From positions 682,001 to 746,000 of the forward strand of contig NZ_JAFEWD010000002.1 in NCBI RefSeq assembly GCF_017355855.1: a stretch of DNA of 64,000 bases, written 5' to 3'. Position 1 is the stretch's first letter, and every line of letters begins with the position of its first letter. The position numbers and the translations under genes are program-made. Shown here piece after piece: positions 1 through 64,000 of this stretch. Under the pieces are notes generated by a model, which was given only the letters and a program-made list of their open reading frames with translations, was not told where the DNA came from and did not search any database. Source of the stretch: Pedobacter sp. SYSU D00535 (GTDB lineage Bacteria > Bacteroidota > Bacteroidia > Sphingobacteriales > Sphingobacteriaceae).

Positions 1-1
1 T

Positions 2-118
2 TATATCAAAAGAAACAAGATCCCAAAGTTTCAAGAAGGTCGGTATGTGTACGTGCCGAAAAAGATGATCGATTCATTAGCAATTAAAAAATCTCCTCTT
101 TCAACCTCAAAGTCATGA
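2..118 (+). CDS. Helix-turn-helix (excisionase-like) protein, C-terminal end only
   Basis: An open frame enters from the left edge and stops at 116-118. The visible 38 residues read as the wing of a HTH_17/MerR-like excisionase domain: the segment YIKRNKIPKFQEGRYVYV followed by a PKKMIDSL helix. Small proteins of this kind commonly precede tyrosine recombinases in Bacteroidota integrative elements and act as recombination directionality factors or regulators. The stop overlaps the integrase start in an ATGA arrangement, so the two are probably translationally coupled. The start lies outside the window. The family assignment rests on one half of the domain only. Confidence 0.6.
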   Translation, partial: YIKRNKIPKFQEGRYVYVPKKMIDSLAIKKSPLSTSKS

Positions 119-1230
119 AGGTAACTTTAAGAAAACGCGCGATTTCTAACGGACGTAAAGCCTTATATTTAGATTATTATCCTGCCTTTGTTCATCCTCA
201 TACTGGAAAGTTATCCAGGAGGGAACATTTAAAAATATACATTTATGATAAACCCAAGGATGCTCTTGAAAAGAAGCATAATAAAGAAACCTTAGCTTTA
301 GCTGAAAATTTACGAGCAAAAAGACAGCTGGAAATTCAGAATAAGCAATTTGATTTTATTTCAGACAGCAAGAGAAATGAAAGTTTCCTGGAATATTTTA
401 GAATGAAAGCTGAAAAGAGACGAGGCCCGAATTACTATAACTGGGATATGTCGGTTCGGTATCTTGAAGCTTTTGCAGGAAGTGGCGTTCGCTTCTTGGA
501 TTTGAATGAAGTATTTTGTGAAGAATACAAAGATTATATCTTGTCATCGCCTGCGATAGGCAACAGAAACAAGAAAATATCCTTCAATACCGCTGCAAGC
601 TACTACGCAAAATTTCGGAACGTAATTAAGTCAGCATTTAAAGCCAGGCTATTAGTCACAAATCTTTACGAGTTAGTTTCTGGTATCGCAGAGAAGGATA
701 CACATAGGGAGTTTCTTACAATTTCAGAATTTCAGAAACTAGCTTCAACAGAATGTCAAGATCAGTCAGTGAAAGCGGCAGCACTATTTTCAGGATTGAC
801 TGGTTTGAGATTTTCTGATATTTATGCATTAAGATGGTCACAAGTGCGGGGCTCGCAAGGAGATTACCATTTGCAGTTTAGTCAGATAAAAACTTCTGGA
901 GCTCAAAATCTTCCTATATCAGACCAGGCATACAGTTTATTAGGGGAACGCCTTGGCCCCGATCAAAAGGTATTTCAAAAGTTAAGCTATCATAAGATGA
1001 GAACTGTTTTGCAAAGATGGCTGGACGCAGCTCAAATCTCAAAGAAGATTACCTTTCATTGCTTACGTCATACATACGCAACCTTACAACTAGCATCTGG
1101 AACAGATATTTATACTGTTTCCAAGATGTTGGGACATAAGAATGTGAAGACTACGCAGATATATACTAAGGTAATTGATGATAAGAAGAAGGAAGCTGCA
1201 AATAGGATTAAACTGGATTTGACGAATTGA
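115..1230 (+). CDS. Tyrosine recombinase (phage-type integrase)
   Basis: A complete 371-residue site-specific recombinase with the three-part layout typical of Bacteroidota mobile-element integrases. It has an N-terminal arm-binding region (about 1-75), a SAM-like core-binding domain (about 90-195) and a C-terminal catalytic domain. Catalytic residues are visible: R232 in TGLRF, H315-R318 in HCLRH, H341 in LGHKN and the nucleophile Y350 in TQIYTKV. The length is normal and no residue is missing, so the enzyme is probably active. The start overlaps the preceding HTH gene by ATGA. It would catalyse integration and excision of the element it belongs to. The conjugation genes 40 kb to the right have no other integrase in this window, so this could be theirs, or it could belong to a separate element on the left. 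Confidence 0.93.
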   Translation: MKVTLRKRAISNGRKALYLDYYPAFVHPHTGKLSRREHLKIYIYDKPKDALEKKHNKETLALAENLRAKRQLEIQNKQFDFISDSKRNESFLEYFRMKAEKRRGPNYYNWDMSVRYLEAFAGSGVRFLDLNEVFCEEYKDYILSSPAIGNRNKKISFNTAASYYAKFRNVIKSAFKARLLVTNLYELVSGIAEKDTHREFLTISEFQKLASTECQDQSVKAAALFSGLTGLRFSDIYALRWSQVRGSQGDYHLQFSQIKTSGAQNLPISDQAYSLLGERLGPDQKVFQKLSYHKMRTVLQRWLDAAQISKKITFHCLRHTYATLQLASGTDIYTVSKMLGHKNVKTTQIYTKVIDDKKKEAANRIKLDLTN

Positions 1231-1233
1231 AAG

Positions 1234-1251
1234 ATGCTGTTGTTGCAGCAT
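1234..1251 (+). terminator. Short hairpin after integrase
   Basis: ATGCTG and CAGCAT form a perfect 6-bp stem with a 6-nt loop starting three bases after the integrase stop. There is no clear U-run, so it is a weak candidate for a 3' end structure only. Confidence 0.3.
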
Positions 1252-1321
1252 TATCTCGAACATCATGCTCTAATTTTTAGCTAAATAGCTTAAAACTGCC
1301 AGCTCAAATTTGTTTTAACTG

Positions 1322-1394
1322 TAAGCTCCTCCATTCACTAGTATCGCTCTGGCTTTTTAAGAAAGCGTCAGCAATCAGTATTTTGAGGAGCTTA
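1322..1394. repeat. Perfect 10-bp inverted repeat downstream of integrase
   Basis: TAAGCTCCTC (1322-1331) and GAGGAGCTTA (1385-1394) are exact reverse complements 53 nt apart, in the 258-bp gap between integrase and GH43. Arms of this type could be recombinase or regulator sites near an attachment site, or chance. No matching direct repeat was recognised at the right side of the window. Confidence 0.35.
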
Positions 1395-1488
1395 TTTACA
1401 TGCTTTAAAAGCTTATTGCAAACCGGTATTCAATACATATTTCTAAACAACAGTGAAGAGAGTAAGGAAGGCAACGTTGTTAACCCTT

Positions 1489-2607
1489 TTATTTCAATTT
1501 TTTTGCGCCTTTTTTCAATACAAAATCAGGTTGTTTGGAAGCTACCTTTATTAAGCCCTGCTTATCAAATTCTACTTTTACAATCCCCGGTTTTTCTCTC
1601 CAGGGCGCCTGGTTATCATTTCCAAAGAAACAGCTATACCAGTTTCCCGACTTATCTTTGAAATAGTTAGTACCGCCGCCGCAAGGAACTGCCTCATGCC
1701 TGTTCTGATAAGGACCATAGATATTATCGGATACCGCCGCCATACTGCTATATCTTCCCTGGTAGGAATCCGCTGCGGTTAAGTAATATTTCCCGTCCTT
1801 TTTAAATAGGAAAGCGCCTTCATGTCCTATATCCTGACAATCGCGACGAAGTGAACAATTAGATGCATGGTTTTTAGGGTTCAGGTCTGGATTAATCAGC
1901 ACGGGCTTTTTCGGCTCTTCTGCCAAGCCACTCATATCATCCTTCATGCGTGCAATCCAACCGCCGCCCCAAACAAGGTAAACTACACCGTCTGTATCTT
2001 CAAACAAAGTAGCGTCTATATCACCTAGTAATCTGGCATCATTTGCAAGTGCGTTAACATAAGGGCCTTCAGGCTTGCCAGACACGCTTTTGAGTATTCC
2101 CCTATCGCCGGGGGGCATGCTTAAAGTGATATAGTAGTTTCCTTTAATGTATCTTAATTCCGGTGCCCACAACGCTCTTACTCTTTTTTTGTGGAAACGC
2201 CATTCCTTCTGCCAAGTCGCATCTTTATCAAACGACCAAACTAAGCCCATATAGTCCCACCTTTTTAGATCCTTCGATTTCCATAACTCAACGCCATCGT
2301 TGTGATCCCATATGTCATCCCCGGTAGAGCCTGTGAGGTAATAATTTCCGTCTCCCCCTAAAATAACAACCGCATCCCTGATCTGTGCTTCAATTATCGG
2401 CTTTATATTTGGAACAAGACCGGCTTTCACAGCAGAGCCAGTTACTTTTTCATTGACTTTTAGAAAATTCTTTCCTGGAGGATTTTCTTTCAGCCCGGGT
2501 CCACTAATGCCTAGATTCGTAGTTCGGGCGGATGTTACCTGTGTTTGTGCTTGCGCCTTCAGCCAAAGGCCTAAAATTGCAGTTAAAATGATTCCTGTTT
2601 TTTTCAT
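1489..2607 (-). CDS. GH43-family glycoside hydrolase (arabinosidase/xylosidase type)
   Basis: A 372-residue secreted five-bladed beta-propeller glycosidase. Residues 1-20 form a signal peptide ending AQAQ. The GH43 catalytic triad is visible: base D78 in QIRDAVVI, the pKa-modulating D198 in GDIDATLF and acid E263 in GHEGAFLF. WAPEL near residue 147 is a family hallmark. GH43 enzymes release alpha-L-arabinofuranosyl or beta-xylosyl (occasionally galactosyl) units, and in this pectin locus an arabinan or rhamnogalacturonan side chain is the likely substrate. It lies 86 nt behind GH105 on the same strand, so the two probably form an operon driven from the operator/promoter at 3883-3940. The subfamily and linkage cannot be decided by eye. 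Confidence 0.88.
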   Translation of the reverse strand: MKKTGIILTAILGLWLKAQAQTQVTSARTTNLGISGPGLKENPPGKNFLKVNEKVTGSAVKAGLVPNIKPIIEAQIRDAVVILGGDGNYYLTGSTGDDIWDHNDGVELWKSKDLKRWDYMGLVWSFDKDATWQKEWRFHKKRVRALWAPELRYIKGNYYITLSMPPGDRGILKSVSGKPEGPYVNALANDARLLGDIDATLFEDTDGVVYLVWGGGWIARMKDDMSGLAEEPKKPVLINPDLNPKNHASNCSLRRDCQDIGHEGAFLFKKDGKYYLTAADSYQGRYSSMAAVSDNIYGPYQNRHEAVPCGGGTNYFKDKSGNWYSCFFGNDNQAPWREKPGIVKVEFDKQGLIKVASKQPDFVLKKGAKKLK

Positions 2608-2693
2608 ATATTATCTAAGTGTGAATTGAAAAGACGTGAGAGTAAGGTTAATCCTGTTAAAGCTTGAAGTTGTGTAGTTTGTAGCCACTTTTG

Positions 2694-3848
2694 TCATCTG
2701 TTGAGGTACAAACATCCCATGATAAATGGACCTGTTGCCTTTGCGTCATTGTCTTTAACTCGTTCATTAACATAGTAATTTACACTGCCATCGCGATAGG
2801 GGCTGCCTCCAAGGCCCGCTACAGCGCAGCATTTGGTTAAGGTTAATGTACCGTCTGCATTTTTCCTGATTAAGTTTTTCATGATGCCACTATAAGCTCT
2901 TTCAGAAATTTCCAGGTACTTTTTATCCAGATAACCCATTTTTACCGCTTTTGCATAGCTGTACATAAACATTGCTGATACAGAAGCTTCGTGATAATTT
3001 CCCTTATAATTAGGCTTGTCCAATACTTGAAACCATAATCCATTTGCATCCTGATATTTGGGAAGCGTATCTGCTAGCTCTTTTATGATTTGTATCAGAT
3101 CTCTACGCTGTGGATGATTTTTGGGAACAAAATCAAGAACATCAGTTAATGCCATGAACCACCAGCCAATACTTCGTCCCCAAAAGTTTGGAGAATGCCC
3201 CGTTGTTTTATCCGCCCACATTTGTTTTCGACTTTCGTCATAAGCATGATAATACAAGCCCGTTTTAAAATCGTAGGTTCTCTTAGCTGTTACCAAAAAT
3301 TGATTTACTACATCATCAATTAAGTCTGGCTGATCGAACGTAACAGCATATTCTGCTAGAAATGGATCTGCCATATAAATACCGTCCAGCCATATTTGAT
3401 GAGGATAAGCAAGTTTATGCCAAAACACCCCTTCAAGCGTCCTGGGATGTCTTTTCAATTGGCTCACTAGCAAATCCATTGCTAGCTTATACTTTTTTTT
3501 GCCTGTCTCCTTATATAACTCGAATAAGATTTTGCCTGGATTAATATAGTCTAGATTGTAGGTTTCGATTTTATACTGATGAATTTGTCCTTGGTCGTTT
3601 ATCAGGGAGTCAGCCCATTGCTCAACGTACTTAAAGTATTTCGGATCTTTAGTAGCCTTCCACACTTTCAAAATTGCCAAACATCCAAGGCCTTGAGCAT
3701 AACCAAAGTATAATCTTTTTCCATGGTCCAACTGCCAGGCTTGCGGAAAACGCTTTATTTCTGAATCAGCAAATAGAGTCCCCGTTTTCTGGGAAAAAAC
3801 TTCCTTCAAGCTGAAAAGACAAATGAATATTAGAAAAACTTTTTTCAT
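2694..3848 (-). CDS. GH105 unsaturated rhamnogalacturonyl/galacturonyl hydrolase
   Basis: A (alpha/alpha)6-barrel glycosidase of the GH105/YteR family, which removes the 4,5-unsaturated uronic acid left by pectate or rhamnogalacturonan lyases. The motif QIWLDGIYMADPF (D155 as likely catalytic acid, counted from the chosen start), RSIGWWFMAL and the C-terminal GSVNYYVNERV are characteristic. An open frame reaches back to 3866, but MKKVFLIFICLF gives a proper signal peptide, so the ATG at 3848 is preferred. A TAGGTTTG -7 box lies about 35 nt upstream of this start and a dyad operator lies 50 nt further. The gene is first in a minus-strand operon with GH43 and complements the two pectate lyases. 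Confidence 0.92.
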   Translation of the reverse strand: MKKVFLIFICLFSLKEVFSQKTGTLFADSEIKRFPQAWQLDHGKRLYFGYAQGLGCLAILKVWKATKDPKYFKYVEQWADSLINDQGQIHQYKIETYNLDYINPGKILFELYKETGKKKYKLAMDLLVSQLKRHPRTLEGVFWHKLAYPHQIWLDGIYMADPFLAEYAVTFDQPDLIDDVVNQFLVTAKRTYDFKTGLYYHAYDESRKQMWADKTTGHSPNFWGRSIGWWFMALTDVLDFVPKNHPQRRDLIQIIKELADTLPKYQDANGLWFQVLDKPNYKGNYHEASVSAMFMYSYAKAVKMGYLDKKYLEISERAYSGIMKNLIRKNADGTLTLTKCCAVAGLGGSPYRDGSVNYYVNERVKDNDAKATGPFIMGCLYLNR

Positions 3849-3882
3849 TAAAACGACATCAATCACTGTTGCAGATTTTTTT

Positions 3883-3940
3883 CAAACCTACGCTGTTACG
3901 CTTTTTTAATGTTTAGAAAATTGGTGAAACCGTTTCAAAA
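3883..3940 (-). promoter_or_regulatory. Regulator operator plus TAnnTTTG promoter for GH105-GH43
   Basis: On the minus strand, TAGGTTTG (3890 to 3883) matches the Bacteroidota -7 consensus TAnnTTTG. Exactly 50 nt upstream begins a dyad of the form TTGAAA-N3-TTTCA followed by CCAATTTT. The palindrome TGAAAC-C-GTTTCA occupies 3925-3937. The same arrangement with the same 50-nt spacing occurs before susC and before the second pectate lyase. No good -33 TTG is present, which fits an activator-dependent promoter. Confidence 0.75.
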
Positions 3941-4052
3941 TTTGACAAGGGTGCGGTAACGTATTTAATATTCAAGTTGCAGAAACTGTCTGGCGCTGCG
4001 TATTAATTAACCCTTATAGGCATTGGGTTCTACAGGGGAGATAAGTTATCAC

Positions 4053-4400
4053 TTACGGCATCCAAGTATTGGTTTGATTATCATCGCTGATTGCAAAAAG
4101 CAATTCTTTGGAGCACAGTTTAATATTAAGACTAATAATGTTAGAGGCGGCTGGAGAATTGCAGTAGAGAGATAGTTTGCAATCAGTAGTGTCTAACCTA
4201 GTTTCATTGACGTTTTGCGTTCCGCACATTTCGTTTACAAAGCGCGATAAGAAGAATTCCACTTCTTCTACCTGTCTTGCCGTTTCAAAAATTTCTACAG
4301 GTATTTTCTTACAATATAATCGGTAAACAGTTATTAAAATCGCTTTCGCGTCAGTATTTGAAAGATTTTCACCAGAATTTAAAAGTCCGCCGATCAGCAA
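4053..4400 (-). CDS. Hypothetical protein, doubtful
   Basis: A 115-residue open frame on the minus strand with a TTG start, inside the 846-bp gap between the divergent GH105 and pectate lyase genes. The composition is protein-like (a helical stretch VEIFETARQVEEVEFFL), but there is no recognised domain, signal peptide or ribosome-binding site. The rest of the gap (3941-4052, 4401-4694) shows no further gene. A TATTTTTG box at 4486-4493 could serve the lyase downstream. This may be a genuine small gene or a chance frame. Confidence 0.25.
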   Translation of the reverse strand: MLIGGLLNSGENLSNTDAKAILITVYRLYCKKIPVEIFETARQVEEVEFFLSRFVNEMCGTQNVNETRLDTTDCKLSLYCNSPAASNIISLNIKLCSKELLFAISDDNQTNTWMP

Positions 4401-4694
4401 ATCTCCAACTTTACACTCAATCTAATCAACATCCCTTGTTGAAAATATAATAATTGGTTAAGTGAGCCAGCCCCATGCTGGTTCATATTTTTGGCTTGGG
4501 ACAGAACTAACAGTAAAACTTACGAAAGGAGTGTATGGGCAAATTTTAGAACATATAGCACGCGATGCTGACTGCATGCGACTGCTTTTAGAGTGAAACT
4601 CTGCTTTAATAAACGAGCTAGATGACCGAACGCGAATCGGTAGTATAGTTGGCAAAAGTAGATTAACAAGCAAAACCAAAAACTTAAATATAAA

Positions 4695-7600
4695 ATGAAA
4701 AAACACCTACTATTTTTAATTATCATGTGCTTTTCAGGACTTCTCCTAAATGCACAGCAACTTGCTTTTCCCGGAGCTGAAGGCTTCGGTCGTTTTGCGA
4801 CCGGAGGGCGAAATGGCTCGGTTTATCACGTAACAAATCTTAATGATTCAGGCCCCGGATCTTTGCGTGATGCTGTAAGTAAGTCTAATAGAATTGTCGT
4901 TTTTGACGTTTCCGGAGTTATTAAGATAGCAAGTCGTATTTCCGTTGCTTCTAACCTCACAATAGCAGGACAAACAGCTCCTGGAGAAGGGATTACGGTC
5001 TATGGTAACGGAATGTCCTTTTCTGGAGCTTCTAATACAATCTGCCGGTATATACGTATACGAATGGGGGTAAACGGCGAATCAGGGAAAGACGCAGTTT
5101 CGATTGCAGGAGGGACGGATATGATCTTCGATCATGTGTCCGTATCTTGGGGAAGGGACGAAAATTTTTCAATAAGTGGTGACGGTAGTCCTTTGGGAAG
5201 AATTACCATACAAAATTCTATTATTTCGCAGGGCTTACAAACTCATTCGGCTGGTGGATTGATTCAGACAAATGGAGGAGTAACGCTGTTTCGAAATCTC
5301 TACATCGACAATAAAACACGTAATCCTAAAGTAAAAGGGCTTAACCAGTTTGTTAATAATATAGTATATAACTGGGGTAACGGCGGCGGATATATACTTG
5401 GTGATTCTCAGGGCTCTTCCTGGGCAACAATCGTAAACAATTATTTTATTGAAGGTCCAGGCTACAATTACGATGGGGGAAAGGTAACTCCTACAGCACC
5501 TTACACTCGTGCCAATGAATATTTTCAGCTTTATGCAGCGGGCAACTTCCTTGATAATAATAATAACGGCACACTTGACGGAACTGAAAGTGTAAAGGCA
5601 GATTATGGACCTGCCACATGGATAACTGATGCTTCTTCGGGATGGACTTCTATTCCAGAGCTTCATCCTGTTATCCTGTCGCAAACCTCGGCAGAGGATG
5701 CTTATAATTACATTGTTCAACATGCTGGAGCATCTCTGCCTGTCCGAGATCCTGTTGATTCTATCTTGATGCGTGAATTAACGTCTCTAGGAACACAAGG
5801 GAAAATGATCAACAATGAGACCTCGCTTGGGCTACCCAAAAACGTAGGGAATATCTTTAATGCCCCAAAAGCTTCGGACGCTGATAATGACGGTATGCCA
5901 GATAGTTGGGAAAATGCCAATGGTACAAACGCAAATGCGGACGATGCAATGATTATTGGACCTGATGGATATGCCAATATTGAGCGCTATATAAATAGTA
6001 TTAATTCTTCAATAACTTTCCTAAAATATCCGGTTAACCTCAGTATCTCGCTTTCTAACCCAACTACCGCAGTATTAAAGTGGACAAATGTAGAAACTAA
6101 TGCTAAGCAAATTATCCTGGAAAAGTCTACTGACAGAGTTAATTATACTGCTGTGTCTACGTTTGCTGCCGATGCAACCACTGCTACATTAACAGTTACG
6201 GCCGACGCTCCGTGTTACTTCAGATTAAAAACCGCGGATGATACGCGCCAGTCATCATATTCAGAAACGGTGAAGATCTACGATGACGTGACAAAAGCCG
6301 GAGGAGGTACACTCAAGGGAACAAAAATCTTTACTCCACAAGAGGGAAAATATTACCGTATAATTAATTACGGGAGTGTCGCCTTCAATTCTGGTGCGAA
6401 TTTTTCGGGCGTCGCAAAATATCTAAACGTTACCCAGGATAATTTAATTGGGTCTACAGCAACGTTTGTATGGGATAATCCTACCCTGTTATGGGAAATT
6501 ACCGACGATGGCAGAGGTAAAGGTACTTATATTATCAAGAATGTTGGAACAGGGAAGTATTTTGGAAACGTCTCCAACAATAATACCACAGCAGTAGTCA
6601 ACGAACCCAACGGTGGTTACAGCGTAATTTTTGGACTAAATCAATATCCAGCTCAAGCTGGTGTTGCTGATTCGGTCTCCTTTTTCAGAATACATAACGG
6701 AAGTAATCAATTGCGTCCACGCTCGTTTGGCGCTCAATGGTTCTGGTCCGGTGGCAGCACGAATCGGGCAGATATGCTTTATACTTTTGTACCGGTAAGT
6801 AAGGAGGCTGTTTCACTTTATCTCGGAGGCTTAAGAAACCTGATTGCTCAAGCTACTAGTCTGGCAAACGAGGCTCAACCAGGGTCAGATGTTTTACAAT
6901 ATCCTCCAGATGCTATTGCTGTTTTAAATCAGGAAATTGCAGCAGCACAGGCTTTTGTTGATGCTGTCGACTATTCTTCAACCCTACAGCCGGAGGTGGA
7001 TAATGCCGTACTGGCCCTGCAAAGTGCAGTCAACAATTTCATTGCTGCGCAAATTCGTACATTTGCCAATCATAATCCCCAAAAACTTTATAACATTTTT
7101 AGTTACGGTACAAATTCCGGATCTGGTACAACTAGCGCATCTGCTTCAACCGCAAGACGTTATCTGGTTGCTATTCCTAATTATAACAGTACAAAGGATT
7201 CTCTGGTCTACATCATCGGTAAAAGTGATAATGATATCAAGGCAGGAGCTGTTGATGTACTTCAAAAACAGAAAAATGCGCAATGGATTATAGCTGAATC
7301 GGAAGCTAATCCAGGATTTTTTATTGTAAAAAACAAAGCGCGGGGGACATATTTAGCAATTGATAATTATTTGTCAGCTTCCCCGGTCGAAATCTATCCG
7401 TATTACCAGAAAGAAGATAACGGAAAACATGCATATTCTTTACAAGTATCGGATTTGAATACGAAGTGTTTTAATGTTGGAAATGTTGATGCGACAGGAA
7501 AGGGCGGTCCGCTTGCGTTTAGCACTCCCGCTGACAGGACCCGGTTGAGGTGGATATTCGATGAGACTGATGTTGCAGATGATGTTGCTCCTGACGTAAT

Positions 7601-9047
7601 CACAAAGAATATCAGTATAGCTTTAAATGAAAACGGAACGGCTACTATTAATCCCTCTCAAATTGACGGAGGGTCGAGCGATAATGTAGGAATAGTTTCA
7701 ATGACTCTGGACAAAACAACTTTCGATTGTTCTAATATTGGCGCTAACACTGTACTTCTTACAGTAGCAGACGCCGAGAATAATGTGTCGTCTAAAACCG
7801 CAATTGTAACTGTTCGCGACAGCATTGCACCGGTGCAAGTACAACTTCCGGATGTTACAGGCGAATGCTCTGCCGCCGTAACCGATATTCCAACAACTAC
7901 CGACGGATGTGCCGGAACTATCACGGGAACAACCATCGATTCTCTTACTTACAGCACTCAAGGAACACATGTTATAACATGGAGATTTGATGATGGAAAT
8001 GGAAATGTTACTACAGCTACTCAAAATGTAATAGTGAAAGATACGACCCCTCCTGTAGCACTAGCCAAAGATATCAACGTAACATTGGTAAATGGTTCAG
8101 CTACAATCGCGGCTTCAGCTATCGATAATGGAAGTAACGATGCGTGTGGTCTAAAATCATTAACAATTGATAGAATGCATTTCGATTGCTCAAACACTGG
8201 TAACAATACAGTTGTGCTTACGGTTACTGATGTGAACGGAAACGTTTCTTCAACACCGGCTACTGTAAATGTCATTGGCGTTACTCCGGTAGTTAAAATC
8301 GGTGTTTCCAGAACAGATGAAACATTTACTGGTCTTGACAACAAAACTATCGCTTTAGGTTATGGCGCACAAAGTTTAATACTTACTGCGTCAGACACCA
8401 CTTCTGCAAATGGCTCTACAAGGTATAACTGGTCACCTGCAACAGGATTAAGTGATACAAACAGCCCTAATCCGGTGTTTACTCCAACTGCTGCTGGCAG
8501 CTATACATTTAATGTACTTGCTACTAACGAATTCGGATGCACTTCAAGCGCCGCTGTTACCATTACAGTTATCGACGTACGCAGTGGAAATAAAGGTAAT
8601 AAAGTGTTGGTTTGCCACAAAACAGGCAGCAAGTCTAATCCATGGACACAAGTCAGCATAGGCTACAACGCAGTTGCAGAACACTTGAGCAAAGGTAGTT
8701 ATTTAGGTGCTTGTACATCTCCAGCAGCGGCAAAAGTTGCTGCCATTGAAACCTCTGAACTTAGTCTTAATACTCTTAATGTAAGTAGCATTAACACCTT
8801 ATCTGCGTATCCGAATCCATTTAAAACACAGACAAGGGTTGTATTTAGGTTACTTTCGGATCATCCAAACGTCTCACTGGACCTATACGGTCTGAAAGGA
8901 AAGGTGAAAAACATCTACTCGGGCCCTGTAAAAGCACATCAAGAGTACTCATTTAATTATGATACCGCTATTGCTCCTGGAGTTTATTTTTTCTTGCTAA
9001 GCGGTTCTAAACTGGCCTTAAGTTTTAAAGTTATCGTATCGCAATAA
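4695..9047 (+). CDS. Giant type IX-secreted pectate lyase (PL1-like), multidomain
   Basis: A 1450-residue protein with a signal peptide (1-20) and a right-handed beta-helix pectate lyase domain (about 22-390). Lyase motifs are FPGAEGFGRFATGGR, FDHVSVSWGRD and TRNPKVKG (equivalent of the RxPxxR catalytic region). A calcium-type DADNDGMPDSWE motif lies near residue 396. Downstream are a fibronectin-III-like domain (about 445-540), two modules with lectin-like GKYYRI / KLYNIF openings flanking a helical FIVAR-like segment (about 710-780), Ig/HYR-like repeats (about 970-1190), a VCHKTGS cysteine module and a C-terminal sorting domain (about 1370-1450, YPNPF...PGVYFF). It would cut alpha-1,4-polygalacturonate by beta-elimination at the cell surface, delivered by the type IX secretion system. 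The size is well beyond a plain PL1 enzyme. Confidence 0.9.
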   Translation: MKKHLLFLIIMCFSGLLLNAQQLAFPGAEGFGRFATGGRNGSVYHVTNLNDSGPGSLRDAVSKSNRIVVFDVSGVIKIASRISVASNLTIAGQTAPGEGITVYGNGMSFSGASNTICRYIRIRMGVNGESGKDAVSIAGGTDMIFDHVSVSWGRDENFSISGDGSPLGRITIQNSIISQGLQTHSAGGLIQTNGGVTLFRNLYIDNKTRNPKVKGLNQFVNNIVYNWGNGGGYILGDSQGSSWATIVNNYFIEGPGYNYDGGKVTPTAPYTRANEYFQLYAAGNFLDNNNNGTLDGTESVKADYGPATWITDASSGWTSIPELHPVILSQTSAEDAYNYIVQHAGASLPVRDPVDSILMRELTSLGTQGKMINNETSLGLPKNVGNIFNAPKASDADNDGMPDSWENANGTNANADDAMIIGPDGYANIERYINSINSSITFLKYPVNLSISLSNPTTAVLKWTNVETNAKQIILEKSTDRVNYTAVSTFAADATTATLTVTADAPCYFRLKTADDTRQSSYSETVKIYDDVTKAGGGTLKGTKIFTPQEGKYYRIINYGSVAFNSGANFSGVAKYLNVTQDNLIGSTATFVWDNPTLLWEITDDGRGKGTYIIKNVGTGKYFGNVSNNNTTAVVNEPNGGYSVIFGLNQYPAQAGVADSVSFFRIHNGSNQLRPRSFGAQWFWSGGSTNRADMLYTFVPVSKEAVSLYLGGLRNLIAQATSLANEAQPGSDVLQYPPDAIAVLNQEIAAAQAFVDAVDYSSTLQPEVDNAVLALQSAVNNFIAAQIRTFANHNPQKLYNIFSYGTNSGSGTTSASASTARRYLVAIPNYNSTKDSLVYIIGKSDNDIKAGAVDVLQKQKNAQWIIAESEANPGFFIVKNKARGTYLAIDNYLSASPVEIYPYYQKEDNGKHAYSLQVSDLNTKCFNVGNVDATGKGGPLAFSTPADRTRLRWIFDETDVADDVAPDVITKNISIALNENGTATINPSQIDGGSSDNVGIVSMTLDKTTFDCSNIGANTVLLTVADAENNVSSKTAIVTVRDSIAPVQVQLPDVTGECSAAVTDIPTTTDGCAGTITGTTIDSLTYSTQGTHVITWRFDDGNGNVTTATQNVIVKDTTPPVALAKDINVTLVNGSATIAASAIDNGSNDACGLKSLTIDRMHFDCSNTGNNTVVLTVTDVNGNVSSTPATVNVIGVTPVVKIGVSRTDETFTGLDNKTIALGYGAQSLILTASDTTSANGSTRYNWSPATGLSDTNSPNPVFTPTAAGSYTFNVLATNEFGCTSSAAVTITVIDVRSGNKGNKVLVCHKTGSKSNPWTQVSIGYNAVAEHLSKGSYLGACTSPAAAKVAAIETSELSLNTLNVSSINTLSAYPNPFKTQTRVVFRLLSDHPNVSLDLYGLKGKVKNIYSGPVKAHQEYSFNYDTAIAPGVYFFLLSGSKLALSFKVIVSQ

Positions 9048-9262
9048 GTTGGGCTTATAAAAAATCGCTTAATGTTTGAAACAAGGGAACTGCCTTCATT
9101 AAGAATGACATTGACTTTATGTTACAGCATAAGGAGGGGGCTTTAGGAATAGCTCTTGAATTTCTTTCCTACAAGCGTTAGATGAAAAGCAAACTGTTCT
9201 GGTGCCTGGATTAGTCTTTTAAAATAGTGTTACAAATACTTTTCAAAAGGAATTCTGTCAAA

Positions 9263-9320
9263 TATTGAAAGTCTTTCATCAAATTTTTAAACTTAAAAAT
9301 CTCGCGACGGCGTAGGTTTG
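9263..9320 (+). promoter_or_regulatory. Regulator operator plus TAnnTTTG promoter for susC
   Basis: TAGGTTTG at 9313-9320 matches the Bacteroidota -7 box. Exactly 50 nt upstream, TATTGAAAG-TC-TTTCATCAAATTT gives the dyad TTGAAA-N3-TTTCA plus CAAATTT tail shared with the GH105 and second lyase promoters. Similarity to the GH105 site extends without gaps over about 66 nt, from TGTCAAAT to GTAGGTTTGA. The transcript would have a leader of roughly 195 nt before the susC ATG. Confidence 0.78.
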
Positions 9321-9421
9321 AGATATGGAAAGCGCAATTATTTTGTCTTGCGCAGTTCTCTAATTATCATTCTGGAAATCATTTTAATTACTGGCTGGGC
9401 CAGGTTGGTGTAGGGCGAGAA

Positions 9422-9456
9422 ATCCATGACTCCACCCGTAAGGGAGAGTCGTGGAT
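9422..9456 (+). promoter_or_regulatory. Hairpin in the susC leader
   Basis: ATCCATGACTC (9422-9432) pairs with GAGTCGTGGAT (9446-9456) with one wobble and a 13-nt loop. It lies in the 477-bp gap before susC, downstream of the predicted promoter, so it would sit in the 5' leader about 70 nt before the start codon. It lacks a U-run and may be a stabilising or regulatory leader element. The remainder of the gap (9048-9262) shows nothing convincing. Confidence 0.45.
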
Positions 9457-9524
9457 ATTCTTTACCGCTGAATTATCGCAACTTTTTATAGACCATTAAT
9501 ACGTTTTTTATTAACAAACTAATT

Positions 9525-12500
9525 ATGAACGAAGAATTAAAAAAGCTCTCATTAAGAATGTCCTCGCTTTTGATATTGCTCTGTTTGTGCTGGCAAACAA
9601 CAGTAGCGCAAAGCCAAAAGCGGGTTTCAGGAACGGTAGCTGCTGCCAACGGCGAGCCAATTATCGGTGCTGCAGTTAAAGTAGTTGGCGAACAATCAGG
9701 TGCGACAACAGATGTAAATGGAAAGTTTTCCTTAGACGTCAAGCCTAGCGCCGTGTTAGAAGTTAGTTATTTGGGTTTCGAAACCCAAAGGGTCAATGTG
9801 GGCGAACACACTTCGATAAATATTATCTTAAAAGAAAATACCAAGACCTTGGATGAGGTTGTTGTTATTGGCTATGGGGTAGCGAGAAAGAAAGACCTGA
9901 CCGGCTCGACAGTCTCTATAAAAGGGTCGGAAATTGCAAATATCCCGGTGACAAGTGCGGCACAGGCAATAACCGGTAAACTTGCAGGTGTTAATGTGGT
10001 AACACAAAGTGGCGCACCGGGAGCTCCTGTTAATATAACAATACGTGGTGGTACCTCAATCACTCAAAGTACTACGCCATTGTATATTGTTGATGGTTTT
10101 CAGATGGATAATGCCCTGAAGAATATCGACATTAACGATATCGAGTCTATAGATGTAATGAAGGATGCATCAGCTACAGCTATATATGGTGCACGTGGCT
10201 CAAACGGAGTAGTAATTATAACTACTAAATCTGCTAAAACGGGTAAAAGTCAGGTTTCTTACAACGGTTATGCAAGTTTTGAACGACTTAGCGAAAAGAT
10301 AGACGTTATGAGTCCGGAAGAATACGTAAGGCACCAATACGAATTCCTGATGTTGCGTGGAACTCCAATGGATCAATTTACCAAGAATTTCGGTGGAGGT
10401 AATTCACAAGACCCCGCATTCTATACCGGAGCGTCTCAATACATCCATGACACCTATTCTCAAACTCAGGGGATAGACTGGCAGGATATTGTTTTTGGAG
10501 GTTCGTCGCTGCTTCAGAATCATAATGTAAGTGTTTCGGGAGGAACCAACAAGACAGGCTTTATTTTAAGCTATAACAATGTTGGGCAGCAGGGTATTCT
10601 TGATAAGCACGGTTATGGTAAGAATAACGTAAGGGCAAAAATAAACCATACTGTAAATGATCGGATTCGTGTAGACTTCAACTCAAACTACAACAATACA
10701 AAGTTAGAGGGAGGTGGATCTTTAGGTGGCCGTTTAAGGATGACGCTTATGGCGCCTGTTACGGGAGGAACACGCTTTACCAATGATCAAATGATCAATA
10801 CGGATGATTTCTATAATAGCATATTGACTGATGTAGGAACCTATAACGTTTATAATCCAATACTTTTAAACAATGCTACTTCTTCTAAACAACTCACCAG
10901 ACAATATATGGGAAATGCGGGAGTAGATATTAATATCTTAAAAAACCTGACTTTCCGAACAGCAGGAAGCTATTTTTGGCAGCAAGAAAGATCGGAATCT
11001 TGGGAAGATGAAACAACTCAGGGAGCAATAGCGAATCACGGTGGCCGTCCTTTTGGATCCAGAAATAATAGCGAAGAATATTCCTGGCAGATCACCAATA
11101 CCCTTAATTGGAAACAGACTTTTGGAAAGCATAACATAAATGCACTTCTTGGGCAAGAGGCCTACAACTCTCAATCCATGTACTTGAACAATAGTTATGA
11201 TAATTTCAATCAGGTAAATTTCGGTTTAAATAATCTCGACGGAACGCTGGTGTATGACAAGTCATCAGGTTTATCGAATTACCGGATTACCTCAGTGTTT
11301 GGCCGTGCACTATATAATTATAATGAAAGGTACTTGCTAACGGCTTCTCTAAGGGGTGATGGAGTGTCTAAATTTGCTAAAGGAAAGCAATGGGGGCTTT
11401 TGCCTTCTGCTTCAGCAGCATGGCGAATCACAGAAGAAAGCTTCATGAAAAACAATACCTTTTTCGATCAGCTAAAACTGAGGGTTGGTTACGGCGTCAC
11501 TGGGAATTGTGATATCGATGACTATATGTATACTACTGCTTACGGATCGAATGTCTATGCTGTTAACAACACAAATCCAGTAGGGCTGGCGCCAGGTAGC
11601 AGACTAGGCAATCGGGAGCTAGTTTGGGAAAAGACGAAATCTGCAAACCTTGGACTGGACATTTCCATACTTAAAGGCAGAGTAAGCCTAACCGCGGAAC
11701 GCTACAGAAATGTATCTGATAACCTATTGTTAGAAGTTGCTATTCCAAAAAGTACAGGCTATTCTACCCAGTATCAAAATATCGCATCTATTCGCAATCA
11801 AGGTTTTGAGTTCGTTCTTAATACAAGAAATATTGTTCATAAAGCTTTCACCTGGACAACAGACTATAATATGTCGTTTAACCGGTCCAAAGTGTTGAAG
11901 CTATACGGCACGGATACAAAGAGAATGCCTCCGGGTACTTTTCTTGTAGAGGAAGGAAGTCCACTGGGCCAGTTTTTTGGATATAAATATGATGGCGTTT
12001 ACACAACGGACGACTTTGTGCAAAATGCAAATGGCTCTTATACATTAAAAGACGCGGTTGCAAGAGCTAAAGCTCCGGGAGGTACAATAAAACCGGGAGA
12101 TTTGAAGTACGTGCCTACTGCAGGAGAAGTTGATGCGAACGGTAACCCTGTCTGGACTGCTAACGACCGCACAGTTATCGGCAGCGCATTACCAAAATTC
12201 ACCGGTGGTATGGTTAATACCTTTGCCTATAAAGGATTTGATTTAAGTGTATTTGTGAATTTTAGTTATGGAAACCAGGTTATGAATGCCAACAAACAAA
12301 GCTTTATGGGTCCCAATATGGCTTTTACAAGTTCATTCTATCCAATGGCAAACCGTTTTGTTCTGATAGATCCAGCAACTGGCAGAGAAACCACGGACTT
12401 GCAACGTCTGGCAGCCTTAAATCCTAATCAATACGCAAAAGATGCAGTTTGGAGCTTGCAATCAAGAAATCAGAACGCCTTAACCGAAACTTCGGATTAC

Positions 12501-12755
12501 TATCTTGAAGATGGCTCATTCCTTCGCATTAATACCGTTACCCTTGGCTATTCCCTTCCTTCAATGGTGTTAAAGAGAGTAGGATTAAAAACAACAAGGA
12601 TGTATTTCACCCTTAACAATCCCTATGTCTTTACCAACTATTCAGGATACGATCCGGAAGTATCAAACTCAAGCAAAGGGTTTGAGCAAGGTGTCGACAG
12701 CTCTGCTTACCCTCGTTCCAAGAGCTTCGTATTCGGTTTGAACTTGACATTTTAA
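9525..12755 (+). CDS. susC: SusC/RagA-family TonB-dependent outer-membrane transporter
   Basis: A 1076-residue SusC-like porin, the usual family length. After a signal peptide (MNEELKKLSLRMSSLL... to AQSQ, about 1-30) comes a carboxypeptidase-regulatory-like domain (VSGTVAAANGEPIIGAAV, about 34-110). Next is the family signature LDEVVVIGYG leading to a plug domain (about 125-235, IRGGTSITQSTTPLYIVDG and GSNGVVIITTKS), then a 22-strand barrel ending in FVFGLNLTF with a terminal aromatic. With the SusD partner 20 nt downstream it forms the TonB-driven importer for pectic oligosaccharides. It is transcribed from the operator-bearing promoter at 9263-9320. Confidence 0.95.
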   Translation: MNEELKKLSLRMSSLLILLCLCWQTTVAQSQKRVSGTVAAANGEPIIGAAVKVVGEQSGATTDVNGKFSLDVKPSAVLEVSYLGFETQRVNVGEHTSINIILKENTKTLDEVVVIGYGVARKKDLTGSTVSIKGSEIANIPVTSAAQAITGKLAGVNVVTQSGAPGAPVNITIRGGTSITQSTTPLYIVDGFQMDNALKNIDINDIESIDVMKDASATAIYGARGSNGVVIITTKSAKTGKSQVSYNGYASFERLSEKIDVMSPEEYVRHQYEFLMLRGTPMDQFTKNFGGGNSQDPAFYTGASQYIHDTYSQTQGIDWQDIVFGGSSLLQNHNVSVSGGTNKTGFILSYNNVGQQGILDKHGYGKNNVRAKINHTVNDRIRVDFNSNYNNTKLEGGGSLGGRLRMTLMAPVTGGTRFTNDQMINTDDFYNSILTDVGTYNVYNPILLNNATSSKQLTRQYMGNAGVDINILKNLTFRTAGSYFWQQERSESWEDETTQGAIANHGGRPFGSRNNSEEYSWQITNTLNWKQTFGKHNINALLGQEAYNSQSMYLNNSYDNFNQVNFGLNNLDGTLVYDKSSGLSNYRITSVFGRALYNYNERYLLTASLRGDGVSKFAKGKQWGLLPSASAAWRITEESFMKNNTFFDQLKLRVGYGVTGNCDIDDYMYTTAYGSNVYAVNNTNPVGLAPGSRLGNRELVWEKTKSANLGLDISILKGRVSLTAERYRNVSDNLLLEVAIPKSTGYSTQYQNIASIRNQGFEFVLNTRNIVHKAFTWTTDYNMSFNRSKVLKLYGTDTKRMPPGTFLVEEGSPLGQFFGYKYDGVYTTDDFVQNANGSYTLKDAVARAKAPGGTIKPGDLKYVPTAGEVDANGNPVWTANDRTVIGSALPKFTGGMVNTFAYKGFDLSVFVNFSYGNQVMNANKQSFMGPNMAFTSSFYPMANRFVLIDPATGRETTDLQRLAALNPNQYAKDAVWSLQSRNQNALTETSDYYLEDGSFLRINTVTLGYSLPSMVLKRVGLKTTRMYFTLNNPYVFTNYSGYDPEVSNSSKGFEQGVDSSAYPRSKSFVFGLNLTF

Positions 12756-12775
12756 ACGTATAAAAAGAGCAAAAG

Positions 12776-14623
12776 ATGAAAAATCTATTATACAAAGGAC
12801 TTTTGATTTTGTCCATCATCGCTGTTTCCTCCTGTAAGAAAGATTGGCTTTCTATTCCTTCGCCAACAAAATTGGATGACGAAACCGTGTTCAAAAATTT
12901 AAATGCTGTGGATATGGCTGTTTTAGGTATATATCCCAGTACTTTCCACCAGGAATTATATTACAATTTAACCGCTAATTCAGATGAGGTAATAACAACT
13001 GAAAACAACAATAGCAAGACAAGGCTGGCAACCTACAACTATACGCCTTCGGAGAGTCCCAGTGGGCTATATACGACGGCATATAGAGCAATCGAGATGG
13101 CGAACCTGGTACTGAAAAAGCTACCTCCTTATACTCCGAAAGATGCCAAAGAGGAAAAAAAGAAAAATATGCTATTAGGAGAGTGCTATGCCATCAGAGC
13201 GATGTCCTACCTAAATATAGTTCGTCATTTTGGAGATGTTCCTTATACTAATATTCCTACGGAGGATGCTAAATCCTATTCCTCAGGGAGGGTTTCCAGA
13301 GATTCCATCTACGATAGATCTATTCAAGATTTACAAAAAGCTGTAGAGTTATTGCCATGGCAAAGTGAGGGGATGATTCAGACTCCTGAACGCTTCTCAA
13401 AAAATGCCGCCTATGGTATTTTAGCAAGAACAGCTTTATATGCTGCAGGGTATTCCTTACGTTGGGATTTAAATACTTATTCTCCTTCATCATTGCAGTT
13501 AGCGCAAAGACCCGATCAAAACCGGATACAGGAGCTTTATAAAATAGCCTCGGATGCTTGTGAGGAGGTTATCAAAAGGGGCGAAAACCGTCTTCTTCCA
13601 AAGTTTGAGACTGTTTTTAGAGATCTCGTAAACGGTAGATACAATGCGGAGTCGATGCTTGAGCACGGCCAATTTGGTAATGACTTTAATAGCAGCGCTA
13701 TCGGCTACACAAACGGGATAGCTATTTTAAGAGGGAACGTAAACTTTGGAAGATCATTCCCGCTGCAAGGCGCAATGCCAACGCTTTGGTTTGACTATGA
13801 TGCACAAGATACAAGACGAGGCGTGACAATTGCCAACTTCGGATTAACCAGCACTAATGAACGCTGGCTAAATCCTTATTCTATGATGGGAATTGGTAAG
13901 TTTCGTGTGGTTTGGAAAGCAGACAAAGGGGTAGCTGATAACAAACGTAATATCAACTGGATATTTCTACGTTATTCCGATGTTCTGCTTATGTATGCAG
14001 AAGCTCAAAATGAACTAAATAATGGCCCGACAACTGCAGCGATCAATGCCTTTAAAGAGGTAAGAAAGCGGGCATTCAATGGCGATGAAACTAAGATTGG
14101 AGTCATTCCGACTAGCTACCAGGAATTTAAAAACGCTATTATAGAAGAGCGTAAATTGGAATTAGCATTTGAAGGTTGGAGAAAGACTGACTTGGTACGA
14201 TGGGGCATTTTTTATGAAAAGCTTACGGAAACCCAGGCGAAGTTACAACAGCTTGCGAGAAGAGAAGCCGGCTCTAAATATGCGAATGTTCCTCGGTACG
14301 CTGCGTATAAGGTGGGTACAGTTAGTTTTGAAGACCCAGTTGTAGAAATTGTACCTAATTATACCTACATGACCCAGCCTAGTTCAACTGAAAGAACGAG
14401 ATTAACAACAGAAGGTTATAAGTTAGTCAATTTAGATGGTGATGCTGTAAATACTGGTGCAACCAGGTTCAACTTTTTCGACACAAGCAACGGGCAGCTT
14501 TCTGCTTGGGTAACTAGTGTGTTCAGTGGACTACGTAAAAATCAGTCCGAATTACACCCTTTAGGTATCAGTAAAATTAATGAAAATCCAGGATTAACAG
14601 GTCAGGAACTACCGGGTTACTAG
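12776..14623 (+). CDS. susD: SusD/RagB-family surface glycan-binding lipoprotein
   Basis: A 615-residue SusD-like protein. A lipoprotein signal ends at SSC with C20 as the acylation site. The N-terminal TPR-rich region and the family C-terminal stretch (IIEERKLELAFEGWRKTDLVRWG) are clear. It follows SusC after 20 nt and is certainly co-transcribed. SusD acts as the surface lid that captures oligosaccharides and passes them to SusC. A hairpin at 14670-14706 follows the stop. Confidence 0.94.
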   Translation: MKNLLYKGLLILSIIAVSSCKKDWLSIPSPTKLDDETVFKNLNAVDMAVLGIYPSTFHQELYYNLTANSDEVITTENNNSKTRLATYNYTPSESPSGLYTTAYRAIEMANLVLKKLPPYTPKDAKEEKKKNMLLGECYAIRAMSYLNIVRHFGDVPYTNIPTEDAKSYSSGRVSRDSIYDRSIQDLQKAVELLPWQSEGMIQTPERFSKNAAYGILARTALYAAGYSLRWDLNTYSPSSLQLAQRPDQNRIQELYKIASDACEEVIKRGENRLLPKFETVFRDLVNGRYNAESMLEHGQFGNDFNSSAIGYTNGIAILRGNVNFGRSFPLQGAMPTLWFDYDAQDTRRGVTIANFGLTSTNERWLNPYSMMGIGKFRVVWKADKGVADNKRNINWIFLRYSDVLLMYAEAQNELNNGPTTAAINAFKEVRKRAFNGDETKIGVIPTSYQEFKNAIIEERKLELAFEGWRKTDLVRWGIFYEKLTETQAKLQQLARREAGSKYANVPRYAAYKVGTVSFEDPVVEIVPNYTYMTQPSSTERTRLTTEGYKLVNLDGDAVNTGATRFNFFDTSNGQLSAWVTSVFSGLRKNQSELHPLGISKINENPGLTGQELPGY

Positions 14624-14669
14624 AAACTATATCCGCAGGAAAAAAATTGAAAGCTTTTCTCTTAAAAGT

Positions 14670-14706
14670 GCAGCCGGACGATCTCTTCGTTCTGGCTGCC
14701 TTAATA
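14670..14706 (+). terminator. Terminator-like hairpin after susD
   Basis: GCAGCCGGACGA pairs with TCGTTCTGGCTGC across a short loop (14670-14699), with a GU pair and a one-base bulge. It is followed by a weak U-rich tail. It sits 47 nt past susD in the 317-bp gap before the next gene and plausibly ends or attenuates the susCD transcript. Nothing else notable is seen in 14707-14940. Confidence 0.55.
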
Positions 14707-14940
14707 TTCTGGTAACTTCTCTAATTTTTTCAAGATCTTACTTTAATAGCTTGCGTGCAGGGAAACACGTACATGTTTTGATTGATAGCCTTATCCGAAG
14801 GATGCGACAAATACCTTCATCAAGTCGCCTCCTTCTAACATTTATAGATGTCTCTCGGAATGCAATATAGAAAACCAGCAAACAATAGTTTCTAACCCGG
14901 TAGTAGAAGCTATAACCCAACTTAAATAATACATGTTTAT

Positions 14941-17088
14941 ATGAACGTAGGTAAAATCATCATCAGTAGTGCGCTGTATTTAATAGCAGTCCTGGCACAG
15001 ACAAACGCCCAACCTATAAACCGGCAGGACGTTGTGCAAAGGCATACGATTCTGAATACAAGGATAGATTCTCTGGAATCATTATCAGTAGGAAATGGAA
15101 AATTTGCATTTACAGTAGATGCTACAGGACTACAGACTTTTCCCGAACGTTACGCAAAAGGTGTTAGTTTGGGTACTCAGTCCGAATGGGGATGGAACCG
15201 GTTGAAAGATACTGTTGGATATAAATTTGAAGAAACGTTCAAAGAGTTTACGTTCAATGGAAAGAAAGGTAGCTATAGCATGCAGTCCTCCGAGCCTTTA
15301 AGAAAACGAAGGGCGGCCGATTGGTTTCGCAAAAGTGTACATCGCATCCAACTGGGTAATCTCGGCTTCGACATTCATAAAAAAAATGGCCGTTTGATTA
15401 CTCCCTCTGATGTGAAGAACATCCATCAGACATTAAATATGTGGACCGGCGAAATTACAAGTCGTTTTACGGTTGAAAATGTACCCGTGGAGGTTGTTAC
15501 CGTTGCTCATCAGGAGCTGGATCTTGTAGCGGTTAAAGTTAAAACGCCGTTGTTGCAGGCGGGAAGATTGAAAATCAGAGTACGTTATCCTTATCCTACT
15601 ATAGGGTTTTTGGATGAGGGCGTAAATTACAATAGTAACGAAAAACATTTTTCATCTGTCGATGCCCAAAGTGAAACCGGTGCAGTGTTAATACATAAAC
15701 TGGAAGGAATTACTTATTTCAATGAGTTGAAATGGAATGGGAAAGCATCTGTTGCTCAGACCTCGACTCCGCACTATTTTCAGATAACTCCCGATAAGGG
15801 AAGTGATTCTTTTGAGCTTAACTGCCTGTTTTCGCAACAAACTCCAGGAAATTCAGATTTGCCAGATTTCGAAGAATGCAGGAATAATAGTAGCAACCTT
15901 CTTAAATCCTTCTGGATGAGCGGAGCGGCAATAGACTTCGCTGGAAGCACTGATCCACGTGCTAAAGAACTGGAAAGGAGAGTAGTAACTTCACAGTATT
16001 TAACAAAGATTCAGTGTGCAGGCTCGTTTCCTCCACAGGAAACTGGTTTAACCTTTAATAGCTGGTTTGGAAAGCCCCATTTGGAAATGCATTGGTGGCA
16101 TGCTGTTCACTTTGCTTTATGGGGAAGACCGGAATATCTGCAAAAGAGTCTCGATTGGTATTTTGAAGCTGAAGATGGAGCGAAGAAAATCGCAGCCAGA
16201 CAAGGTTTTAAAGGTGTTCGGTGGCAAAAGATGACTGACCACGAAGGGCTGGAAAGCCCCTCGTCTGTAGGTGCATTTATATTGTGGCAGCAACCTCATC
16301 CTATTTATATGGCTGAATTGCTTTACCGCGATAATCTTAGTAAAGATGTGCTGGAGAAATACAAAGACATCGTTTTTCAAACGGCAGAGTTTATGGCTTC
16401 TTTCCCTGCTTATGATAGTGTTAAACATCGCTATAACTTAGGCAAAGGGTTAATTCCGGCCCAGGAAGTTTTCAGAGCAGTAGATACTTATAACCCAACT
16501 TACGAGTTGGCTTACTGGGATTGGGCTCTTCGGGTGGCCCAAAAATGGCGTGAGCGGTTGGGAATGCCTCGAAATGCAGAGTGGGACAATGTAATTACGA
16601 AGCTGGCACCACTGCCCGTATCTAAGGGAGTGTATCTGTCAACAGAGAATAATCTAGACTCGTTCACTAACCAGGAATGGCTACGTGATCACCCATCTGT
16701 TTTGGGTGCTTTAGGCATGGTACCTGCATCTCCTAAATTAGACAAGGCTATCATGCAAAGGACCTTTGATACTGTTTGGAAGGTTTGGCAATGGGATGAT
16801 ACTTGGGGATGGGATTTTCCGATGGCTGCTATGACAGCTGCACGACTTGGAAATCCTGAAAAGGCCATTGACGCCCTGTTTATGAACATTAAAACCAATA
16901 CCTATTTGAAAAACGGACACAATTATCAGGACGGTCGCTTAAGAATTTATCTACCTGGTAACGGAGGTGTCTTAACTACTGTTGCTATGCTTGCTGCCGG
17001 CTGGGATGGTACCGTCGGGCCAAATCCAGGTTTCCCTAAGAATGGTAAATGGAAGGTGAAGTCAGAAGGATTTAAGAGGATGCCATAG
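14941..17088 (+). CDS. Predicted glycoside hydrolase, six-hairpin type, family unassigned
   Basis: A 715-residue exported protein (signal peptide about 1-23, ending TNAQ). The N-terminal region with SLSVGNGKFAFTVDATGLQ resembles the beta-sandwich of six-hairpin glycosidases (as in GH65/GH95-like enzymes). The C-terminal half is helical and tryptophan-rich, consistent with an (alpha/alpha)6 barrel, with motifs such as HLEMHWWHAVHFALWGR, WDDTWGWDFPMAAMTAARL and LPGNGGVLTTVAMLAAGW. I do not recognise a numbered GH family. Its place directly after susCD in a pectin locus argues for action on a pectic side chain. The substrate and catalytic residues are unknown to me. Confidence 0.7.
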   Translation: MNVGKIIISSALYLIAVLAQTNAQPINRQDVVQRHTILNTRIDSLESLSVGNGKFAFTVDATGLQTFPERYAKGVSLGTQSEWGWNRLKDTVGYKFEETFKEFTFNGKKGSYSMQSSEPLRKRRAADWFRKSVHRIQLGNLGFDIHKKNGRLITPSDVKNIHQTLNMWTGEITSRFTVENVPVEVVTVAHQELDLVAVKVKTPLLQAGRLKIRVRYPYPTIGFLDEGVNYNSNEKHFSSVDAQSETGAVLIHKLEGITYFNELKWNGKASVAQTSTPHYFQITPDKGSDSFELNCLFSQQTPGNSDLPDFEECRNNSSNLLKSFWMSGAAIDFAGSTDPRAKELERRVVTSQYLTKIQCAGSFPPQETGLTFNSWFGKPHLEMHWWHAVHFALWGRPEYLQKSLDWYFEAEDGAKKIAARQGFKGVRWQKMTDHEGLESPSSVGAFILWQQPHPIYMAELLYRDNLSKDVLEKYKDIVFQTAEFMASFPAYDSVKHRYNLGKGLIPAQEVFRAVDTYNPTYELAYWDWALRVAQKWRERLGMPRNAEWDNVITKLAPLPVSKGVYLSTENNLDSFTNQEWLRDHPSVLGALGMVPASPKLDKAIMQRTFDTVWKVWQWDDTWGWDFPMAAMTAARLGNPEKAIDALFMNIKTNTYLKNGHNYQDGRLRIYLPGNGGVLTTVAMLAAGWDGTVGPNPGFPKNGKWKVKSEGFKRMP

Positions 17089-17154
17089 CCTGCAAGATTC
17101 TGATGTACAGGCACATACAACATAACAACTTATAACTACATAAAAGTCCAGGCA

Positions 17155-17318
17155 GATAGTATTGCTATCGCCTCAATTATAAATTGTTTCCAAGCTAGTG
17201 CAAAGCAAGTATTCTATATGGAACGACTATACCTGAATGGTTCAGCTAAATTAAGCGTACTGTCATAAGTAAGCTGGGTAGATACTATCGGATCACCGAT
17301 TTTAGTATTGGAAACAAT
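17155..17318. repeat. Two interlocked inverted repeats in intergenic gap
   Basis: GATAGTAT (17155-17162) is the exact reverse complement of ATACTATC (17282-17289). ATTGTTTCCAA (17183-17193) is the exact reverse complement of TTGGAAACAAT (17308-17318). The pairs cross rather than nest, with offsets of 127 and 125 nt. They lie in the 425-bp gap before the second pectate lyase, upstream of its operator. They may be a relic of a small mobile or regulatory element. Confidence 0.35.
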
Positions 17319-17430
17319 AGTTCTGTCTTACTTACTAAAGCTATATAAGCCTATCAAGGTTGTTTTGTCCATAATTCAGTTGGCCCAATGCGAGATGAGA
17401 AATACCTCTTCATACATCCAAAATAACAAT

Positions 17431-17488
17431 TATTTAAAGTTTTTCGTCAAATTTCAAAAGTGCTGGCGACCACTAACCAATAGGTTTG
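17431..17488 (+). promoter_or_regulatory. Regulator operator plus TAnnTTTG promoter for second pectate lyase
   Basis: TAGGTTTG at 17481-17488 is preceded at exactly 50 nt by TATTTAAAG-TT-TTTCGTCAAATTT, the third copy of the dyad found before GH105 and susC. The left half-site carries one substitution (TTTAAA for TTGAAA). The -7 box is 26 nt before the lyase start codon, so the leader would be very short. Confidence 0.72.
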
Positions 17489-17513
17489 TAACACCAATTA
17501 TAAATCTAGAAAT

Positions 17514-19535
17514 ATGAGGAAAACTAGGATTAATCAATTTTTAGTTGCATTTAGAAGTTTAGGAATGCAAAGTCGTCATTTCGCCCTTGGAGGTGCAATA
17601 CTATTAAGTACACAGGTACTCGGCCAACAGTTAGCCTTTCCATCAGCGGAAGGTTTTGGCCGTTTTGCTACTGGTGGACGAGGCGGTACAGTGTATAAGG
17701 TTACTAACCTGAATGACTCCGGGCCTGGCTCATTTCGCGATGCTGTGAGTCAGCCTAATCGAACCGTTGTTTTTACAGTAGGAGGTATAATAAGAATCAG
17801 TACCCGTATTGTTGTCCAGAAGAACGTAACGATTGCGGGTCAGACAGCACCGGGTGATGGCATCATGATCTATGGCAATGGTCTTTCCTTTACAAATGCA
17901 GATAATAGTATCGTAAGGTACATTCGTATCAGAATGGGTATTAATGGAAGTGATGGTAAAGATGCAATTGCTATTGCGAATGGTAAAAATATGATTTTCG
18001 ACCATGTATCAGTATCCTGGGGAAGGGATGGGACATTAGATGTTAGTGCTGCTACAGGAGACGAAGTTGGTGATATGACGTTTCAAAACTGTATCATCGC
18101 ACAGGGGCTTCAAGGGCACTCAACCGGAGGCTTGTTACAGTCGGATGCTGGTATAAGTATTCTTAGAAGTTTATATATTGATAATAACTCCAGAAACCCA
18201 AAGGTGAAGGGTATAAACCAGTTTGTAAATAACGTCATTTATAACTGGGTAGCTTCAGCGTATATATTGGGCGATTCGGACGGTCCTTCAGCAGCTAATG
18301 TTACCAACAATTATTTTATCAACGGCCCCGAGACCTCTACTTCTGCGTTTAGTCGTGGAAATACCAATTTCAGTATTTATGCTGCAAATAATTACCAGGA
18401 TTCTAATAAAGATGGGGTATTAAATGGTAGCGTTATACCTCAATCGGGCTACGGAACTGTAACCTGGAAAACTACTCCTTTTGATTATCCCGTTGTTACG
18501 GAACTAACGCCACAAGCAGCGTTGAATTATGTTATTGCAAATGCAGGGTGCAATAAAAAAAGAGATAAAACAGATGCAAGACTAATTACAGAGCTTCAGT
18601 CGTATGGAACAATAGGCCAGACTATCAGTGATGAGAATAACGCTCCGATGAATGGGGTGGGTACTTTAAATAGTGGGTCTGCTCCATATGATTCTGACAA
18701 TGATGGAATGCCGGATTCATGGGAATCTGCAAATGGCACGAACATAAATGTTGCAGATAATAACGGAGACCTTGATGCTGATGGATATACGAATCTTGAG
18801 GAATATCTTAATTCTTTGACTGGCGGAGATTCTGCAACAGGCACAAGCATTACTATTCAGGAGAATTCAACCGGCTTTTGTAGTGTTCAGGGAACTATTG
18901 ACTCTAATCATTCTGGATTTACAGGCAGCGGTTTTGCAAATACTAACAATGTAGCAAATAGAGGTATAGTATGGCGAATCAACGTGCCGCAAGCAGGGCT
19001 TTATACGTTAACCTGGCGCCAGGCAAATGGCGCGGGAGATAATAGAGTAGCAAGACTGCTAGTTAATGGATCTGAAGTCCTTGAAAATATAAGTTTCCCC
19101 ACTACTGGTAGTTGGACAACATGGAAAGATGTTTCGGTTACTCGTCTGTTAGGAGCAGGGCAAAACACGGTCAGATTGGAAAGTACTACCGCAAGTGGAC
19201 TTTCTAATATTGATTATCTTAAAGTGACAGGAAATAACCCTGGTGTTTTAAGTTGCTCCGGAGCTACTGTTATGGACGTAAAAGTTAACGAGCTATCACT
19301 AATAGAACAAAAGAATAGTAGTTCAATAATTTATCCAAATCCATCTACAGATAAATTCACAATTAGATCAGCCGACAGATTTAGCTACTTTGTTTTTGAT
19401 CAGTTAGGTAAAGAGCTGGAAAGAGGAGAGGCTAAAGAACAAGTTTCTACGGGAAGTAATCTTGCTTCAGGCATTTACTTTATTAAAATAGTAAAGGCTT
19501 CGGGAGTAGAGACTCTGAAGTGTATCAAGCAATAG
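17514..19535 (+). CDS. Type IX-secreted pectate lyase (PL1-like) with carbohydrate-binding module
   Basis: A 673-residue lyase closely related to the catalytic domain of the 1450-residue enzyme at 4695. It shares FPSAEGFGRFATGGR, FDHVSVSWGRD, SRNPKVKG and a DSDNDGMPDSWE calcium-type motif near residue 392. A CBM6/35-like beta-sandwich (about 445-575, ending SNIDYLKVTG) and a C-terminal type IX sorting domain (about 605-673, IYPNPS...SGIYFIKI) follow. The N-terminus is long before the hydrophobic signal (about 25-42). The gene has its own operator-bearing promoter. The two lyases look like an ancient duplication with different accessory domains. Confidence 0.9.
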   Translation: MRKTRINQFLVAFRSLGMQSRHFALGGAILLSTQVLGQQLAFPSAEGFGRFATGGRGGTVYKVTNLNDSGPGSFRDAVSQPNRTVVFTVGGIIRISTRIVVQKNVTIAGQTAPGDGIMIYGNGLSFTNADNSIVRYIRIRMGINGSDGKDAIAIANGKNMIFDHVSVSWGRDGTLDVSAATGDEVGDMTFQNCIIAQGLQGHSTGGLLQSDAGISILRSLYIDNNSRNPKVKGINQFVNNVIYNWVASAYILGDSDGPSAANVTNNYFINGPETSTSAFSRGNTNFSIYAANNYQDSNKDGVLNGSVIPQSGYGTVTWKTTPFDYPVVTELTPQAALNYVIANAGCNKKRDKTDARLITELQSYGTIGQTISDENNAPMNGVGTLNSGSAPYDSDNDGMPDSWESANGTNINVADNNGDLDADGYTNLEEYLNSLTGGDSATGTSITIQENSTGFCSVQGTIDSNHSGFTGSGFANTNNVANRGIVWRINVPQAGLYTLTWRQANGAGDNRVARLLVNGSEVLENISFPTTGSWTTWKDVSVTRLLGAGQNTVRLESTTASGLSNIDYLKVTGNNPGVLSCSGATVMDVKVNELSLIEQKNSSSIIYPNPSTDKFTIRSADRFSYFVFDQLGKELERGEAKEQVSTGSNLASGIYFIKIVKASGVETLKCIKQ

Positions 19536-19614
19536 GAAATAAAATAATAAAAGGAAAATCTAATAATTCGGGTGTACCTGAACTGTACATCCCATAAAAT
19601 TTAATATCTAGTGT

Positions 19615-19632
19615 AACGATTGAATAATCGTT
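19615..19632. promoter_or_regulatory. Perfect palindromic hairpin upstream of hybrid regulator
   Basis: AACGATT and AATCGTT flank a 4-nt centre, 72 nt before the start codon of the hybrid two-component gene. No U-run follows, so an operator or leader structure is likelier than a terminator. Confidence 0.35.
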
Positions 19633-19703
19633 GCTCCAAGTCATCAAAAAGGAATCTATATTTACTATAGTCATTCATAATGTGATAGGGGGAGGATTAA
19701 TAT

Positions 19704-22700
19704 TTGAAAGAGCTTTGTTTTCTACTGGCATTTCTTTTTGGGAACCAGTTTGCAGTTTTAGCGACACTTCCAGAACCGAAGTTTACCCATTATTCTACTG
19801 AAGACGGTTTGTCTCACAATGGAGTTTTGTGTATTAAACAGGATAGAGAAGGCTTTATATGGTTGGGTACATGGGACGGCATTAATCGGTTTGACGGTCA
19901 CACTTTTACGACATACAAGTCTAGACCAGGTGATAAGTCAGACCTTAGAAATAATAAAGTTAGGGATATTGTAGAAGACCAGCTTGGATACCTGTGGGTG
20001 ATGACTTACGACCGTAAAGTTTATCGCTTTGATAAAAAAACAGAGGAGTTCACTGCCCTTTCTAAATCAGTTTCAGGAGAAAATTTAGAGCATTTATATT
20101 TCAAAAAAATCATCCCCCTTGTTAATGGTGATACCTGGCTTCTTACTGAAAACAGGGAAGTTCTTTGCGTCTCACCTGGCGCTAATAATAGCTTGCGAGT
20201 TGTCAATTTTAGTTCAGGCAGATATCTATTTGCCGGCAGGGCCGTAAATTTCATCTATGAAGATAAGGATCATAAAATTTGGTTTGGAACGAAAAAAGGT
20301 CTTGTTTGCCTGATAAAAAGGGGAAGCAAGTATTCATCCTATTTCTCTTCACCCAAGGTTTATGCAAGCAATTTAAGTGTTACTTCCGTTTCTGGAAACA
20401 GCGCCGGTGAAATATATTTTGGTAGTACCAGTGGTGTTTTAATCAGATATCACGAAAAAGGAAAAACTTTTTCGAACTTCAAAATTCAAGGAACTGAAAT
20501 ATCTGATGTGCGGGCATCAAATACAGGAAAAACCTACGTTACTACCAAATCCGCCGGCCTGTTTCTATTCGAAAGAGGCGCAGTTTTCCGTCGTTTAGGT
20601 GATGGGAGCCAGAAGAAGCTTCAATCGATTTTTGAAGACTCCAACGGCAATTTGTGGATAGAGACGCCCAACGCCGGTGTTTATAGGTATTCGCCTACTG
20701 ATGGAAAGTTCAAATATTTTACTTCGAAGGGCCAGAATCCTTACGGCGATAAAGGCTACAATATTTTTGAGGATGTAAATCATGTGGTATGGGTAAGATT
20801 AAAGAATGCAGATTTTGGATATTTTAACCGTGCAGAAGATAGACTAGACTTCTTCTACAATGAGCCTGGTGCTTCAAATAAGCTTTTTTCGAACAGTGTA
20901 GTTTCTGCGCTTTCAGATAGCAAAGGGGTTCTTTGGTTTAGCTCCCGAAATGGAGGTCTCAATAAGGTTGTCTTCCCTTCGAATAACTTTAAGCATCATC
21001 TGCTGATTAAGGATCCAAATGCAAAGTCTGATAACGAAGTACGAGCTCTATTCCAAGATCAGGATGGTAAAACGTGGATTACCTCTAAAACTGGAAAGTT
21101 GCGGGTATATAAAAATGGTAAAGAAATCAAAGGGCTCTTAAGTGCTCCTTATCCAGAATTAGGAAGAATATATTGTATCACAGAAGGAAAAGACGGAACC
21201 ATTTGGATTGGGACAAAAGGTCAGGGCCTTTTGAAGTTAGATCCTCTGAATAAAGAAAGAACTCAGTACAAGTTAACTCGCTTCGTCCGAGAGTTGAATA
21301 ATCCTTATGGTATAAGCGGTGACCAGATATACTCAATACTGGTCGACGATAAGGGCAGGGTATGGGTCGGAACATTTGGTAAAGGGTTAAATCTGCTGGT
21401 TTTTGAAAACGGAAGATATAAGTTCAGAAATACTAATAATACCTTCAAAAAATATCCGAATAAAGCTTTTAATGTTATCAGGCATATAATTCAAGGGCCA
21501 GATAAACGGATCTGGCTAGCTACGACAGATGGCTTATTGCGTTTTGATCCAAACCAAGACCTGGACAACGTTTCATTTATAAAAACTACAAAGATACCAG
21601 GAGACAGGTCGAGCCTTGGTAGTAATGATGCGTTATATATCTATCAGGCCCGCGATAAGAATATCTGGATCGGTACTTTTGGAGGAGGAGTAAGTAAATT
21701 GATTTCTTCTCCTTCAGATCTAAAGCAACCTCTGCGGTTTAAGACATTTACCAGAGAACAGGGGCTACCTAACGACATAATTCTTAGCATAGTTGAAGAC
21801 GACATTGGCGGACTATGGATCGCTACTGAAAATGGATTATCCAGGCTAGATCACAGGAGGGGCATATTTAGAAATTATGATAATTATGATGGCTTGCCCA
21901 AAACCCGTTTTTCAGAGTCAGCCGTTTTTAGATCTAACACAGGAGAGATATATTTCGGATGTCTTAACGGTTATATTTCTTTTCGCCCGGACAAGCTGGT
22001 TAATCAGAAATTCAAGTCTTTACTAGCACTTACCAATTTTCAGCTATACAACACAGACATTAATACAAGAAATTCAAATCCGGGTATAAAATATGCCATT
22101 AATTATGCCAAGGAGATTATACTTAGGTTCGACCAGAACTTTATAGCTTTCGAATATGCTCTTTTAGATTTCAGGTTGTCAAAAAATATCTCATACTCTT
22201 ACATACTCGAAGGCTACGATAAGACGTGGCATCACGTAAAGAATCAACGAAAAGCTGCCTATACCCAAATACCTCCAGGGAAATATACGTTTAAAGTAAA
22301 AGTTACTGACAGTTATTACTTCAGTAATCTTCCCGAAAAGGAAATATCAGTCCATATACTAAAGCCTTGGTGGTTAAGTAATTGGGCGATTCTTGGCTAT
22401 TGTTTAGCCGCGTTGGTAATTATTGAAATAATCAGAAGAGTTGCTTTAACGCTTATCAGGTTAAAAAACAAGGTAGTTGTAGAAAAAAAAATGACAGAGC
22501 TGAAATTACAGCTTTTTACAAATGTTTCTCACGAACTCAGGACGCCTCTTACACTCATTGTAAACCCATTAAATAGAATTGGAGAAACCGAAAACCTAAG
22601 TTCAAAAGGCCGCGAGTATTTAGAGATAGCAGATAAAAATACTAAAAGAATGCTTCGCTTCATTAACCAGCTTCTCGACTTAAGAAAGATCCAAAGTCAA

Positions 22701-24053
22701 CAATTTAAATTAAGTGTTCAAAGCATTGAGCTTGTTAGCTTTCTCAATCAGATAGCCTCTTATTTCAATGACATTTGCTCTGAAAAGAATATCCAATTAA
22801 AAGTGGTTTGCTCGTCCAATGAATGTATTGTGTGGGGTGATGAAGAAAAGATTGAGATTGTGTTTTTTAATATCATATCAAATGCTATCAAATTTACTCC
22901 CGTAGGAAAGCATGTTTATGTCGAAGTAGACGCCCATGGCGAAAAGTATGTAACTGTCAGTGTTATTGATGAAGGAGTAGGAGTGAGTGAGGATAAGCTG
23001 CAAGATATTTTCAAACTTTATTACGAAGGGGATAATAGGCAGGATAAGGCATTTAAAGGTACCGGTATTGGTTTGGCATTAAGTAAGGATATAATTACAC
23101 TTCATAAGGGAAGGATATCTGCCAGCAATAATAAAGAAGAAGGAATTACAGTGGCGGTAGAACTGCTTAAAGGAAATTCACATTATAACCCCTATGATAT
23201 CGTGTCAGAAAGAACTGTAATCAATCAGGTAGTTGAAAGCAAACCCATTAAAGTTCAGAATATTGAGCCACCCGGAAATACAGATGGTCTTCCAAAAATA
23301 TTGATTGTTGAGGATAATACAGAGTTAAGAAAGCTTCTTGCTGATCAGTTTAGTTCACGCTACCAGGTTCTTGAAGCAGAAAATGGAAGGCAAGGATGCA
23401 AGAAGGCTGTAGAATTTCAACCTGATGTCATCCTCAGCGACGTTATGATGCCCGAGATGGACGGAATTCAAATGCTTAATCAATTGAAAAGTGAAATGGA
23501 AACAAGCCACATTCCAATTATCCTACTAACGGCAAAGTCTTCGATTGAAGATCAGATAAACGGTCTTTCTTTTGGGGCAGACTATTATGTCACAAAGCCA
23601 TTTCACACTGATTATATCGAGCACTTGATAAAGAATTTGGTAACACAGCGTCAAAGGATTCTTAGCAATATTCTTGAGAAAACAAAAGTTGTAAAATTAG
23701 AACCCAGTGAAATATTTATAACACCCCGAGATGAAAAGTTCTTGAAAGATGTGATACAGATCGTAGAGACTAAAATGTCGGATATCCACTTTAAAATTGA
23801 TTCTGTTGCGGAAGGTATAGGAATGGGACGAACAACCTTCTTCAAAAAAATCAAAAGCCTTACGAATATGTCGCCCGTTGAACTGGTAAGAGACATACGG
23901 CTTAAAAGGGCAAAACAACTTTTGGACACAGGTGAAATGGGAGTTACCGAAGTTGGTTATATGGTCGGGTTCAATAGTTCCAGTTATTTCAGCACGTGCT
24001 TCAGAGAAAAATATAATGTTGCTCCATCTGAATATTTAAAATCTAAACAGTAA
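19704..24053 (+). CDS. Hybrid two-component system sensor kinase/response regulator (HTCS)
   Basis: A 1449-residue one-protein two-component regulator of the Bacteroidota HTCS type. Order: signal peptide (1-20), a periplasmic double propeller of Reg_prop repeats (about 30-745, many GxIWIGT units) and a Y_Y_Y domain (about 800-895). Next come a transmembrane helix (about 898-920), a HisKA domain with phospho-acceptor H943 in NVSHELRTP, an HATPase domain (GTGIGLALS), a receiver with D1246 in LSDVMMPEMDG, and a C-terminal AraC-type HTH (about 1345-1449). The start is TTG, preceded by a strong GGGGGAGG eight bases upstream, unusual in this phylum. It senses a pectic oligosaccharide directly and should activate the three dyad promoters at 3883, 9263 and 17431. 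Confidence 0.95.
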   Translation: MKELCFLLAFLFGNQFAVLATLPEPKFTHYSTEDGLSHNGVLCIKQDREGFIWLGTWDGINRFDGHTFTTYKSRPGDKSDLRNNKVRDIVEDQLGYLWVMTYDRKVYRFDKKTEEFTALSKSVSGENLEHLYFKKIIPLVNGDTWLLTENREVLCVSPGANNSLRVVNFSSGRYLFAGRAVNFIYEDKDHKIWFGTKKGLVCLIKRGSKYSSYFSSPKVYASNLSVTSVSGNSAGEIYFGSTSGVLIRYHEKGKTFSNFKIQGTEISDVRASNTGKTYVTTKSAGLFLFERGAVFRRLGDGSQKKLQSIFEDSNGNLWIETPNAGVYRYSPTDGKFKYFTSKGQNPYGDKGYNIFEDVNHVVWVRLKNADFGYFNRAEDRLDFFYNEPGASNKLFSNSVVSALSDSKGVLWFSSRNGGLNKVVFPSNNFKHHLLIKDPNAKSDNEVRALFQDQDGKTWITSKTGKLRVYKNGKEIKGLLSAPYPELGRIYCITEGKDGTIWIGTKGQGLLKLDPLNKERTQYKLTRFVRELNNPYGISGDQIYSILVDDKGRVWVGTFGKGLNLLVFENGRYKFRNTNNTFKKYPNKAFNVIRHIIQGPDKRIWLATTDGLLRFDPNQDLDNVSFIKTTKIPGDRSSLGSNDALYIYQARDKNIWIGTFGGGVSKLISSPSDLKQPLRFKTFTREQGLPNDIILSIVEDDIGGLWIATENGLSRLDHRRGIFRNYDNYDGLPKTRFSESAVFRSNTGEIYFGCLNGYISFRPDKLVNQKFKSLLALTNFQLYNTDINTRNSNPGIKYAINYAKEIILRFDQNFIAFEYALLDFRLSKNISYSYILEGYDKTWHHVKNQRKAAYTQIPPGKYTFKVKVTDSYYFSNLPEKEISVHILKPWWLSNWAILGYCLAALVIIEIIRRVALTLIRLKNKVVVEKKMTELKLQLFTNVSHELRTPLTLIVNPLNRIGETENLSSKGREYLEIADKNTKRMLRFINQLLDLRKIQSQQFKLSVQSIELVSFLNQIASYFNDICSEKNIQLKVVCSSNECIVWGDEEKIEIVFFNIISNAIKFTPVGKHVYVEVDAHGEKYVTVSVIDEGVGVSEDKLQDIFKLYYEGDNRQDKAFKGTGIGLALSKDIITLHKGRISASNNKEEGITVAVELLKGNSHYNPYDIVSERTVINQVVESKPIKVQNIEPPGNTDGLPKILIVEDNTELRKLLADQFSSRYQVLEAENGRQGCKKAVEFQPDVILSDVMMPEMDGIQMLNQLKSEMETSHIPIILLTAKSSIEDQINGLSFGADYYVTKPFHTDYIEHLIKNLVTQRQRILSNILEKTKVVKLEPSEIFITPRDEKFLKDVIQIVETKMSDIHFKIDSVAEGIGMGRTTFFKKIKSLTNMSPVELVRDIRLKRAKQLLDTGEMGVTEVGYMVGFNSSSYFSTCFREKYNVAPSEYLKSKQ

Positions 24054-24262
24054 TTACAGCTGATTGCAAATTGATTTTTGCCTAAAAAACAGGCGACGTG
24101 GGAGTGCTATGCCATTTTTTTAGCCTTAACATTCCATCTGGTTTTAGGATATGGGACAAGAAGGATGCGCGTAGAGATTATAAAACGAAGAATAAATGCT
24201 CTGTGGTTGATGTGCCAGCCAGTCAGCTACTAATTCAATATAGAAAATAGACACCTTTAATT

Positions 24263-27088
24263 ATGAAAGTTAAGAAATGGATTTATGCTATCGGACTTTT
24301 AGTTCTTACTTCTGCGGTAGCAGTAGCACAATCCGGGACAACTAAAGAGGTTCAATACCTTTCGGGAACAGATGTTAAGAATACTAAAACCTGGGATTTC
24401 TGGGTTACAGGAGGGCGTAAAAGTGGTTTCTGGACTTCCATCCCCGTGCCCTCTCACTGGGAACAGCATGGCTTTGGTGGTTACAATTACGGCCGTGACT
24501 ATGTGACATACGGCAAGAACTTTAGATTTAATGATGAAAAAGGATTATACAAGTACCAGTTCGATGTGCCCGTATCTTGGCAGGGAAAAGATGTGTATAT
24601 CGTTTTCGAAGGCTCGATGACGGATACAGAAGTAAAGATCAATGGGAAATCTGCTGGCCCAATTCACCAGGGAGCCTTCTATCGCTTCAAATATAACATC
24701 AGCGATAAGCTGAAATATGGCCAAAGAAACTTGTTAGAGGTCACCGTTAGCAAAATGTCGGCAGATAAATCCGTTAACAATGCCGAACGGTTGGCAGATT
24801 ACTGGATTTTTGGAGGCATCTATCGCCCCGTACTACTTGAAGCCCTACCGAAAGAACATATAGACTGGGTGTCAATTGACGCGAAGGCTAATGGGGCATT
24901 CAACCTAAATGTGTATCTTAAAAATGCTGGATCAGGCAGAGAAGTATTAGCGGAGATCGTTGATAAAGCTGGCAGAGTTGTGGGAACTGGCTCGGTGAAA
25001 ACAACAGGAAAAGACTCGGTTGTTAACCTCAAAACTACTGTGAAGCAACCCGCACTCTGGGCGGCAGAAACTCCGAACCTTTATAAGGTTAACATTTATC
25101 TTAAAAACAATGGGAATCTAGTTTATAAAACTTCGGAAAAATTTGGCTTCCGGACTATTGAAGTTCGGAAGCAGGACGGTATCTATATAAACGGAACCAA
25201 AATTAAAATAAAAGGAGTAAACCGCCACGTGTTCTGGCCAGAGTACGGACGTGCAACCTATCCAGAAGCAGATCTGATAGATGTAAAGCTGATCAAGGAA
25301 ATGAACATGAATGCAGTTCGTTGCTCGCATTACCCGCCCGACGCCAATTTTCTGCGAGTTTGTGATTCTCTTGGTTTATACGTAATCGACGAACTGGCGG
25401 GCTGGCAAAAAGCATACAGCACAAAGGTTGGAGAAACGAGAGTAAAGGAAATGGTAACGCGTGATGCCAATCATCCCTCTATTTTATTCTGGAGCAATGG
25501 CAATGAGGGTGGGCATAATAAGGATCTGGATGATGACTTTGCCAAATATGATCTTTCTGCCAGAATAGTCATCCATGCCCATCACCGTCCGGGAAATGCT
25601 ATCAACGGCATCGATTGCAATCACTATGAAGATTATTACAGTGCAGAAAAAATAGTTGCTGATACAAACCTGTATATGCCAACTGAATTTCTTCACGCAA
25701 TGCATGACGGCGGAGGTGCAGCTGGCCTTGCTGATATGTGGGATCTCCACTGGAATTCAAAAAAGGGAGTAGGTGGTTTCATTTGGGATTTTGCAGATGA
25801 AGGCATTATGCGAACAGATCTGAATAATATGATCGATGTTAATGGGACAAATGCCGCCGATGGAGTTGTTGGTCCTCATCGCGAGAAGGAAGGAAGTTTC
25901 CACGCTATCCGCGAGATTTATTCACCAGTCAGAATAAGCCTGAAAGCATTGCCCGAAAATTTCAAAGGTGAAATTCCGGTAGAAAACCGTTTCAATTTCA
26001 CCAACCTGAAAGAATGCAGTTTTGAGTGGGAGTTGCTTAAATTCAATAAAAAGCAAGACGACGACGTCGGTTATACTTTAATAAATAAGGGAGTTATCTC
26101 AGCTCCCGATGTTGCTCCTGTAGCGAAAGGAGTTCTAAAAGTAAACCTACCTGCCAGATGGAAAAGCAGTGATGCCCTTGCTATTCGAGCATACGATCCA
26201 TATAAAAATGAGGTTTACCGCTGGGTTTGGAAGGTAAAGTCTAATACCCAACTATTGGAAGAAGTTTTAAATGCTGAAAGAGCAGACGGCAGTGCTGTCG
26301 CAACCGAAACGGATAGTTCGATTACTTTGAAAGCCAATGGGATATCCATCAGCTTAAGTAAAAGGACGGGTAAGCTGATTAATGTCAAGAACGAGAAAAA
26401 TCCTCAATTATCCTTCGATAACGGTCCTGTGCTGGCGAGCGGAAATAGCACTTTTACGGGAATTAAGTCGATTAAAGAAGGGAACGATATTATTGTAGAA
26501 GCTTCTTATACAGGGGACATGACATCTGTCAGGTGGAAAATGCAGCCTTCGGGATGGTTAGAGATGTCTTATCAATACTCCTTAAACGGCAAGTATCCTT
26601 TTGGTGGTATTAGTTTCGATTACCCTGAAGGGTTAGTTACTGGAGTGAAATGGTTGGGAAAAGGGCCATATCGTGTCTGGAAAAACCGGTTGCAGGGAGT
26701 AACATTCGACGTGTTTGAAAAAAGGTATAACAATACCCAGACTGGTACCTCACCCTGGATCTTTCCCGAATTCAAAGGCTACTATTCTGAAGTCGTATGG
26801 ATGGAACTAAGTACAATGGAAGGGAAATTTACTATCGCAAGCCCTGATAATGATCTTTTTGTTCGCCTGTTTGATTTTTACGCGATTAAAGGACAGAAAC
26901 CTCATCCGCAACTTCCAACAGGTAATATTTCCTTCCTGGATGGGATTCCACCAGTAGGTTCAAAAATGGGAATCAACTATGAAAATGTCAAAGGATTAGG
27001 ACCAAGCAGCGATCTCAATGAATTTAACGGGCCTATAAAACGAACGCTCTATTTCTATTTCGGGATTCCAAAACCTGTAGAAGATTAG
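24263..27088 (+). CDS. GH2-family glycoside hydrolase (beta-galactosidase type)
   Basis: A 941-residue secreted GH2 enzyme (signal peptide 1-22, ending AVAQ). N-terminal sugar-binding and Ig-like domains (about 45-305) precede a TIM barrel. Acid/base E415 lies in SNGNEGG and nucleophile E475 in PTEFLHAMHDGGG, the counterpart of CEYAHAMGN in LacZ. A further barrel motif is GGFIWDFADEG, and a C-terminal beta-gal small-chain-like region follows. GH2 covers beta-galactosidases, beta-glucuronidases and alpha-L-arabinopyranosidases. The pectin context favours trimming of galactan or rhamnogalacturonan side chains. No copy of the regulator dyad was found in the 209-bp gap before it. Confidence 0.92.
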   Translation: MKVKKWIYAIGLLVLTSAVAVAQSGTTKEVQYLSGTDVKNTKTWDFWVTGGRKSGFWTSIPVPSHWEQHGFGGYNYGRDYVTYGKNFRFNDEKGLYKYQFDVPVSWQGKDVYIVFEGSMTDTEVKINGKSAGPIHQGAFYRFKYNISDKLKYGQRNLLEVTVSKMSADKSVNNAERLADYWIFGGIYRPVLLEALPKEHIDWVSIDAKANGAFNLNVYLKNAGSGREVLAEIVDKAGRVVGTGSVKTTGKDSVVNLKTTVKQPALWAAETPNLYKVNIYLKNNGNLVYKTSEKFGFRTIEVRKQDGIYINGTKIKIKGVNRHVFWPEYGRATYPEADLIDVKLIKEMNMNAVRCSHYPPDANFLRVCDSLGLYVIDELAGWQKAYSTKVGETRVKEMVTRDANHPSILFWSNGNEGGHNKDLDDDFAKYDLSARIVIHAHHRPGNAINGIDCNHYEDYYSAEKIVADTNLYMPTEFLHAMHDGGGAAGLADMWDLHWNSKKGVGGFIWDFADEGIMRTDLNNMIDVNGTNAADGVVGPHREKEGSFHAIREIYSPVRISLKALPENFKGEIPVENRFNFTNLKECSFEWELLKFNKKQDDDVGYTLINKGVISAPDVAPVAKGVLKVNLPARWKSSDALAIRAYDPYKNEVYRWVWKVKSNTQLLEEVLNAERADGSAVATETDSSITLKANGISISLSKRTGKLINVKNEKNPQLSFDNGPVLASGNSTFTGIKSIKEGNDIIVEASYTGDMTSVRWKMQPSGWLEMSYQYSLNGKYPFGGISFDYPEGLVTGVKWLGKGPYRVWKNRLQGVTFDVFEKRYNNTQTGTSPWIFPEFKGYYSEVVWMELSTMEGKFTIASPDNDLFVRLFDFYAIKGQKPHPQLPTGNISFLDGIPPVGSKMGINYENVKGLGPSSDLNEFNGPIKRTLYFYFGIPKPVED

Positions 27089-27242
27089 CAGTTTATGACG
27101 CGAGGGAAGATGCCTCAATGGATTGAGGTCTTATTGCATTTGTATTGCTGAACGAAGCCTATATGCGATTGTTCGGATAGTATCTAATCGAAGGAATTCG
27201 CACTGCTTATTCAATAGTTAACCACCTATCCCAAAACAAACA

Positions 27243-29744
27243 ATGAACATACACACTCACACAATAGATAAAAAAATGGCAAGCTTAAGAATTGGACACT
27301 TCTTTTTGTTATTAATCCTCACTGGGCAGGTATTTGCCCAGCCCTCGAAATTATTAACGTTATGGTACAACAAGCCTGCTGAAAATTGGAACGAAGCTCT
27401 TCCTATTGGGAATGGAGCACTAGCTGCAATGATATTTGGCGATGTAACTAATGAGCGAATTCAGTTAAATGAAGAAACAATCTGGGCCGGAGAGCCGGGA
27501 AACAATGTGCCAGAAAACGTTTATGAACCAATCCAGCAAATAAGGAAATTACTATTCGAAGGGAAGTATAAGGAGGCGCAGGATTTGTCTAACGCGACCT
27601 TTCCTCGCCAGGCACCTGCCAACCTTAACCATGGAATGCAATATCAAACCGCAGGCAACCTATATATCCGATCTAGTTATGCTGGTCCGGTCACGAAATA
27701 CCGTCGTGACCTGGACATTAGCAAAGCAGTAGCCAGCGTAACCTATCAAACAGGAGGTGTCAACTATAAACGTGAATTCATTGCTTCGTTAACCGACCGG
27801 GTTATTGCGGTAAGACTCACAGCAGATAAATCGGGAAGTATTTCGTTCGGGTTAGGGATGGATAGCCCCTTCAAAGAATATCAGGTTCAAACTCAAAATG
27901 GTAAACTGTTACTTGCAGGTTTAACCTCATCGGTTGAGAATAAGAAAGGCAAAGTTCGCTATCAGGTGCAAATTCGACCTGTTGTGGAGGGAGGTAAAAT
28001 ATCAATCTCCGATACCAGCATACACGTTTCTAATGCAAATTCTGCAACCTTAATTATTTCTATCGGTACTAACTATCGCAGCTATAATGATATAAGCGGG
28101 AATGAAGTAGAAAAGGCCGCGATTTACCTGCGTCAGGCGGCGAAAAAGAGCTACGAGAGGCTTAAGTCAGAACATATTTCTGCTTATAAAAAATACTTCG
28201 ACCGTGTAAGCCTGAATCTTGGTGTGACCGATGCTGTTAATAAACCAACTGATATCAGAATTAAGGAATTTGCTAAAGGGAATGATCCCGCCCTGACTTC
28301 TCTTTACTTTCAGTTTGGACGCTATCTATTAATATCCAGCTCGCTTCCAGGAACACACCCGGCAAACCTGCAGGGAAAATGGAACGACAAATTAAGTCCA
28401 CCATGGGATAGTAAGTATACTGTGAATATAAACACCGAGATGAATTACTGGCCGGCAGAAGTCACAGCCTTGCCAGAATTGCACGAACCCTTGTTTAAAA
28501 TGCTTAAAGATCTAAGTGTTACAGGTCAGGAAAGCGCCGCTGGCATGTACCATGCACGGGGCTGGAACCTGCATCATAATACAGATCTATGGCGAATAAC
28601 CGGAGTTGTAGATGGTGGCTTTTATGGCATGTGGCCAATGGGTGGGGCATGGCTTACTCAACACATCTGGCAACATTATTTATTTACAGGCGACAAGAAG
28701 TTCTTGGAAGAGTACTATCCCGTATTAAAGGGAGCCGCACTATTTTACGTGGATATATTACAGGAAGATCCCGCGAACAAATGGCTGGTTGTATCTCCGT
28801 CTATGTCACCGGAGAACAAATATGAACCTGGAATAGGCATAACTGCCGGCGCCACAATGGATAATCAACTTGTGTTTGATGTCTTCTCTAACGTGATCCG
28901 CTCAGCATCAATCCTAAAAAAGGATAATCTATTTGCCGATACACTTTCTGCTCTTATCAAACGCCTGCCTCCCATGCAGATTGGACAGTATGGCCAACTA
29001 CAGGAATGGTTGCAAGATTGGGATAAACCGACAGACAATCACAGACATGTTTCCCATCTATACGGACTGTTTCCAAGCGCTCAAATATCTCCATCTCGAA
29101 ATCCCGAACTATTTGAGGCTGCAAAAAATAGTCTAACTTATCGGGGAGACAAATCAACCGGGTGGTCAATGGGTTGGAAAGTTAATTTGTGGGCAAGATT
29201 GCTGGATGGAAATCGTGCGTATAAATTAATAGAAGACCAGTTGAATCCAGCTTCAATAGAAAAATCAGGACAGAGTGGGGGAACGTATCCTAATCTCTTT
29301 GATGCACATCCTCCTTTCCAGATTGATGGAAATTTTGGTTGCACATCAGGCATCGCAGAAATGCTTTTACAGTCGCACGATGGCGCAATTCATCTTTTAC
29401 CGGCGATCCCCGATAATTGGCCAAAAGGGAGCATAAAAGGACTTATCGCCCGAGGGGGATTTATGATCGATATGGATTGGAAAGATGGAAAGGTTACTTA
29501 TCTCAGGATAAAATCCAATTTAGGCGGAAATTGCAGGCTTAAAGTTCACAACGATCTTACTGCTAAAGTAGCCATTTTGCGTCCGGCAAAAGGGGAGAAC
29601 CCAAACCCGTTTTATCATGTGTCACCTGTTAAACGACCAATTCTGTCAGAGAAAGCGAATTTGAAGGGTATCTCGGTAAATAAAGGAATAGTGTACGATG
29701 TAAATACAAAAGCTGGTAGTACCTACGAGTTTTTTAATAGATAG
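27243..29744 (+). CDS. GH95-family alpha-L-fucosidase/alpha-L-galactosidase
   Basis: An 833-residue enzyme with the GH95 layout: N-terminal beta-sandwich opening with [18 protein letters not shown] and [11 protein letters not shown], an (alpha/alpha)6 barrel with [23 protein letters not shown] and [14 protein letters not shown], and a C-terminal beta domain. A second ATG twelve codons in (27276) gives a cleaner signal peptide ([15 protein letters not shown], ending FAQ) and may be the true start. GH95 enzymes are inverting alpha-1,2-L-fucosidases, or alpha-L-galactosidases on rhamnogalacturonan and xyloglucan. Either fits a pectin locus. Confidence 0.92.
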
Positions 29745-29782
29745 TAACCAAGGTAAATACACTCCGGAACAGATATTATTGG

Positions 29783-29950
29783 ATGCCAAAAATTGTAGAT
29801 ATATGGATAATTTTCGGAAATACTGATAAATCTAATGTAAACACGAAAAAGGTTTATCACACCTTCAGTTACGAGATCGTTCTAGCAGATGCCGCGGCAC
29901 TAATAAATCTTTTGGATTTAACCGAACTTGAAAAAATCAATTCCTCTTAA
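29783..29950 (+). CDS. Small ORF, 55 residues, possible gene remnant
   Basis: An ATG-started frame of 55 codons in the 314-bp gap between GH95 and the alpha-oxoamine synthase. The sequence begins MPKIVDIWIIFGNTDKS and ends with an acidic helix-like tail (LINLLDLTELEKINSS). No family is recognised. It may be a real small protein or a fragment left at the junction between the sugar locus and the following module. The rest of the gap is AT-rich leader for the next gene. Confidence 0.3.
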   Translation: MPKIVDIWIIFGNTDKSNVNTKKVYHTFSYEIVLADAAALINLLDLTELEKINSS

Positions 29951-30058
29951 AGTTTATCTGGGTGATGGTAGTATTGCTTCTTTTCTTTTTTGCTGTTAAG
30001 CTACCACCACCAAGTTACCCTGAATATAATTTGGCTCTTAATTAAATAAAGTTCCGCA

Positions 30059-31330
30059 ATGAAAATTGATTTTGACAAAGCCAGCTTTAGGGATTTTGAG
30101 AACATTCCCGGCCTTGGCGTGAATGAGCGTTCTGCTCTGTTTTTAAATTATATTAACAGGCTGAAGGAGCGCGGCCTGTTACATTATCGTTACTTAATAT
30201 CTAGTCCTTGCTCTCCGGTAGTAGAGCTGGAGCTTCCTGGAAAACCTCCTCGCCCATATGTTAGCCTTGTGTCTAACGACTACCTAGGTTTTACACAGCA
30301 TCCGAAAGTAAAAAAGGCGGCAATAGCGGGAATCGAGGATTTAGGAACAGGCTCTGGAGCATCGCCAGCCATAGGCGGTAACTTTGCCTTACATGAAGCG
30401 TTAGAAAAAAAGATAGCCAGCTTTTTCCGACGAGAAAACGCAATTCTTTACACCACCGGTTATACAGCTAATTCTGCGACACTTCAGTGCTTACTGAAGA
30501 AAGAAGACATTGCCATCATTGATGCAGGAGTTCATACCAGTGTAATTGAGGGTTGTCTGCTGACCAACGTAAAAACGTTTCCTCATAACAACCTGGAAGC
30601 ATTGGAAAGAATCCTTCGTTTGACAAAGGATCAATACCGGACAAAGATGGTTGTAATTGACGGCGTTTATTCTCAGGATGGTGATTTAGCTCCGTTAAAG
30701 GAAATTGTTAAACTGGTTAAAGACTATGATGCCCTTTTAATGATGGACGACGCACATGGCACGGGCGTAATAGGTGCGACTGGAAGGGGAGTAATTGAAC
30801 TGAAAAATCTTTGGGAAGAGGTCGATATTATTTCCGGCACTTTCAGTAAAACTTTCGGGCAAATCGGTGGCTATGTCGTGGGTTCTAAAGAATTAGTTAA
30901 TTTCTTGAAGTATCAGAGTCGCCAGCATCTTTTCTCAGTAACAGCTACTCCGGCTTCAGCAGGCATTTTAAAAGCGATCGACCTAATTGATGAAGAACCT
31001 ATTTGGCAACGCATGCTCTGGGAAAATGTAGAATATCTACGATCTGGTCTTTTAGGTTTGGGTTTAGATTTAGGAACCTCAGCCTCGGCCATTTTACCAG
31101 TTAAACTAGGAGATAGGGTACTGGCAGGAAAGGTGGCAGGTTTGCTGCTGGATGCAGGAGTATATGCCAATCCTATTATGTATCCGGCAGTTGCTCTTAA
31201 TGATGCACGTATACGTATGAGTGTTATGGCAACACATTCTCGAGAACAACTTGACCAGGTGTTGAACGCATATGAGTACGCCATAGCTAAACTTAATCTA
31301 AAAGCAGTTGAAGTGACTAATGAAGACTAG
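30059..31330 (+). CDS. Alpha-oxoamine synthase family PLP enzyme (BioF/SPT/CqsA-like)
   Basis: A 423-residue cytoplasmic fold-type I aminotransferase of the alpha-oxoamine synthase family, which condenses an amino acid with an acyl thioester. PLP-site features are visible: the substrate/PLP loop GSGASPAIGG, TTGYTANSA, MDDAHGTGVIG with the Asp that contacts the pyridine nitrogen, and the Schiff-base lysine K264 in SGTFSKTFGQIGGY. An N-terminal extension of about 45 residues precedes the usual BioF start. No other biotin genes are nearby, and its overlap with a TetR gene points to a dedicated role such as a signal molecule or a lipid precursor. The substrate cannot be read from the sequence. 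Confidence 0.85.
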   Translation: MKIDFDKASFRDFENIPGLGVNERSALFLNYINRLKERGLLHYRYLISSPCSPVVELELPGKPPRPYVSLVSNDYLGFTQHPKVKKAAIAGIEDLGTGSGASPAIGGNFALHEALEKKIASFFRRENAILYTTGYTANSATLQCLLKKEDIAIIDAGVHTSVIEGCLLTNVKTFPHNNLEALERILRLTKDQYRTKMVVIDGVYSQDGDLAPLKEIVKLVKDYDALLMMDDAHGTGVIGATGRGVIELKNLWEEVDIISGTFSKTFGQIGGYVVGSKELVNFLKYQSRQHLFSVTATPASAGILKAIDLIDEEPIWQRMLWENVEYLRSGLLGLGLDLGTSASAILPVKLGDRVLAGKVAGLLLDAGVYANPIMYPAVALNDARIRMSVMATHSREQLDQVLNAYEYAIAKLNLKAVEVTNED

Positions 31331-31967
31331 AAGGAAACGGGACGAGATACTACGAATTGTTATGGAAGCAGTGGAAAGTATCTTGCATGAAAAAGGCTTC
31401 TCCGGATTAAGTATAAACCAGATTTCTCTGCGTGCTGGTGTAGCTAAGTCTACAATCTACGACCATTATCAAAGCAGGAATGGTTTGCTCTTGGCTTACA
31501 TAACGAAAAAGGATTTTTGGTTGCCCACATTTGAGAAACTCAAAGAGGAGAAAAAGCCGGAGGGAAATCAGTTGAAAGAATTCTATATCCGAATGCTCCA
31601 GCAGCAACTTGAACACGTTTTTTCGAAAAAGGAGATGCAGCAGTTTGTGCTCTGGCAAATCTCGGAGGAAAATAAACTCATCAAAAGCATTTGTCAAAAG
31701 AGGGAAGATGAAGGAGAGAGGTATCTGGAATGGATGAAATCCGCTTTTGAAAATAGTCATGTTAATTTTCGAGCTCTAAATGCTCTCCTGATAGGAGGTA
31801 TCTACTATTTAGCTTTACATTCCTCCATAAATGCGAGTACTGTTTGTGGGATTTCTCTTAATAAGAAAGAGGACTTTCAGGAAGTCATTAGAATGATTGA
31901 AATAATATTAGATAGTATGTGGCCAAAAGAAGGAGAAAAATTAACCGCAATTTCCAATGCTATTTGA
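31320..31967 (+). CDS. TetR/AcrR-family transcriptional regulator
   Basis: A 215-residue regulator with an N-terminal HTH (about 8-55, GLSINQISLRAGVAKSTIYDHYQSRNGLL) and a helical ligand-binding C-terminal half. Its start lies 11 bp inside the alpha-oxoamine synthase gene, so the two are translationally coupled and probably functionally linked. Palindromes at 31972-31983 and 31991-31998, straddling a promoter just after its stop, are candidate operators. Confidence 0.88.
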   Translation: MKTRRKRDEILRIVMEAVESILHEKGFSGLSINQISLRAGVAKSTIYDHYQSRNGLLLAYITKKDFWLPTFEKLKEEKKPEGNQLKEFYIRMLQQQLEHVFSKKEMQQFVLWQISEENKLIKSICQKREDEGERYLEWMKSAFENSHVNFRALNALLIGGIYYLALHSSINASTVCGISLNKKEDFQEVIRMIEIILDSMWPKEGEKLTAISNAI

Positions 31968-31971
31968 TTTC

Positions 31972-32003
31972 AATTGATCAATTAGTAAACATACGTATAT
32001 TTG
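31972..32003 (+). promoter_or_regulatory. Promoter with two palindromic candidate operators
   Basis: AATTGATCAATT (31972-31983) and ATACGTAT (31991-31998) are perfect palindromes. TATATTTG (31996-32003) is a full match to the -7 box TAnnTTTG, with TTG at 31974-31976 nineteen nt upstream as a -33 element. Only five bases past the TetR stop, this could be TetR-controlled and drive rteC. The first ATG downstream (MNKV then stop) looks like a decayed gene start. Confidence 0.55.
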
Positions 32004-32127
32004 AAAACTAATTTAAAAATGAACAAAGTATAGAAGAAAAGACAGATATAAACATATTGACCTCATAAGCGTCACCTTGATTCTCTAAATTGACAAAACT
32101 GGTAATTTTAAAATAGAACGAGAAACA

Positions 32128-32304
32128 ATGCGACGCCTGCCAAAGCGCGGGCGTGCAGAGTTATGGTTCTATTTGGGTATACCAGTGCCCGTCGATTTCA
32201 TAGCCCTAGCTGTAAGTCCTGCGCCTCTATTTAAGCAGGTCAATTCTAAATCTCTACGGAATCCGTCCGAACCTCTAAAAGAGAATTTGCAAACTGAAAA
32301 TTAG
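32128..32304 (+). CDS. Small ORF upstream of rteC, 58 residues
   Basis: A 58-codon ATG frame in the 380-bp gap between TetR and RteC, opening MRRLPKRGRAELWFYLGIP with a hydrophobic middle. A GC-rich hairpin (ACGCCTGC/GCGGGCGT, 32133-32154) overlaps its first codons. It could be a leader peptide with a structured start region or a chance frame. No family recognised. Confidence 0.3.
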   Translation: MRRLPKRGRAELWFYLGIPVPVDFIALAVSPAPLFKQVNSKSLRNPSEPLKENLQTEN

Positions 32305-32347
32305 TCTTATCGAATTTAACAAGTGAAGTCTTTGGCTTTGGATACCT

Positions 32348-33235
32348 ATGTCCAGGCGAATTGCTTTGCTTATAAATATTCCTTCACTATCTATGATAAC
32401 AGAACAATCAGAACATCGCTATAATACCTTAAAAGAAGAACTTGATTTAATTGCGGAAATGGGCATTTCATCCGTGAAACGTTTAAATACATCCCTTACT
32501 GCGATTCGATCCGCCCTTAGCGATATAAAAACATTTCTCGCTTCAACGACTTTTGCTGATACGCAGGACGAAATACACTTTTTTAAGCTTATCAAGCCCC
32601 GAATAGTTGCCGAACAGATCTACGTTTTAGAATCCTTTACCGCCGAAGCAGAAAAGCCTCGTTGTGATAAAACAAGAATTAATGCTTACTACAAACAAGA
32701 GCTACGCATTGTAGACCGTTTCTTTATTCGTCATAAATTCCTTTACCAATATTACCGAGAGGGCTTGACGGAAATGGATAAACTGTTATTTCTTCGTTCT
32801 TCGCCAGATCCTGAATTTCTTTACAGAGATGCTATAGACCGCGACCGGGATTTTTCGAGTCCGGCGGATAGTCTCTTCGCTCGTTTTATGGCTTATGAAC
32901 GTTTGCAGGACTTTCTACTATCTCAACTAGAAAGTTATTCAGATAAGTCTGAAAAGGAGACTAAGTCTTCGGAGCAAGGGCTGGTATGGACAGGAGATTC
33001 CATTAATCTTGTTGAAATTGCGTATGGTATCTGGCTTGCCGGTCAGCTAAACCACGGAAATGCAAACATCTCTCAAATTTTCCGCTTCTTGGAACCTACA
33101 TTTCAAGTAAAATTAGGCAAAGCCCACCGGAGATGGCTGGACATTTCTGAAAGGAAGCGGGATAGTTATACAAAATTCCTGGACCGTATGACGGAGTTGA
33201 TTAAGCAGCGAGTTGATAAGGAGTTGGAGCTGTAA
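32348..33235 (+). CDS. rteC: RteC-family conjugative-element regulator
   Basis: A 295-residue protein with the RteC domain, recognisable from NAYYKQELRIVDRFFIRHKFLYQYYREG and the C-terminal GDSINLVEIAYGIWLAGQ / FRFLEPTFQVKLG / AHRRWLDISERK segments, which form a winged-helix-like DNA-binding half. In CTnDOT, RteC activates the excision operon after RteA/RteB induction. Here no RteA/RteB pair is present in the window, so its inducing signal may differ. A second in-frame ATG at 32393 is a possible start. A strong terminator follows directly. Confidence 0.9.
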   Translation: MSRRIALLINIPSLSMITEQSEHRYNTLKEELDLIAEMGISSVKRLNTSLTAIRSALSDIKTFLASTTFADTQDEIHFFKLIKPRIVAEQIYVLESFTAEAEKPRCDKTRINAYYKQELRIVDRFFIRHKFLYQYYREGLTEMDKLLFLRSSPDPEFLYRDAIDRDRDFSSPADSLFARFMAYERLQDFLLSQLESYSDKSEKETKSSEQGLVWTGDSINLVEIAYGIWLAGQLNHGNANISQIFRFLEPTFQVKLGKAHRRWLDISERKRDSYTKFLDRMTELIKQRVDKELEL

Positions 33236-33247
33236 AAATTAAAATTC

Positions 33248-33282
33248 AAGTGTTTGATGGAGCAATCAAACACTTCTTTTCA
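33248..33282 (+). terminator. Rho-independent terminator after rteC
   Basis: AAGTGTTTGAT (33248-33258) and ATCAAACACTT (33265-33275) form a perfect 11-bp stem with a 6-nt loop, followed by CTTTTC. It begins 13 nt after the rteC stop. Confidence 0.8.
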
Positions 33283-33766
33283 AATGTTATCTAGCTTATA
33301 TCTTTCTAATTTTTACCGAAAGAAAACTTATGATCAGTTTTTAAAAAAAAGTTTCGATATACTCAGTATATCTTTCAGGTGGAAAGTCAATAGAAATAAA
33401 GAATTGAACTAAATTAATCTTAGACTTAATTTATTGTAAATAATCTTAAAGTTTGTCTTTCCACGGTATTTCAAAAGTTCGAAAAAATGTCCTCAATGTA
33501 AATCTCAAATGGCTTTATATTATTTTCTAACAAGGGAATAGGTATTCTTTATATCATTAAACTCTGATGTATCTGAACATTTGAGCTTTGTAATTTGGGT
33601 GGAAAACTGCAAGTTAATTATATATGGTTACAGTTCTCGGAAGGCCATTATCGACTGTAGGAAGAGATAAAAGGTTTACCCAATTCATTAATAAAGTGCA
33701 TTTGACTTTTCCTCATTGTCATCCCAAACTTACTTCTAGATTTTTAGGCTATATTCCAGTCCGTAC
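33283..33766. other. Intergenic AT-rich gap with one palindrome
   Basis: About 480 bp without a confident gene. GATATAC-TCA-GTATATC (33356-33372) is a perfect 7-bp inverted repeat that could be an operator. A 48-codon ATG frame (33624-33770) with basic composition runs to the end of the next gene, but nothing else supports it. Confidence 0.4.
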
Positions 33767-34456
33767 TTAACCGTTGTTTTGAATCGCGCCAATAAGGTTT
33801 TGTAATACTATAGTAGTATTTCCAATCTCCTCATCAGACTCATCGAAGTATCCTCTAAATGTGGCATAACATCCAGTACGTTGTATTCTAACTAAGATAG
33901 CGTTGAGTTCCTCAGCCTCAATATTCAGCTTTTTCTTAATTTCACTCTTGAAATCCTCCCAATAGCTTGAGGTAAGTTGCAAAGGGTTAAGATCCGTTTG
34001 ACTAAGAGAAGCATGTTTCTCAAATTCTAATTTAACGGAAAGAATAATAAATTCTCTTTCGGTTAGTTCGTTCAAAATCTGTTCATATTCCTCAAATTCA
34101 TCTATTTTAATTTCGTCCCTATATAACGATTTCAATATGGCTGCAAATGCTTTAATTTCAACGTCACTTCTGTTTTGATTAACATAGTTAACAGTGGCAA
34201 AAAATGCATGTAAATTGTCACTATTTTCTATAATCTCAGGGCTTAGTTTAACCTCCTCGTTGTTTAGTTCGTCGAAAAATGTTCTTAACTTTTTCGTTTT
34301 CATTGAGTTAACATATCCACTGAGCACTGTGTCTGCAACTGCGCCAATTGGAAAACCATTTAGAGTAGCAAGTTGAACAAGGGCCTTTAGCAATGGTTGT
34401 GATTCGTAACGCTCATGGAGTTTTATGATAGATGTTTCAAGTTCTTCCATTATCAA
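33767..34456 (-). CDS. Hypothetical protein in defence-type island
   Basis: A 229-residue mostly helical protein, divergent from the Septu-like ATPase gene 224 bp away. A short segment PIGAVADTVLSGYVNSMKTKK followed by RTFFDELN recalls the Gly-rich turn plus helix seen in several Abi-alpha/DUF4393-like and immunity-associated proteins, but the similarity is too weak for an assignment. There is no signal peptide or membrane segment. The start is ATG 34456 or a second ATG two codons later. Codon use is AT-rich like its neighbours. The function is unknown; the context suggests an accessory defence gene. Confidence 0.65.
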   Translation of the reverse strand: MIMEELETSIIKLHERYESQPLLKALVQLATLNGFPIGAVADTVLSGYVNSMKTKKLRTFFDELNNEEVKLSPEIIENSDNLHAFFATVNYVNQNRSDVEIKAFAAILKSLYRDEIKIDEFEEYEQILNELTEREFIILSVKLEFEKHASLSQTDLNPLQLTSSYWEDFKSEIKKKLNIEAEELNAILVRIQRTGCYATFRGYFDESDEEIGNTTIVLQNLIGAIQNNG

Positions 34457-34680
34457 ATTTAGTTCTTTTGAAGACTAACACAAAGTAGTAACTGGTTAGA
34501 TGTTAGACATGGTAAAAAGTATAGGAAACTTATCAATAACATATTATTATACAATCCCAGCTGGTTCAATCGGTAACAAAAGTTATTGCGACCAATTTTT
34601 AAGCCTGTGCTTTCTAAGAGAAGCATTAAAATCGTTTACTATTCCCTTTTCTTTTATCTTTATATTCGTGCAATACAAAT

Positions 34681-35943
34681 ATGAGAATAGATAAGATCGG
34701 CATACAGAACTTTCGAAATATAGGTGGGATGACTGAATACCGTTTAAATCCCAGCTTCACAGCTATAATTGGGATCAATGGTAAAGGGAAATCATCCATA
34801 CTTAATGCTCTTAAAATTGCTTCTGGTGCTTACCTTCTTGGTATTCCGGACGCTCCTAAACGCCACATCTATGAGAATGAAATTAGAAGAACAGATCATG
34901 GAAGTCATCTTATAAAAAACACTCCAGTAGTTATTCGGGCAGAAGGTGAAATCTATGGACAGCGTTTGAGTAAACCCTGGTGCCGGCAAATACCTGAAGG
35001 CAGATATAAGACGACTGCTAACGAAGTAGATATCGGCGAGATTAAAACAATAGCCCAGAACCGTTACACTTCGTATCTTCATGGTAGCCAAGTTGATAAC
35101 CCTGTGATAGCTTTTTTTGGAACGGAAAGGTTAAATGGATCGGGAAGGAATACCCTTGGTCCATACAATGGTAGGGAGGTTTTCAAATATGGATATTACA
35201 ACTGGCATGAAATGCAGGCTGGCACTTATAATTACATTAGCTGGTTGCAGAGCCATCGGTTTATGGTCAAGGAGAAACGCGAAAGTGCAGATCTTTACAA
35301 GGCATTTTTGCAAGCTATTAAGCGTGCTATACCTTTCATAGAAGACTTAGACTTTGATGGTCAGGAATTAAGACTAAAAGTAAGGATGATTCACGAAGAA
35401 GAAGCAGGGCCATATTTGCCCCTAAGTCTGCAAAGTGATGGTGTGAAAACGATGACAGCAATGGTAGCCGAACTAGCATATCGATGCATTATGCTAAATG
35501 CTCATCTGAAATCTAATGCAATATGCAACAGCCAGGGAATTGTAATGGTCGATGAATTGGATTTGCACTTGCATCCCAACTGGCAGCGACATGTTGTCGC
35601 TGATCTCAAAAGTGCTTTTCCCAAAATTCAATTTGTAGTTACTACGCATTCTCCTTTTATAGTACAGTCATTGCGGAATGACGAACTTATTAACCTGGAC
35701 GCCATTGGTGACATTAGTCCAAAGGATTTGACGCTTGATGAGGTCTCCACACATGTGATGCGAGTTGAAAGCGAATATTCTGTAGAAAATGAAGATAAAT
35801 ACAACAGTTCTAGAGATGTTCTAAAGAAATTAAAGGATCCGAAAGTAAGCGTTCGCGAAATTGATGAAGAAATAAAAGAGATATCAGATCCGGCGTTAAG
35901 AGCTTTTCTGGAATTGAATAAGATGGCGAAGGGTAATAAATAA
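34681..35943 (+). CDS. AAA/ABC-type ATPase, Septu PtuA-like
   Basis: A 420-residue SMC/OLD-type ATPase. Walker A is GINGKGKSS (31-39, K37), an ABC-signature-like LQSDGVKT lies near 255-262, Walker B is MVDELDLHLHP (about 288-298) and the H-loop region is TTHSPFIVQSL. The helical insert between the Walker motifs is moderate, as in COG3950/AAA_21 proteins. It is followed after 5 nt by an HNH endonuclease, the PtuA-PtuB arrangement of Septu anti-phage systems, in which the ATPase controls nuclease activity. Assignment to Septu is by architecture and order. Other ATPase-HNH pairs are possible. Confidence 0.8.
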   Translation: MRIDKIGIQNFRNIGGMTEYRLNPSFTAIIGINGKGKSSILNALKIASGAYLLGIPDAPKRHIYENEIRRTDHGSHLIKNTPVVIRAEGEIYGQRLSKPWCRQIPEGRYKTTANEVDIGEIKTIAQNRYTSYLHGSQVDNPVIAFFGTERLNGSGRNTLGPYNGREVFKYGYYNWHEMQAGTYNYISWLQSHRFMVKEKRESADLYKAFLQAIKRAIPFIEDLDFDGQELRLKVRMIHEEEAGPYLPLSLQSDGVKTMTAMVAELAYRCIMLNAHLKSNAICNSQGIVMVDELDLHLHPNWQRHVVADLKSAFPKIQFVVTTHSPFIVQSLRNDELINLDAIGDISPKDLTLDEVSTHVMRVESEYSVENEDKYNSSRDVLKKLKDPKVSVREIDEEIKEISDPALRAFLELNKMAKGNK

Positions 35944-35948
35944 ATAAT

Positions 35949-36704
35949 ATGCGACCGATAGAGAAGGGGAAGTGCCCGCAAATAGCAGGCACAGATAAAG
36001 TTGTTACAGAATATGGACAATGGAGATCTGACCTGTGTGATCGTATTGGTGAATATTGTGTTTATTGTAACATGCCAATAAATCATGCTCTTCAGGTTGA
36101 GCATGTAGTACCAAAGGTTCCTGTTTCCGGAGCTCCCGCCGGGGCTAAGTTAGCTTGGGATAATATGGTACTGGCATGCGGACCATGCAACCGAGCCAAA
36201 TCAAATAAGACAAGTAATATTTCCCTTCATTATCTTCCAGAAAGTCATAATACACATCTTCCTTTTGCTGCGATTGCACATTCTACAATCCCTAAGGCGT
36301 GTATCATTGCTCCTGCAATTGGCTTAAAAAGAAATCAGCTGACAAAAGCAAAAAGAACGATAAAATTGTTGAATTTACATGTTGTGGATGAACGAGATAA
36401 GATTGTCGATTTGCGGTGGAAAAAGCGTGCTGAGGCACAGCTATTAGTGAATAGTTTGTATGATATGTTGCAATCTACCAAAGTTCTTGCTGGATTTGAT
36501 GAAGATAAGTTTGCTAAAAATATTGCTTTGGTAGCGAAAGGATGCGGTTTTTTTAGTCTTTGGTATACAGCTTTTGAGAATGAACCAAAAGTAATGGAGA
36601 AACTTACTGATAATACCATAATCCCCGGAACAGCATTAAGTTGTTTTGACAAAACAAATGGTTTTAAACCGCTTCCGAGAAACACAGGGACTGATCCAAT
36701 TTAA
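35949..36704 (+). CDS. HNH endonuclease, Septu PtuB-like
   Basis: A 251-residue protein with an HNH/zinc-finger nuclease core. CVYC gives the first CxxC, QVEHVVPK is the catalytic His region, and NMVLACGPCNRAK the Asn/His strand with the second CxxC (about residues 37-82). The remainder is helical and probably contacts the ATPase. It is 5 nt downstream of the ATPase and almost surely co-transcribed. Its stop codon shares the tetranucleotide TTAA with the stop of the convergent gene at 36701. Confidence 0.82.
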   Translation: MRPIEKGKCPQIAGTDKVVTEYGQWRSDLCDRIGEYCVYCNMPINHALQVEHVVPKVPVSGAPAGAKLAWDNMVLACGPCNRAKSNKTSNISLHYLPESHNTHLPFAAIAHSTIPKACIIAPAIGLKRNQLTKAKRTIKLLNLHVVDERDKIVDLRWKKRAEAQLLVNSLYDMLQSTKVLAGFDEDKFAKNIALVAKGCGFFSLWYTAFENEPKVMEKLTDNTIIPGTALSCFDKTNGFKPLPRNTGTDPI

Positions 36705-38062
36705 CTATAGAGAAGACTGTTAGATGAATTCAGGTCGCTATTAGGAAGAGAGGTTAATTTGTAAACTTCATTCTCATTCTTTTCATCCTCGATTAATTTT
36801 ACAAAAGCATCTTCCACATCATCCAAAAACTTCGCTACCTTCAAATGCCCGTCATATCCATTATCCAATTCCTGCAACTTCTCAAAGGGAATATAAACAG
36901 ATAAATAAAAACCAAGAGAAAGCGTTAAATACTTTCTTTGAGATTGCTTGAAATTAGACTCCCATTTTGCCTGTCCTCGCCAATCCTTGTTCAAATGTTC
37001 ATCCATAAATTTCTCAAATTCAAGCCATTCCTCTCGCTTGTGCCAACCTGAAATATCTTTAAAATTTTCTAAAGTATGCGTTTCTTTCCCTGGGTGCAGC
37101 TCAGAATCAGAAGCAGTTACACCACCTATAAATCTATTAAAATGACACAGCTTATATTCTCGGACAACGGAAAGCGAAAATTTCTCGTCAGCCACTTCGA
37201 GTTCTGTCTTATACTTCCAATGCATTTTGTTAGAATATACATGCCAGCCTTGAGTTTTAGTATTCCCAGGCCAAATTTGAATTACAAGATCAGTTTTTGA
37301 AAAGTAAGGGATAATTTCGGTTGCCCAAGGCTTATTCAACCTCATTGCGGTACGATCATACGTCCTAAGCAAATTCTCCCCATTTCTAGTAGAACCCATT
37401 GCATAGAATAGCCTCTCGTAAATCCCTTTGCTTTCCGCTGTAAGAAATTTCAACGGCGTAGTTGGAATCCAAGAAGAGTATTTATCGTGCAGTAAATCAA
37501 TAAAGTCATCTAGGAAAATTGAACTCCTACTGGTCATTGAATTAAAATTCTTCGTCTGAAATAATAATGCAGCGAGCTCCGCCCAGCTAATTCCTCTGTA
37601 AATTGGCTGAATAGCATTCTCGATGAAAATACAGGTTTGCTGATGCAACTGCTTTCGACAGTCTTCGGGAGTCCTTTTTATTTCGAAAATGATTAGAATA
37701 TCGTTAATTTGGATAGTTAAGTCAGTAATGTTCTTTTTAGCTAATTTTGGAGCTAATTGAAAGGACTTATCAAAAGGAAGCGCAACTTCAGTAAGAGCAA
37801 TCGCATACAATTTTCGACATTGCTCTACCAAACCTTCAGTGTTTTGCTGGATATCCACTTTAAAACTTCGTTCGTTGGGACCCGTATTAACAATAAAATC
37901 CAAATCTTCCCTTTCAAGATACTTCTCCAGAAACCGATACATCAATAAATTATCGTGAGTCAGGCAAAGTGCTAATGCTCTTGTCAGGTTGTTCTCTAAA
38001 ATCGTGTTGTCTTCACTTTGATGATAATGGCGGAAAAGTTTCAGGTGTTTATCTAAACTCAT
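36701..38062 (-). CDS. PD-(D/E)XK nuclease-like protein, uncharacterised
   Basis: A 453-residue protein. A nuclease-like core is visible: D114 in NITDLTIQ, then DILIIFEIKR giving E127-x-K129, and Q138 in RKQLHQQ, i.e. D-x12-ExK-x8-Q as in PD-(D/E)XK nucleases. The N-terminus (ENNLTRALALCL) matches openings seen in some restriction-like defence proteins. The C-terminal 250 residues are unassigned. It is convergent with the Septu-like pair, with stops overlapping. No signal peptide is present, so it acts in the cytoplasm. A single-gene defence nuclease is my inference; the family was not recognised. Confidence 0.65.
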   Translation of the reverse strand: MSLDKHLKLFRHYHQSEDNTILENNLTRALALCLTHDNLLMYRFLEKYLEREDLDFIVNTGPNERSFKVDIQQNTEGLVEQCRKLYAIALTEVALPFDKSFQLAPKLAKKNITDLTIQINDILIIFEIKRTPEDCRKQLHQQTCIFIENAIQPIYRGISWAELAALLFQTKNFNSMTSRSSIFLDDFIDLLHDKYSSWIPTTPLKFLTAESKGIYERLFYAMGSTRNGENLLRTYDRTAMRLNKPWATEIIPYFSKTDLVIQIWPGNTKTQGWHVYSNKMHWKYKTELEVADEKFSLSVVREYKLCHFNRFIGGVTASDSELHPGKETHTLENFKDISGWHKREEWLEFEKFMDEHLNKDWRGQAKWESNFKQSQRKYLTLSLGFYLSVYIPFEKLQELDNGYDGHLKVAKFLDDVEDAFVKLIEDEKNENEVYKLTSLPNSDLNSSNSLLYS

Positions 38063-38253
38063 AAAGAAAATTTAGGCTAAGATAATTGTTCGTTCAAGTT
38101 TTCCTTTTTTGAGTCTCTTAATCATGTTGGATTTTATCACAAAGTAACTTCTGCCGTTTTATCCCAAGAGATTTTCTATTTTAACACACTGTATTCGATG
38201 ATGTTAGCATTTTCCCAAGATGGGAAGACATTCTGTTCGGCCATATGTAGTAA

Positions 38254-39900
38254 TTACTTACTGGCTGTGAAAAAATCGAGGGACATTGGCATATTAATAG
38301 CTGAATAAATTCCTTTGGTTTCATTATATCCAATTGGATTCTGTTCAATCAGGAACTGCAGACTTTGCTTAAGTTCTGGAATAAATAAGTCTTCGATCAT
38401 TGTAATAAATTTACCGGATGTCTCATATGCCTTTTTTACTGCGGCGAAGTCCGGCTGATGAAATGTTTTAATTATTGAATCAATCGCTGGCCTATTTTTT
38501 TCTAAAGGATGTAATGGATAATCTCTGTCATAGTATATTTCTCCAATCCTGTTATGGATAGCATCTTCTTCATAATGCACATACTTGTTCCTCAAAGTCA
38601 TTAACTCCTTAGTCTCCCTGTAGATATTACTGCCCATATCTATGTCTTCTGTCAATATTAGTGAGTAAAATCTTAGATTTTTAACTCGTTGGGCGAATTC
38701 TAGTTTTAAAAATCGAGATAATACATCGGGATATAGTTTTAATTCCGGTGTACTGCCAATTCGGATTACTAAGTTTAAATAAGACTCTACCTTAAATGCA
38801 GCATGAAGAACCATGGATTTCGCAAGTGTATGGTAGCGAACACTATTAGCGGAAAATGCTTCCAACGCTGATGAATACTTACTCATATCGGCTTGCTCAC
38901 TTACGTGGGTAGCTGGCGCCTCTGGAACCGTCAAATCAATTTCCTCAATTTCTTTCCAAAGCGTCTCCACGCAACGACTATAGCTTTGATAATGGTTGAT
39001 ATAAATCGTATGCTTTTCAAATGTTTTTATCTTCGCTTCAATCTCTTTTATATTACGCTCGATATTGTCTTTGAAAAATAGTTCAACGTCAAACTCCCCG
39101 TCAAAGTAATATTGGACTTCAATAATAAACGGTGTTCTCCAGATGTGAATAAAGCCTTTTTTACATTCTAGTACAAAATCCCACCATATCGTATTATCCA
39201 ATGGTTTTTTAACTTTCAAAAGATCAAAGAAACCGTTCGGCTGCTGGGAAACTTTCAGTGTCAGTAATGCATAAAGTTTGACAACATCCAAGTTCAAGGG
39301 TGATATCCCAATCACTTTAAACTTTTTGACGTTAGCAATATTACTTCGATACTTTGTTGGATGATCTCGCCAATTATTGATGTCTTGATAATTTTCGTCG
39401 TTAGAGATAAAATGAGGACAACTCTTATTAGTAATTTCTGATCCATGAAAGACTAGGTTCCTAAGCCCCATGCGCACTTCGTACAAATCCAAACCATGGT
39501 TCCTTTGCTCCTTGATCTTTTTGTCGTAGTAATAAACAGCAAGGAAAAATTTATCCACAATAAGTGCCATCCACGTATAGACTTGCATCGAAGATGTGTT
39601 TTGAAAATCCTCAATGAAGCTGATTTCTGGAAGACTAAAATCATGAGGGATGATGTTATTAGCTTCTATAATATTAGCAATACGTTCATTTACTGGATTA
39701 GCACTAATCTGGAAAACTGTGCCAGGAACAACCTCAAATTGATGAAGATTTTCTCTGCCTAATTCTTTTTTCTCATTGTAAGTCCAAGAGGTTGGAATCA
39801 TTATACTAAATATACTTTCAGGATCTTTAAATAATTTCATAGCATGAGTGGTACTTGTGTTCTTTATCCTAATGCTTTTTACCGGGACAGAAATATACAA
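38254..39900 (-). CDS. Large protein with HEPN-like C-terminal domain
   Basis: A 548-residue protein of unknown family. The helical C-terminal region (about 345-530) starts with HTLAKSMVLHAAFKVESYLN and carries LRNKYVH (R437-N438-x3-H442), which fits the Rx4-6H signature of HEPN ribonucleases. A second RNxxxH (R147-H152) occurs in the N-terminal part. ATG codon 21 (39840) is an alternative start because the next residues read MKLFKDPESIFS. It is on the minus strand 192 nt upstream of the PD-(D/E)XK gene and could be co-transcribed with it. A stress- or phage-triggered RNase is inferred, not shown. Confidence 0.6.
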   Translation of the reverse strand: MYISVPVKSIRIKNTSTTHAMKLFKDPESIFSIMIPTSWTYNEKKELGRENLHQFEVVPGTVFQISANPVNERIANIIEANNIIPHDFSLPEISFIEDFQNTSSMQVYTWMALIVDKFFLAVYYYDKKIKEQRNHGLDLYEVRMGLRNLVFHGSEITNKSCPHFISNDENYQDINNWRDHPTKYRSNIANVKKFKVIGISPLNLDVVKLYALLTLKVSQQPNGFFDLLKVKKPLDNTIWWDFVLECKKGFIHIWRTPFIIEVQYYFDGEFDVELFFKDNIERNIKEIEAKIKTFEKHTIYINHYQSYSRCVETLWKEIEEIDLTVPEAPATHVSEQADMSKYSSALEAFSANSVRYHTLAKSMVLHAAFKVESYLNLVIRIGSTPELKLYPDVLSRFLKLEFAQRVKNLRFYSLILTEDIDMGSNIYRETKELMTLRNKYVHYEEDAIHNRIGEIYYDRDYPLHPLEKNRPAIDSIIKTFHQPDFAAVKKAYETSGKFITMIEDLFIPELKQSLQFLIEQNPIGYNETKGIYSAINMPMSLDFFTASK

Positions 39901-40035
39901 TTTTTGCGAAGATCACGTCCGCTTAGCCTGTAAAATATAAGGCATTTTAAGACCCTAATTTCACGTAGACCCAAGGGTTTCTCTCATTAATTCTACACTA
40001 ATTTAGCTTCCAGTACTCACACGGTTACGCTACGC

Positions 40036-40100
40036 CAAGGTAGTATTCAAAAAATGGGTATCCCTTCGGGAGCCTCCGCATTTTTCGAATCTCCACCTTG
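40036..40100. repeat. Long imperfect inverted repeat upstream of radC
   Basis: CAAGGT (40036-40041) with ATTCAAAAAATG (40045-40056) mirrors CATTTTTCGAAT (40079-40090) with ACCTTG (40095-40100). The mismatches are one base in the 12-bp arm and a 3/4-nt internal loop. The 22-nt loop contains CCCTTCGGG. The structure lies in the 269-bp gap between the HEPN-like gene and radC, 70 nt before the radC ATG. Confidence 0.55.
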
Positions 40101-40169
40101 ACCTTAGTGAGACCTGAAAGCTCAGCGATGCACATAATTAATTCATTTCAAACTTTAAAGAATCCAATT

Positions 40170-40640
40170 ATGAAAAAGCATCAAGTAACAAACGAATTAT
40201 TCCAGGTAGCAGAAGTAAGAATATCCTACTGCCCACGGATAAAAGCTAAAGATAGACTACAAGTCAATAGCTCTAACGAGTGCATGAACATCTTTAGAAA
40301 AGCTTGGGATCAAGACTTAATTGAATACCAGGAAGAGTTTAAAGCTATGTTTCTAAATCGTGGAAACAGAGTAATCGGAATTTATTCAGTATCAAAAGGA
40401 GGTACAGCAGGAACTGTTGCTGACCCAAAACTTATCTTTGCAGCGGCTTTAAAAGCTAGCGCCAGCTCTATAATCTTATGCCATAATCACCCGTCAGGAA
40501 ATCTTAAGCCGTCTCAAGCGGATATCAATCTCACGAGGAAATTAAAGGATGGAGCTAACCTATTAGAAATATCAGTTCTTGACCATATAATCTTGACCAT
40601 GTTTGATTATTTTTCATTTGCTGATGAAGGGCTACTATAA
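40170..40640 (+). CDS. radC: RadC-family JAB/MPN-domain protein
   Basis: A RadC-like protein of about 156 residues from the ATG at 40170. The open frame reaches back to a TTG-type start at 40098, but MKKHQVTNELFQVAEVRISY is the conserved family opening. The JAMM metal motif is HNHPSGNLKPSQAD. RadC proteins of this short type are frequent in Bacteroidota conjugative elements. A nuclease or helicase-linked role in element DNA processing is often proposed but is not established. It faces the conjugation core. Confidence 0.88.
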   Translation: MKKHQVTNELFQVAEVRISYCPRIKAKDRLQVNSSNECMNIFRKAWDQDLIEYQEEFKAMFLNRGNRVIGIYSVSKGGTAGTVADPKLIFAAALKASASSIILCHNHPSGNLKPSQADINLTRKLKDGANLLEISVLDHIILTMFDYFSFADEGLL

Positions 40641-40704
40641 GCCCTATTTTTGATCGATTTTTTGAAATTTCTGAGATTTTAGAACTTGGGTATAGTAAAA
40701 TAAG

Positions 40705-40734
40705 ACACATGCTGAGATGTGTAAATTCTTTACA
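40705..40734 (+). promoter_or_regulatory. Paired palindromes upstream of HEPN-like/Abi-alpha operon
   Basis: ACACAT-gctgag-ATGTGT (40705-40722) overlaps TGTAAA-ttc-TTTACA (40720-40734), both perfect. They lie 32 nt before the first gene of a two-gene operon and are candidates for an autoregulatory operator. Confidence 0.45.
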
Positions 40735-40766
40735 TTTAAGGGTAATTTAAATAATAATTTTTGACG

Positions 40767-41393
40767 ATGCAGCCGATATTTTCAAGAAATGAAGATTATA
40801 ATAAAATAGCTTTTCTTAACTGGCGAATTGAGCAATACAGCGATATTTTAAATATGGTAAATATTGCTGATGGCTTTATGAAATCAGCTATCGAGCTTTC
40901 AAATTTCGCATTAACAAATAACAGAGAAAAAGTCGCTGATATTCTTATTTTTCCTATTTTAACTAATGCAAATCACAGTATCGAGTTGTATTTAAAGGCG
41001 ATAATGTGGATGTTAAACAAAAAGATGGGAGAGGAATTAAAGATAGAGGGAAAGCATAACATTCGTCAAATTTACGCAACAGTCCGGTCAAAAATCAAGT
41101 CTTATGGTGGAGGTCTTTCTTTAAAGGATTTTACTGAAAGCACACTTGGACTATCCCTATATATTGAGGAACTATTTGAAAAGACAAATGCAACCCCAAA
41201 AGAAGATAAAATGGACTTTTCAAGGTATCCTTTCAGTGAAAAATACGTAAATCATTTTTATGTTGATGAGATCGGAAATGTAGAAGTTGATCTGGAAAAT
41301 TTTATTAGTCGTTTCACTGAGATACATCAAAGCTTGGACCGAATTTCTGAATACCTTTATTATATAGAATTAAATCAAGAACAAGATTTTTAA
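40767..41393 (+). CDS. HEPN-like helical protein, partner of Abi-alpha gene
   Basis: A 208-residue protein from ATG 40767 (a TTG two codons earlier is also open). The segment FPILTNANHSIELYLKAIMW followed by KHNIRQI resembles the helix pair of HEPN-fold proteins (NHxIELxLKA). A clear catalytic RNxxxH is missing; only RFTEIH near the C-terminus has the spacing. It is followed after 4 nt by a DUF4393/Abi-alpha protein, giving a toxin/antitoxin-like two-gene layout. The family is inferred from the helical motif only. Confidence 0.65.
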   Translation: MQPIFSRNEDYNKIAFLNWRIEQYSDILNMVNIADGFMKSAIELSNFALTNNREKVADILIFPILTNANHSIELYLKAIMWMLNKKMGEELKIEGKHNIRQIYATVRSKIKSYGGGLSLKDFTESTLGLSLYIEELFEKTNATPKEDKMDFSRYPFSEKYVNHFYVDEIGNVEVDLENFISRFTEIHQSLDRISEYLYYIELNQEQDF

Positions 41394-41397
41394 ACGA

Positions 41398-42024
41398 ATG
41401 GAGATTAAAGTTAAAGCACTTGATACGTTAGCTGAAGGGGCTAAGTATTTTCTTCAAAAAGTCATCACGCCTCCTATTGAAAAACTGGGATTATTATTAA
41501 CTGATAACGTCAAGCTATGGCGATTCAAAAATCAAGTAAAAATATTGGCAGCAGCGGAGCAACACTTGAAAAAACATGGAGTTCGAACAAGAAAAGTTGC
41601 ATTAAAAATCCTCACGCCAATGCTTGAGGAGTCGTCAATTGAAGAAGATGAATCTTTGCAGGACAAATGGGCGGCGTTAATTGCAAACACTGTATCAGAA
41701 GATAGTAAAATAAATACAACGCTTTTTACTCATATCCTTAGTCAGCTTACAAGGTTAGAAGCAGAGGTGTTTGAGCTTATATTTGACGAATGCTGCACTT
41801 ACAAAAATTCTGATGGAGGCATAATTATCGAACAGAATACCTCTAATTTTAGAGCATTACAAATTAAGAGTTTTGCCCCTGCTATAAACAATTGTGATAT
41901 AATTATCGATAATTTACTTCGCTTAAGACTTATTCAGGAAGTTAAAACGTACAGTTTAACCATAAACACTATTACTGTATCAGCTCTTGGAAGGGATTTT
42001 TTGTTGGCTTGTCGTTATGACTAG
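41398..42024 (+). CDS. Abi-alpha (DUF4393) abortive-infection-type protein
   Basis: A 208-residue protein with the Abi-alpha signature: a helical N-terminal part (DNVKLWRFKNQVKILAAAEQHL) leading to LKILTPMLEESSIEEDESLQDKWAALIANTVSE. That matches the hallmark of DUF4393 proteins linked to abortive phage infection. The C-terminal half (about 115-208) resembles a winged-helix. It is second in an operon with the HEPN-like gene and its stop ends the accessory island before the conjugation core. The biochemical activity of the family is not established. Confidence 0.75.
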   Translation: MEIKVKALDTLAEGAKYFLQKVITPPIEKLGLLLTDNVKLWRFKNQVKILAAAEQHLKKHGVRTRKVALKILTPMLEESSIEEDESLQDKWAALIANTVSEDSKINTTLFTHILSQLTRLEAEVFELIFDECCTYKNSDGGIIIEQNTSNFRALQIKSFAPAINNCDIIIDNLLRLRLIQEVKTYSLTINTITVSALGRDFLLACRYD

Positions 42025-42194
42025 TTTGATTATTCAATGCTGGCAAGTCATGAGCTAGCTTCATAATAATTCAAAACCTACCAGTATCACCTCGACTGTA
42101 ATAGACGGAAGTCTAAATAATCTTTCAAAATTATTTAAGGTATCACCCCTCAATCCACCCCCAATTCCCATTTTCTTACCATCAACTTTGTCCC

Positions 42195-42413
42195 ATCAGC
42201 CGGGGCAAGCCCGGAGTTCTTTGACTTCGAGGGATGAAGCATTTTCGGTGAGGAGCCGGAAATTACAGTGCAGTCAGCGCAGCAGGAGTACCTACAAGTA
42301 GGTGTTCTTCCCGCAGTTGATGAACCATAGGCAGCCAGTTTTGGCGGGTATGTAGATACCTACGTGGGTAATCCCGGTTGGGAGAGGGGGCGCAAGCCCC
42401 TTTTCTGTTTTTA
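42195..42413 (+). promoter_or_regulatory. GC-rich structured leader with terminator before primase
   Basis: In the 417-bp gap after the Abi-alpha gene the base composition rises sharply. CCGGG-gcaag-CCCGG (about 42200-42214), ACCTAC-aa-GTAGGT (42290-42303) and an intrinsic terminator GGGGC-GCAA-GCCCC followed by TTTTCTGTTTTTA (42387-42413) are visible. The terminator sits 29 nt before the primase ATG, inside its probable leader, so transcription of the primase may be attenuated, or a short RNA may end here. The segment 42025-42194 shows nothing clear. Confidence 0.6.
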
Positions 42414-42441
42414 TAGGGCAGCGTCCCGCTACATCGATCCT

Positions 42442-43398
42442 ATGAAAAATATTAGTGCAGCTGAAATCAGGGACGAGGTCTCCCTGGTCGATCTATTAAC
42501 ACGTCTTGGCTACGAGCCGAAGCGACATTACGGAAAGGAACTTTTGTATATCTCAATGCTCCGTGAGTGCGATACTTCTCCTTCCTTCTGTGTAAATGGA
42601 GAGTTAAATGTCTGGTTCGATCACGGCACAGGTAAGGGAGGGAACATTATTGATTTCGGTCTCGCTTACTGGCCCCGTTTAACCTTTCCTGAAGTTCTGC
42701 AAAAGATCGCTGAAGTATGTGCGGCGGATATGATTGCCACCGAACCACTTCGTCCGAAACTGGAGAAACCCAGACTAGCTGTAAAATTGCCTAATTATAA
42801 GATTGAACATATTGGCGAGCTTCCGTTCGATGGTCCAATTGCGTCTTACCTAAAGGCGCGGGGAATCTTTGAGGAAGGCAAAGGGTGTTTGCGCGAGATC
42901 TTTTATTATGTAGAAGATGAGAAAAAGTTCCGCAAGCATTTCCAGGCTGCTGGTTGGCAAAATGAGAACGGGGGATGGGAAGTTAGGACCAAGCATTTCA
43001 AGGGTTGTCTGGGCCGAAAGGGATTAACCGTTATTGAAAGAGATAAAAATAAACTTTCTGTATTTGAAGGGTTTATGGATTACTTGAGTTGGAAGAAAGA
43101 CAGCCCGGAAGAGAAGGACAGTACGATTATTTTAAACGGAGTCGGGTTTCTCGACGCTGCCATAAAACGGGCTAGAACTTACAAACTTATCAACTTATAC
43201 TTCGATCTTGACAAAGCAGGAAGAGCCGCAAACAAGGCTTTTACGGAAGCTCATCCAAATGCCGTTGATCGATCTTCGGCTTACATTGGCTACCATGACT
43301 ATAATGAGAAACACATCGCCGAGGAAAAACAGAAGCAGCAGCTTTTGCAGGAACCTCCAGGTTTTTTCGAGAGGATCAAAGTTCCTTTTCGTCGTTAG
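42442..43398 (+). CDS. CHC2/TOPRIM-type DNA primase of conjugative element
   Basis: A protein of 318 residues from ATG 42442. An upstream open extension to 42364 runs through the terminator and is not favoured. The N-terminus (AAEIRDEVSLVDLLTRLGYEPKRHYG... SPSFCVNGELNVWFDHGTGKGGNIIDFG) is the degenerate zinc-ribbon fold of CHC2 primases. A TOPRIM-like half follows with VFEGFMDYLSWK and INLYFDLDKAGRAANKAF. It is related to TraP-type primases of Bacteroidota conjugative elements and would prime complementary-strand synthesis in the recipient. It precedes the candidate oriT. Confidence 0.82.
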   Translation: MKNISAAEIRDEVSLVDLLTRLGYEPKRHYGKELLYISMLRECDTSPSFCVNGELNVWFDHGTGKGGNIIDFGLAYWPRLTFPEVLQKIAEVCAADMIATEPLRPKLEKPRLAVKLPNYKIEHIGELPFDGPIASYLKARGIFEEGKGCLREIFYYVEDEKKFRKHFQAAGWQNENGGWEVRTKHFKGCLGRKGLTVIERDKNKLSVFEGFMDYLSWKKDSPEEKDSTIILNGVGFLDAAIKRARTYKLINLYFDLDKAGRAANKAFTEAHPNAVDRSSAYIGYHDYNEKHIAEEKQKQQLLQEPPGFFERIKVPFRR

Positions 43399-43403
43399 CT
43401 GGT

Positions 43404-43634
43404 ATATCCTGATATCGAAGCATCTGGTTATCCCGCTGTGAACTTATCTATATCGAAATATATCTAAGAACTTACTTATCCAGATTGATAACTTCTACCT
43501 GTCCAGATAGTGAGATAAGTTCTATCCAGATATATAATCATCAGGATATACGGATTAACCGATATCGGGATTTATAAATAGATGCTATCTGAATATTGAA
43601 CTATCTGGATAATGGGATCATTTTAAATCCGGAT
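43404..43634. repeat. Cluster of palindromic ATCCAGAT/ATCTGGAT octamers
   Basis: Related octamers occur at 43406 (ATCCTGAT), 43422 (ATCTGGTT), 43478 (ATCCAGAT), 43501 (GTCCAGAT), 43524 (ATCCAGAT), 43540 (ATCAGGAT), 43587 (ATCTGAAT), 43603 (ATCTGGAT) and 43627 (ATCCGGAT). Start-to-start distances fall into 16 nt (406-422, 524-540, 587-603) and 23-24 nt (478-501-524, 603-627). The array is AT-rich and lies between primase and mobilisation genes. It resembles an iteron or multimer-binding site for a relaxosome or partition-type protein. Confidence 0.6.
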
Positions 43635-43865
43635 GTTTAGAAATACATCAGCATATATATATTCAAATCAATGGATATACAGCTTTTTAGATATTAATTT
43701 ATTTAGATCAGAAGATATCGGAATATAAGTTTCCGGGAAGATCTCATCAATATGCTCTGAAATACTCTTAAGCTTTAATTCTTCTTTTGCAAAGGAAGGT
43801 TCGAGGTTTGTAGAAAGGCTTGAATCGACAGCTTTACTAATAGCTTCGTTTTTGTTTTTGTAACT

Positions 43866-43937
43866 GCAAGTTGTGCTTTTGTGGCCACAAAAACTTGCCC
43901 TTTAGCAGGGGGGACAAAAGTTGCAACTCCTTTTGTC
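43866..43937. other. Candidate origin of transfer: two adjacent hairpins
   Basis: GCAAG (43866-43870) and CTTGC (43894-43898) enclose the palindrome TTTTGTGGCCACAAAA (43877-43892). Fifteen nt on, after a GGGGGG run, GACAAAAG (43913-43920) and CTTTTGTC (43930-43937) form a perfect 8-bp stem around TTGCAAC. The block is 25 nt upstream of the MobC gene and 410 nt before the relaxase, the usual place for oriT. No nick site can be assigned by eye. Confidence 0.6.
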
Positions 43938-43961
43938 TTGAAGAGCTGAATTTTCAAATCA

Positions 43962-44351
43962 ATGATCATGGCAGAAAAGAAACAATTGCGAGACAGGGTT
44001 ATAAAAGTCCGGTTGAATGAGCAAGAGTTTCAGGCCTTGCTTGCATTGGAGAAAGAGCTTGGGATTAACAGGACCGATCTCATTCGAAAGAGATTGTTTC
44101 ACAACACCAATGCTGTCTTTATAAACGCGAAGGAACTACTACGACTTCTTCACTTGCTTGGAGGTGAGATCGGAAGAGTAGGAAACAATATAAATCAGTT
44201 AGCAAAGCATGCCAATGTAATGAGTAAAATGGGCGTCTTATCAGATGAAATAATAAAGGATTTCGAGGAGCTTTTTGGCAATTATATCAAACTGCAAGGC
44301 GAGTTAGATCGGTTACTGCGTCAACTGCTTCGTGTATTAAACACGCGATGA
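43962..44351 (+). CDS. MobC-type relaxosome accessory protein
   Basis: A 129-residue DNA-binding accessory protein. The N-terminus (DRVIKVRLNEQEFQALLALEKELGINRTDLIRKRL) is a ribbon-helix-helix and the C-terminal LLHLLGGEIGRVGNNINQLAKHAN is the MobC family signature. It would bind near oriT and help melt the nick region for the relaxase. ATG 43962 or a second ATG at 43968 may be used. It overlaps the relaxase gene by four bases (ATGA). Confidence 0.88.
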   Translation: MIMAEKKQLRDRVIKVRLNEQEFQALLALEKELGINRTDLIRKRLFHNTNAVFINAKELLRLLHLLGGEIGRVGNNINQLAKHANVMSKMGVLSDEIIKDFEELFGNYIKLQGELDRLLRQLLRVLNTR

Positions 44352-45418
44352 TTGTTAAAATTCTTGGAAGCTCTGCTGATTTCAGCGGTGTAAAATACAA
44401 CACCCGAAAGATTGAAAGAGACAAAGGTGAGCTGATTAAAGCAGTAAATTTTGGTCCATTAGAGGGAATGGCTAACCTGCGTCCACAAGACTACATTAAC
44501 TATTTCCGTTCCATTGCTTCTCTTAATACACGGGTCAGGTCTCCCCAGTTTCACGCCGTTATATCCTGTAAAGGCAGGACGAACTCAAGGGAAGAACTTG
44601 CCGAAATTGCAGATAAATGGCTAAAGGGAATGGGCTATGGAGAGAACCCTTATATGCTTATTTTTCATAAAGACACCGCCAATAATCATATTCATATGGT
44701 TTCAACCCGTGTTGGTCTCGATGGAAAGAAAGTCTCAGACTCGCATGAAAGACTGAAAGCCTATAGAGTGCTCGGTGAAATCAATGGTACCGATCTGAAA
44801 ACGAAAGTGGAAAAAGATATAGCAGAGTCGCTTAGTTATCACTTTTCTACGCTTGCCCAGTGGAAGCTGATTTTGGAAGGCAAAGGGTATTCAATACAGG
44901 CGGAAAAAGATCATTTCAAGGTTTTCAGGTCAGCAGGAGAAGAGGGTCAGGTAAAGCTTTCTCAGGTGAATCAGCGGATTGCAGAACGAGAAAAGGATAC
45001 GGGAAGAATAATGCAAATCCGGGCACTTATTCATAAGTATCAGGATCGTTTTGATAATCCAAACGCGTTAGCGGAATTTATATCTACCCGATTTTTTCTC
45101 GAAACGATTTTTCATGGCACTCCAGCTTATGGATATACCATCATTGATCATAAGGGGAAACAGGTATTCAAAGGAAGCGAGATTGTGTCTCTTGCTGAAT
45201 TTACTGATTCTCCCTCTGCAGCAAAAAATGTCTCAAACCCGGAACAATTACCAACTGATACCTGGCCAATTGAGGCAGAATCCCCTCTGCTTGAAAATAG
45301 GAATGGAGAGATTACCAGAATCCCATTGTACTCTGGATTAAATATCTCGATCGACCAGGACGATGAAGCTTTGAATGCAAAAAGAAGAAGGGGCAAGCTA
45401 GGAAGGAATAGACTTTAG
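44348..45418 (+). CDS. Relaxase/mobilization nuclease (HUH type)
   Basis: A 356-residue relaxase. The metal-binding 3H motif is visible as H107 in MLIFHKDT and H114/H116 in NNHIHMV. A tyrosine in GVKYNTRK (Y17) is the likely nicking residue. N-terminal length and order match the MobB-like relaxases of Bacteroidota conjugative elements. It nicks oriT and stays covalently attached to the transferred strand. It overlaps MobC by ATGA, so the two are coupled. Confidence 0.88.
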   Translation: MIVKILGSSADFSGVKYNTRKIERDKGELIKAVNFGPLEGMANLRPQDYINYFRSIASLNTRVRSPQFHAVISCKGRTNSREELAEIADKWLKGMGYGENPYMLIFHKDTANNHIHMVSTRVGLDGKKVSDSHERLKAYRVLGEINGTDLKTKVEKDIAESLSYHFSTLAQWKLILEGKGYSIQAEKDHFKVFRSAGEEGQVKLSQVNQRIAEREKDTGRIMQIRALIHKYQDRFDNPNALAEFISTRFFLETIFHGTPAYGYTIIDHKGKQVFKGSEIVSLAEFTDSPSAAKNVSNPEQLPTDTWPIEAESPLLENRNGEITRIPLYSGLNISIDQDDEALNAKRRRGKLGRNRL

Positions 45419-45430
45419 ATAATATTTAAC

Positions 45431-46060
45431 ATGATCATTTTACTTGGAAACCAGAAGGGCGGGGCAGGTAAAAGTACGCTATGCTTGCTTTTAGCCAATT
45501 ACCTCACGCAAAGAAGGCAAAGACATGTAATTGTCGTAGATATGGATTATCAGCAATCTTTAATGTCGAAAGCGGAAAAAGCAAAGATCCTGTCCGGAGA
45601 CCCTCCTTATGAAGTACTTCCAGCTTCTTTAAGCCAGTTCGCCTCAATTAAACCGGTATTAGAAAAATCAGGTGACAGAGTTGTTTTAATTGACCTTCCC
45701 GGGCTAATTAACGATAATGGACTTATACCCGTCTTCAATTCTACCAGGCTGGTACTATCTCCATTTTCTTACGATGCCTTTTCAGTTGATTCTACTGTCC
45801 TCTTTGCTATGGTATTCAGGAAGATAAACCCGAAAGCGCAACTCCTTTTTATCCCCAACAGGATAAAGAATACAGTGAAATATGAAACCCGTACTGAAGT
45901 CGATAGAGTACTTTCCAAATTTGGACACGTTTGTCCTGGTATATCTGATAGAATAGATTTCCAACGCATCAGTACAGTAAATACTCCGGAGATTCTTTAT
46001 CCTGTCGTTAACCCCATCCTTGACTTGATCTACGAATCTTATATCCTCAAATATGAATGA
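45431..46060 (+). CDS. traA: TraA-like ParA-family ATPase
   Basis: A 209-residue P-loop ATPase with a deviant Walker A GNQKGGAGKST (6-16, K14, with the ParA-type K9), Walker B-like VVLIDLPG and a DMDYQQS loop. ParA-like TraA proteins head the tra operon in CTnDOT-type elements and may position the transfer machinery or the element DNA. It overlaps the next gene by 8 nt. Confidence 0.85.
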   Translation: MIILLGNQKGGAGKSTLCLLLANYLTQRRQRHVIVVDMDYQQSLMSKAEKAKILSGDPPYEVLPASLSQFASIKPVLEKSGDRVVLIDLPGLINDNGLIPVFNSTRLVLSPFSYDAFSVDSTVLFAMVFRKINPKAQLLFIPNRIKNTVKYETRTEVDRVLSKFGHVCPGISDRIDFQRISTVNTPEILYPVVNPILDLIYESYILKYE

Positions 46061-46367
46061 AATAAAAAGCCTTGCAGACGAGCTACGGGAGAGTATGCGC
46101 GGAAACGGGAAGGGCAAAAAAAAGACGACCGCCGGGCTCAACCCCGATCTGGAAAGGCTGCTCGGTCAAATCCAGGAACATCCATTAGAGGGGAATGAGA
46201 AGGTGCTGGTACGGCTGAATGACAAAAGCCTCTTCATGATGCGGCAGTTGAAAACCTTGCGAGGAATCGATTTGAACCGTTTCATCTCGTTTTGCCTTGA
46301 CCGCTACTTCAGCGACAATCCCGAATTAGGCACATACATCAAAGAATCTTTAAATAAAAAACTATGA
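46053..46367 (+). CDS. TraB/DUF3408-like small protein
   Basis: A 104-residue basic protein with an N-terminal disordered lysine-rich stretch and a C-terminal ribbon-helix-helix-like region (KVLVRLNDKSLFMMRQLKT... FISFCLDRYF). It fits the DUF3408-type TraB/TraC proteins that follow TraA in Bacteroidota conjugative elements. It is embedded by overlaps with both neighbours, so it is certainly in the operon. Confidence 0.65.
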   Translation: MNEIKSLADELRESMRGNGKGKKKTTAGLNPDLERLLGQIQEHPLEGNEKVLVRLNDKSLFMMRQLKTLRGIDLNRFISFCLDRYFSDNPELGTYIKESLNKKL

Positions 46368-46690
46368 ACTGGAACGAATTTTTAATTGGTGTTACCGGCA
46401 CTTATCTCCTGTATTATTCCGCCAACTTTGGATGGGATATCATCCGACAGCAACGACCGGGAAGGGGGGATCTTGACGAGGATTTGCTTTTTATTGCAGA
46501 CACGTCCGAACCTATATTAGTTGAACTAAGCCCCCCGGTTCCGAACAGTCCTGACCTTTCACTTGATATCACCGATACAGAAGTCCTGCCAAATTTGGAA
46601 GTGCAATCACCTGCAGGAGTTGACCTGCAAGAACTTTACTCACTATTACATGCAGGAATGATCGAGGAAACGCGATCAATTCCTTACTAG
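46364..46690 (+). CDS. Small membrane-anchored conjugation-operon protein
   Basis: 108 residues with one N-terminal hydrophobic segment (FLIGVTGTYLLYYSANFGW, about 6-24) and an acidic proline-containing tail. It overlaps the preceding gene by ATGA. No domain recognised; its position corresponds to TraD in related elements. It is probably an inner-membrane component or assembly factor. Confidence 0.6.
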   Translation: MNWNEFLIGVTGTYLLYYSANFGWDIIRQQRPGRGDLDEDLLFIADTSEPILVELSPPVPNSPDLSLDITDTEVLPNLEVQSPAGVDLQELYSLLHAGMIEETRSIPY

Positions 46691-46728
46691 TCAATAATCA
46701 ACCCTTCATTTACCAAACACTTTTTATT

Positions 46729-47037
46729 ATGAAAAACTGCTTCTCAAAACGGGCGCTTTTGCCTGTACTGGCTATTTTATTATCTGCCAACACCTTTGCA
46801 CAGGGAGGAAGTACCGGCATTAATGCTGCTTCTTCTGAACTGTCATCCTACGTTGATCCTCTCTCTGATCTGATATTAATCATAGGTGGAGTTGTGGGTC
46901 TTGTGGGTGGTGTAATCGTCTTTGTTAAATGGAACTCCGGTGATCAGAACATTAACAAGGAGATCATGTCATGGGGTGGAAGCTGCCTGTTTCTGGCACT
47001 GGTCTCCCAAATCATTAAAGCATTTTTTGGAGTATGA
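46729..47037 (+). CDS. traE: TraE (DUF4134), VirB2-like pilin candidate
   Basis: 102 residues: signal peptide to TFAQ (about 24), then two hydrophobic segments (LILIIGGVVGLVGGVIVFVKW and SCLFLALVSQIIKAFFGV) separated by a GDQNINKEIMSW loop. This is the DUF4134 layout of TraE, the presumed VirB2-like subunit of the Bacteroidota conjugation apparatus. Confidence 0.88.
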   Translation: MKNCFSKRALLPVLAILLSANTFAQGGSTGINAASSELSSYVDPLSDLILIIGGVVGLVGGVIVFVKWNSGDQNINKEIMSWGGSCLFLALVSQIIKAFFGV

Positions 47038-47327
47038 TCCATCACTATCCTTTATATAAGGGGCTTAGTCAGCCCCTTGTATATCGGGGATTAAAAGGAA
47101 AGTTCATTTATTGGGCTATAGCTTCTCTTGCTATAGCCCTTGTTTTTGGGTGTCTGGTTGCTTCAATGGTAAATGTATATCTGGGCTGCTTTCTAATCCT
47201 CACATTATTTGCTCTCGGGCTTACCTTAACATTCCTTCAACAGAAAAGAGGTCTTCATCCTAAAAACAAAGAATATGGAGTATACGTACGGGAAGTCCGT
47301 TTAAAAATTACTTATCACTATGAATAA
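47034..47327 (+). CDS. traF: TraF (DUF4133), VirB3-like
   Basis: 97 residues opening YPLYKGLSQPLVYRGLKGKFIYW with two adjacent membrane helices, diagnostic of DUF4133/TraF. VirB3-like inner-membrane partner of the TraG ATPase. It overlaps TraE by ATGA and TraG by 8 nt. Confidence 0.88.
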   Translation: MIHHYPLYKGLSQPLVYRGLKGKFIYWAIASLAIALVFGCLVASMVNVYLGCFLILTLFALGLTLTFLQQKRGLHPKNKEYGVYVREVRLKITYHYE

Positions 47328-49764
47328 AGTATTTAAACTGCCTTATGTTGGCATTGATGACTACCAGGATTGGAATATACTTTATACCGAAAGAGGCGAT
47401 TTCTCTCTACTGCTTAAAATAGAGAATCCAGTCCTCTGTCTCTCTGCAGATGCACAGGCTTATCAGGCATTTCATCAAGTGTTGATGGGGGTGATAAAAA
47501 TTTTGGGGGAAGGTTATATCCTCCAGAAGCAGGATCTTTTTATCCGGCGTGAATTTCAATCAAAGGTACACAAAGACTATTTGCAGCAGCATTATAGCCA
47601 GCATTTTCAGGGACGAAAATATTTCGATCTCCATACTTACCTCATCATTACCCGTGCCGTTAAAAGAAACGCTTTCTATACCTGGAATCAGGAGGTTCTG
47701 GATACTACGGTCAGGATTGGAGAAAAAGCCTTTGATATGTTGCACCGTTCTGGCTGGAAGCCTAGGCGAATGGATAAAAAGGAAATTGATGATTACCTCC
47801 GAGGAATTGTCGCGATGGATCCTTCAGCAGATGTTCCTGGTTTTGATAATATTCGGGCGAGTTCTAACGGGTTGAAGTCCTCAAATAGGGAGTTGCAAAC
47901 AATCGTACTTGCTGATAGTGAAACCCTTGATCTGCCAATTCAGGTTTCTCCTTTTTCTTTCAAGAAGAACAATAAAGCATTAGTAGATTTTCCTGCTGAT
48001 AATTTTTCTTTTCTGTCGGAGGTTCCCTCGGCAGCCTGGATTTTATATAATCAAGTACTGGAGCTTCCACAGCAGCAGAGTTTACTTCGCAAACTGGAAC
48101 TTAAAAAGAAACGGCATTCCAGTGTTCCAGATCCTGCTAATAAGCTCTGCGTAGAGGATATTTCCAGGCTAATGGATGAAGTAGCTCGGGAGAATCGTTT
48201 GTTGGTGAACGCTCATTTTTCGATCCTGGTTTGCGCAACTTCCGAAGACATTGCTAAAGCAGCGAATTTTATCGGTTCCGAGTTGTTTAATGCTGGTATA
48301 ATCTCTTCTTCAGGAGCATACAATCAACTCGAACTTTTTCGTGCTTCGCTGCCAGGGAACGCAGCTGCATTGAAGTCTTATGATTCCTTTCTTACTACTG
48401 CTGAAGCGGCTGCCTGTCTGTTCTATAAGGAGGCCCTGATGAAAGATGAACATTCAGATTTTCTTCTTCACTTTACAGACCGTCAAGGTATCCCTATTGG
48501 TATCGATCCTGCCGATTTACCCATGCAACAGAACCGTATCAATAACCGGAATAAGTTTGTATTAGGCCCCTCTGGTTCTGGAAAGAGCTTCTTTATGAAT
48601 GCAATGGTAGAGCAATACAGTAGCTATAATATGGATGTAGTGATTGTAGACACAGGCGATTCATATTCGGGCTTGAATGCTTATTTCAATGGGAAATATA
48701 TTACCTGGAAAGAAGACAAACCTATCACGATGAATCCCTTTCTGATCGATCGGGGTGAGTATAATATTGAAAAGAAAGACTTTCTATGTACGCTCATCGG
48801 CTTGCTTTGGAAAGGAGCAGAAGGAGTATTAACCACTGTAGAAAGAGATGTAATTGCTTCAGTGGTCAGCGGTTACTATGCTTCCTGGTTTCTTGGTGGC
48901 GGCAGTATTCCGGAATTAGGTTTTAATAGCTTCTACGACTATTGCCTTAAGCGAATACCAGTTATTAAAAAGGAAGAGCGGATCCCTTTCGACCTTGATG
49001 AATTTAGATATGTTCTAAAAAAGTTTTACAAGGACGGCGAATTTGGGCAGATCCTGAATGAAGCAGCCGACAGCTCCCTGTTTTCTGCGCCCTTTATAGT
49101 TTTTGAAATTGACGCGATCAAAGAGAACCGTGTTCTTTTTCCTATTGTAACCCTGATTATTATGGATGTTTTCATTCAGAAAATGCGACATCGCAGGGAA
49201 AGGCGCAAGGTCTTGATCTGTGAGGAAGCCTGGAAGGCAATTGCCAGCCCACTTATGTCAACCTACCTGCTTTACTTATACAAGACCGTTCGCAAGTTTT
49301 GGGGAGAGGCGATAGTTGTAACACAAGAACTCGGTGATATTCTCGGTAATCCTGTCGTCAAGGAAAGTATTCTAGCGAACTCTGATACCGTTTGTCTGCT
49401 GGATCAATCAAAATTTCGGGATAACTATGATGAAATAGCACGCCTTCTGGCCATTAGCGAAACAGAGAAGAAGAAGATCTTCACAATTAACCAGCTTGAT
49501 AATAGGGAAGGACGGTCGAGGTTTAAAGAGGTCTACATCCGGCGAGGAAGCTCTGGTGAGGTTTACGGTGTTGAGGTTAGCCTGCATCAGTACCTGGTCT
49601 ATACAACAGAAAAGCCCGAGAAAACAGCAGTGGAGCATTACGTAAATCGCTTTAGGGATTACCGCAAAGGTCTGGATGCTTTTGTAAGCGATCTTACTCA
49701 ATCTGGTTTAAGTCTCTCCGCTTTCGTTAAACAATTGCTTCAAGATAAACAGAATAACTACTAA
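47320..49764 (+). CDS. traG: TraG, VirB4-like conjugation ATPase
   Basis: An 814-residue VirB4-family ATPase. The N-terminal TraG domain opens LPYVGIDDYQDWNILYTERGDFSLLLKI. Walker A is GPSGSGKSF (K422), followed by VDTGDSYSGL, Walker B-like KVLICEEAWKAIA and VVTQELGDIL. It energises assembly of the mating apparatus at the inner membrane. The length is normal and there is no frameshift. Confidence 0.95.
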   Translation: MNKVFKLPYVGIDDYQDWNILYTERGDFSLLLKIENPVLCLSADAQAYQAFHQVLMGVIKILGEGYILQKQDLFIRREFQSKVHKDYLQQHYSQHFQGRKYFDLHTYLIITRAVKRNAFYTWNQEVLDTTVRIGEKAFDMLHRSGWKPRRMDKKEIDDYLRGIVAMDPSADVPGFDNIRASSNGLKSSNRELQTIVLADSETLDLPIQVSPFSFKKNNKALVDFPADNFSFLSEVPSAAWILYNQVLELPQQQSLLRKLELKKKRHSSVPDPANKLCVEDISRLMDEVARENRLLVNAHFSILVCATSEDIAKAANFIGSELFNAGIISSSGAYNQLELFRASLPGNAAALKSYDSFLTTAEAAACLFYKEALMKDEHSDFLLHFTDRQGIPIGIDPADLPMQQNRINNRNKFVLGPSGSGKSFFMNAMVEQYSSYNMDVVIVDTGDSYSGLNAYFNGKYITWKEDKPITMNPFLIDRGEYNIEKKDFLCTLIGLLWKGAEGVLTTVERDVIASVVSGYYASWFLGGGSIPELGFNSFYDYCLKRIPVIKKEERIPFDLDEFRYVLKKFYKDGEFGQILNEAADSSLFSAPFIVFEIDAIKENRVLFPIVTLIIMDVFIQKMRHRRERRKVLICEEAWKAIASPLMSTYLLYLYKTVRKFWGEAIVVTQELGDILGNPVVKESILANSDTVCLLDQSKFRDNYDEIARLLAISETEKKKIFTINQLDNREGRSRFKEVYIRRGSSGEVYGVEVSLHQYLVYTTEKPEKTAVEHYVNRFRDYRKGLDAFVSDLTQSGLSLSAFVKQLLQDKQNNY

Positions 49765-49772
49765 ATCTACCT

Positions 49773-50435
49773 ATGCTTAAACATCTATTAGTTTTCCTCG
49801 GGTTACTGCTATCAATCCGGGGAAGTACACAGATCTATGTAGATCCTGCAGTCGCAGGAGCAACGGCCGCTCACTCAGCTATTATAAATAGCCAGCTGGA
49901 GAAGACCAACGAACGCCTTACTCTTATCCAAAAGGCTCAGTTGGCGGTCACAGGGCAGCTTGTAATCGTTAATGAACTTCAATCCAATATTTATAAAGGC
50001 TTGTCTGAAGTGGCAGCAGTTATGCGAAATCTTCTCGCGGTAAAAGATATTGCCGAGGCTAGTGCAGATATTATCAGCAATGCTGAAAAGGCACTTGCTC
50101 TTGGTCGGGAAGATCCTCTTTTACTACTGTTCGCGGAGGAAGGGGCACGGGAATTTAAACGCAGGGGAACAGCTCTGGCGGCGGAAGTGGGATCTTTCGC
50201 CCTAACAGGTGGAAAAAACAATTTGATGGACTCCGGCGAACGCTCTCGTGTGCTTAACAAAATATCCAGAGAGCTAATGATATTAAGGGGCGTAGCTTAT
50301 GGGATGCAAAGAACCATGTACTGGGCAAAACGCAGGGGGATTTGGAATTCTATCAATCCCTATGCTCGTTACATTAATATGGATAAGAATCTCGCTGATA
50401 ATATTTTAAGGAACTCTAAATTATTGAAAAGATGA
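49773..50435 (+). CDS. Periplasmic helical conjugation protein, copy A (VirB5-like position)
   Basis: 220 residues with a signal peptide (about 1-20) and otherwise helical, coiled-coil-prone sequence. It shares with the protein at 51079 a C-terminal pattern of LLLFAEE, a GSF segment, MYWAK and NPYxxxIN, so the two are paralogs. It occupies the slot of TraH/TraI in CTnDOT-like operons. A VirB5-like adhesin or channel role is inferred from position only. Confidence 0.7.
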   Translation: MLKHLLVFLGLLLSIRGSTQIYVDPAVAGATAAHSAIINSQLEKTNERLTLIQKAQLAVTGQLVIVNELQSNIYKGLSEVAAVMRNLLAVKDIAEASADIISNAEKALALGREDPLLLLFAEEGAREFKRRGTALAAEVGSFALTGGKNNLMDSGERSRVLNKISRELMILRGVAYGMQRTMYWAKRRGIWNSINPYARYINMDKNLADNILRNSKLLKR

Positions 50436-51064
50436 AGTACTTCATTATTCCCGTACTTGTTTTAATAACCATGAGCAAGGCAAATGCTCAACTGAATGTT
50501 CAATTACTGCATCAGTTGGTTGCCGAAAACAAGTCAGAGTTCAGTAGGCAGCAGACTGCCAGAAACAGACAGGGGCTCGTTTCAGCACAGGAGGAAGTTA
50601 ACCGCTCAAAAATGGAGAAGCTCAAGGGTAAATACCGGGAGATTAAGGAACGCTTTCATATCGCCACACTACTTGTTTCTACTGCTGGAATTGCCCCGGA
50701 TGCCTGGCCTGTTGTACAGGATATTTATAATTCTCAGGACGCTATCCTGCAGAAGGCAAGAGACAATCCTGTCTTGTTGCCGCTGGCTCTTGTTGTAGAA
50801 GAAGAGATGCTCGGAGAGGCTATGTTGCTGTTGAATTTCCTGTATGGACTGTGTCTGACAGTCGGAGACCTTAACCAGATGAGACCCTCTGACCGGAATA
50901 TTCTTTTTAATCACGCCCTTTCCAGGTTGAAGAGAATTGCAGCAGACAGCAAGGGACTAGAAATGGCCTTATCCAAACAAGGTTTCCGGCGAAGTTCCAG
51001 TCTTCCTGATTTGATCACTCAGGATCGGCGTCTTGCAGGAGATATTGTCGAAAGGATAAAGTAA
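50432..51064 (+). CDS. Periplasmic helical conjugation protein
   Basis: 210 residues with a signal peptide (to SKANAQ, about 20) and long amphipathic helices. It overlaps the preceding gene by ATGA. It has a similar length and helical plan to its two neighbours (a DNPVLLPLALVVEEE stretch parallels their NPxLLLFAEE), suggesting distant common ancestry. Function unknown. Confidence 0.65.
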   Translation: MKYFIIPVLVLITMSKANAQLNVQLLHQLVAENKSEFSRQQTARNRQGLVSAQEEVNRSKMEKLKGKYREIKERFHIATLLVSTAGIAPDAWPVVQDIYNSQDAILQKARDNPVLLPLALVVEEEMLGEAMLLLNFLYGLCLTVGDLNQMRPSDRNILFNHALSRLKRIAADSKGLEMALSKQGFRRSSSLPDLITQDRRLAGDIVERIK

Positions 51065-51078
51065 TTAAGGGATAGACT

Positions 51079-51741
51079 ATGAAGAAAAGACTCATTCTGT
51101 TTTTAACCCTGCTTATTCCGGAATTGCTGTGGGCCCAAGCAACCGTATATGATGCGGAACATTTCAAACGAGTAATACTCAATAGTTCCTTCCGTGAACT
51201 GGCAGAGGTCAAACATCAATCATCGCTCAAAAAGGTTCAGGAGGATATAAGTGATATCCAGCTCAATCTCAATGCAGTCATTTTGGTGCAAAACCTTATA
51301 CATAAGTCGCTGACTCAAGTTGATGCAGCTTTGAAGAGCGGAATGTCAGTTATCCAGATAGGAGAGGTCACTTCGGAAATAATCACTGAAAGCAGAGAAG
51401 TATTGGAACTTGCCCAAGGAAATCCGACCCTGCTGCTTTTTGCTGAAGAAAGCGCTCGCTACCTGAAGGATCGCGGGCTAAAACTCGCAACTGAAACCGG
51501 GAGCTTTATTCTAAAGGAAGGCAGTGATGTATATATGGATTTTGAAAAACGTGACGCACTCCTAAGGAAAGTCATCCTCGAACTAAAGGTGATTCGTTCA
51601 CTACTTTATAGCATTTCAAGAAGTATGTACTGGGCCAAAGTTAACGGGGTGTTCCGGAGTCTCAATCCCTACCGAAATTTTATCAATCGAGATAAAGTAT
51701 TAATTAAACAGATCATTATAAAAACAAGACTACTAAAATGA
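51079..51741 (+). CDS. Periplasmic helical conjugation protein, copy B
   Basis: 220 residues, the same length as copy A at 49773, with a signal peptide to LLWAQ. It carries the shared LLLFAEE, ETGSFIL, SRSMYWAK and LNPYRNFIN blocks near the same positions. Duplication followed by divergence with an intervening gene is the simplest reading. Possibly the two form a heteromeric periplasmic component. Confidence 0.7.
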   Translation: MKKRLILFLTLLIPELLWAQATVYDAEHFKRVILNSSFRELAEVKHQSSLKKVQEDISDIQLNLNAVILVQNLIHKSLTQVDAALKSGMSVIQIGEVTSEIITESREVLELAQGNPTLLLFAEESARYLKDRGLKLATETGSFILKEGSDVYMDFEKRDALLRKVILELKVIRSLLYSISRSMYWAKVNGVFRSLNPYRNFINRDKVLIKQIIIKTRLLK

Positions 51742-52514
51742 AAAGAAGAAAAACATGGCTGACGTTATGCAGCTTTCTTTTACTTAGCATAGCCACTTTT
51801 AGCCAAACTCCTATTCGGGATATTCATATTACCCACCAGCAGGAGCGCATGGTATATTACCAGTGGGACCGCTCAAAATTTAGTCCTAAAAAGGGTTTTC
51901 TAGGACTAAATCCGAATTACTGGCTGACCTGGGGACTGCATCCAGATTATCCTAAATCAGACAAACGGCCTTTAGGTCCTTCGGGTCCTCAAACGCTTCG
52001 CCTTGGTTTGGTACTGGCTCTAGAAAACTCGTCGAACAAGTATCTTACCGAGTCAGATACCCTGGCTAATGTCGCTGTTTCCGAAGCGCTTAATTATTCA
52101 CCTTTTGCTGCCGCGGCAGATCCTCTTTGGTTACTGTATTACCAGAAAGAATTCAGGGTGCTTGAGGAAAAGGCAGATCCATTACAGGGGTTAGCTGAAA
52201 AGGAGAAGACATACCTGATCAGCTCTGGCTTACTTAAATGGTACATGGATGAACGAGAAGCTATCAGGGAACGGCTAAAGATCGCAAGAAATACAATCCT
52301 GGATAGAGGCTCCAGAACACTAGCCTGTCAGAGAATTCTTATGGATATGGAGGTACTTGAAGCAACATGGAGCTCTAAACGACAGCGGGTAACTTATTAC
52401 TTAAGGCTGAAAGAGAAACGTGACACCTTAAGAAAAAAGGCAATTCCAGTTAGGAAGGAAGGACGTTCTGATAAAGATATTGCCGAGTCCATTTTACTAA
52501 ACTCTAAACTATAG
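51738..52514 (+). CDS. Exported conjugation-operon protein
   Basis: 258 residues with a signal peptide (about 1-22, ending TFSQ), an aromatic middle (GLNPNYWLTWGLHPDYP) and a basic C-terminal helix. It overlaps copy B by ATGA and is 2 nt from TraJ, so it is an operon member. No family recognised. Probably periplasmic. Confidence 0.65.
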   Translation: MKRRKTWLTLCSFLLLSIATFSQTPIRDIHITHQQERMVYYQWDRSKFSPKKGFLGLNPNYWLTWGLHPDYPKSDKRPLGPSGPQTLRLGLVLALENSSNKYLTESDTLANVAVSEALNYSPFAAAADPLWLLYYQKEFRVLEEKADPLQGLAEKEKTYLISSGLLKWYMDEREAIRERLKIARNTILDRGSRTLACQRILMDMEVLEATWSSKRQRVTYYLRLKEKRDTLRKKAIPVRKEGRSDKDIAESILLNSKL

Positions 52515-52516
52515 CG

Positions 52517-53608
52517 ATGGGAAATCTATTAGCCGTATCAACAGTGCCGGATTCTTTCAAAGACACTTATCATTTCTTACAAGGAAGTGGTGTTTATGAG
52601 GATGGTATGATGCATTTCCTACATCTGTTGCGTGAAACGGTGTGGACTCACTTCGATACATTTATTGCAGATGCGCAAGCCCTTTCCTGTATTTTCATGC
52701 TCCTTTTCTTTGGAATGAAAAGCTGGGAAATGATTGCCGGCGACAGCAAACTCGAAGTGATGCCACTCTTGCGCCCCTTTGCGCTTTCAATGGTGATCCT
52801 CTGGTGGGGAAATTTTATAAAACTTGCTGCTTTTCCAACCGACCTGATCGCTACTAAAACCGAAGAGCTTTTTGAGGGAGGACAGCTTGAAGTGGACAAC
52901 CTTCGCCTGGAGCGAGCGCAATTGGTTGCTGAACTGGGCAATCAGCTTATGAAGGTTCAGGCTGAAACAGAGACGGCAAAAAAAGAGGCAGATACCTGGT
53001 ACGAAAACGCCTGGGAATCTGTCAAATCTTCTGTTAAGGAAGGATTCTCCGAGGTTTGGAATCCTATTGTTGAACTGCGAAACAGGATGCAGGTAAGTTT
53101 TCAGTTACTGATCACCTCACTTGTGGAAACACTTGCACTATGGTTCCTTAGAATTTGCGTTTATATCGTTTTCCTCTTCCAGGTAGTCTTTTCGACGATC
53201 TTGGTCATTCTCGGACCTTTCGCCGTAGCGATTAGCATACTCCCGGCATTCCGTGAATCCTTTAAAACATGGATTGCACGCTTTATTTCCGTCAACCTTT
53301 ACACCGGCATAGCTTATCTGGTCCTTTACGTTTCCTCGCTACTTCAGCAATTTGCTATGGAAATGGAGATATCCAGGTACAAAGAACTGCTGCAAGGTGA
53401 TGAGGCGATGGAGAAGATAGCTGTCTTTGCTACCAATGGCATGCTAAGCTTTGGGATTGTGGTCGTATCTTTTATAATCAGTGGATTATGCATGCTGACA
53501 GTTCCCAGTATCTCAACATGGGTGGTCTCTACATCTGGTGTTAGTTCAGCTGCATCAACCGTGGGAAGACGACTTTCATCCATTACAACCATTGTAAACG
53601 GTCTTTAA
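52517..53608 (+). CDS. traJ: TraJ, VirB6-like inner-membrane protein
   Basis: 363 residues with several membrane segments. The FMLLFFGMKSWEMIAGD and PLLRPFALSMVILWWGNFI regions are typical of conjugative transposon TraJ. A periplasmic or cytoplasmic helical domain (about 115-195) follows, then four more helices in the C-terminal half. It forms the polytopic core of the transfer channel. Confidence 0.88.
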   Translation: MGNLLAVSTVPDSFKDTYHFLQGSGVYEDGMMHFLHLLRETVWTHFDTFIADAQALSCIFMLLFFGMKSWEMIAGDSKLEVMPLLRPFALSMVILWWGNFIKLAAFPTDLIATKTEELFEGGQLEVDNLRLERAQLVAELGNQLMKVQAETETAKKEADTWYENAWESVKSSVKEGFSEVWNPIVELRNRMQVSFQLLITSLVETLALWFLRICVYIVFLFQVVFSTILVILGPFAVAISILPAFRESFKTWIARFISVNLYTGIAYLVLYVSSLLQQFAMEMEISRYKELLQGDEAMEKIAVFATNGMLSFGIVVVSFIISGLCMLTVPSISTWVVSTSGVSSAASTVGRRLSSITTIVNGL

Positions 53609-53616
53609 GCGAACTT

Positions 53617-54237
53617 ATGATCATACGAAATATTGAAGCAAAGATCCGGCTGGCTGCTTGGCTGTCGGCCGGTAGTTTTATTTGCGCTGTTTTGGTTGCA
53701 GCCATAGCATGTTTCTTTGCGTGGAAACAGGTAACACTCGCCCGCAAAAGTATTTATGTTCTGGACGGTGCCAATATCCCTGTAATGGCTGCTCAAACAG
53801 ATGTAGAAGTGAACCGACCTGCCGAATACAAAGCACATGTTCAACGCTTTCATACCTTATTTTTTTCTTTAAGTCCAGACGATAAATACATTGAATACCA
53901 AATGAAACAAGCAATGTATATGGTGGATGAGAGCGGTGCACTTCAGTACAATAATCTTAGAGAGAAAGGATACTTCAATTCGATTCTTTCTTCCAGCGCG
54001 GTACTGACCATTCGTACAGATTCGATCATTCTTGATCCTGCCAGAAAGTACTTCAGGTATTATGGGAAGCAAAAAATTGATCGAAGAAGTTCCTCCCTGA
54101 TTCGCTCTCTGGTTACAGAAGGTTACCTCAAGGATCTCGAGATGCGATCGGAGAACAATCCGCACGCGGTGTTAATCACGCGTTGGAAAACTCTTGAAAA
54201 TAAGGATATCGAAAGCCATGAGAAAAATGACCTTTAA
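53617..54237 (+). CDS. traK: TraK, VirB8-like
   Basis: 206 residues: one N-terminal transmembrane helix (about 14-36) and a periplasmic NTF2-like domain, with YRAHVQRF-like KAHVQRFHTLFFSLSPDD, the TraK hallmark, and ending in RWKTLENKDI. VirB8-like assembly factor. Its 3' end overlaps the next gene by 20 nt. Confidence 0.88.
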   Translation: MIIRNIEAKIRLAAWLSAGSFICAVLVAAIACFFAWKQVTLARKSIYVLDGANIPVMAAQTDVEVNRPAEYKAHVQRFHTLFFSLSPDDKYIEYQMKQAMYMVDESGALQYNNLREKGYFNSILSSSAVLTIRTDSIILDPARKYFRYYGKQKIDRRSSSLIRSLVTEGYLKDLEMRSENNPHAVLITRWKTLENKDIESHEKNDL

Positions 54238-54529
54238 TCGAAGGATCGGTCTAATATCTCTACTATCTACTACCTTCCTCATTTCTCTGATACTTACAAT
54301 TGTCAGATATCCATCCAGAAAAAAAGCTATTCCCATTGCCCTTCCAGCCTTGTCTTCATCAAATTCATCCGGGCTAAGTCAGAACCTGGCAGATCTAAGC
54401 ACCCTCCTAATGCTGCAAGCGCGAATGGAAAGGCTCCTATCCAAAGATACGGTATCAGCAATGGACAGTTTGGAGGTGAGAGCAATATTTGCGGAATTGG
54501 ACCGAATTAAAAAAAACATCAAAAAATAA
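54218..54529 (+). CDS. TraL-like small membrane protein
   Basis: About 103 residues from ATG 54218 (the frame opens at 54194). One N-terminal transmembrane segment (IGLISLLSTTFLISLILTIV) and a helical tail. The position between TraK and TraM corresponds to TraL of CTnDOT. Sequence support beyond topology is limited. Confidence 0.65.
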   Translation: MRKMTFNRRIGLISLLSTTFLISLILTIVRYPSRKKAIPIALPALSSSNSSGLSQNLADLSTLLMLQARMERLLSKDTVSAMDSLEVRAIFAELDRIKKNIKK

Positions 54530-54534
54530 CGCTT

Positions 54535-55695
54535 ATGAAAATTGATTTCAGGCAGCCGCGTTATGTGCTGCCCTTAATTTTTTTACCCTTTCTAATACTC
54601 TTCTTTCATGTATATCATAGAAATTTTGCAGAAAAGAAGAGGCAGGCTGATAAAAAGGAAGGCCTGCAGGAAAACCTGGCAGAAGTGTCTCCTGAAGTGC
54701 GAAATATGAGCCTAGCTGACAAACTGGATGCTTACAGGGAGGACTATCGTACAGCAGACGGCTATACAGCAATAGGTGAACTTGGGACAAAGGAACAGCA
54801 GGATGCGAGTATGCCGGATTTATATAATAATCGGGAAAAACAGCTGCTGGATTCTTTGGAGCAGGTTTCAAAAAATAGATCGCCCAGAACGCAATATCCC
54901 GGGTCAACCAATTTTGGTAACAGAGATGAAGCCTACAATATCAGGGCAACGTTACAGGAAATAAAAAGGCAGCGTTCAACAGCGAGAAAAAACGAAAGTG
55001 ATGAACCGGATCCGATGCAGCTTTTTAGAAGGCAGATGGAATTTGCCGACAGCATGGCCCGTGCTTCGGACCCTGAATATCAAAAGGAGATTCGGAGAAG
55101 AAAAGCACGGGAAACGGCGGAACGGGCTGCATTATCTGAAAAGACCGTTCGCGTGGAGAAGCTTAAGAATAGCAATTCCGGAATAAATTCGACTCACAAT
55201 GCCGAGCCAGTTTCCTTTGTTTCAGCAATAATAGACCAGGACCACTCCGCATATCGCGGATCAAGAGTAAGGCTTAAACTTCTGGAAGATATTAAGGCGG
55301 GAAATGTTTTAATACCGGCAGGGAGTGCACTATATGCCCAGGTTAGCAGTTTCGGCACAGAGCGTATAGGTCTTAAAGTAAGTTCCTTGCTGTCCGGCAA
55401 TACTATCCTGCCAGTTCATTTGGAAGTTTATGATCTTGACGGATTACAAGGTTTGTACGTCCCGGGTTCACTGTTCAGCGACCTCTCAACGCAGTTCAAT
55501 ACTTCTTCAGGATCTGCCTTGACCGAGCTTGTTGCTGAAGGCGAAAGCGAAAGCAAATTAGCTATGAGTCTTTTTCAAAAGATTTTCCAATCGGGGTCTG
55601 CCGCCATCAGCCGTGCCGCAAAGAAAAACAAGGCACGCTTCACCAATAGTACCAAGGTTTATCTAATAGACCCTAAAGAATTGAAAAACAATTAA
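54535..55695 (+). CDS. traM: TraM, VirB10-like
   Basis: 386 residues: an N-terminal membrane anchor (about 12-28), a long charged linker (30-215) and a C-terminal VirB10-like beta domain. That domain shows the conserved VRLKLLEDIKAGNVLIPAGSALYA opening and LDGLQGLYVPGS. It would bridge inner and outer membranes in the transfer complex. The linker is rich in repeated RR/EK stretches, as usual for the family. Confidence 0.9.
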   Translation: MKIDFRQPRYVLPLIFLPFLILFFHVYHRNFAEKKRQADKKEGLQENLAEVSPEVRNMSLADKLDAYREDYRTADGYTAIGELGTKEQQDASMPDLYNNREKQLLDSLEQVSKNRSPRTQYPGSTNFGNRDEAYNIRATLQEIKRQRSTARKNESDEPDPMQLFRRQMEFADSMARASDPEYQKEIRRRKARETAERAALSEKTVRVEKLKNSNSGINSTHNAEPVSFVSAIIDQDHSAYRGSRVRLKLLEDIKAGNVLIPAGSALYAQVSSFGTERIGLKVSSLLSGNTILPVHLEVYDLDGLQGLYVPGSLFSDLSTQFNTSSGSALTELVAEGESESKLAMSLFQKIFQSGSAAISRAAKKNKARFTNSTKVYLIDPKELKNN

Positions 55696-55708
55696 AATAA
55701 AGATCACT

Positions 55709-56527
55709 ATGAAAAATCTATTCACAAATATCATTCTCATTTTTTCGTGCCTTACCGCTTTAGCTCAGGACATCGCTTTAGACACAGATCTTCCCGGAAT
55801 TGCGGTCAATCCAGACGTTACGCTCCATATTATTTCACCTGATAATATTCGGTTCGCTGAAATATCCTCGCCCGCTATTAAGGTTGCTCTACCGGAGAAA
55901 AACATCATTCAGGTGAAAGTTTTACCGGATTCCGTAGTTAAATACGCAACGTTTGACAGGTCAGCGATTCTGACTATTGTCGGCGAGCATTTCATAACAC
56001 AATACAGGCTTTATCCTTCTAATGGACATGTAGTTACCCGAATCTATATTTCAGCTTCCGAGATGAAAGCTCTTGACACAAATACTTCTTCGCTTTCGGG
56101 AAGCGAGATGAGAAATATAGCTTTTTCCCTGACAAAGCGAAAGCCAATTGCTTTAAAAAGCGCTACTTCAAACGGGTTAAAGGGGCAGGTGAATCAGGTT
56201 GTGGCTACGGGTGATTATCTCTTTTTAGATTTAAGCTGGCAAAACCGAACGGGATTGAAATACGATACGGAATCGCTCCGCTTTTTTCTGGAAGATAAGA
56301 AGACCAGAAAAGCAAGTAACCAACAATCACTTCCCGTTGTTCCCTTATTTTCGCTGTATAAAGACCGGTCATTCAGGCAGCGATTCAGAAACATTTATGT
56401 GATTCCTAAAATGACCTTCGCGGCAAGCAAAGTGTTGCGGATTGAGCTATCCGAAAGGCAAATTTCCGGAAGGAATTTAAACATGAAACTAAATAATCGT
56501 GATCTTCTTGAAGCTGATACCTGGTAA
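55709..56527 (+). CDS. traN: TraN (DUF4138), VirB9-like
   Basis: 272 residues with a signal peptide (about 1-19, ending ALAQ) and the DUF4138 pattern of beta-strand-rich domains (HIISPDNIRFAEISSPAIK; FLDLSWQNRTGLKYDTESLRFFLEDKK). An outer-membrane-proximal component comparable to VirB9, partner of TraM. Confidence 0.9.
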   Translation: MKNLFTNIILIFSCLTALAQDIALDTDLPGIAVNPDVTLHIISPDNIRFAEISSPAIKVALPEKNIIQVKVLPDSVVKYATFDRSAILTIVGEHFITQYRLYPSNGHVVTRIYISASEMKALDTNTSSLSGSEMRNIAFSLTKRKPIALKSATSNGLKGQVNQVVATGDYLFLDLSWQNRTGLKYDTESLRFFLEDKKTRKASNQQSLPVVPLFSLYKDRSFRQRFRNIYVIPKMTFAASKVLRIELSERQISGRNLNMKLNNRDLLEADTW

Positions 56528-56533
56528 ACCATT

Positions 56534-58504
56534 ATGCAAGAAACAAAGGAACAGCAAGGTCTGCATCGTCTTCTGCAGGTTTGTGTCTACTTTTCATTGC
56601 TCCTGGAAGTCCTTGTATTTGTTTTTCCGGGTTCTGAACATCATGAACTATCTGGCTTCGTAGAAAGACTGCTTGAAGGAGTTGGCCGGTTAATTATATA
56701 TCAGCATATCCTCTACTCGAAGTTCTTTACTTTGTTGCTGATATTACTTGCCTCAATAGGAACATTAAGCAAGAAAAAGCGGAAACTAAATCCGCTTACA
56801 CATATCGTGCTGCCTTTAGGCGTAGGCTTGTTGCTGTTCTTTGGTTCAGCCTTGCTTGTAGAATGGAAAAATATAGCAGGGAACAGGATGTACCTTCTTC
56901 TGTATGCCATTACTAGTTTTAGCGGGACTCTTCTAATCCACCTGGCGTTAGATAATATATCCAAGATTATTAGTTCGAAACTGGGTCAAGACCTTTGGAA
57001 TATCGAGGGCGAATCTTTTCAGCAGACGGAGTTGCTCCGACGATCAGATTACTCGGTTAACATACCAATGCTATTTTACTATCAGGGAAGAGTACGAAAG
57101 GGTTGGATAAATGTAGAAAGTCCCTTTCGGGGAACTCTGCTTATTGGTACACCGGGTTCAGGAAAGTCTTTTGGAGTAGTAGGGCCATTTATCCGGCAGC
57201 TGATTAATAAAGACTTTACCATGTGTCTTTACGACTTCAAGTTTCCGGATCTGGCACAGATAGCTTGGTATCAGTTTAATAGGGCTAAAGCAAAGGGAAA
57301 GTGCAGAAATTACAACTTTCATGTGCTTAACCTGAGCGAAGTAGAGCGTAGTCGGCGAATTAACCCCTGGAGAAAAGAATATATTACAAGTCTTGCAGAT
57401 GCTTCTGAAACGGCAGAGGCATTGGTAGAAGCATTAAAGAAGGGAGATCGAAGTGGAGGGAGTGATCAGTTCTTTACGCAATCAGCAGTAAATTTTCTGG
57501 CTTGTTGTATTTATTTATTTAGCAGGGCAGAGGGTGGTAGATACTCGTCTTTGCCCCACGTCCTTGCCTTTCTCAATATGAGCTACGAAGAAGTTTTCGA
57601 TTCGCTCTTTTCCGAACAGGAGCTACACTCGTTGCTTTCCCCTTTTTTAAGTGCCTATAAGGCTAAAGCTTTCGATCAATTGGAGGGGCAGGTAGGAACC
57701 CTTAAGGTATTCATAAGCAGGATGGCGACTAAAGAGAGTTTTTGGGTATTCTCTGGTGACGACTTCGATCTTAAAATATCATGTATGGAAGAACCTTCTG
57801 TCTTGGTACTTGCAAACGACCCAGCCACACAGAACATTAATTCTGCCTCTTATTCCATTGTGCTTAATCGCCTCACTCGTCTGATCAACACTAAGGGAAA
57901 CAAGCCTTGTGCTCTGATCATAGATGAAGTGCCAACTCTCTTTCTGCACAAAGTTGAAAACTTAATAGCGACGGCAAGGAGTAATAAGGTTGCTGTCCTT
58001 CTTGGTCTGCAGGAACTTCCGCAATTTATGCAGCAATATGGAAAGGAAACCTCATCCACAATTACTGCCGTCATTGGCAATGTATTATCGGGATCAGTAC
58101 GTAACAAAGAGACTCTGGATTGGCTTGAGCGGCTCTTTGGTAAGGTGAAGCAGGGTTCTGAAAGCTTAAGCATTGATCGGAATAGAACAAGTATATCCTT
58201 ATCAGAGAAGCTCGAACCACTTATACCAGCTGGAAAAATAGCATCACTACGTTCCGGAGAATTGGTAGGACTCCTGGCAGGAGAGCATTCAGATGATTTT
58301 ACAGGCCAGTACGAGAGCGCTGCTGTGCATTGTAAGGTCAATTTAAATATAAAAGAGATAGAGGATGAGCAATTACGCAGACATGAGATGCCTCTCTTTT
58401 ACGATTTTAAAGGGAAGAAGGATGAGATCCTTAAAAGCAATTTCTTACGAATCCATCGGGAAGTTCGCGAGTTGGTTGGGCGGATCAGGAGTCCAAGTAG
58501 TTAA
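56534..58504 (+). CDS. VirD4-like type IV coupling protein
   Basis: 656 residues: several N-terminal membrane helices (about 20-150), then a coupling ATPase with Walker A GTPGSGKSF (K211), LYDFKFPDL, and Walker B-like CALIIDEVPTLFL. This is the MobC/TraG-type T4CP that feeds the relaxase-DNA complex into the channel. In CTnDOT it sits with the mob genes; here it is at the end of the tra operon after TraN. Its last 83 nt are overlapped by the next gene. Confidence 0.93.
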   Translation: MQETKEQQGLHRLLQVCVYFSLLLEVLVFVFPGSEHHELSGFVERLLEGVGRLIIYQHILYSKFFTLLLILLASIGTLSKKKRKLNPLTHIVLPLGVGLLLFFGSALLVEWKNIAGNRMYLLLYAITSFSGTLLIHLALDNISKIISSKLGQDLWNIEGESFQQTELLRRSDYSVNIPMLFYYQGRVRKGWINVESPFRGTLLIGTPGSGKSFGVVGPFIRQLINKDFTMCLYDFKFPDLAQIAWYQFNRAKAKGKCRNYNFHVLNLSEVERSRRINPWRKEYITSLADASETAEALVEALKKGDRSGGSDQFFTQSAVNFLACCIYLFSRAEGGRYSSLPHVLAFLNMSYEEVFDSLFSEQELHSLLSPFLSAYKAKAFDQLEGQVGTLKVFISRMATKESFWVFSGDDFDLKISCMEEPSVLVLANDPATQNINSASYSIVLNRLTRLINTKGNKPCALIIDEVPTLFLHKVENLIATARSNKVAVLLGLQELPQFMQQYGKETSSTITAVIGNVLSGSVRNKETLDWLERLFGKVKQGSESLSIDRNRTSISLSEKLEPLIPAGKIASLRSGELVGLLAGEHSDDFTGQYESAAVHCKVNLNIKEIEDEQLRRHEMPLFYDFKGKKDEILKSNFLRIHREVRELVGRIRSPSS

Positions 58505-58985
58505 AGTCGGCTTTAGAAAATGCTTGTTTGTGTTACTGGCCACAAAGGTTGCCTATTTGGCCGGTCCTGTTTATGGACAAAATTATTATTCAATGCCTCT
58601 ATCCAATCTTAGAATCACCTCAACCTTCGGTAAACGCATTCATCCTATAACCAGAGATGTTCAGCAGCATTTCGGGCTCGATCTGGTGGCTGATTATGAA
58701 CCTGTCTATGCTGTTCTGTCTGGTCAGGTTGAAAGGGTGGGGTATCATAAGGACCTGGGAAATTTTTTGGAATTAAAACAGGGATCTTTTCTGTTCCAAT
58801 ATGCTCATCTATCATTATCGCTGGTTGCACCAGGAGATGAAGTGTCTGCAGGAGAGATCCTGGCTATTAGCGGAAGTAGCGGCAAGGTTACCGGCCCTCA
58901 TCTGCACTTTGCAGTGCGTTTCAAAAAGAGCTGGATTAATCCTCTTTATTTCCTTCGAGATCTCAGCCTGTCGGCTAATGAATAA
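58422..58985 (+). CDS. M23-family peptidoglycan endopeptidase
   Basis: About 187 residues from ATG 58422 (the frame is open from 58365). Zinc ligands of the LytM/M23 fold are visible: QHFGLD and GPHLHFAV, with ITSTFGKRIHP and ALSGQVERVGYH flanking. A hydrophobic export segment (CLFVLLATKVAYLAG) precedes the domain. It probably opens the cell wall for the transfer apparatus. The start lies inside the coupling-protein gene in another frame, a long overlap; a later non-ATG start cannot be excluded. Confidence 0.82.
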   Translation: MRSLKAISYESIGKFASWLGGSGVQVVKVGFRKCLFVLLATKVAYLAGPVYGQNYYSMPLSNLRITSTFGKRIHPITRDVQQHFGLDLVADYEPVYAVLSGQVERVGYHKDLGNFLELKQGSFLFQYAHLSLSLVAPGDEVSAGEILAISGSSGKVTGPHLHFAVRFKKSWINPLYFLRDLSLSANE

Positions 58986-59008
58986 GCTTAACACTAAATT
59001 TTTACTAT

Positions 59009-59788
59009 ATGAAGAATGAATCCAATCAGGAAGAGCTTCCTCAAAAAGCTCTCGAGTCAATCGGCGTGTGGAAGGACGGTAAAGCCTTGCTTTCCAAAGA
59101 AGACTTAGATGCTCTGCTTGCAGGCAGAAGAACTTCGTTTATTCGGCTGGAGAACCTTCACACAGATGGTTTTCAGATTCCTCAGCTTGATGTTAAATTA
59201 TCGCTAAGCCTCAATGCTGAAGGGAAGCCGGATCTTGTCTTTCATCCGATCTATAAAGAAGCTAAACCACATCCTCTTTTGACGGATGGCGAAGCCATGG
59301 ATTTAATTGAGGGACAAAAGGACAGTTTACTTAAAACCTACAAGCCTGAAGGTAAGGAAGCATTACAGGTTGTTCTGCAGTACGATAAGGATACCCGGGA
59401 GTTTATAACTTATAATCCTTCGAAAGTGCAGGTACCTGAAGAAATTAATGGGCAGAAGCTCACGGAGAAACAAAAGGAGTCATACAAGAGAGGTGAGCTT
59501 ATTACATTAGAAGACCAGACGAATTTGCGTATTGCAGCATCCGATAGCAAAGGCGTACTATCTGATAAAGCAGCCTTGATATTGTCTTTTCTTACCGACG
59601 GAGGAATTACTTATCTGGTAATAAAAGGATTGAAGGACCTCGACGGAAGGTTGCCTGCAACTGGTTTTTCTGAAGGTTATAAGAAAGCTTTAGAGGACAT
59701 GGAAAGGCGGGATCCTTCTGACGACAAGGAAATTCGTAAAAATTCTCCAGAGATAAGTAGAGGCTATAGCCGGACAGGGTCCCGTTAA
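59009..59788 (+). CDS. DUF4099/DUF3945-type conjugative-element protein
   Basis: 259 residues. VWKDGKALLSKEDLDALLAGRRT is typical of DUF4099 and INGQKLTEKQKESYKRGELITLED of DUF3945. Both are cytoplasmic domains of unknown function frequent beside Bacteroidota transfer genes, often fused to topoisomerase or methylase domains. Here they stand alone in a short protein. The C-terminal 30 residues are charged and disordered. Confidence 0.72.
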   Translation: MKNESNQEELPQKALESIGVWKDGKALLSKEDLDALLAGRRTSFIRLENLHTDGFQIPQLDVKLSLSLNAEGKPDLVFHPIYKEAKPHPLLTDGEAMDLIEGQKDSLLKTYKPEGKEALQVVLQYDKDTREFITYNPSKVQVPEEINGQKLTEKQKESYKRGELITLEDQTNLRIAASDSKGVLSDKAALILSFLTDGGITYLVIKGLKDLDGRLPATGFSEGYKKALEDMERRDPSDDKEIRKNSPEISRGYSRTGSR

Positions 59789-59799
59789 GCTTTTTTGCA

Positions 59800-60423
59800 T
59801 TGTTCTCCACCGATGTTCTCTCATTCCTTAGCAATTCAATTGCTGTGGATACAAACGGTACGCTGGAGTTTCTGTATGAGTGGGATGGGCAAGCTGTTGC
59901 CAGAGAAGTTTATAAACTGTCTGTTCATGCAGTTCCTCAAACTTCCGGAATATGGTTGTTTACAGCTGGTTTTACTTTCGCAATTAATGAGCTTTACATC
60001 TTTTCTTCGGCAATAGAAGCACTTAGTTTCCTGCAGTGCCATAACTACCTTATTGCTGATAATAAACCACTCGCTTTTGCCAGTACTGGCCTAACTCCAA
60101 ATTCTTCTCAAATCAGTCATTTACACCGGCTTTTCCCACTAGCCAGGCTAAAGCTGATTTTTGGGAGAGACTTGCCAGGAAGGGTAGCGGACTGCAGGGT
60201 CGCTTTGTGGTGGAAGGATCAGGAAGCCTACTTTAGTTATTGCCGCAATAACGTGTATATCCAGTTTCAGCAAGCAAATTACCTAATCCCGGAAGCCCGC
60301 TTCTCCCTTAACAGTTTCGAAAAAAAAGCTGGATTACGGTTTGGCCACAGAACGCTTAAACCTCCGGACAAATACGAAAGCTACCATCAATTATTAACTA
60401 ACAACAACTTATCCTATGAATGA
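59800..60423 (+). CDS. Conserved-context hypothetical protein
   Basis: 207 residues with a TTG start at 59800; no ATG is available near the beginning. The sequence is rich in aromatic residues and lacks signal or membrane segments. LARLKLIFGRDLPGRVADCRVALWW resembles a TOPRIM-like strand-turn seen in DUF3991/primase-related proteins, but this is weak. Its 3' end overlaps the next gene by 8 nt, so it is in the operon. Confidence 0.6.
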   Translation: MFSTDVLSFLSNSIAVDTNGTLEFLYEWDGQAVAREVYKLSVHAVPQTSGIWLFTAGFTFAINELYIFSSAIEALSFLQCHNYLIADNKPLAFASTGLTPNSSQISHLHRLFPLARLKLIFGRDLPGRVADCRVALWWKDQEAYFSYCRNNVYIQFQQANYLIPEARFSLNSFEKKAGLRFGHRTLKPPDKYESYHQLLTNNNLSYE

Positions 60424-61267
60424 AAATAATCTTGATTATCTAAAGAATAGCCTCAAATATCTGGGCTTTGGAGAAAAGCTTCACGATGTTTTGGAAAAAG
60501 CAATACGTCAGGAACTGCCGGCCTTTAAGCTTCAACTTGGCGTTGCTTATAATCCTCCAAATCTTCCAAGGAATGAGCTGCCGGCAAAGGATCATATGAG
60601 TTACGAACTCAATTTCTCAAAAAGCAAGGAATCTGACATGTACTTTCTTAATTCCTACCAGGCTAAGCTCTATTCCTCAGGAGTTCCGGAAAAGGATCAT
60701 AATTTCAACATCTCTTCAGGTACTTGGATTACTGCAAAGGAGGCATACAATTTATTATCGGGAAGATCATTGCTAAAGGAAATGTCAGGGAGGGAACAGG
60801 ATTCGGAGAAGGTTAGTGCCTGGATGAAACTTGATCTTGATGTAAAAGATGCACGCGGAAATTATCCTGCTCGTACCTTTTATCCGCAGTATGGCTATGA
60901 TCTGGAGAAGGCACTAAATAAATATCCGATCATTGACTTGCAGCAGAACGTGTTGAAAGAGCAGATAATGTCCGGGCTGAAGAAAGGAAATCTTACGGCT
61001 GCGAATTTAAAGTTGGATGGTAAGACTGTGGCAGTTTATCTCAGCGCAAATCCGGAAATGAAGGGCATTGATATTTATGATAAAAAATTGATTCCTATTA
61101 AGGATTACCCTATTTGGCCTGACAGGCAGCCAAATGAGCGTGACCATTCGGGTGGTAAAAATTCAATTTCAGTTCAGCAGGAAGCAGAACAGGGAAAGCA
61201 GGCTAAACCATCAAAACAGCAACAGGAGCAAGGAGAGGTTAAGGAACGATCACGTGGCAGATCATGA
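60416..61267 (+). CDS. DUF3945-like conjugative-element protein
   Basis: 283 residues. The central block WMKLDLDVKDARGNYPAR and YGYDLEKALNKYPI followed by LKKGNLTAANLKLDG is typical of DUF3945-related accessory proteins that interact with element DNA enzymes. The C-terminal 45 residues are Q/K/E-rich and disordered. It overlaps the following gene by ATGA. Confidence 0.68.
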   Translation: MNENNLDYLKNSLKYLGFGEKLHDVLEKAIRQELPAFKLQLGVAYNPPNLPRNELPAKDHMSYELNFSKSKESDMYFLNSYQAKLYSSGVPEKDHNFNISSGTWITAKEAYNLLSGRSLLKEMSGREQDSEKVSAWMKLDLDVKDARGNYPARTFYPQYGYDLEKALNKYPIIDLQQNVLKEQIMSGLKKGNLTAANLKLDGKTVAVYLSANPEMKGIDIYDKKLIPIKDYPIWPDRQPNERDHSGGKNSISVQQEAEQGKQAKPSKQQQEQGEVKERSRGRS

Positions 61268-61464
61268 AACGAATCTTTCAAAAAATAGATCAGTTGCGAG
61301 CGAGCGGAAAAGCAACGCTAAATGTAAGGCAGGATTCTCCTTATTCCAAATTTAACGGAATTACCTATTCTGTTGTAGAGATCGGTAAGGCAGAACATAA
61401 ATGTCGGGTGAGTTTGAAGATCGAAGGGCAGATAATTCATTTTACTCTCTGCGATATACTTTAA
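61264..61464 (+). CDS. Small last gene of the transfer operon
   Basis: 66 residues, coupled by ATGA to the DUF3945-like gene. It has beta-rich composition (YSVVEIGKAEHKCRVSLKIEGQIIHFTLCDIL) and no recognised domain. The overlap and the terminator directly behind it make it a credible gene and the operon end. Confidence 0.6.
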   Translation: MKRIFQKIDQLRASGKATLNVRQDSPYSKFNGITYSVVEIGKAEHKCRVSLKIEGQIIHFTLCDIL

Positions 61465-61489
61465 TTTATTTCGCTCTGTAGTCTGTTTT

Positions 61490-61524
61490 TCAGTCCTGTC
61501 GTTTTAGACAGGGCTGAGTCTTTT
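61490..61524 (+). terminator. Terminator at end of transfer operon
   Basis: TCAGTCCTGTC (61490-61500) pairs with GACAGGGCTGA (61507-61517) with one GU, around a TTTT-containing loop. GTCTTTTG follows. It lies 26 nt past the last operon gene. Confidence 0.7.
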
Positions 61525-61569
61525 GTCAAAGCACCCATTATTCATAAAAGAGTAGTAAGCTATAGGTAT

Positions 61570-61725
61570 TTAACGCCTAGTAAAACGCGAAATTTTGCTA
61601 ATTAGAAAGACCCCAGCCAGCATTACAGGCAAAGCAAATATTGCTGCATGCCCCGTCATTACACTATTAAACAGAGCTCCTGTTAACGCAAAAGTCACGA
61701 ACACTAAAAAAAGTAGACGTATCAT
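61570..61725 (-). CDS. Small two-helix membrane protein
   Basis: 51 residues on the minus strand from ATG 61725, in the 629-bp gap after the transfer operon. Two hydrophobic stretches (LLFLVFVTFALTGALF and HAAIFALPVMLAGVFLI) are joined by a short polar turn, and the tail is basic (SKISRFTRR), giving a clear hairpin topology. No family recognised. It may be a regulatory or entry-exclusion-like peptide, which is speculation. The opposite-strand frame here lacks protein character. Confidence 0.5.
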   Translation of the reverse strand: MIRLLFLVFVTFALTGALFNSVMTGHAAIFALPVMLAGVFLISKISRFTRR

Positions 61726-61911
61726 ACTTAAATGTTTTATTAAAAATACTAAAAATTATAGTAACGCAAAGTCTATTTGATTTTAATGTGAAAAAGACCG
61801 GAGATAAGTTCAGATATATACTTGTGTTTGCGAGAAATAATAGAATCTACTTGATAATCTTTAACTTATTTATGATATTGGCACTCACAAAATTGTGATA
61901 AGGTTTAGGTT

Positions 61912-61943
61912 AACCCGCGGTCTCATACTGCGGGTTCTTTTTT
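61912..61943 (+). terminator. Strong intrinsic terminator
   Basis: AACCCGC (61912-61918) and GCGGGTT (61930-61936) form a perfect stem followed by CTTTTTTA. No gene is visible immediately upstream on the plus strand, so it may end an unseen short RNA or the extended transfer transcript. The flanks (61726-61911, 61944-62111) show no other feature. Confidence 0.7.
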
Positions 61944-62111
61944 ATCATCGGTAATCATACAGATTTACCACTGTTTCCGTCAAGCTAATAGTAATATTCT
62001 GAAAATTTGTAATCCGCTCCAGTATCAAAATGTTCGTACATCTTATGTGCTGAACTTTCAAATTTGATGAACTAGCGCTTTCAATAACCTAATGTGATCC
62101 GCTGTCAATTA

Positions 62112-62471
62112 ATGAAACTCATGGAGAACCTAACATTCGAACAATTGCCTGAAGCAATTAGGGTATTGATTGAGAAAGTAAATAATATCGAAGCTCTTTT
62201 AACAGACTTGCGCCAAAAGGAAAGCGATGAAGATAAAATCTACACTGTAGCTGAAGCTGCCGCTTTTCTAAACCTTTCTATTCACACTATATATAGTAAA
62301 GTATCTCGGCAGGAAATTCCAGTTAATAAACAAGGTAAAAAACTGTACTTCTATAAATCAGAATTGATTCAGTGGATTAGAGCCGGAAAAGTAAAAACCA
62401 CTGCTGAATTGGAATTGGAAGCAAATGGATTTTTAGAAAAACGAAAAGCGTTAAGATCGTCTAGATATTAG
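62112..62471 (+). CDS. Helix-turn-helix (excisionase-like) protein
   Basis: About 119 residues from ATG 62112 (ATG 62121 is equally possible). A short coiled coil (VLIEKVNNIEALLTDLR) precedes a HTH_17 domain (IYTVAEAAAFLNLSIHTIYSKVSRQEIPVNKQGKKLYFYKSELIQWI). It matches regulators/excisionases that usually stand beside integrases, but no integrase follows; the next genes are on the minus strand. It could be the directionality factor of the conjugative element or a remnant of another. Confidence 0.8.
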   Translation: MKLMENLTFEQLPEAIRVLIEKVNNIEALLTDLRQKESDEDKIYTVAEAAAFLNLSIHTIYSKVSRQEIPVNKQGKKLYFYKSELIQWIRAGKVKTTAELELEANGFLEKRKALRSSRY

Positions 62472-62576
62472 TTGTAGGTCTTTCAACATGGAAGGGCAGG
62501 GATTTTAAGTAGTTATTTTGCCCGGAAACAGCTTTAATGGTAAGAACGTTATGTCCGTTACAATTGAGTATTTCAT

Positions 62577-63128
62577 TTACAGTCTTGCCCACATTGGGTT
62601 CTGCTTCAAAACTTTTTTGTGTATAATACAACCCTCAGAGTGTGCCCCGGGCAGATAGCCAATACTCATTAAAAACTCGTTCACAATTTCTCCACCTGTA
62701 AAGCGAAGTGTTATCCCGAACAGTTTAATCCATTCCTCTTTAGATTTCGGGTGGTGGTACTCTAGCCAATTTGCGAACGAGCCATACTCTTTTTGCAGAA
62801 CAAGTATTGTCTTTGCGTTTTCTATTGCTGCATTTACTTTCAGTTTGTTGCGTATAATTCCAGCATCAGTCAAAAGCCGTTCCCTGTCCGTTTCTGTGTA
62901 AGCAGCGATTTTTTTAATGTTGAAGTTACTGTAGGCATTTCTGAACGAGTGCTCCTTTTTCAAAATCGTTTCCCAACTCAATCCTGCCTGATTGATCTCT
63001 AAAATTAACCTGCCAAACAATTCATTGTCATCGTAGATCGGGAAACCATAGTGGTTGTCGTGATAGTTTTTATGCAAAGTCCTTCTTTCTTCGGATTGCA
63101 TATTTTCAATAGCGGTACAATAGGACAT
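62577..63128 (-). CDS. tag: DNA-3-methyladenine glycosylase I
   Basis: 183 residues, full Tag family length. It has the opening YHDNHYGFPIYDDNELFGRLILEINQAGLSWETIL, the helix-hairpin-helix-type middle (ERLLTDAGIIRNKLKVNAAI) and the zinc-binding C-terminal His/Cys region (GAHSEGCIIH). It excises 3-methyladenine from alkylated DNA. It is last in a minus-strand operon behind an NTF2-like and an SDR gene. Probably ordinary chromosomal content. Confidence 0.92.
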   Translation of the reverse strand: MSYCTAIENMQSEERRTLHKNYHDNHYGFPIYDDNELFGRLILEINQAGLSWETILKKEHSFRNAYSNFNIKKIAAYTETDRERLLTDAGIIRNKLKVNAAIENAKTILVLQKEYGSFANWLEYHHPKSKEEWIKLFGITLRFTGGEIVNEFLMSIGYLPGAHSEGCIIHKKVLKQNPMWARL

Positions 63129-63517
63129 TCTCTATCTAATTCTGGTCGTAAGGTCTTAAAGATAAAAGAAATGGCTAAATCAGCCATTCCCATTAAGCCA
63201 GAAATTTTGAGCTTCTGTATCAAGCCTTCAATGATTTCTAAATGATAATTTAACACAATGGGGCTTCCCTCAAAACTTCCTGAAACTTTTGCTTTTAAAA
63301 TGCTCTCAGTTTCTTTTTCTTCGAAGCTTATTGGTTCCATTGTCGCCCTGTATCGGTTATTGGCATTGTCAATCCAATGTTCTATCTCTTTTCGCCCTAT
63401 ATGCGTCTTGCCTTCATCAAAAACTACCGCACTTTCGGAAAAACAATTTGCGTAAGCAACGCTTTCAAAGTCGTTTTGTGCTTTTACTAAATCTGCTATT
63501 ACTTTCGGTAAGTTCAT
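63005..63517 (-). CDS. NTF2/SnoaL-like small protein with run-on C-terminus
   Basis: A 170-residue frame whose first about 108 residues (LPKVIADLVKAQNDFESVAYANCFSE ... VLNYHLEIIEGLIQKLKISG) are a SnoaL-like NTF2 domain, usually a complete protein ending at about KISG. Here the frame continues 60 residues with low-complexity composition and overlaps the tag start by 124 nt. Immediately after KISG, the bases TTAATGG contain a TAA one base out of frame, suggesting loss of the normal stop by a single-base insertion. The gene lies 18 nt after the SDR gene. Confidence 0.75.
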   Translation of the reverse strand: MNLPKVIADLVKAQNDFESVAYANCFSESAVVFDEGKTHIGRKEIEHWIDNANNRYRATMEPISFEEKETESILKAKVSGSFEGSPIVLNYHLEIIEGLIQKLKISGLMGMADLAISFIFKTLRPELDRECPIVPLLKICNPKKEGLCIKTITTTTMVSRSTMTMNCLAG

Positions 63518-63535
63518 TCTTTTATTCCTGAAATA

Positions 63536-64000
63536 TTAAATGGTGGGTACAGTTCCACCGTCAATTATAAAATTTGTTCCTGTTAAGTAGCTGGCTCTTG
63601 GTGAAACCAGAAAGCCAACCAATTCTGCTACTTCTTCCGGTTCGGCTGGCCTGCCGTAAGGTATTCCACCCAATGCATCCATAACACTTTGCTGAGCCTC
63701 TTCTATAGTACTGTTTGCATTTCTTGCAATCTCGCCCAACCAGGCTTTTGATGCTGTTGTATTTATCCATCCCGGCGAAACAGTGAGCACGCGCACACCT
63801 TTCGGCGTAACTTCGTTCGATAAGCTTTTACTGTAATTAATTAATCCTGCTTTTGCAGTAGCATACGGCAAGGTAGAATCGTACAAAGGCAATTTGCCCT
63901 GGATGGAAGCAATGTGAATAATCACACCACTCTTGTTATCGATCATTTGCGGTAAAAAGCCTCTGTCAAGTCGAACCGGAGCCAGCAAATTTGCTTGCAG
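63536..64000 (-). CDS. Short-chain dehydrogenase/reductase, C-terminal part
   Basis: The frame is open to the right window edge (coding continues past 63988), so the N-terminal Rossmann GxxxGxG part is missing from view. Visible SDR features are IIHIASIQGK, the catalytic YATAKAG (Y-x3-K), VSPGWINT and the C-terminal TGTNFIIDGG. An NAD(P)-dependent oxidoreductase of unknown substrate, first visible gene of the SDR - NTF2-like - tag operon. Confidence 0.88.
   Translation of the reverse strand: MQANLLAPVRLDRGFLPQMIDNKSGVIIHIASIQGKLPLYDSTLPYATAKAGLINYSKSLSNEVTPKGVRVLTVSPGWINTTASKAWLGEIARNANSTIEEAQQSVMDALGGIPYGRPAEPEEVAELVGFLVSPRASYLTGTNFIIDGGTVPTI

What the first reader, a model, noticed from the sequence alone, without database searches (positions are those of the whole stretch)
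3883..17488. Three promoters share a dyad operator exactly 50 nt from an identical TAGGTTTG box
Minus-strand 3940-3883 (GH105-GH43), 9263-9320 (susC) and 17431-17488 (second pectate lyase) align without gaps. TTGAAA-N3-TTTCA followed by CAAATTT starts exactly 50 nt before TAGGTTTG in each. The GH105 and susC copies keep similarity over about 66 nt. A usable -33 TTG is absent in all three, as expected for activator-dependent promoters. The hybrid two-component regulator at 19704 is the obvious activator. I infer a class-II-like activator architecture with a defined operator, a regulon code that may predict other target genes in the genome.
Basis: partly seen in the sequence, partly recalled or inferred. 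Interest (0 to 1): 0.82.

Follow-up and report, generated by a model that had tools for sequence, protein, structure and literature searches.

The report
Pectin regulator's tandem operator, four promoters
Four promoters of a pectin-degradation gene cluster in a soil Bacteroidota carry the same tandem DNA element, very probably the docking site of the cluster's own sugar-sensing regulator: a clear new example of a known kind of switch rather than a new kind.

Summary
The three aligned promoters are real, but the element was misread. It is not a dyad. It is a 21-bp-period direct repeat of a 14-bp half-site, roughly GTCAAWTTTTNAAA, whose downstream copy ends 21 nt before the TAGGTTTG box. Such direct repeats are the published layout of hybrid two-component system (HTCS) operators in Bacteroides (PMC3878776). 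A relaxed consensus of the four sites matches nothing else in the 4.9-Mb genome. Across 301 family genomes the operator tracks this HTCS clade: 40 of 46 hits lie within 30 kb of one; in genomes not used to define the motif (window genome and D. arenae aside) 9 of 12 do. The HTCS at 19704 as activator and a class II-like geometry are well supported. A genome-wide regulon is not. No binding or transcription data were available.

The parts
3933..3946 (-). upstream half-site GTCAAATTTTGAAA of the GH105-GH43 promoter
3912..3925 (-). downstream half-site ACCAATTTTCTAAA of the GH105-GH43 promoter
   Evidence: the D. arenae counterpart lies before GH43
3883..3890 (-). TAGGTTTG, sigma-A -7 box of the GH105-GH43 promoter
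   Evidence: conserved in D. arenae
4371..4384 (+). downstream half-site ACCAGAATTTAAAA of the fourth site
4406..4413 (+). degenerate -7 box CAACTTTA at the standard spacing (CAATTTTG in D. arenae)
9257..9270 (+). upstream half-site GTCAAATATTGAAA of the susC promoter
9278..9291 (+). downstream half-site ATCAAATTTTTAAA of the susC promoter
9313..9320 (+). TAGGTTTG, -7 box of the susC promoter
17425..17438 (+). upstream half-site AACAATTATTTAAA of the second pectate lyase promoter
17446..17459 (+). downstream half-site GTCAAATTTCAAAA of the second pectate lyase promoter
17481..17488 (+). TAGGTTTG, -7 box of the second pectate lyase promoter
19704..24053 (+). hybrid two-component regulator (propeller repeats, Y_Y_Y, HisKA, HATPase, receiver, AraC-type HTH), the proposed activator
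1489..3866 (-). GH43 gene and GH88/GH105-family gene, target 1
4695..9047 (+). large PelZ-like pectate lyase gene with a T9SS tail match just under cut-off, target 2
9525..17088 (+). susC, susD and a third gene of unknown family (14941), target 3; that the third gene belongs to the same transcript is inferred from order
17514..19535 (+). second pectate lyase gene (PelZ-like, carbohydrate-binding module, T9SS tail), target 4

Best explanation
The element is the operator of the cluster's own HTCS. Two AraC-type HTH domains of a phosphorylated HTCS dimer bind two same-facing half-sites (roughly GTCAAWTTTTNAAA) 21 bp, two helical turns, apart. If the TAnnTTTG box lies at -12 to -5, the half-sites lie at -68 to -55 and -47 to -34. 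The downstream subunit is then placed against the -33 region, which has no TTG in the three reader promoters, so it can recruit sigma-A RNA polymerase directly (class II-like activation). A pectin fragment sensed in the periplasm would thereby switch on four transcription units: GH105-GH43, the large pectate lyase, susC-susD-14941, and the second pectate lyase. Shown by sequence: operator structure, spacing, conservation, and co-occurrence with the HTCS. Inferred: binding, phosphorylation, start sites, activation, operon extent and the inducing sugar.
For: The HTCS has all expected domains. The window-derived half-site core, tested over lag and gap in 20 HTCS-homolog regions of other genomes (D. 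arenae included), peaks sharply: lag 21 with gap 27 or 28 holds 22 of 47 matches in 1683 cells. A matrix from 27 sites in 18 other genomes ranks the four window sites 1-4; the fourth had not been used or seen before. In 301 family genomes 40 of 46 operator hits (36 of 42 without the own genome) lie within 30 kb of an HTCS of this clade, about 0.13 expected. In genomes that did not help to define the motif, the own genome and D. arenae aside, 9 of 12 hits are near one (counted). 23 of 47 genomes with an HTCS of this clade have the operator, against 2 of 254 without. With the pattern fixed, 25 further genomes gave one with operators (three sites), the only one with an HTCS above 1500 bits. HTCS operators as direct repeats averaging 21 bp are published as predictions for 16 B. 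thetaiotaomicron HTCSs (PMC3878776, passages).
Against: No binding, footprint or start-site data. The fourth site has a poor -7 box. The 13 of 13 genomes with an HTCS of 1500 bits or more that hold the strict pattern are the own genome, D. arenae and 11 that helped to define it, and in one of them, G011, the strict hit lies away from the ortholog. At 1300-1500 bits only 5 of 12 genomes have it, at 1000-1300 4 of 12, below 1 of 10. One of 20 homolog regions, G102, gave no site at up to 3 mismatches. Six of 46 hits are not near a listed HTCS. Five of the 25 further genomes with a less similar or contig-end HTCS have no operator. Other HTCSs of the own genome show no such repeat. Lack of a -33 TTG is weak evidence, since that element could not be found in another Bacteroidota genus (PMC7366714 passage).
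Confidence: 0.8

Rival explanations
1. The dyad TTGAAA-N3-TTTCA is itself the operator of a separate symmetric regulator (for example a LacI- or GntR-type repressor).
For: It is intact at three of the four window sites, and its three exact matches in the window are all at these sites. With a TAnnTTTG box 29-39 nt downstream it occurs in the genome only at GH105 and susC.
Against: 0 of 27 sites at related loci keep all five dyad pairs, while the direct repeat persists. The second pectate lyase site lacks it, and so does the D. arenae susC site in its last base.
Confidence: 0.06
2. The similarity is ancestry rather than function: promoter DNA copied between genes, with no dedicated regulator.
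For: The two pectate lyase genes are paralogs (about 65% DNA identity over 700 bp), and GH105 and susC promoters share 53 of 78 columns.
Against: Elements are kept in D. arenae, at GH105 and the large pectate lyase with diverged flanks. They occur before different genes in other genera and track the HTCS.
Confidence: 0.05
3. The operator is HTCS-bound but by a paralogous HTCS elsewhere in the genome, or by several.
For: The nearest paralog found in the own genome has 55% identity in the DNA-binding domain, close to the 54-66% of homologs in other genera.
Against: That paralog's neighbourhood has no strong operator (best score 9.5), and no fifth site is found in the genome.
Confidence: 0.07
4. 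An ECF sigma/anti-sigma pair drives the cluster, with the repeat as its promoter.
For: ECF pairs are one of the three known kinds of regulators of such clusters (PMC3878776, passage).
Against: The boxes fit the sigma-A -7 consensus, none of the fifteen proteins scanned between 115 and 34453 matched an ECF or anti-sigma family, and the repeat has HTCS geometry.
Confidence: 0.02

Closest known systems
HTCS_Rgu-1 operators of Bacteroides thetaiotaomicron (BT4111/BT4124, rhamnogalacturonan clusters; PMC3878776, passages)
   Same: AraC-type HTCS, pectin-related cluster, direct repeat of two 12-bp sites with a 9-bp spacer, that is a 21-bp period
   Different: Half-site letters were not compared (they are in a supplement that was not readable here). 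The passages read give no distance to the TAnnTTTG box.
HTCS_Hep and HTCS_Man operators of B. thetaiotaomicron (PMC3878776, passages)
   Same: Direct-repeat layout and location before operons of the cluster; HTCS_Man sites are two 16-bp sites with a 5-bp spacer, again a 21-bp period
   Different: Different glycans; letters not compared
Class II AraC-family activation in proteobacteria (recalled)
   Same: Same-facing half-sites, the downstream one abutting the -35 region
   Different: Bacteroidota sigma-A box TAnnTTTG and no usable -33 element. The regulator is fused to its own membrane sensor kinase.

Membership tests
HTCS regulator | periplasmic sensor, histidine kinase, receiver and AraC-type HTH in one chain | tested here: met
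   Reg_prop, Y_Y_Y, HisKA, HATPase_c, Response_reg, HTH_18 in 1449 aa
HTCS operator | direct repeat of two sites about 21 bp apart | tested here: met
   lag 21 best; 8-11 of 14 positions equal in the four window sites
HTCS operator | located before susC and enzyme operons of the cluster that encodes the HTCS | tested here: met
   four sites before GH105-GH43, pectate lyase, susC, pectate lyase
HTCS operator | conserved with orthologous HTCS | tested here: met
   sites at up to 2 core mismatches in 18 of the 19 homolog regions other than D. arenae's; strict pattern in 13 of 13 close-homolog genomes, partly by construction, and weaker at lower similarity
HTCS operator | bound by the phosphorylated HTCS | not testable with these tools
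   needs gel shift or footprint
class II activator promoter | activator site overlapping or abutting the -35/-33 region | tested here: met
   downstream half-site -47 to -34 if the box is -12 to -5 (box position from PMC9723704 passage)
class II activator promoter | start site after the -7 box and dependence on the activator | not testable with these tools
   no transcript data
symmetric (dyad) operator | inverted repeat kept at related loci | tested here: not met
   0 of 27

The most novel reading that the evidence does not exclude
HTCS-controlled promoters of this lineage obey a rigid two-part ruler: two half-sites exactly 21 bp apart, then 27 or 28 nt from the YCAAWTT core to TAnnTTTG, with the HTCS replacing the -33 element. 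Regulator, operators and enzymes move together as one self-contained switch, here beside conjugation genes. If general, the ruler would let HTCS operators be read straight from raw Bacteroidota sequence and assigned to their regulator.
Probability: 0.35. Interest if true: 0.55.

Novelty: new member of a known kind. Interest (0 to 1): 0.4.

Why it matters
Many HTCSs have no known operator (20 of 36 in B. thetaiotaomicron in PMC3878776, passage), and the published ones are predictions from Bacteroides. Here the operator, its exact register to the promoter box and its regulator are tied together across a family of Bacteroidota by sequence alone. This gives a directly testable four-promoter regulon and a geometric rule for finding others. 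The result also corrects a natural misreading: the junction of two tandem half-sites can look like a palindrome.

Tried and rejected
Dyad as operator: rejected. A genome-wide regulon: rejected at this stringency. Two matches elsewhere to the two half-site cores (C3:80262 and C14:233186) are absent; I fetched them but did not study them further. Generalisation to the other HTCSs of the genome by self-similarity at lag 21: no enrichment (1 box at lag 21 in 454 kb, 0-3 at other lags; in the homolog regions the same test gave 31 at lag 21 and at most 5 elsewhere). So the ruler is not shown for unrelated HTCSs; this is the main result against the bold reading.

Two pattern searches failed through my own miscounted spacing and returned nothing; they were redone with the right spacing. 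One search stopped on an orientation check, was diagnosed and redone. Rfam gave no match in the window. The fold of the unknown protein 14941 was too poor to use (mean pLDDT 58) and was not searched.

Circularity to keep in mind. The 27 training sites were picked with the window-derived core, lag 21 and gap 27/28, so the ranking of the three known sites is partly built in; the fourth site is not. One row, G222 minus strand 32208, lies across a susC-like gene and was dropped. The consensus was written from the four window sites and its mismatch limit set so as to admit the weakest, so finding these four is built in; the information is that nothing else matched. The pattern was written from the training sites. 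Outside the 18 training genomes, the own genome and D. arenae, 12 hits fall in 9 genomes, 9 of them within 30 kb of a listed HTCS (my count). The association test treats related genomes as independent and includes the training genomes, so its p-value (2.5e-19) overstates the certainty. The HTCS list is one search's at 685 bits or more, where only the two best candidates per genome were scored. Of the 17 other Y_Y_Y matches in the own genome, I examined the neighbourhoods of 12, those with frames of 1360 aa or more; five shorter or weaker ones were left out, and one neighbourhood is cut by a contig end.

Full report
WHERE IT IS. The window lies on contig C11 of a 4.89-Mb genome. Its SusC is 97% identical to that of Desertivirga arenae, a Sphingobacteriaceae species. 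The related genome G031, listed as same genus, has a contig of the same length as the D. arenae record, so I call it D. arenae.

THE OBSERVATION. The three promoters align without gaps and share TAGGTTTG. The dyad is exact in two of the three, CAAATTT is exact in a different two, and the distance from the TTGAAA/TTTAAA start to the box is 48 nt, not 50. When I scored every lag from 10 to 32 for a motif shared by all three at the same columns, a direct repeat at 21 bp came first (11.9 against 10.3 for the next). Taken singly, the core pair, the one-mismatch dyad and the TAnnTTTG box are at about chance frequency in the window.

WHAT THE ELEMENT IS. Written as half-sites the four window sites are GTCAAATTTTGAAA/ACCAATTTTCTAAA (GH105), GTCAAATATTGAAA/ATCAAATTTTTAAA (susC), AACAATTATTTAAA/GTCAAATTTCAAAA (second pectate lyase) and GTCAGTATTTGAAA/ACCAGAATTTAAAA (the new site). 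I fetched regions of about 44 kb around 20 HTCS homologs (44-91% identity) in other genomes. With the window-derived core YCAAWTT, at most one mismatch in the two copies together, lags 8-40 and gaps 10-60 were counted. Of 47 matches in 1683 cells, 17 fell at lag 21 with gap 27 and 5 at lag 21 with gap 28; no other cell exceeded 3. In the two inverted arrangements the largest cells held 2 and 5. At up to two core mismatches, 18 of the 19 regions other than D. arenae's gave sites, 28 in all, of which 27 were kept; G102 gave none even at three. In those 27, the five dyad pairs are never all intact, while 7 to 14 of 14 direct-repeat positions agree.

A FOURTH SITE. A matrix built from those 27 sites in 18 genomes, none of them the window's genome or D. 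arenae, scores the window's susC site 35.1, second pectate lyase 31.7, a new site at 4346-4386 22.7, and GH105 21.9. The next place scores 10.6, and ten simulated windows peak at 16.2. The new site precedes the large pectate lyase gene. Its -7 box is degenerate (CAACTTTA) at the same spacing. D. arenae keeps the site, with CAATTTTG.

CONSERVATION IN D. ARENAE. All four elements have counterparts. No GH105 gene was found in the D. arenae region, and the counterpart of its operator, weaker in the upstream half-site but with TAGGTTTG, lies about 200 nt before GH43.

LINK TO THE HTCS. In the own genome a relaxed 35-column consensus of the four sites, with up to three mismatches, matches these four and nothing else; each appears twice because contigs C11 and C12 overlap (reversed control 1). 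In 301 genomes of the family, 25 hold the operator, with 46 hits. Of these, 40 are within 30 kb of an HTCS of this clade, against about 0.13 expected; without the own genome 36 of 42. By best HTCS score: 13 of 13 genomes at 1500 bits or more have it, 5 of 12 at 1300-1500, 4 of 12 at 1000-1300, 1 of 10 at 685-1000, and 2 of 254 without one. The 13 are the own genome, D. arenae and 11 that helped to define the motif, and in G011 the strict hit is not at the ortholog. Outside the defining genomes, the own genome and D. arenae, 9 of 12 hits in 9 genomes are near a listed HTCS (counted). With the pattern fixed, 25 further genomes (G301-G325) of one genus were searched. One, G303, has operators (three sites), and it is the only one with an HTCS above 1500 bits. 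G322, whose homolog (1470 bits) lies at a contig end, and G301, G304, G318 and G320, with HTCSs of 719-1027 bits, have none. Of the 27 sites, three precede a SusC of 54-74% identity and seven precede a pectate lyase homolog within 600 nt; the other 17 precede genes that my small query set did not name. Eleven neighbourhoods of twelve other HTCSs in the own genome hold no place scoring above 9.5.

HOW IT WORKS. The published position of the sigma-A box in a flavobacterium is -12 to -5 (PMC9723704, passages). The half-sites are then at -68 to -55 and -47 to -34. The downstream one abuts the -33 region, where 0 of 3 window promoters and 1 of 27 related ones have a TTG. This is the geometry expected of a class II activator (recalled). 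Gel shifts have been done with receiver-HTH proteins of two B. thetaiotaomicron HTCSs on susC/susD promoters (PMC11253607, passages). Binding, start sites and activation in this organism are inferred.

COMPARED WITH WHAT IS KNOWN. Ravcheev et al. 2013 (PMC3878776; passages) predicted operators for 16 HTCSs of B. thetaiotaomicron, all direct repeats with an average spacing of 21 bp, including one for rhamnogalacturonan clusters (12-bp sites, 9-bp spacer). The present element fits that class. I did not find a statement of the distance between HTCS operator and TAnnTTTG box in the passages I read or in the listings of searches. The library lacks most subscription papers, so this is no proof of absence.

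VERDICT. A real, well-conserved HTCS-type operator with its promoter register, a predicted regulon of four units in one cluster, and a corrected anatomy. It is a new member of a known kind. The bold extension, that the register is a general rule for HTCSs, is not supported by the other HTCSs of this genome and remains open.

Noticed in passing
window 115-1230 and 32348-58504: The cluster lies between a tyrosine recombinase and RteC, relaxase, TraG, TraM and coupling-protein genes. Homology with D. arenae covers only about 1510-29745, with no matches in a further 26 kb of D. arenae flank. It looks like cargo of a conjugative element of the CTnDOT type (label recalled); its ends were not sought.
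   Followed up: partly
G000 contig C11 start and contig C12 from 681135: The start of contig C11 and the end part of contig C12 match at 100% in the stretches compared (about 48 kb, 8 kb and 2 kb), with a shift of about 6 kb between the first and the last. Probably one locus assembled twice, so every operator is counted twice in genome scans.
   Followed up: partly
window 9325-9524: The susC leader of about 200 nt folds better than its shuffles (z -2.8; 1 of 200 as good), is highly similar in D. arenae, and has no Rfam match at gathering score. It contains a strong hairpin at about 9420-9458. In another genus the operator's box sits only 69 nt from susC.
   Followed up: partly
window 14941-17088: Protein of 715 aa with no Pfam match at 1e-5 and no solved relative at 1e-3, 51-59% identical in four other-genus pectin clusters. 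A weak match to kojibiose hydrolase and a beta-plus-helical layout in a poor model suggest a glycosidase of a helical-barrel kind.
   Followed up: partly
window 4695-9047 and 17514-19535: The two pectate lyase genes are paralogs, about 65% identical over 700 bp, each with its own operator.
   Followed up: no
G102:C12, G285:C11, G201:C1 and G161:C1: More distant HTCSs (34-39% identity) also have the operator within 10 kb, so the half-site seems shared by a wider HTCS clade.
   Followed up: partly
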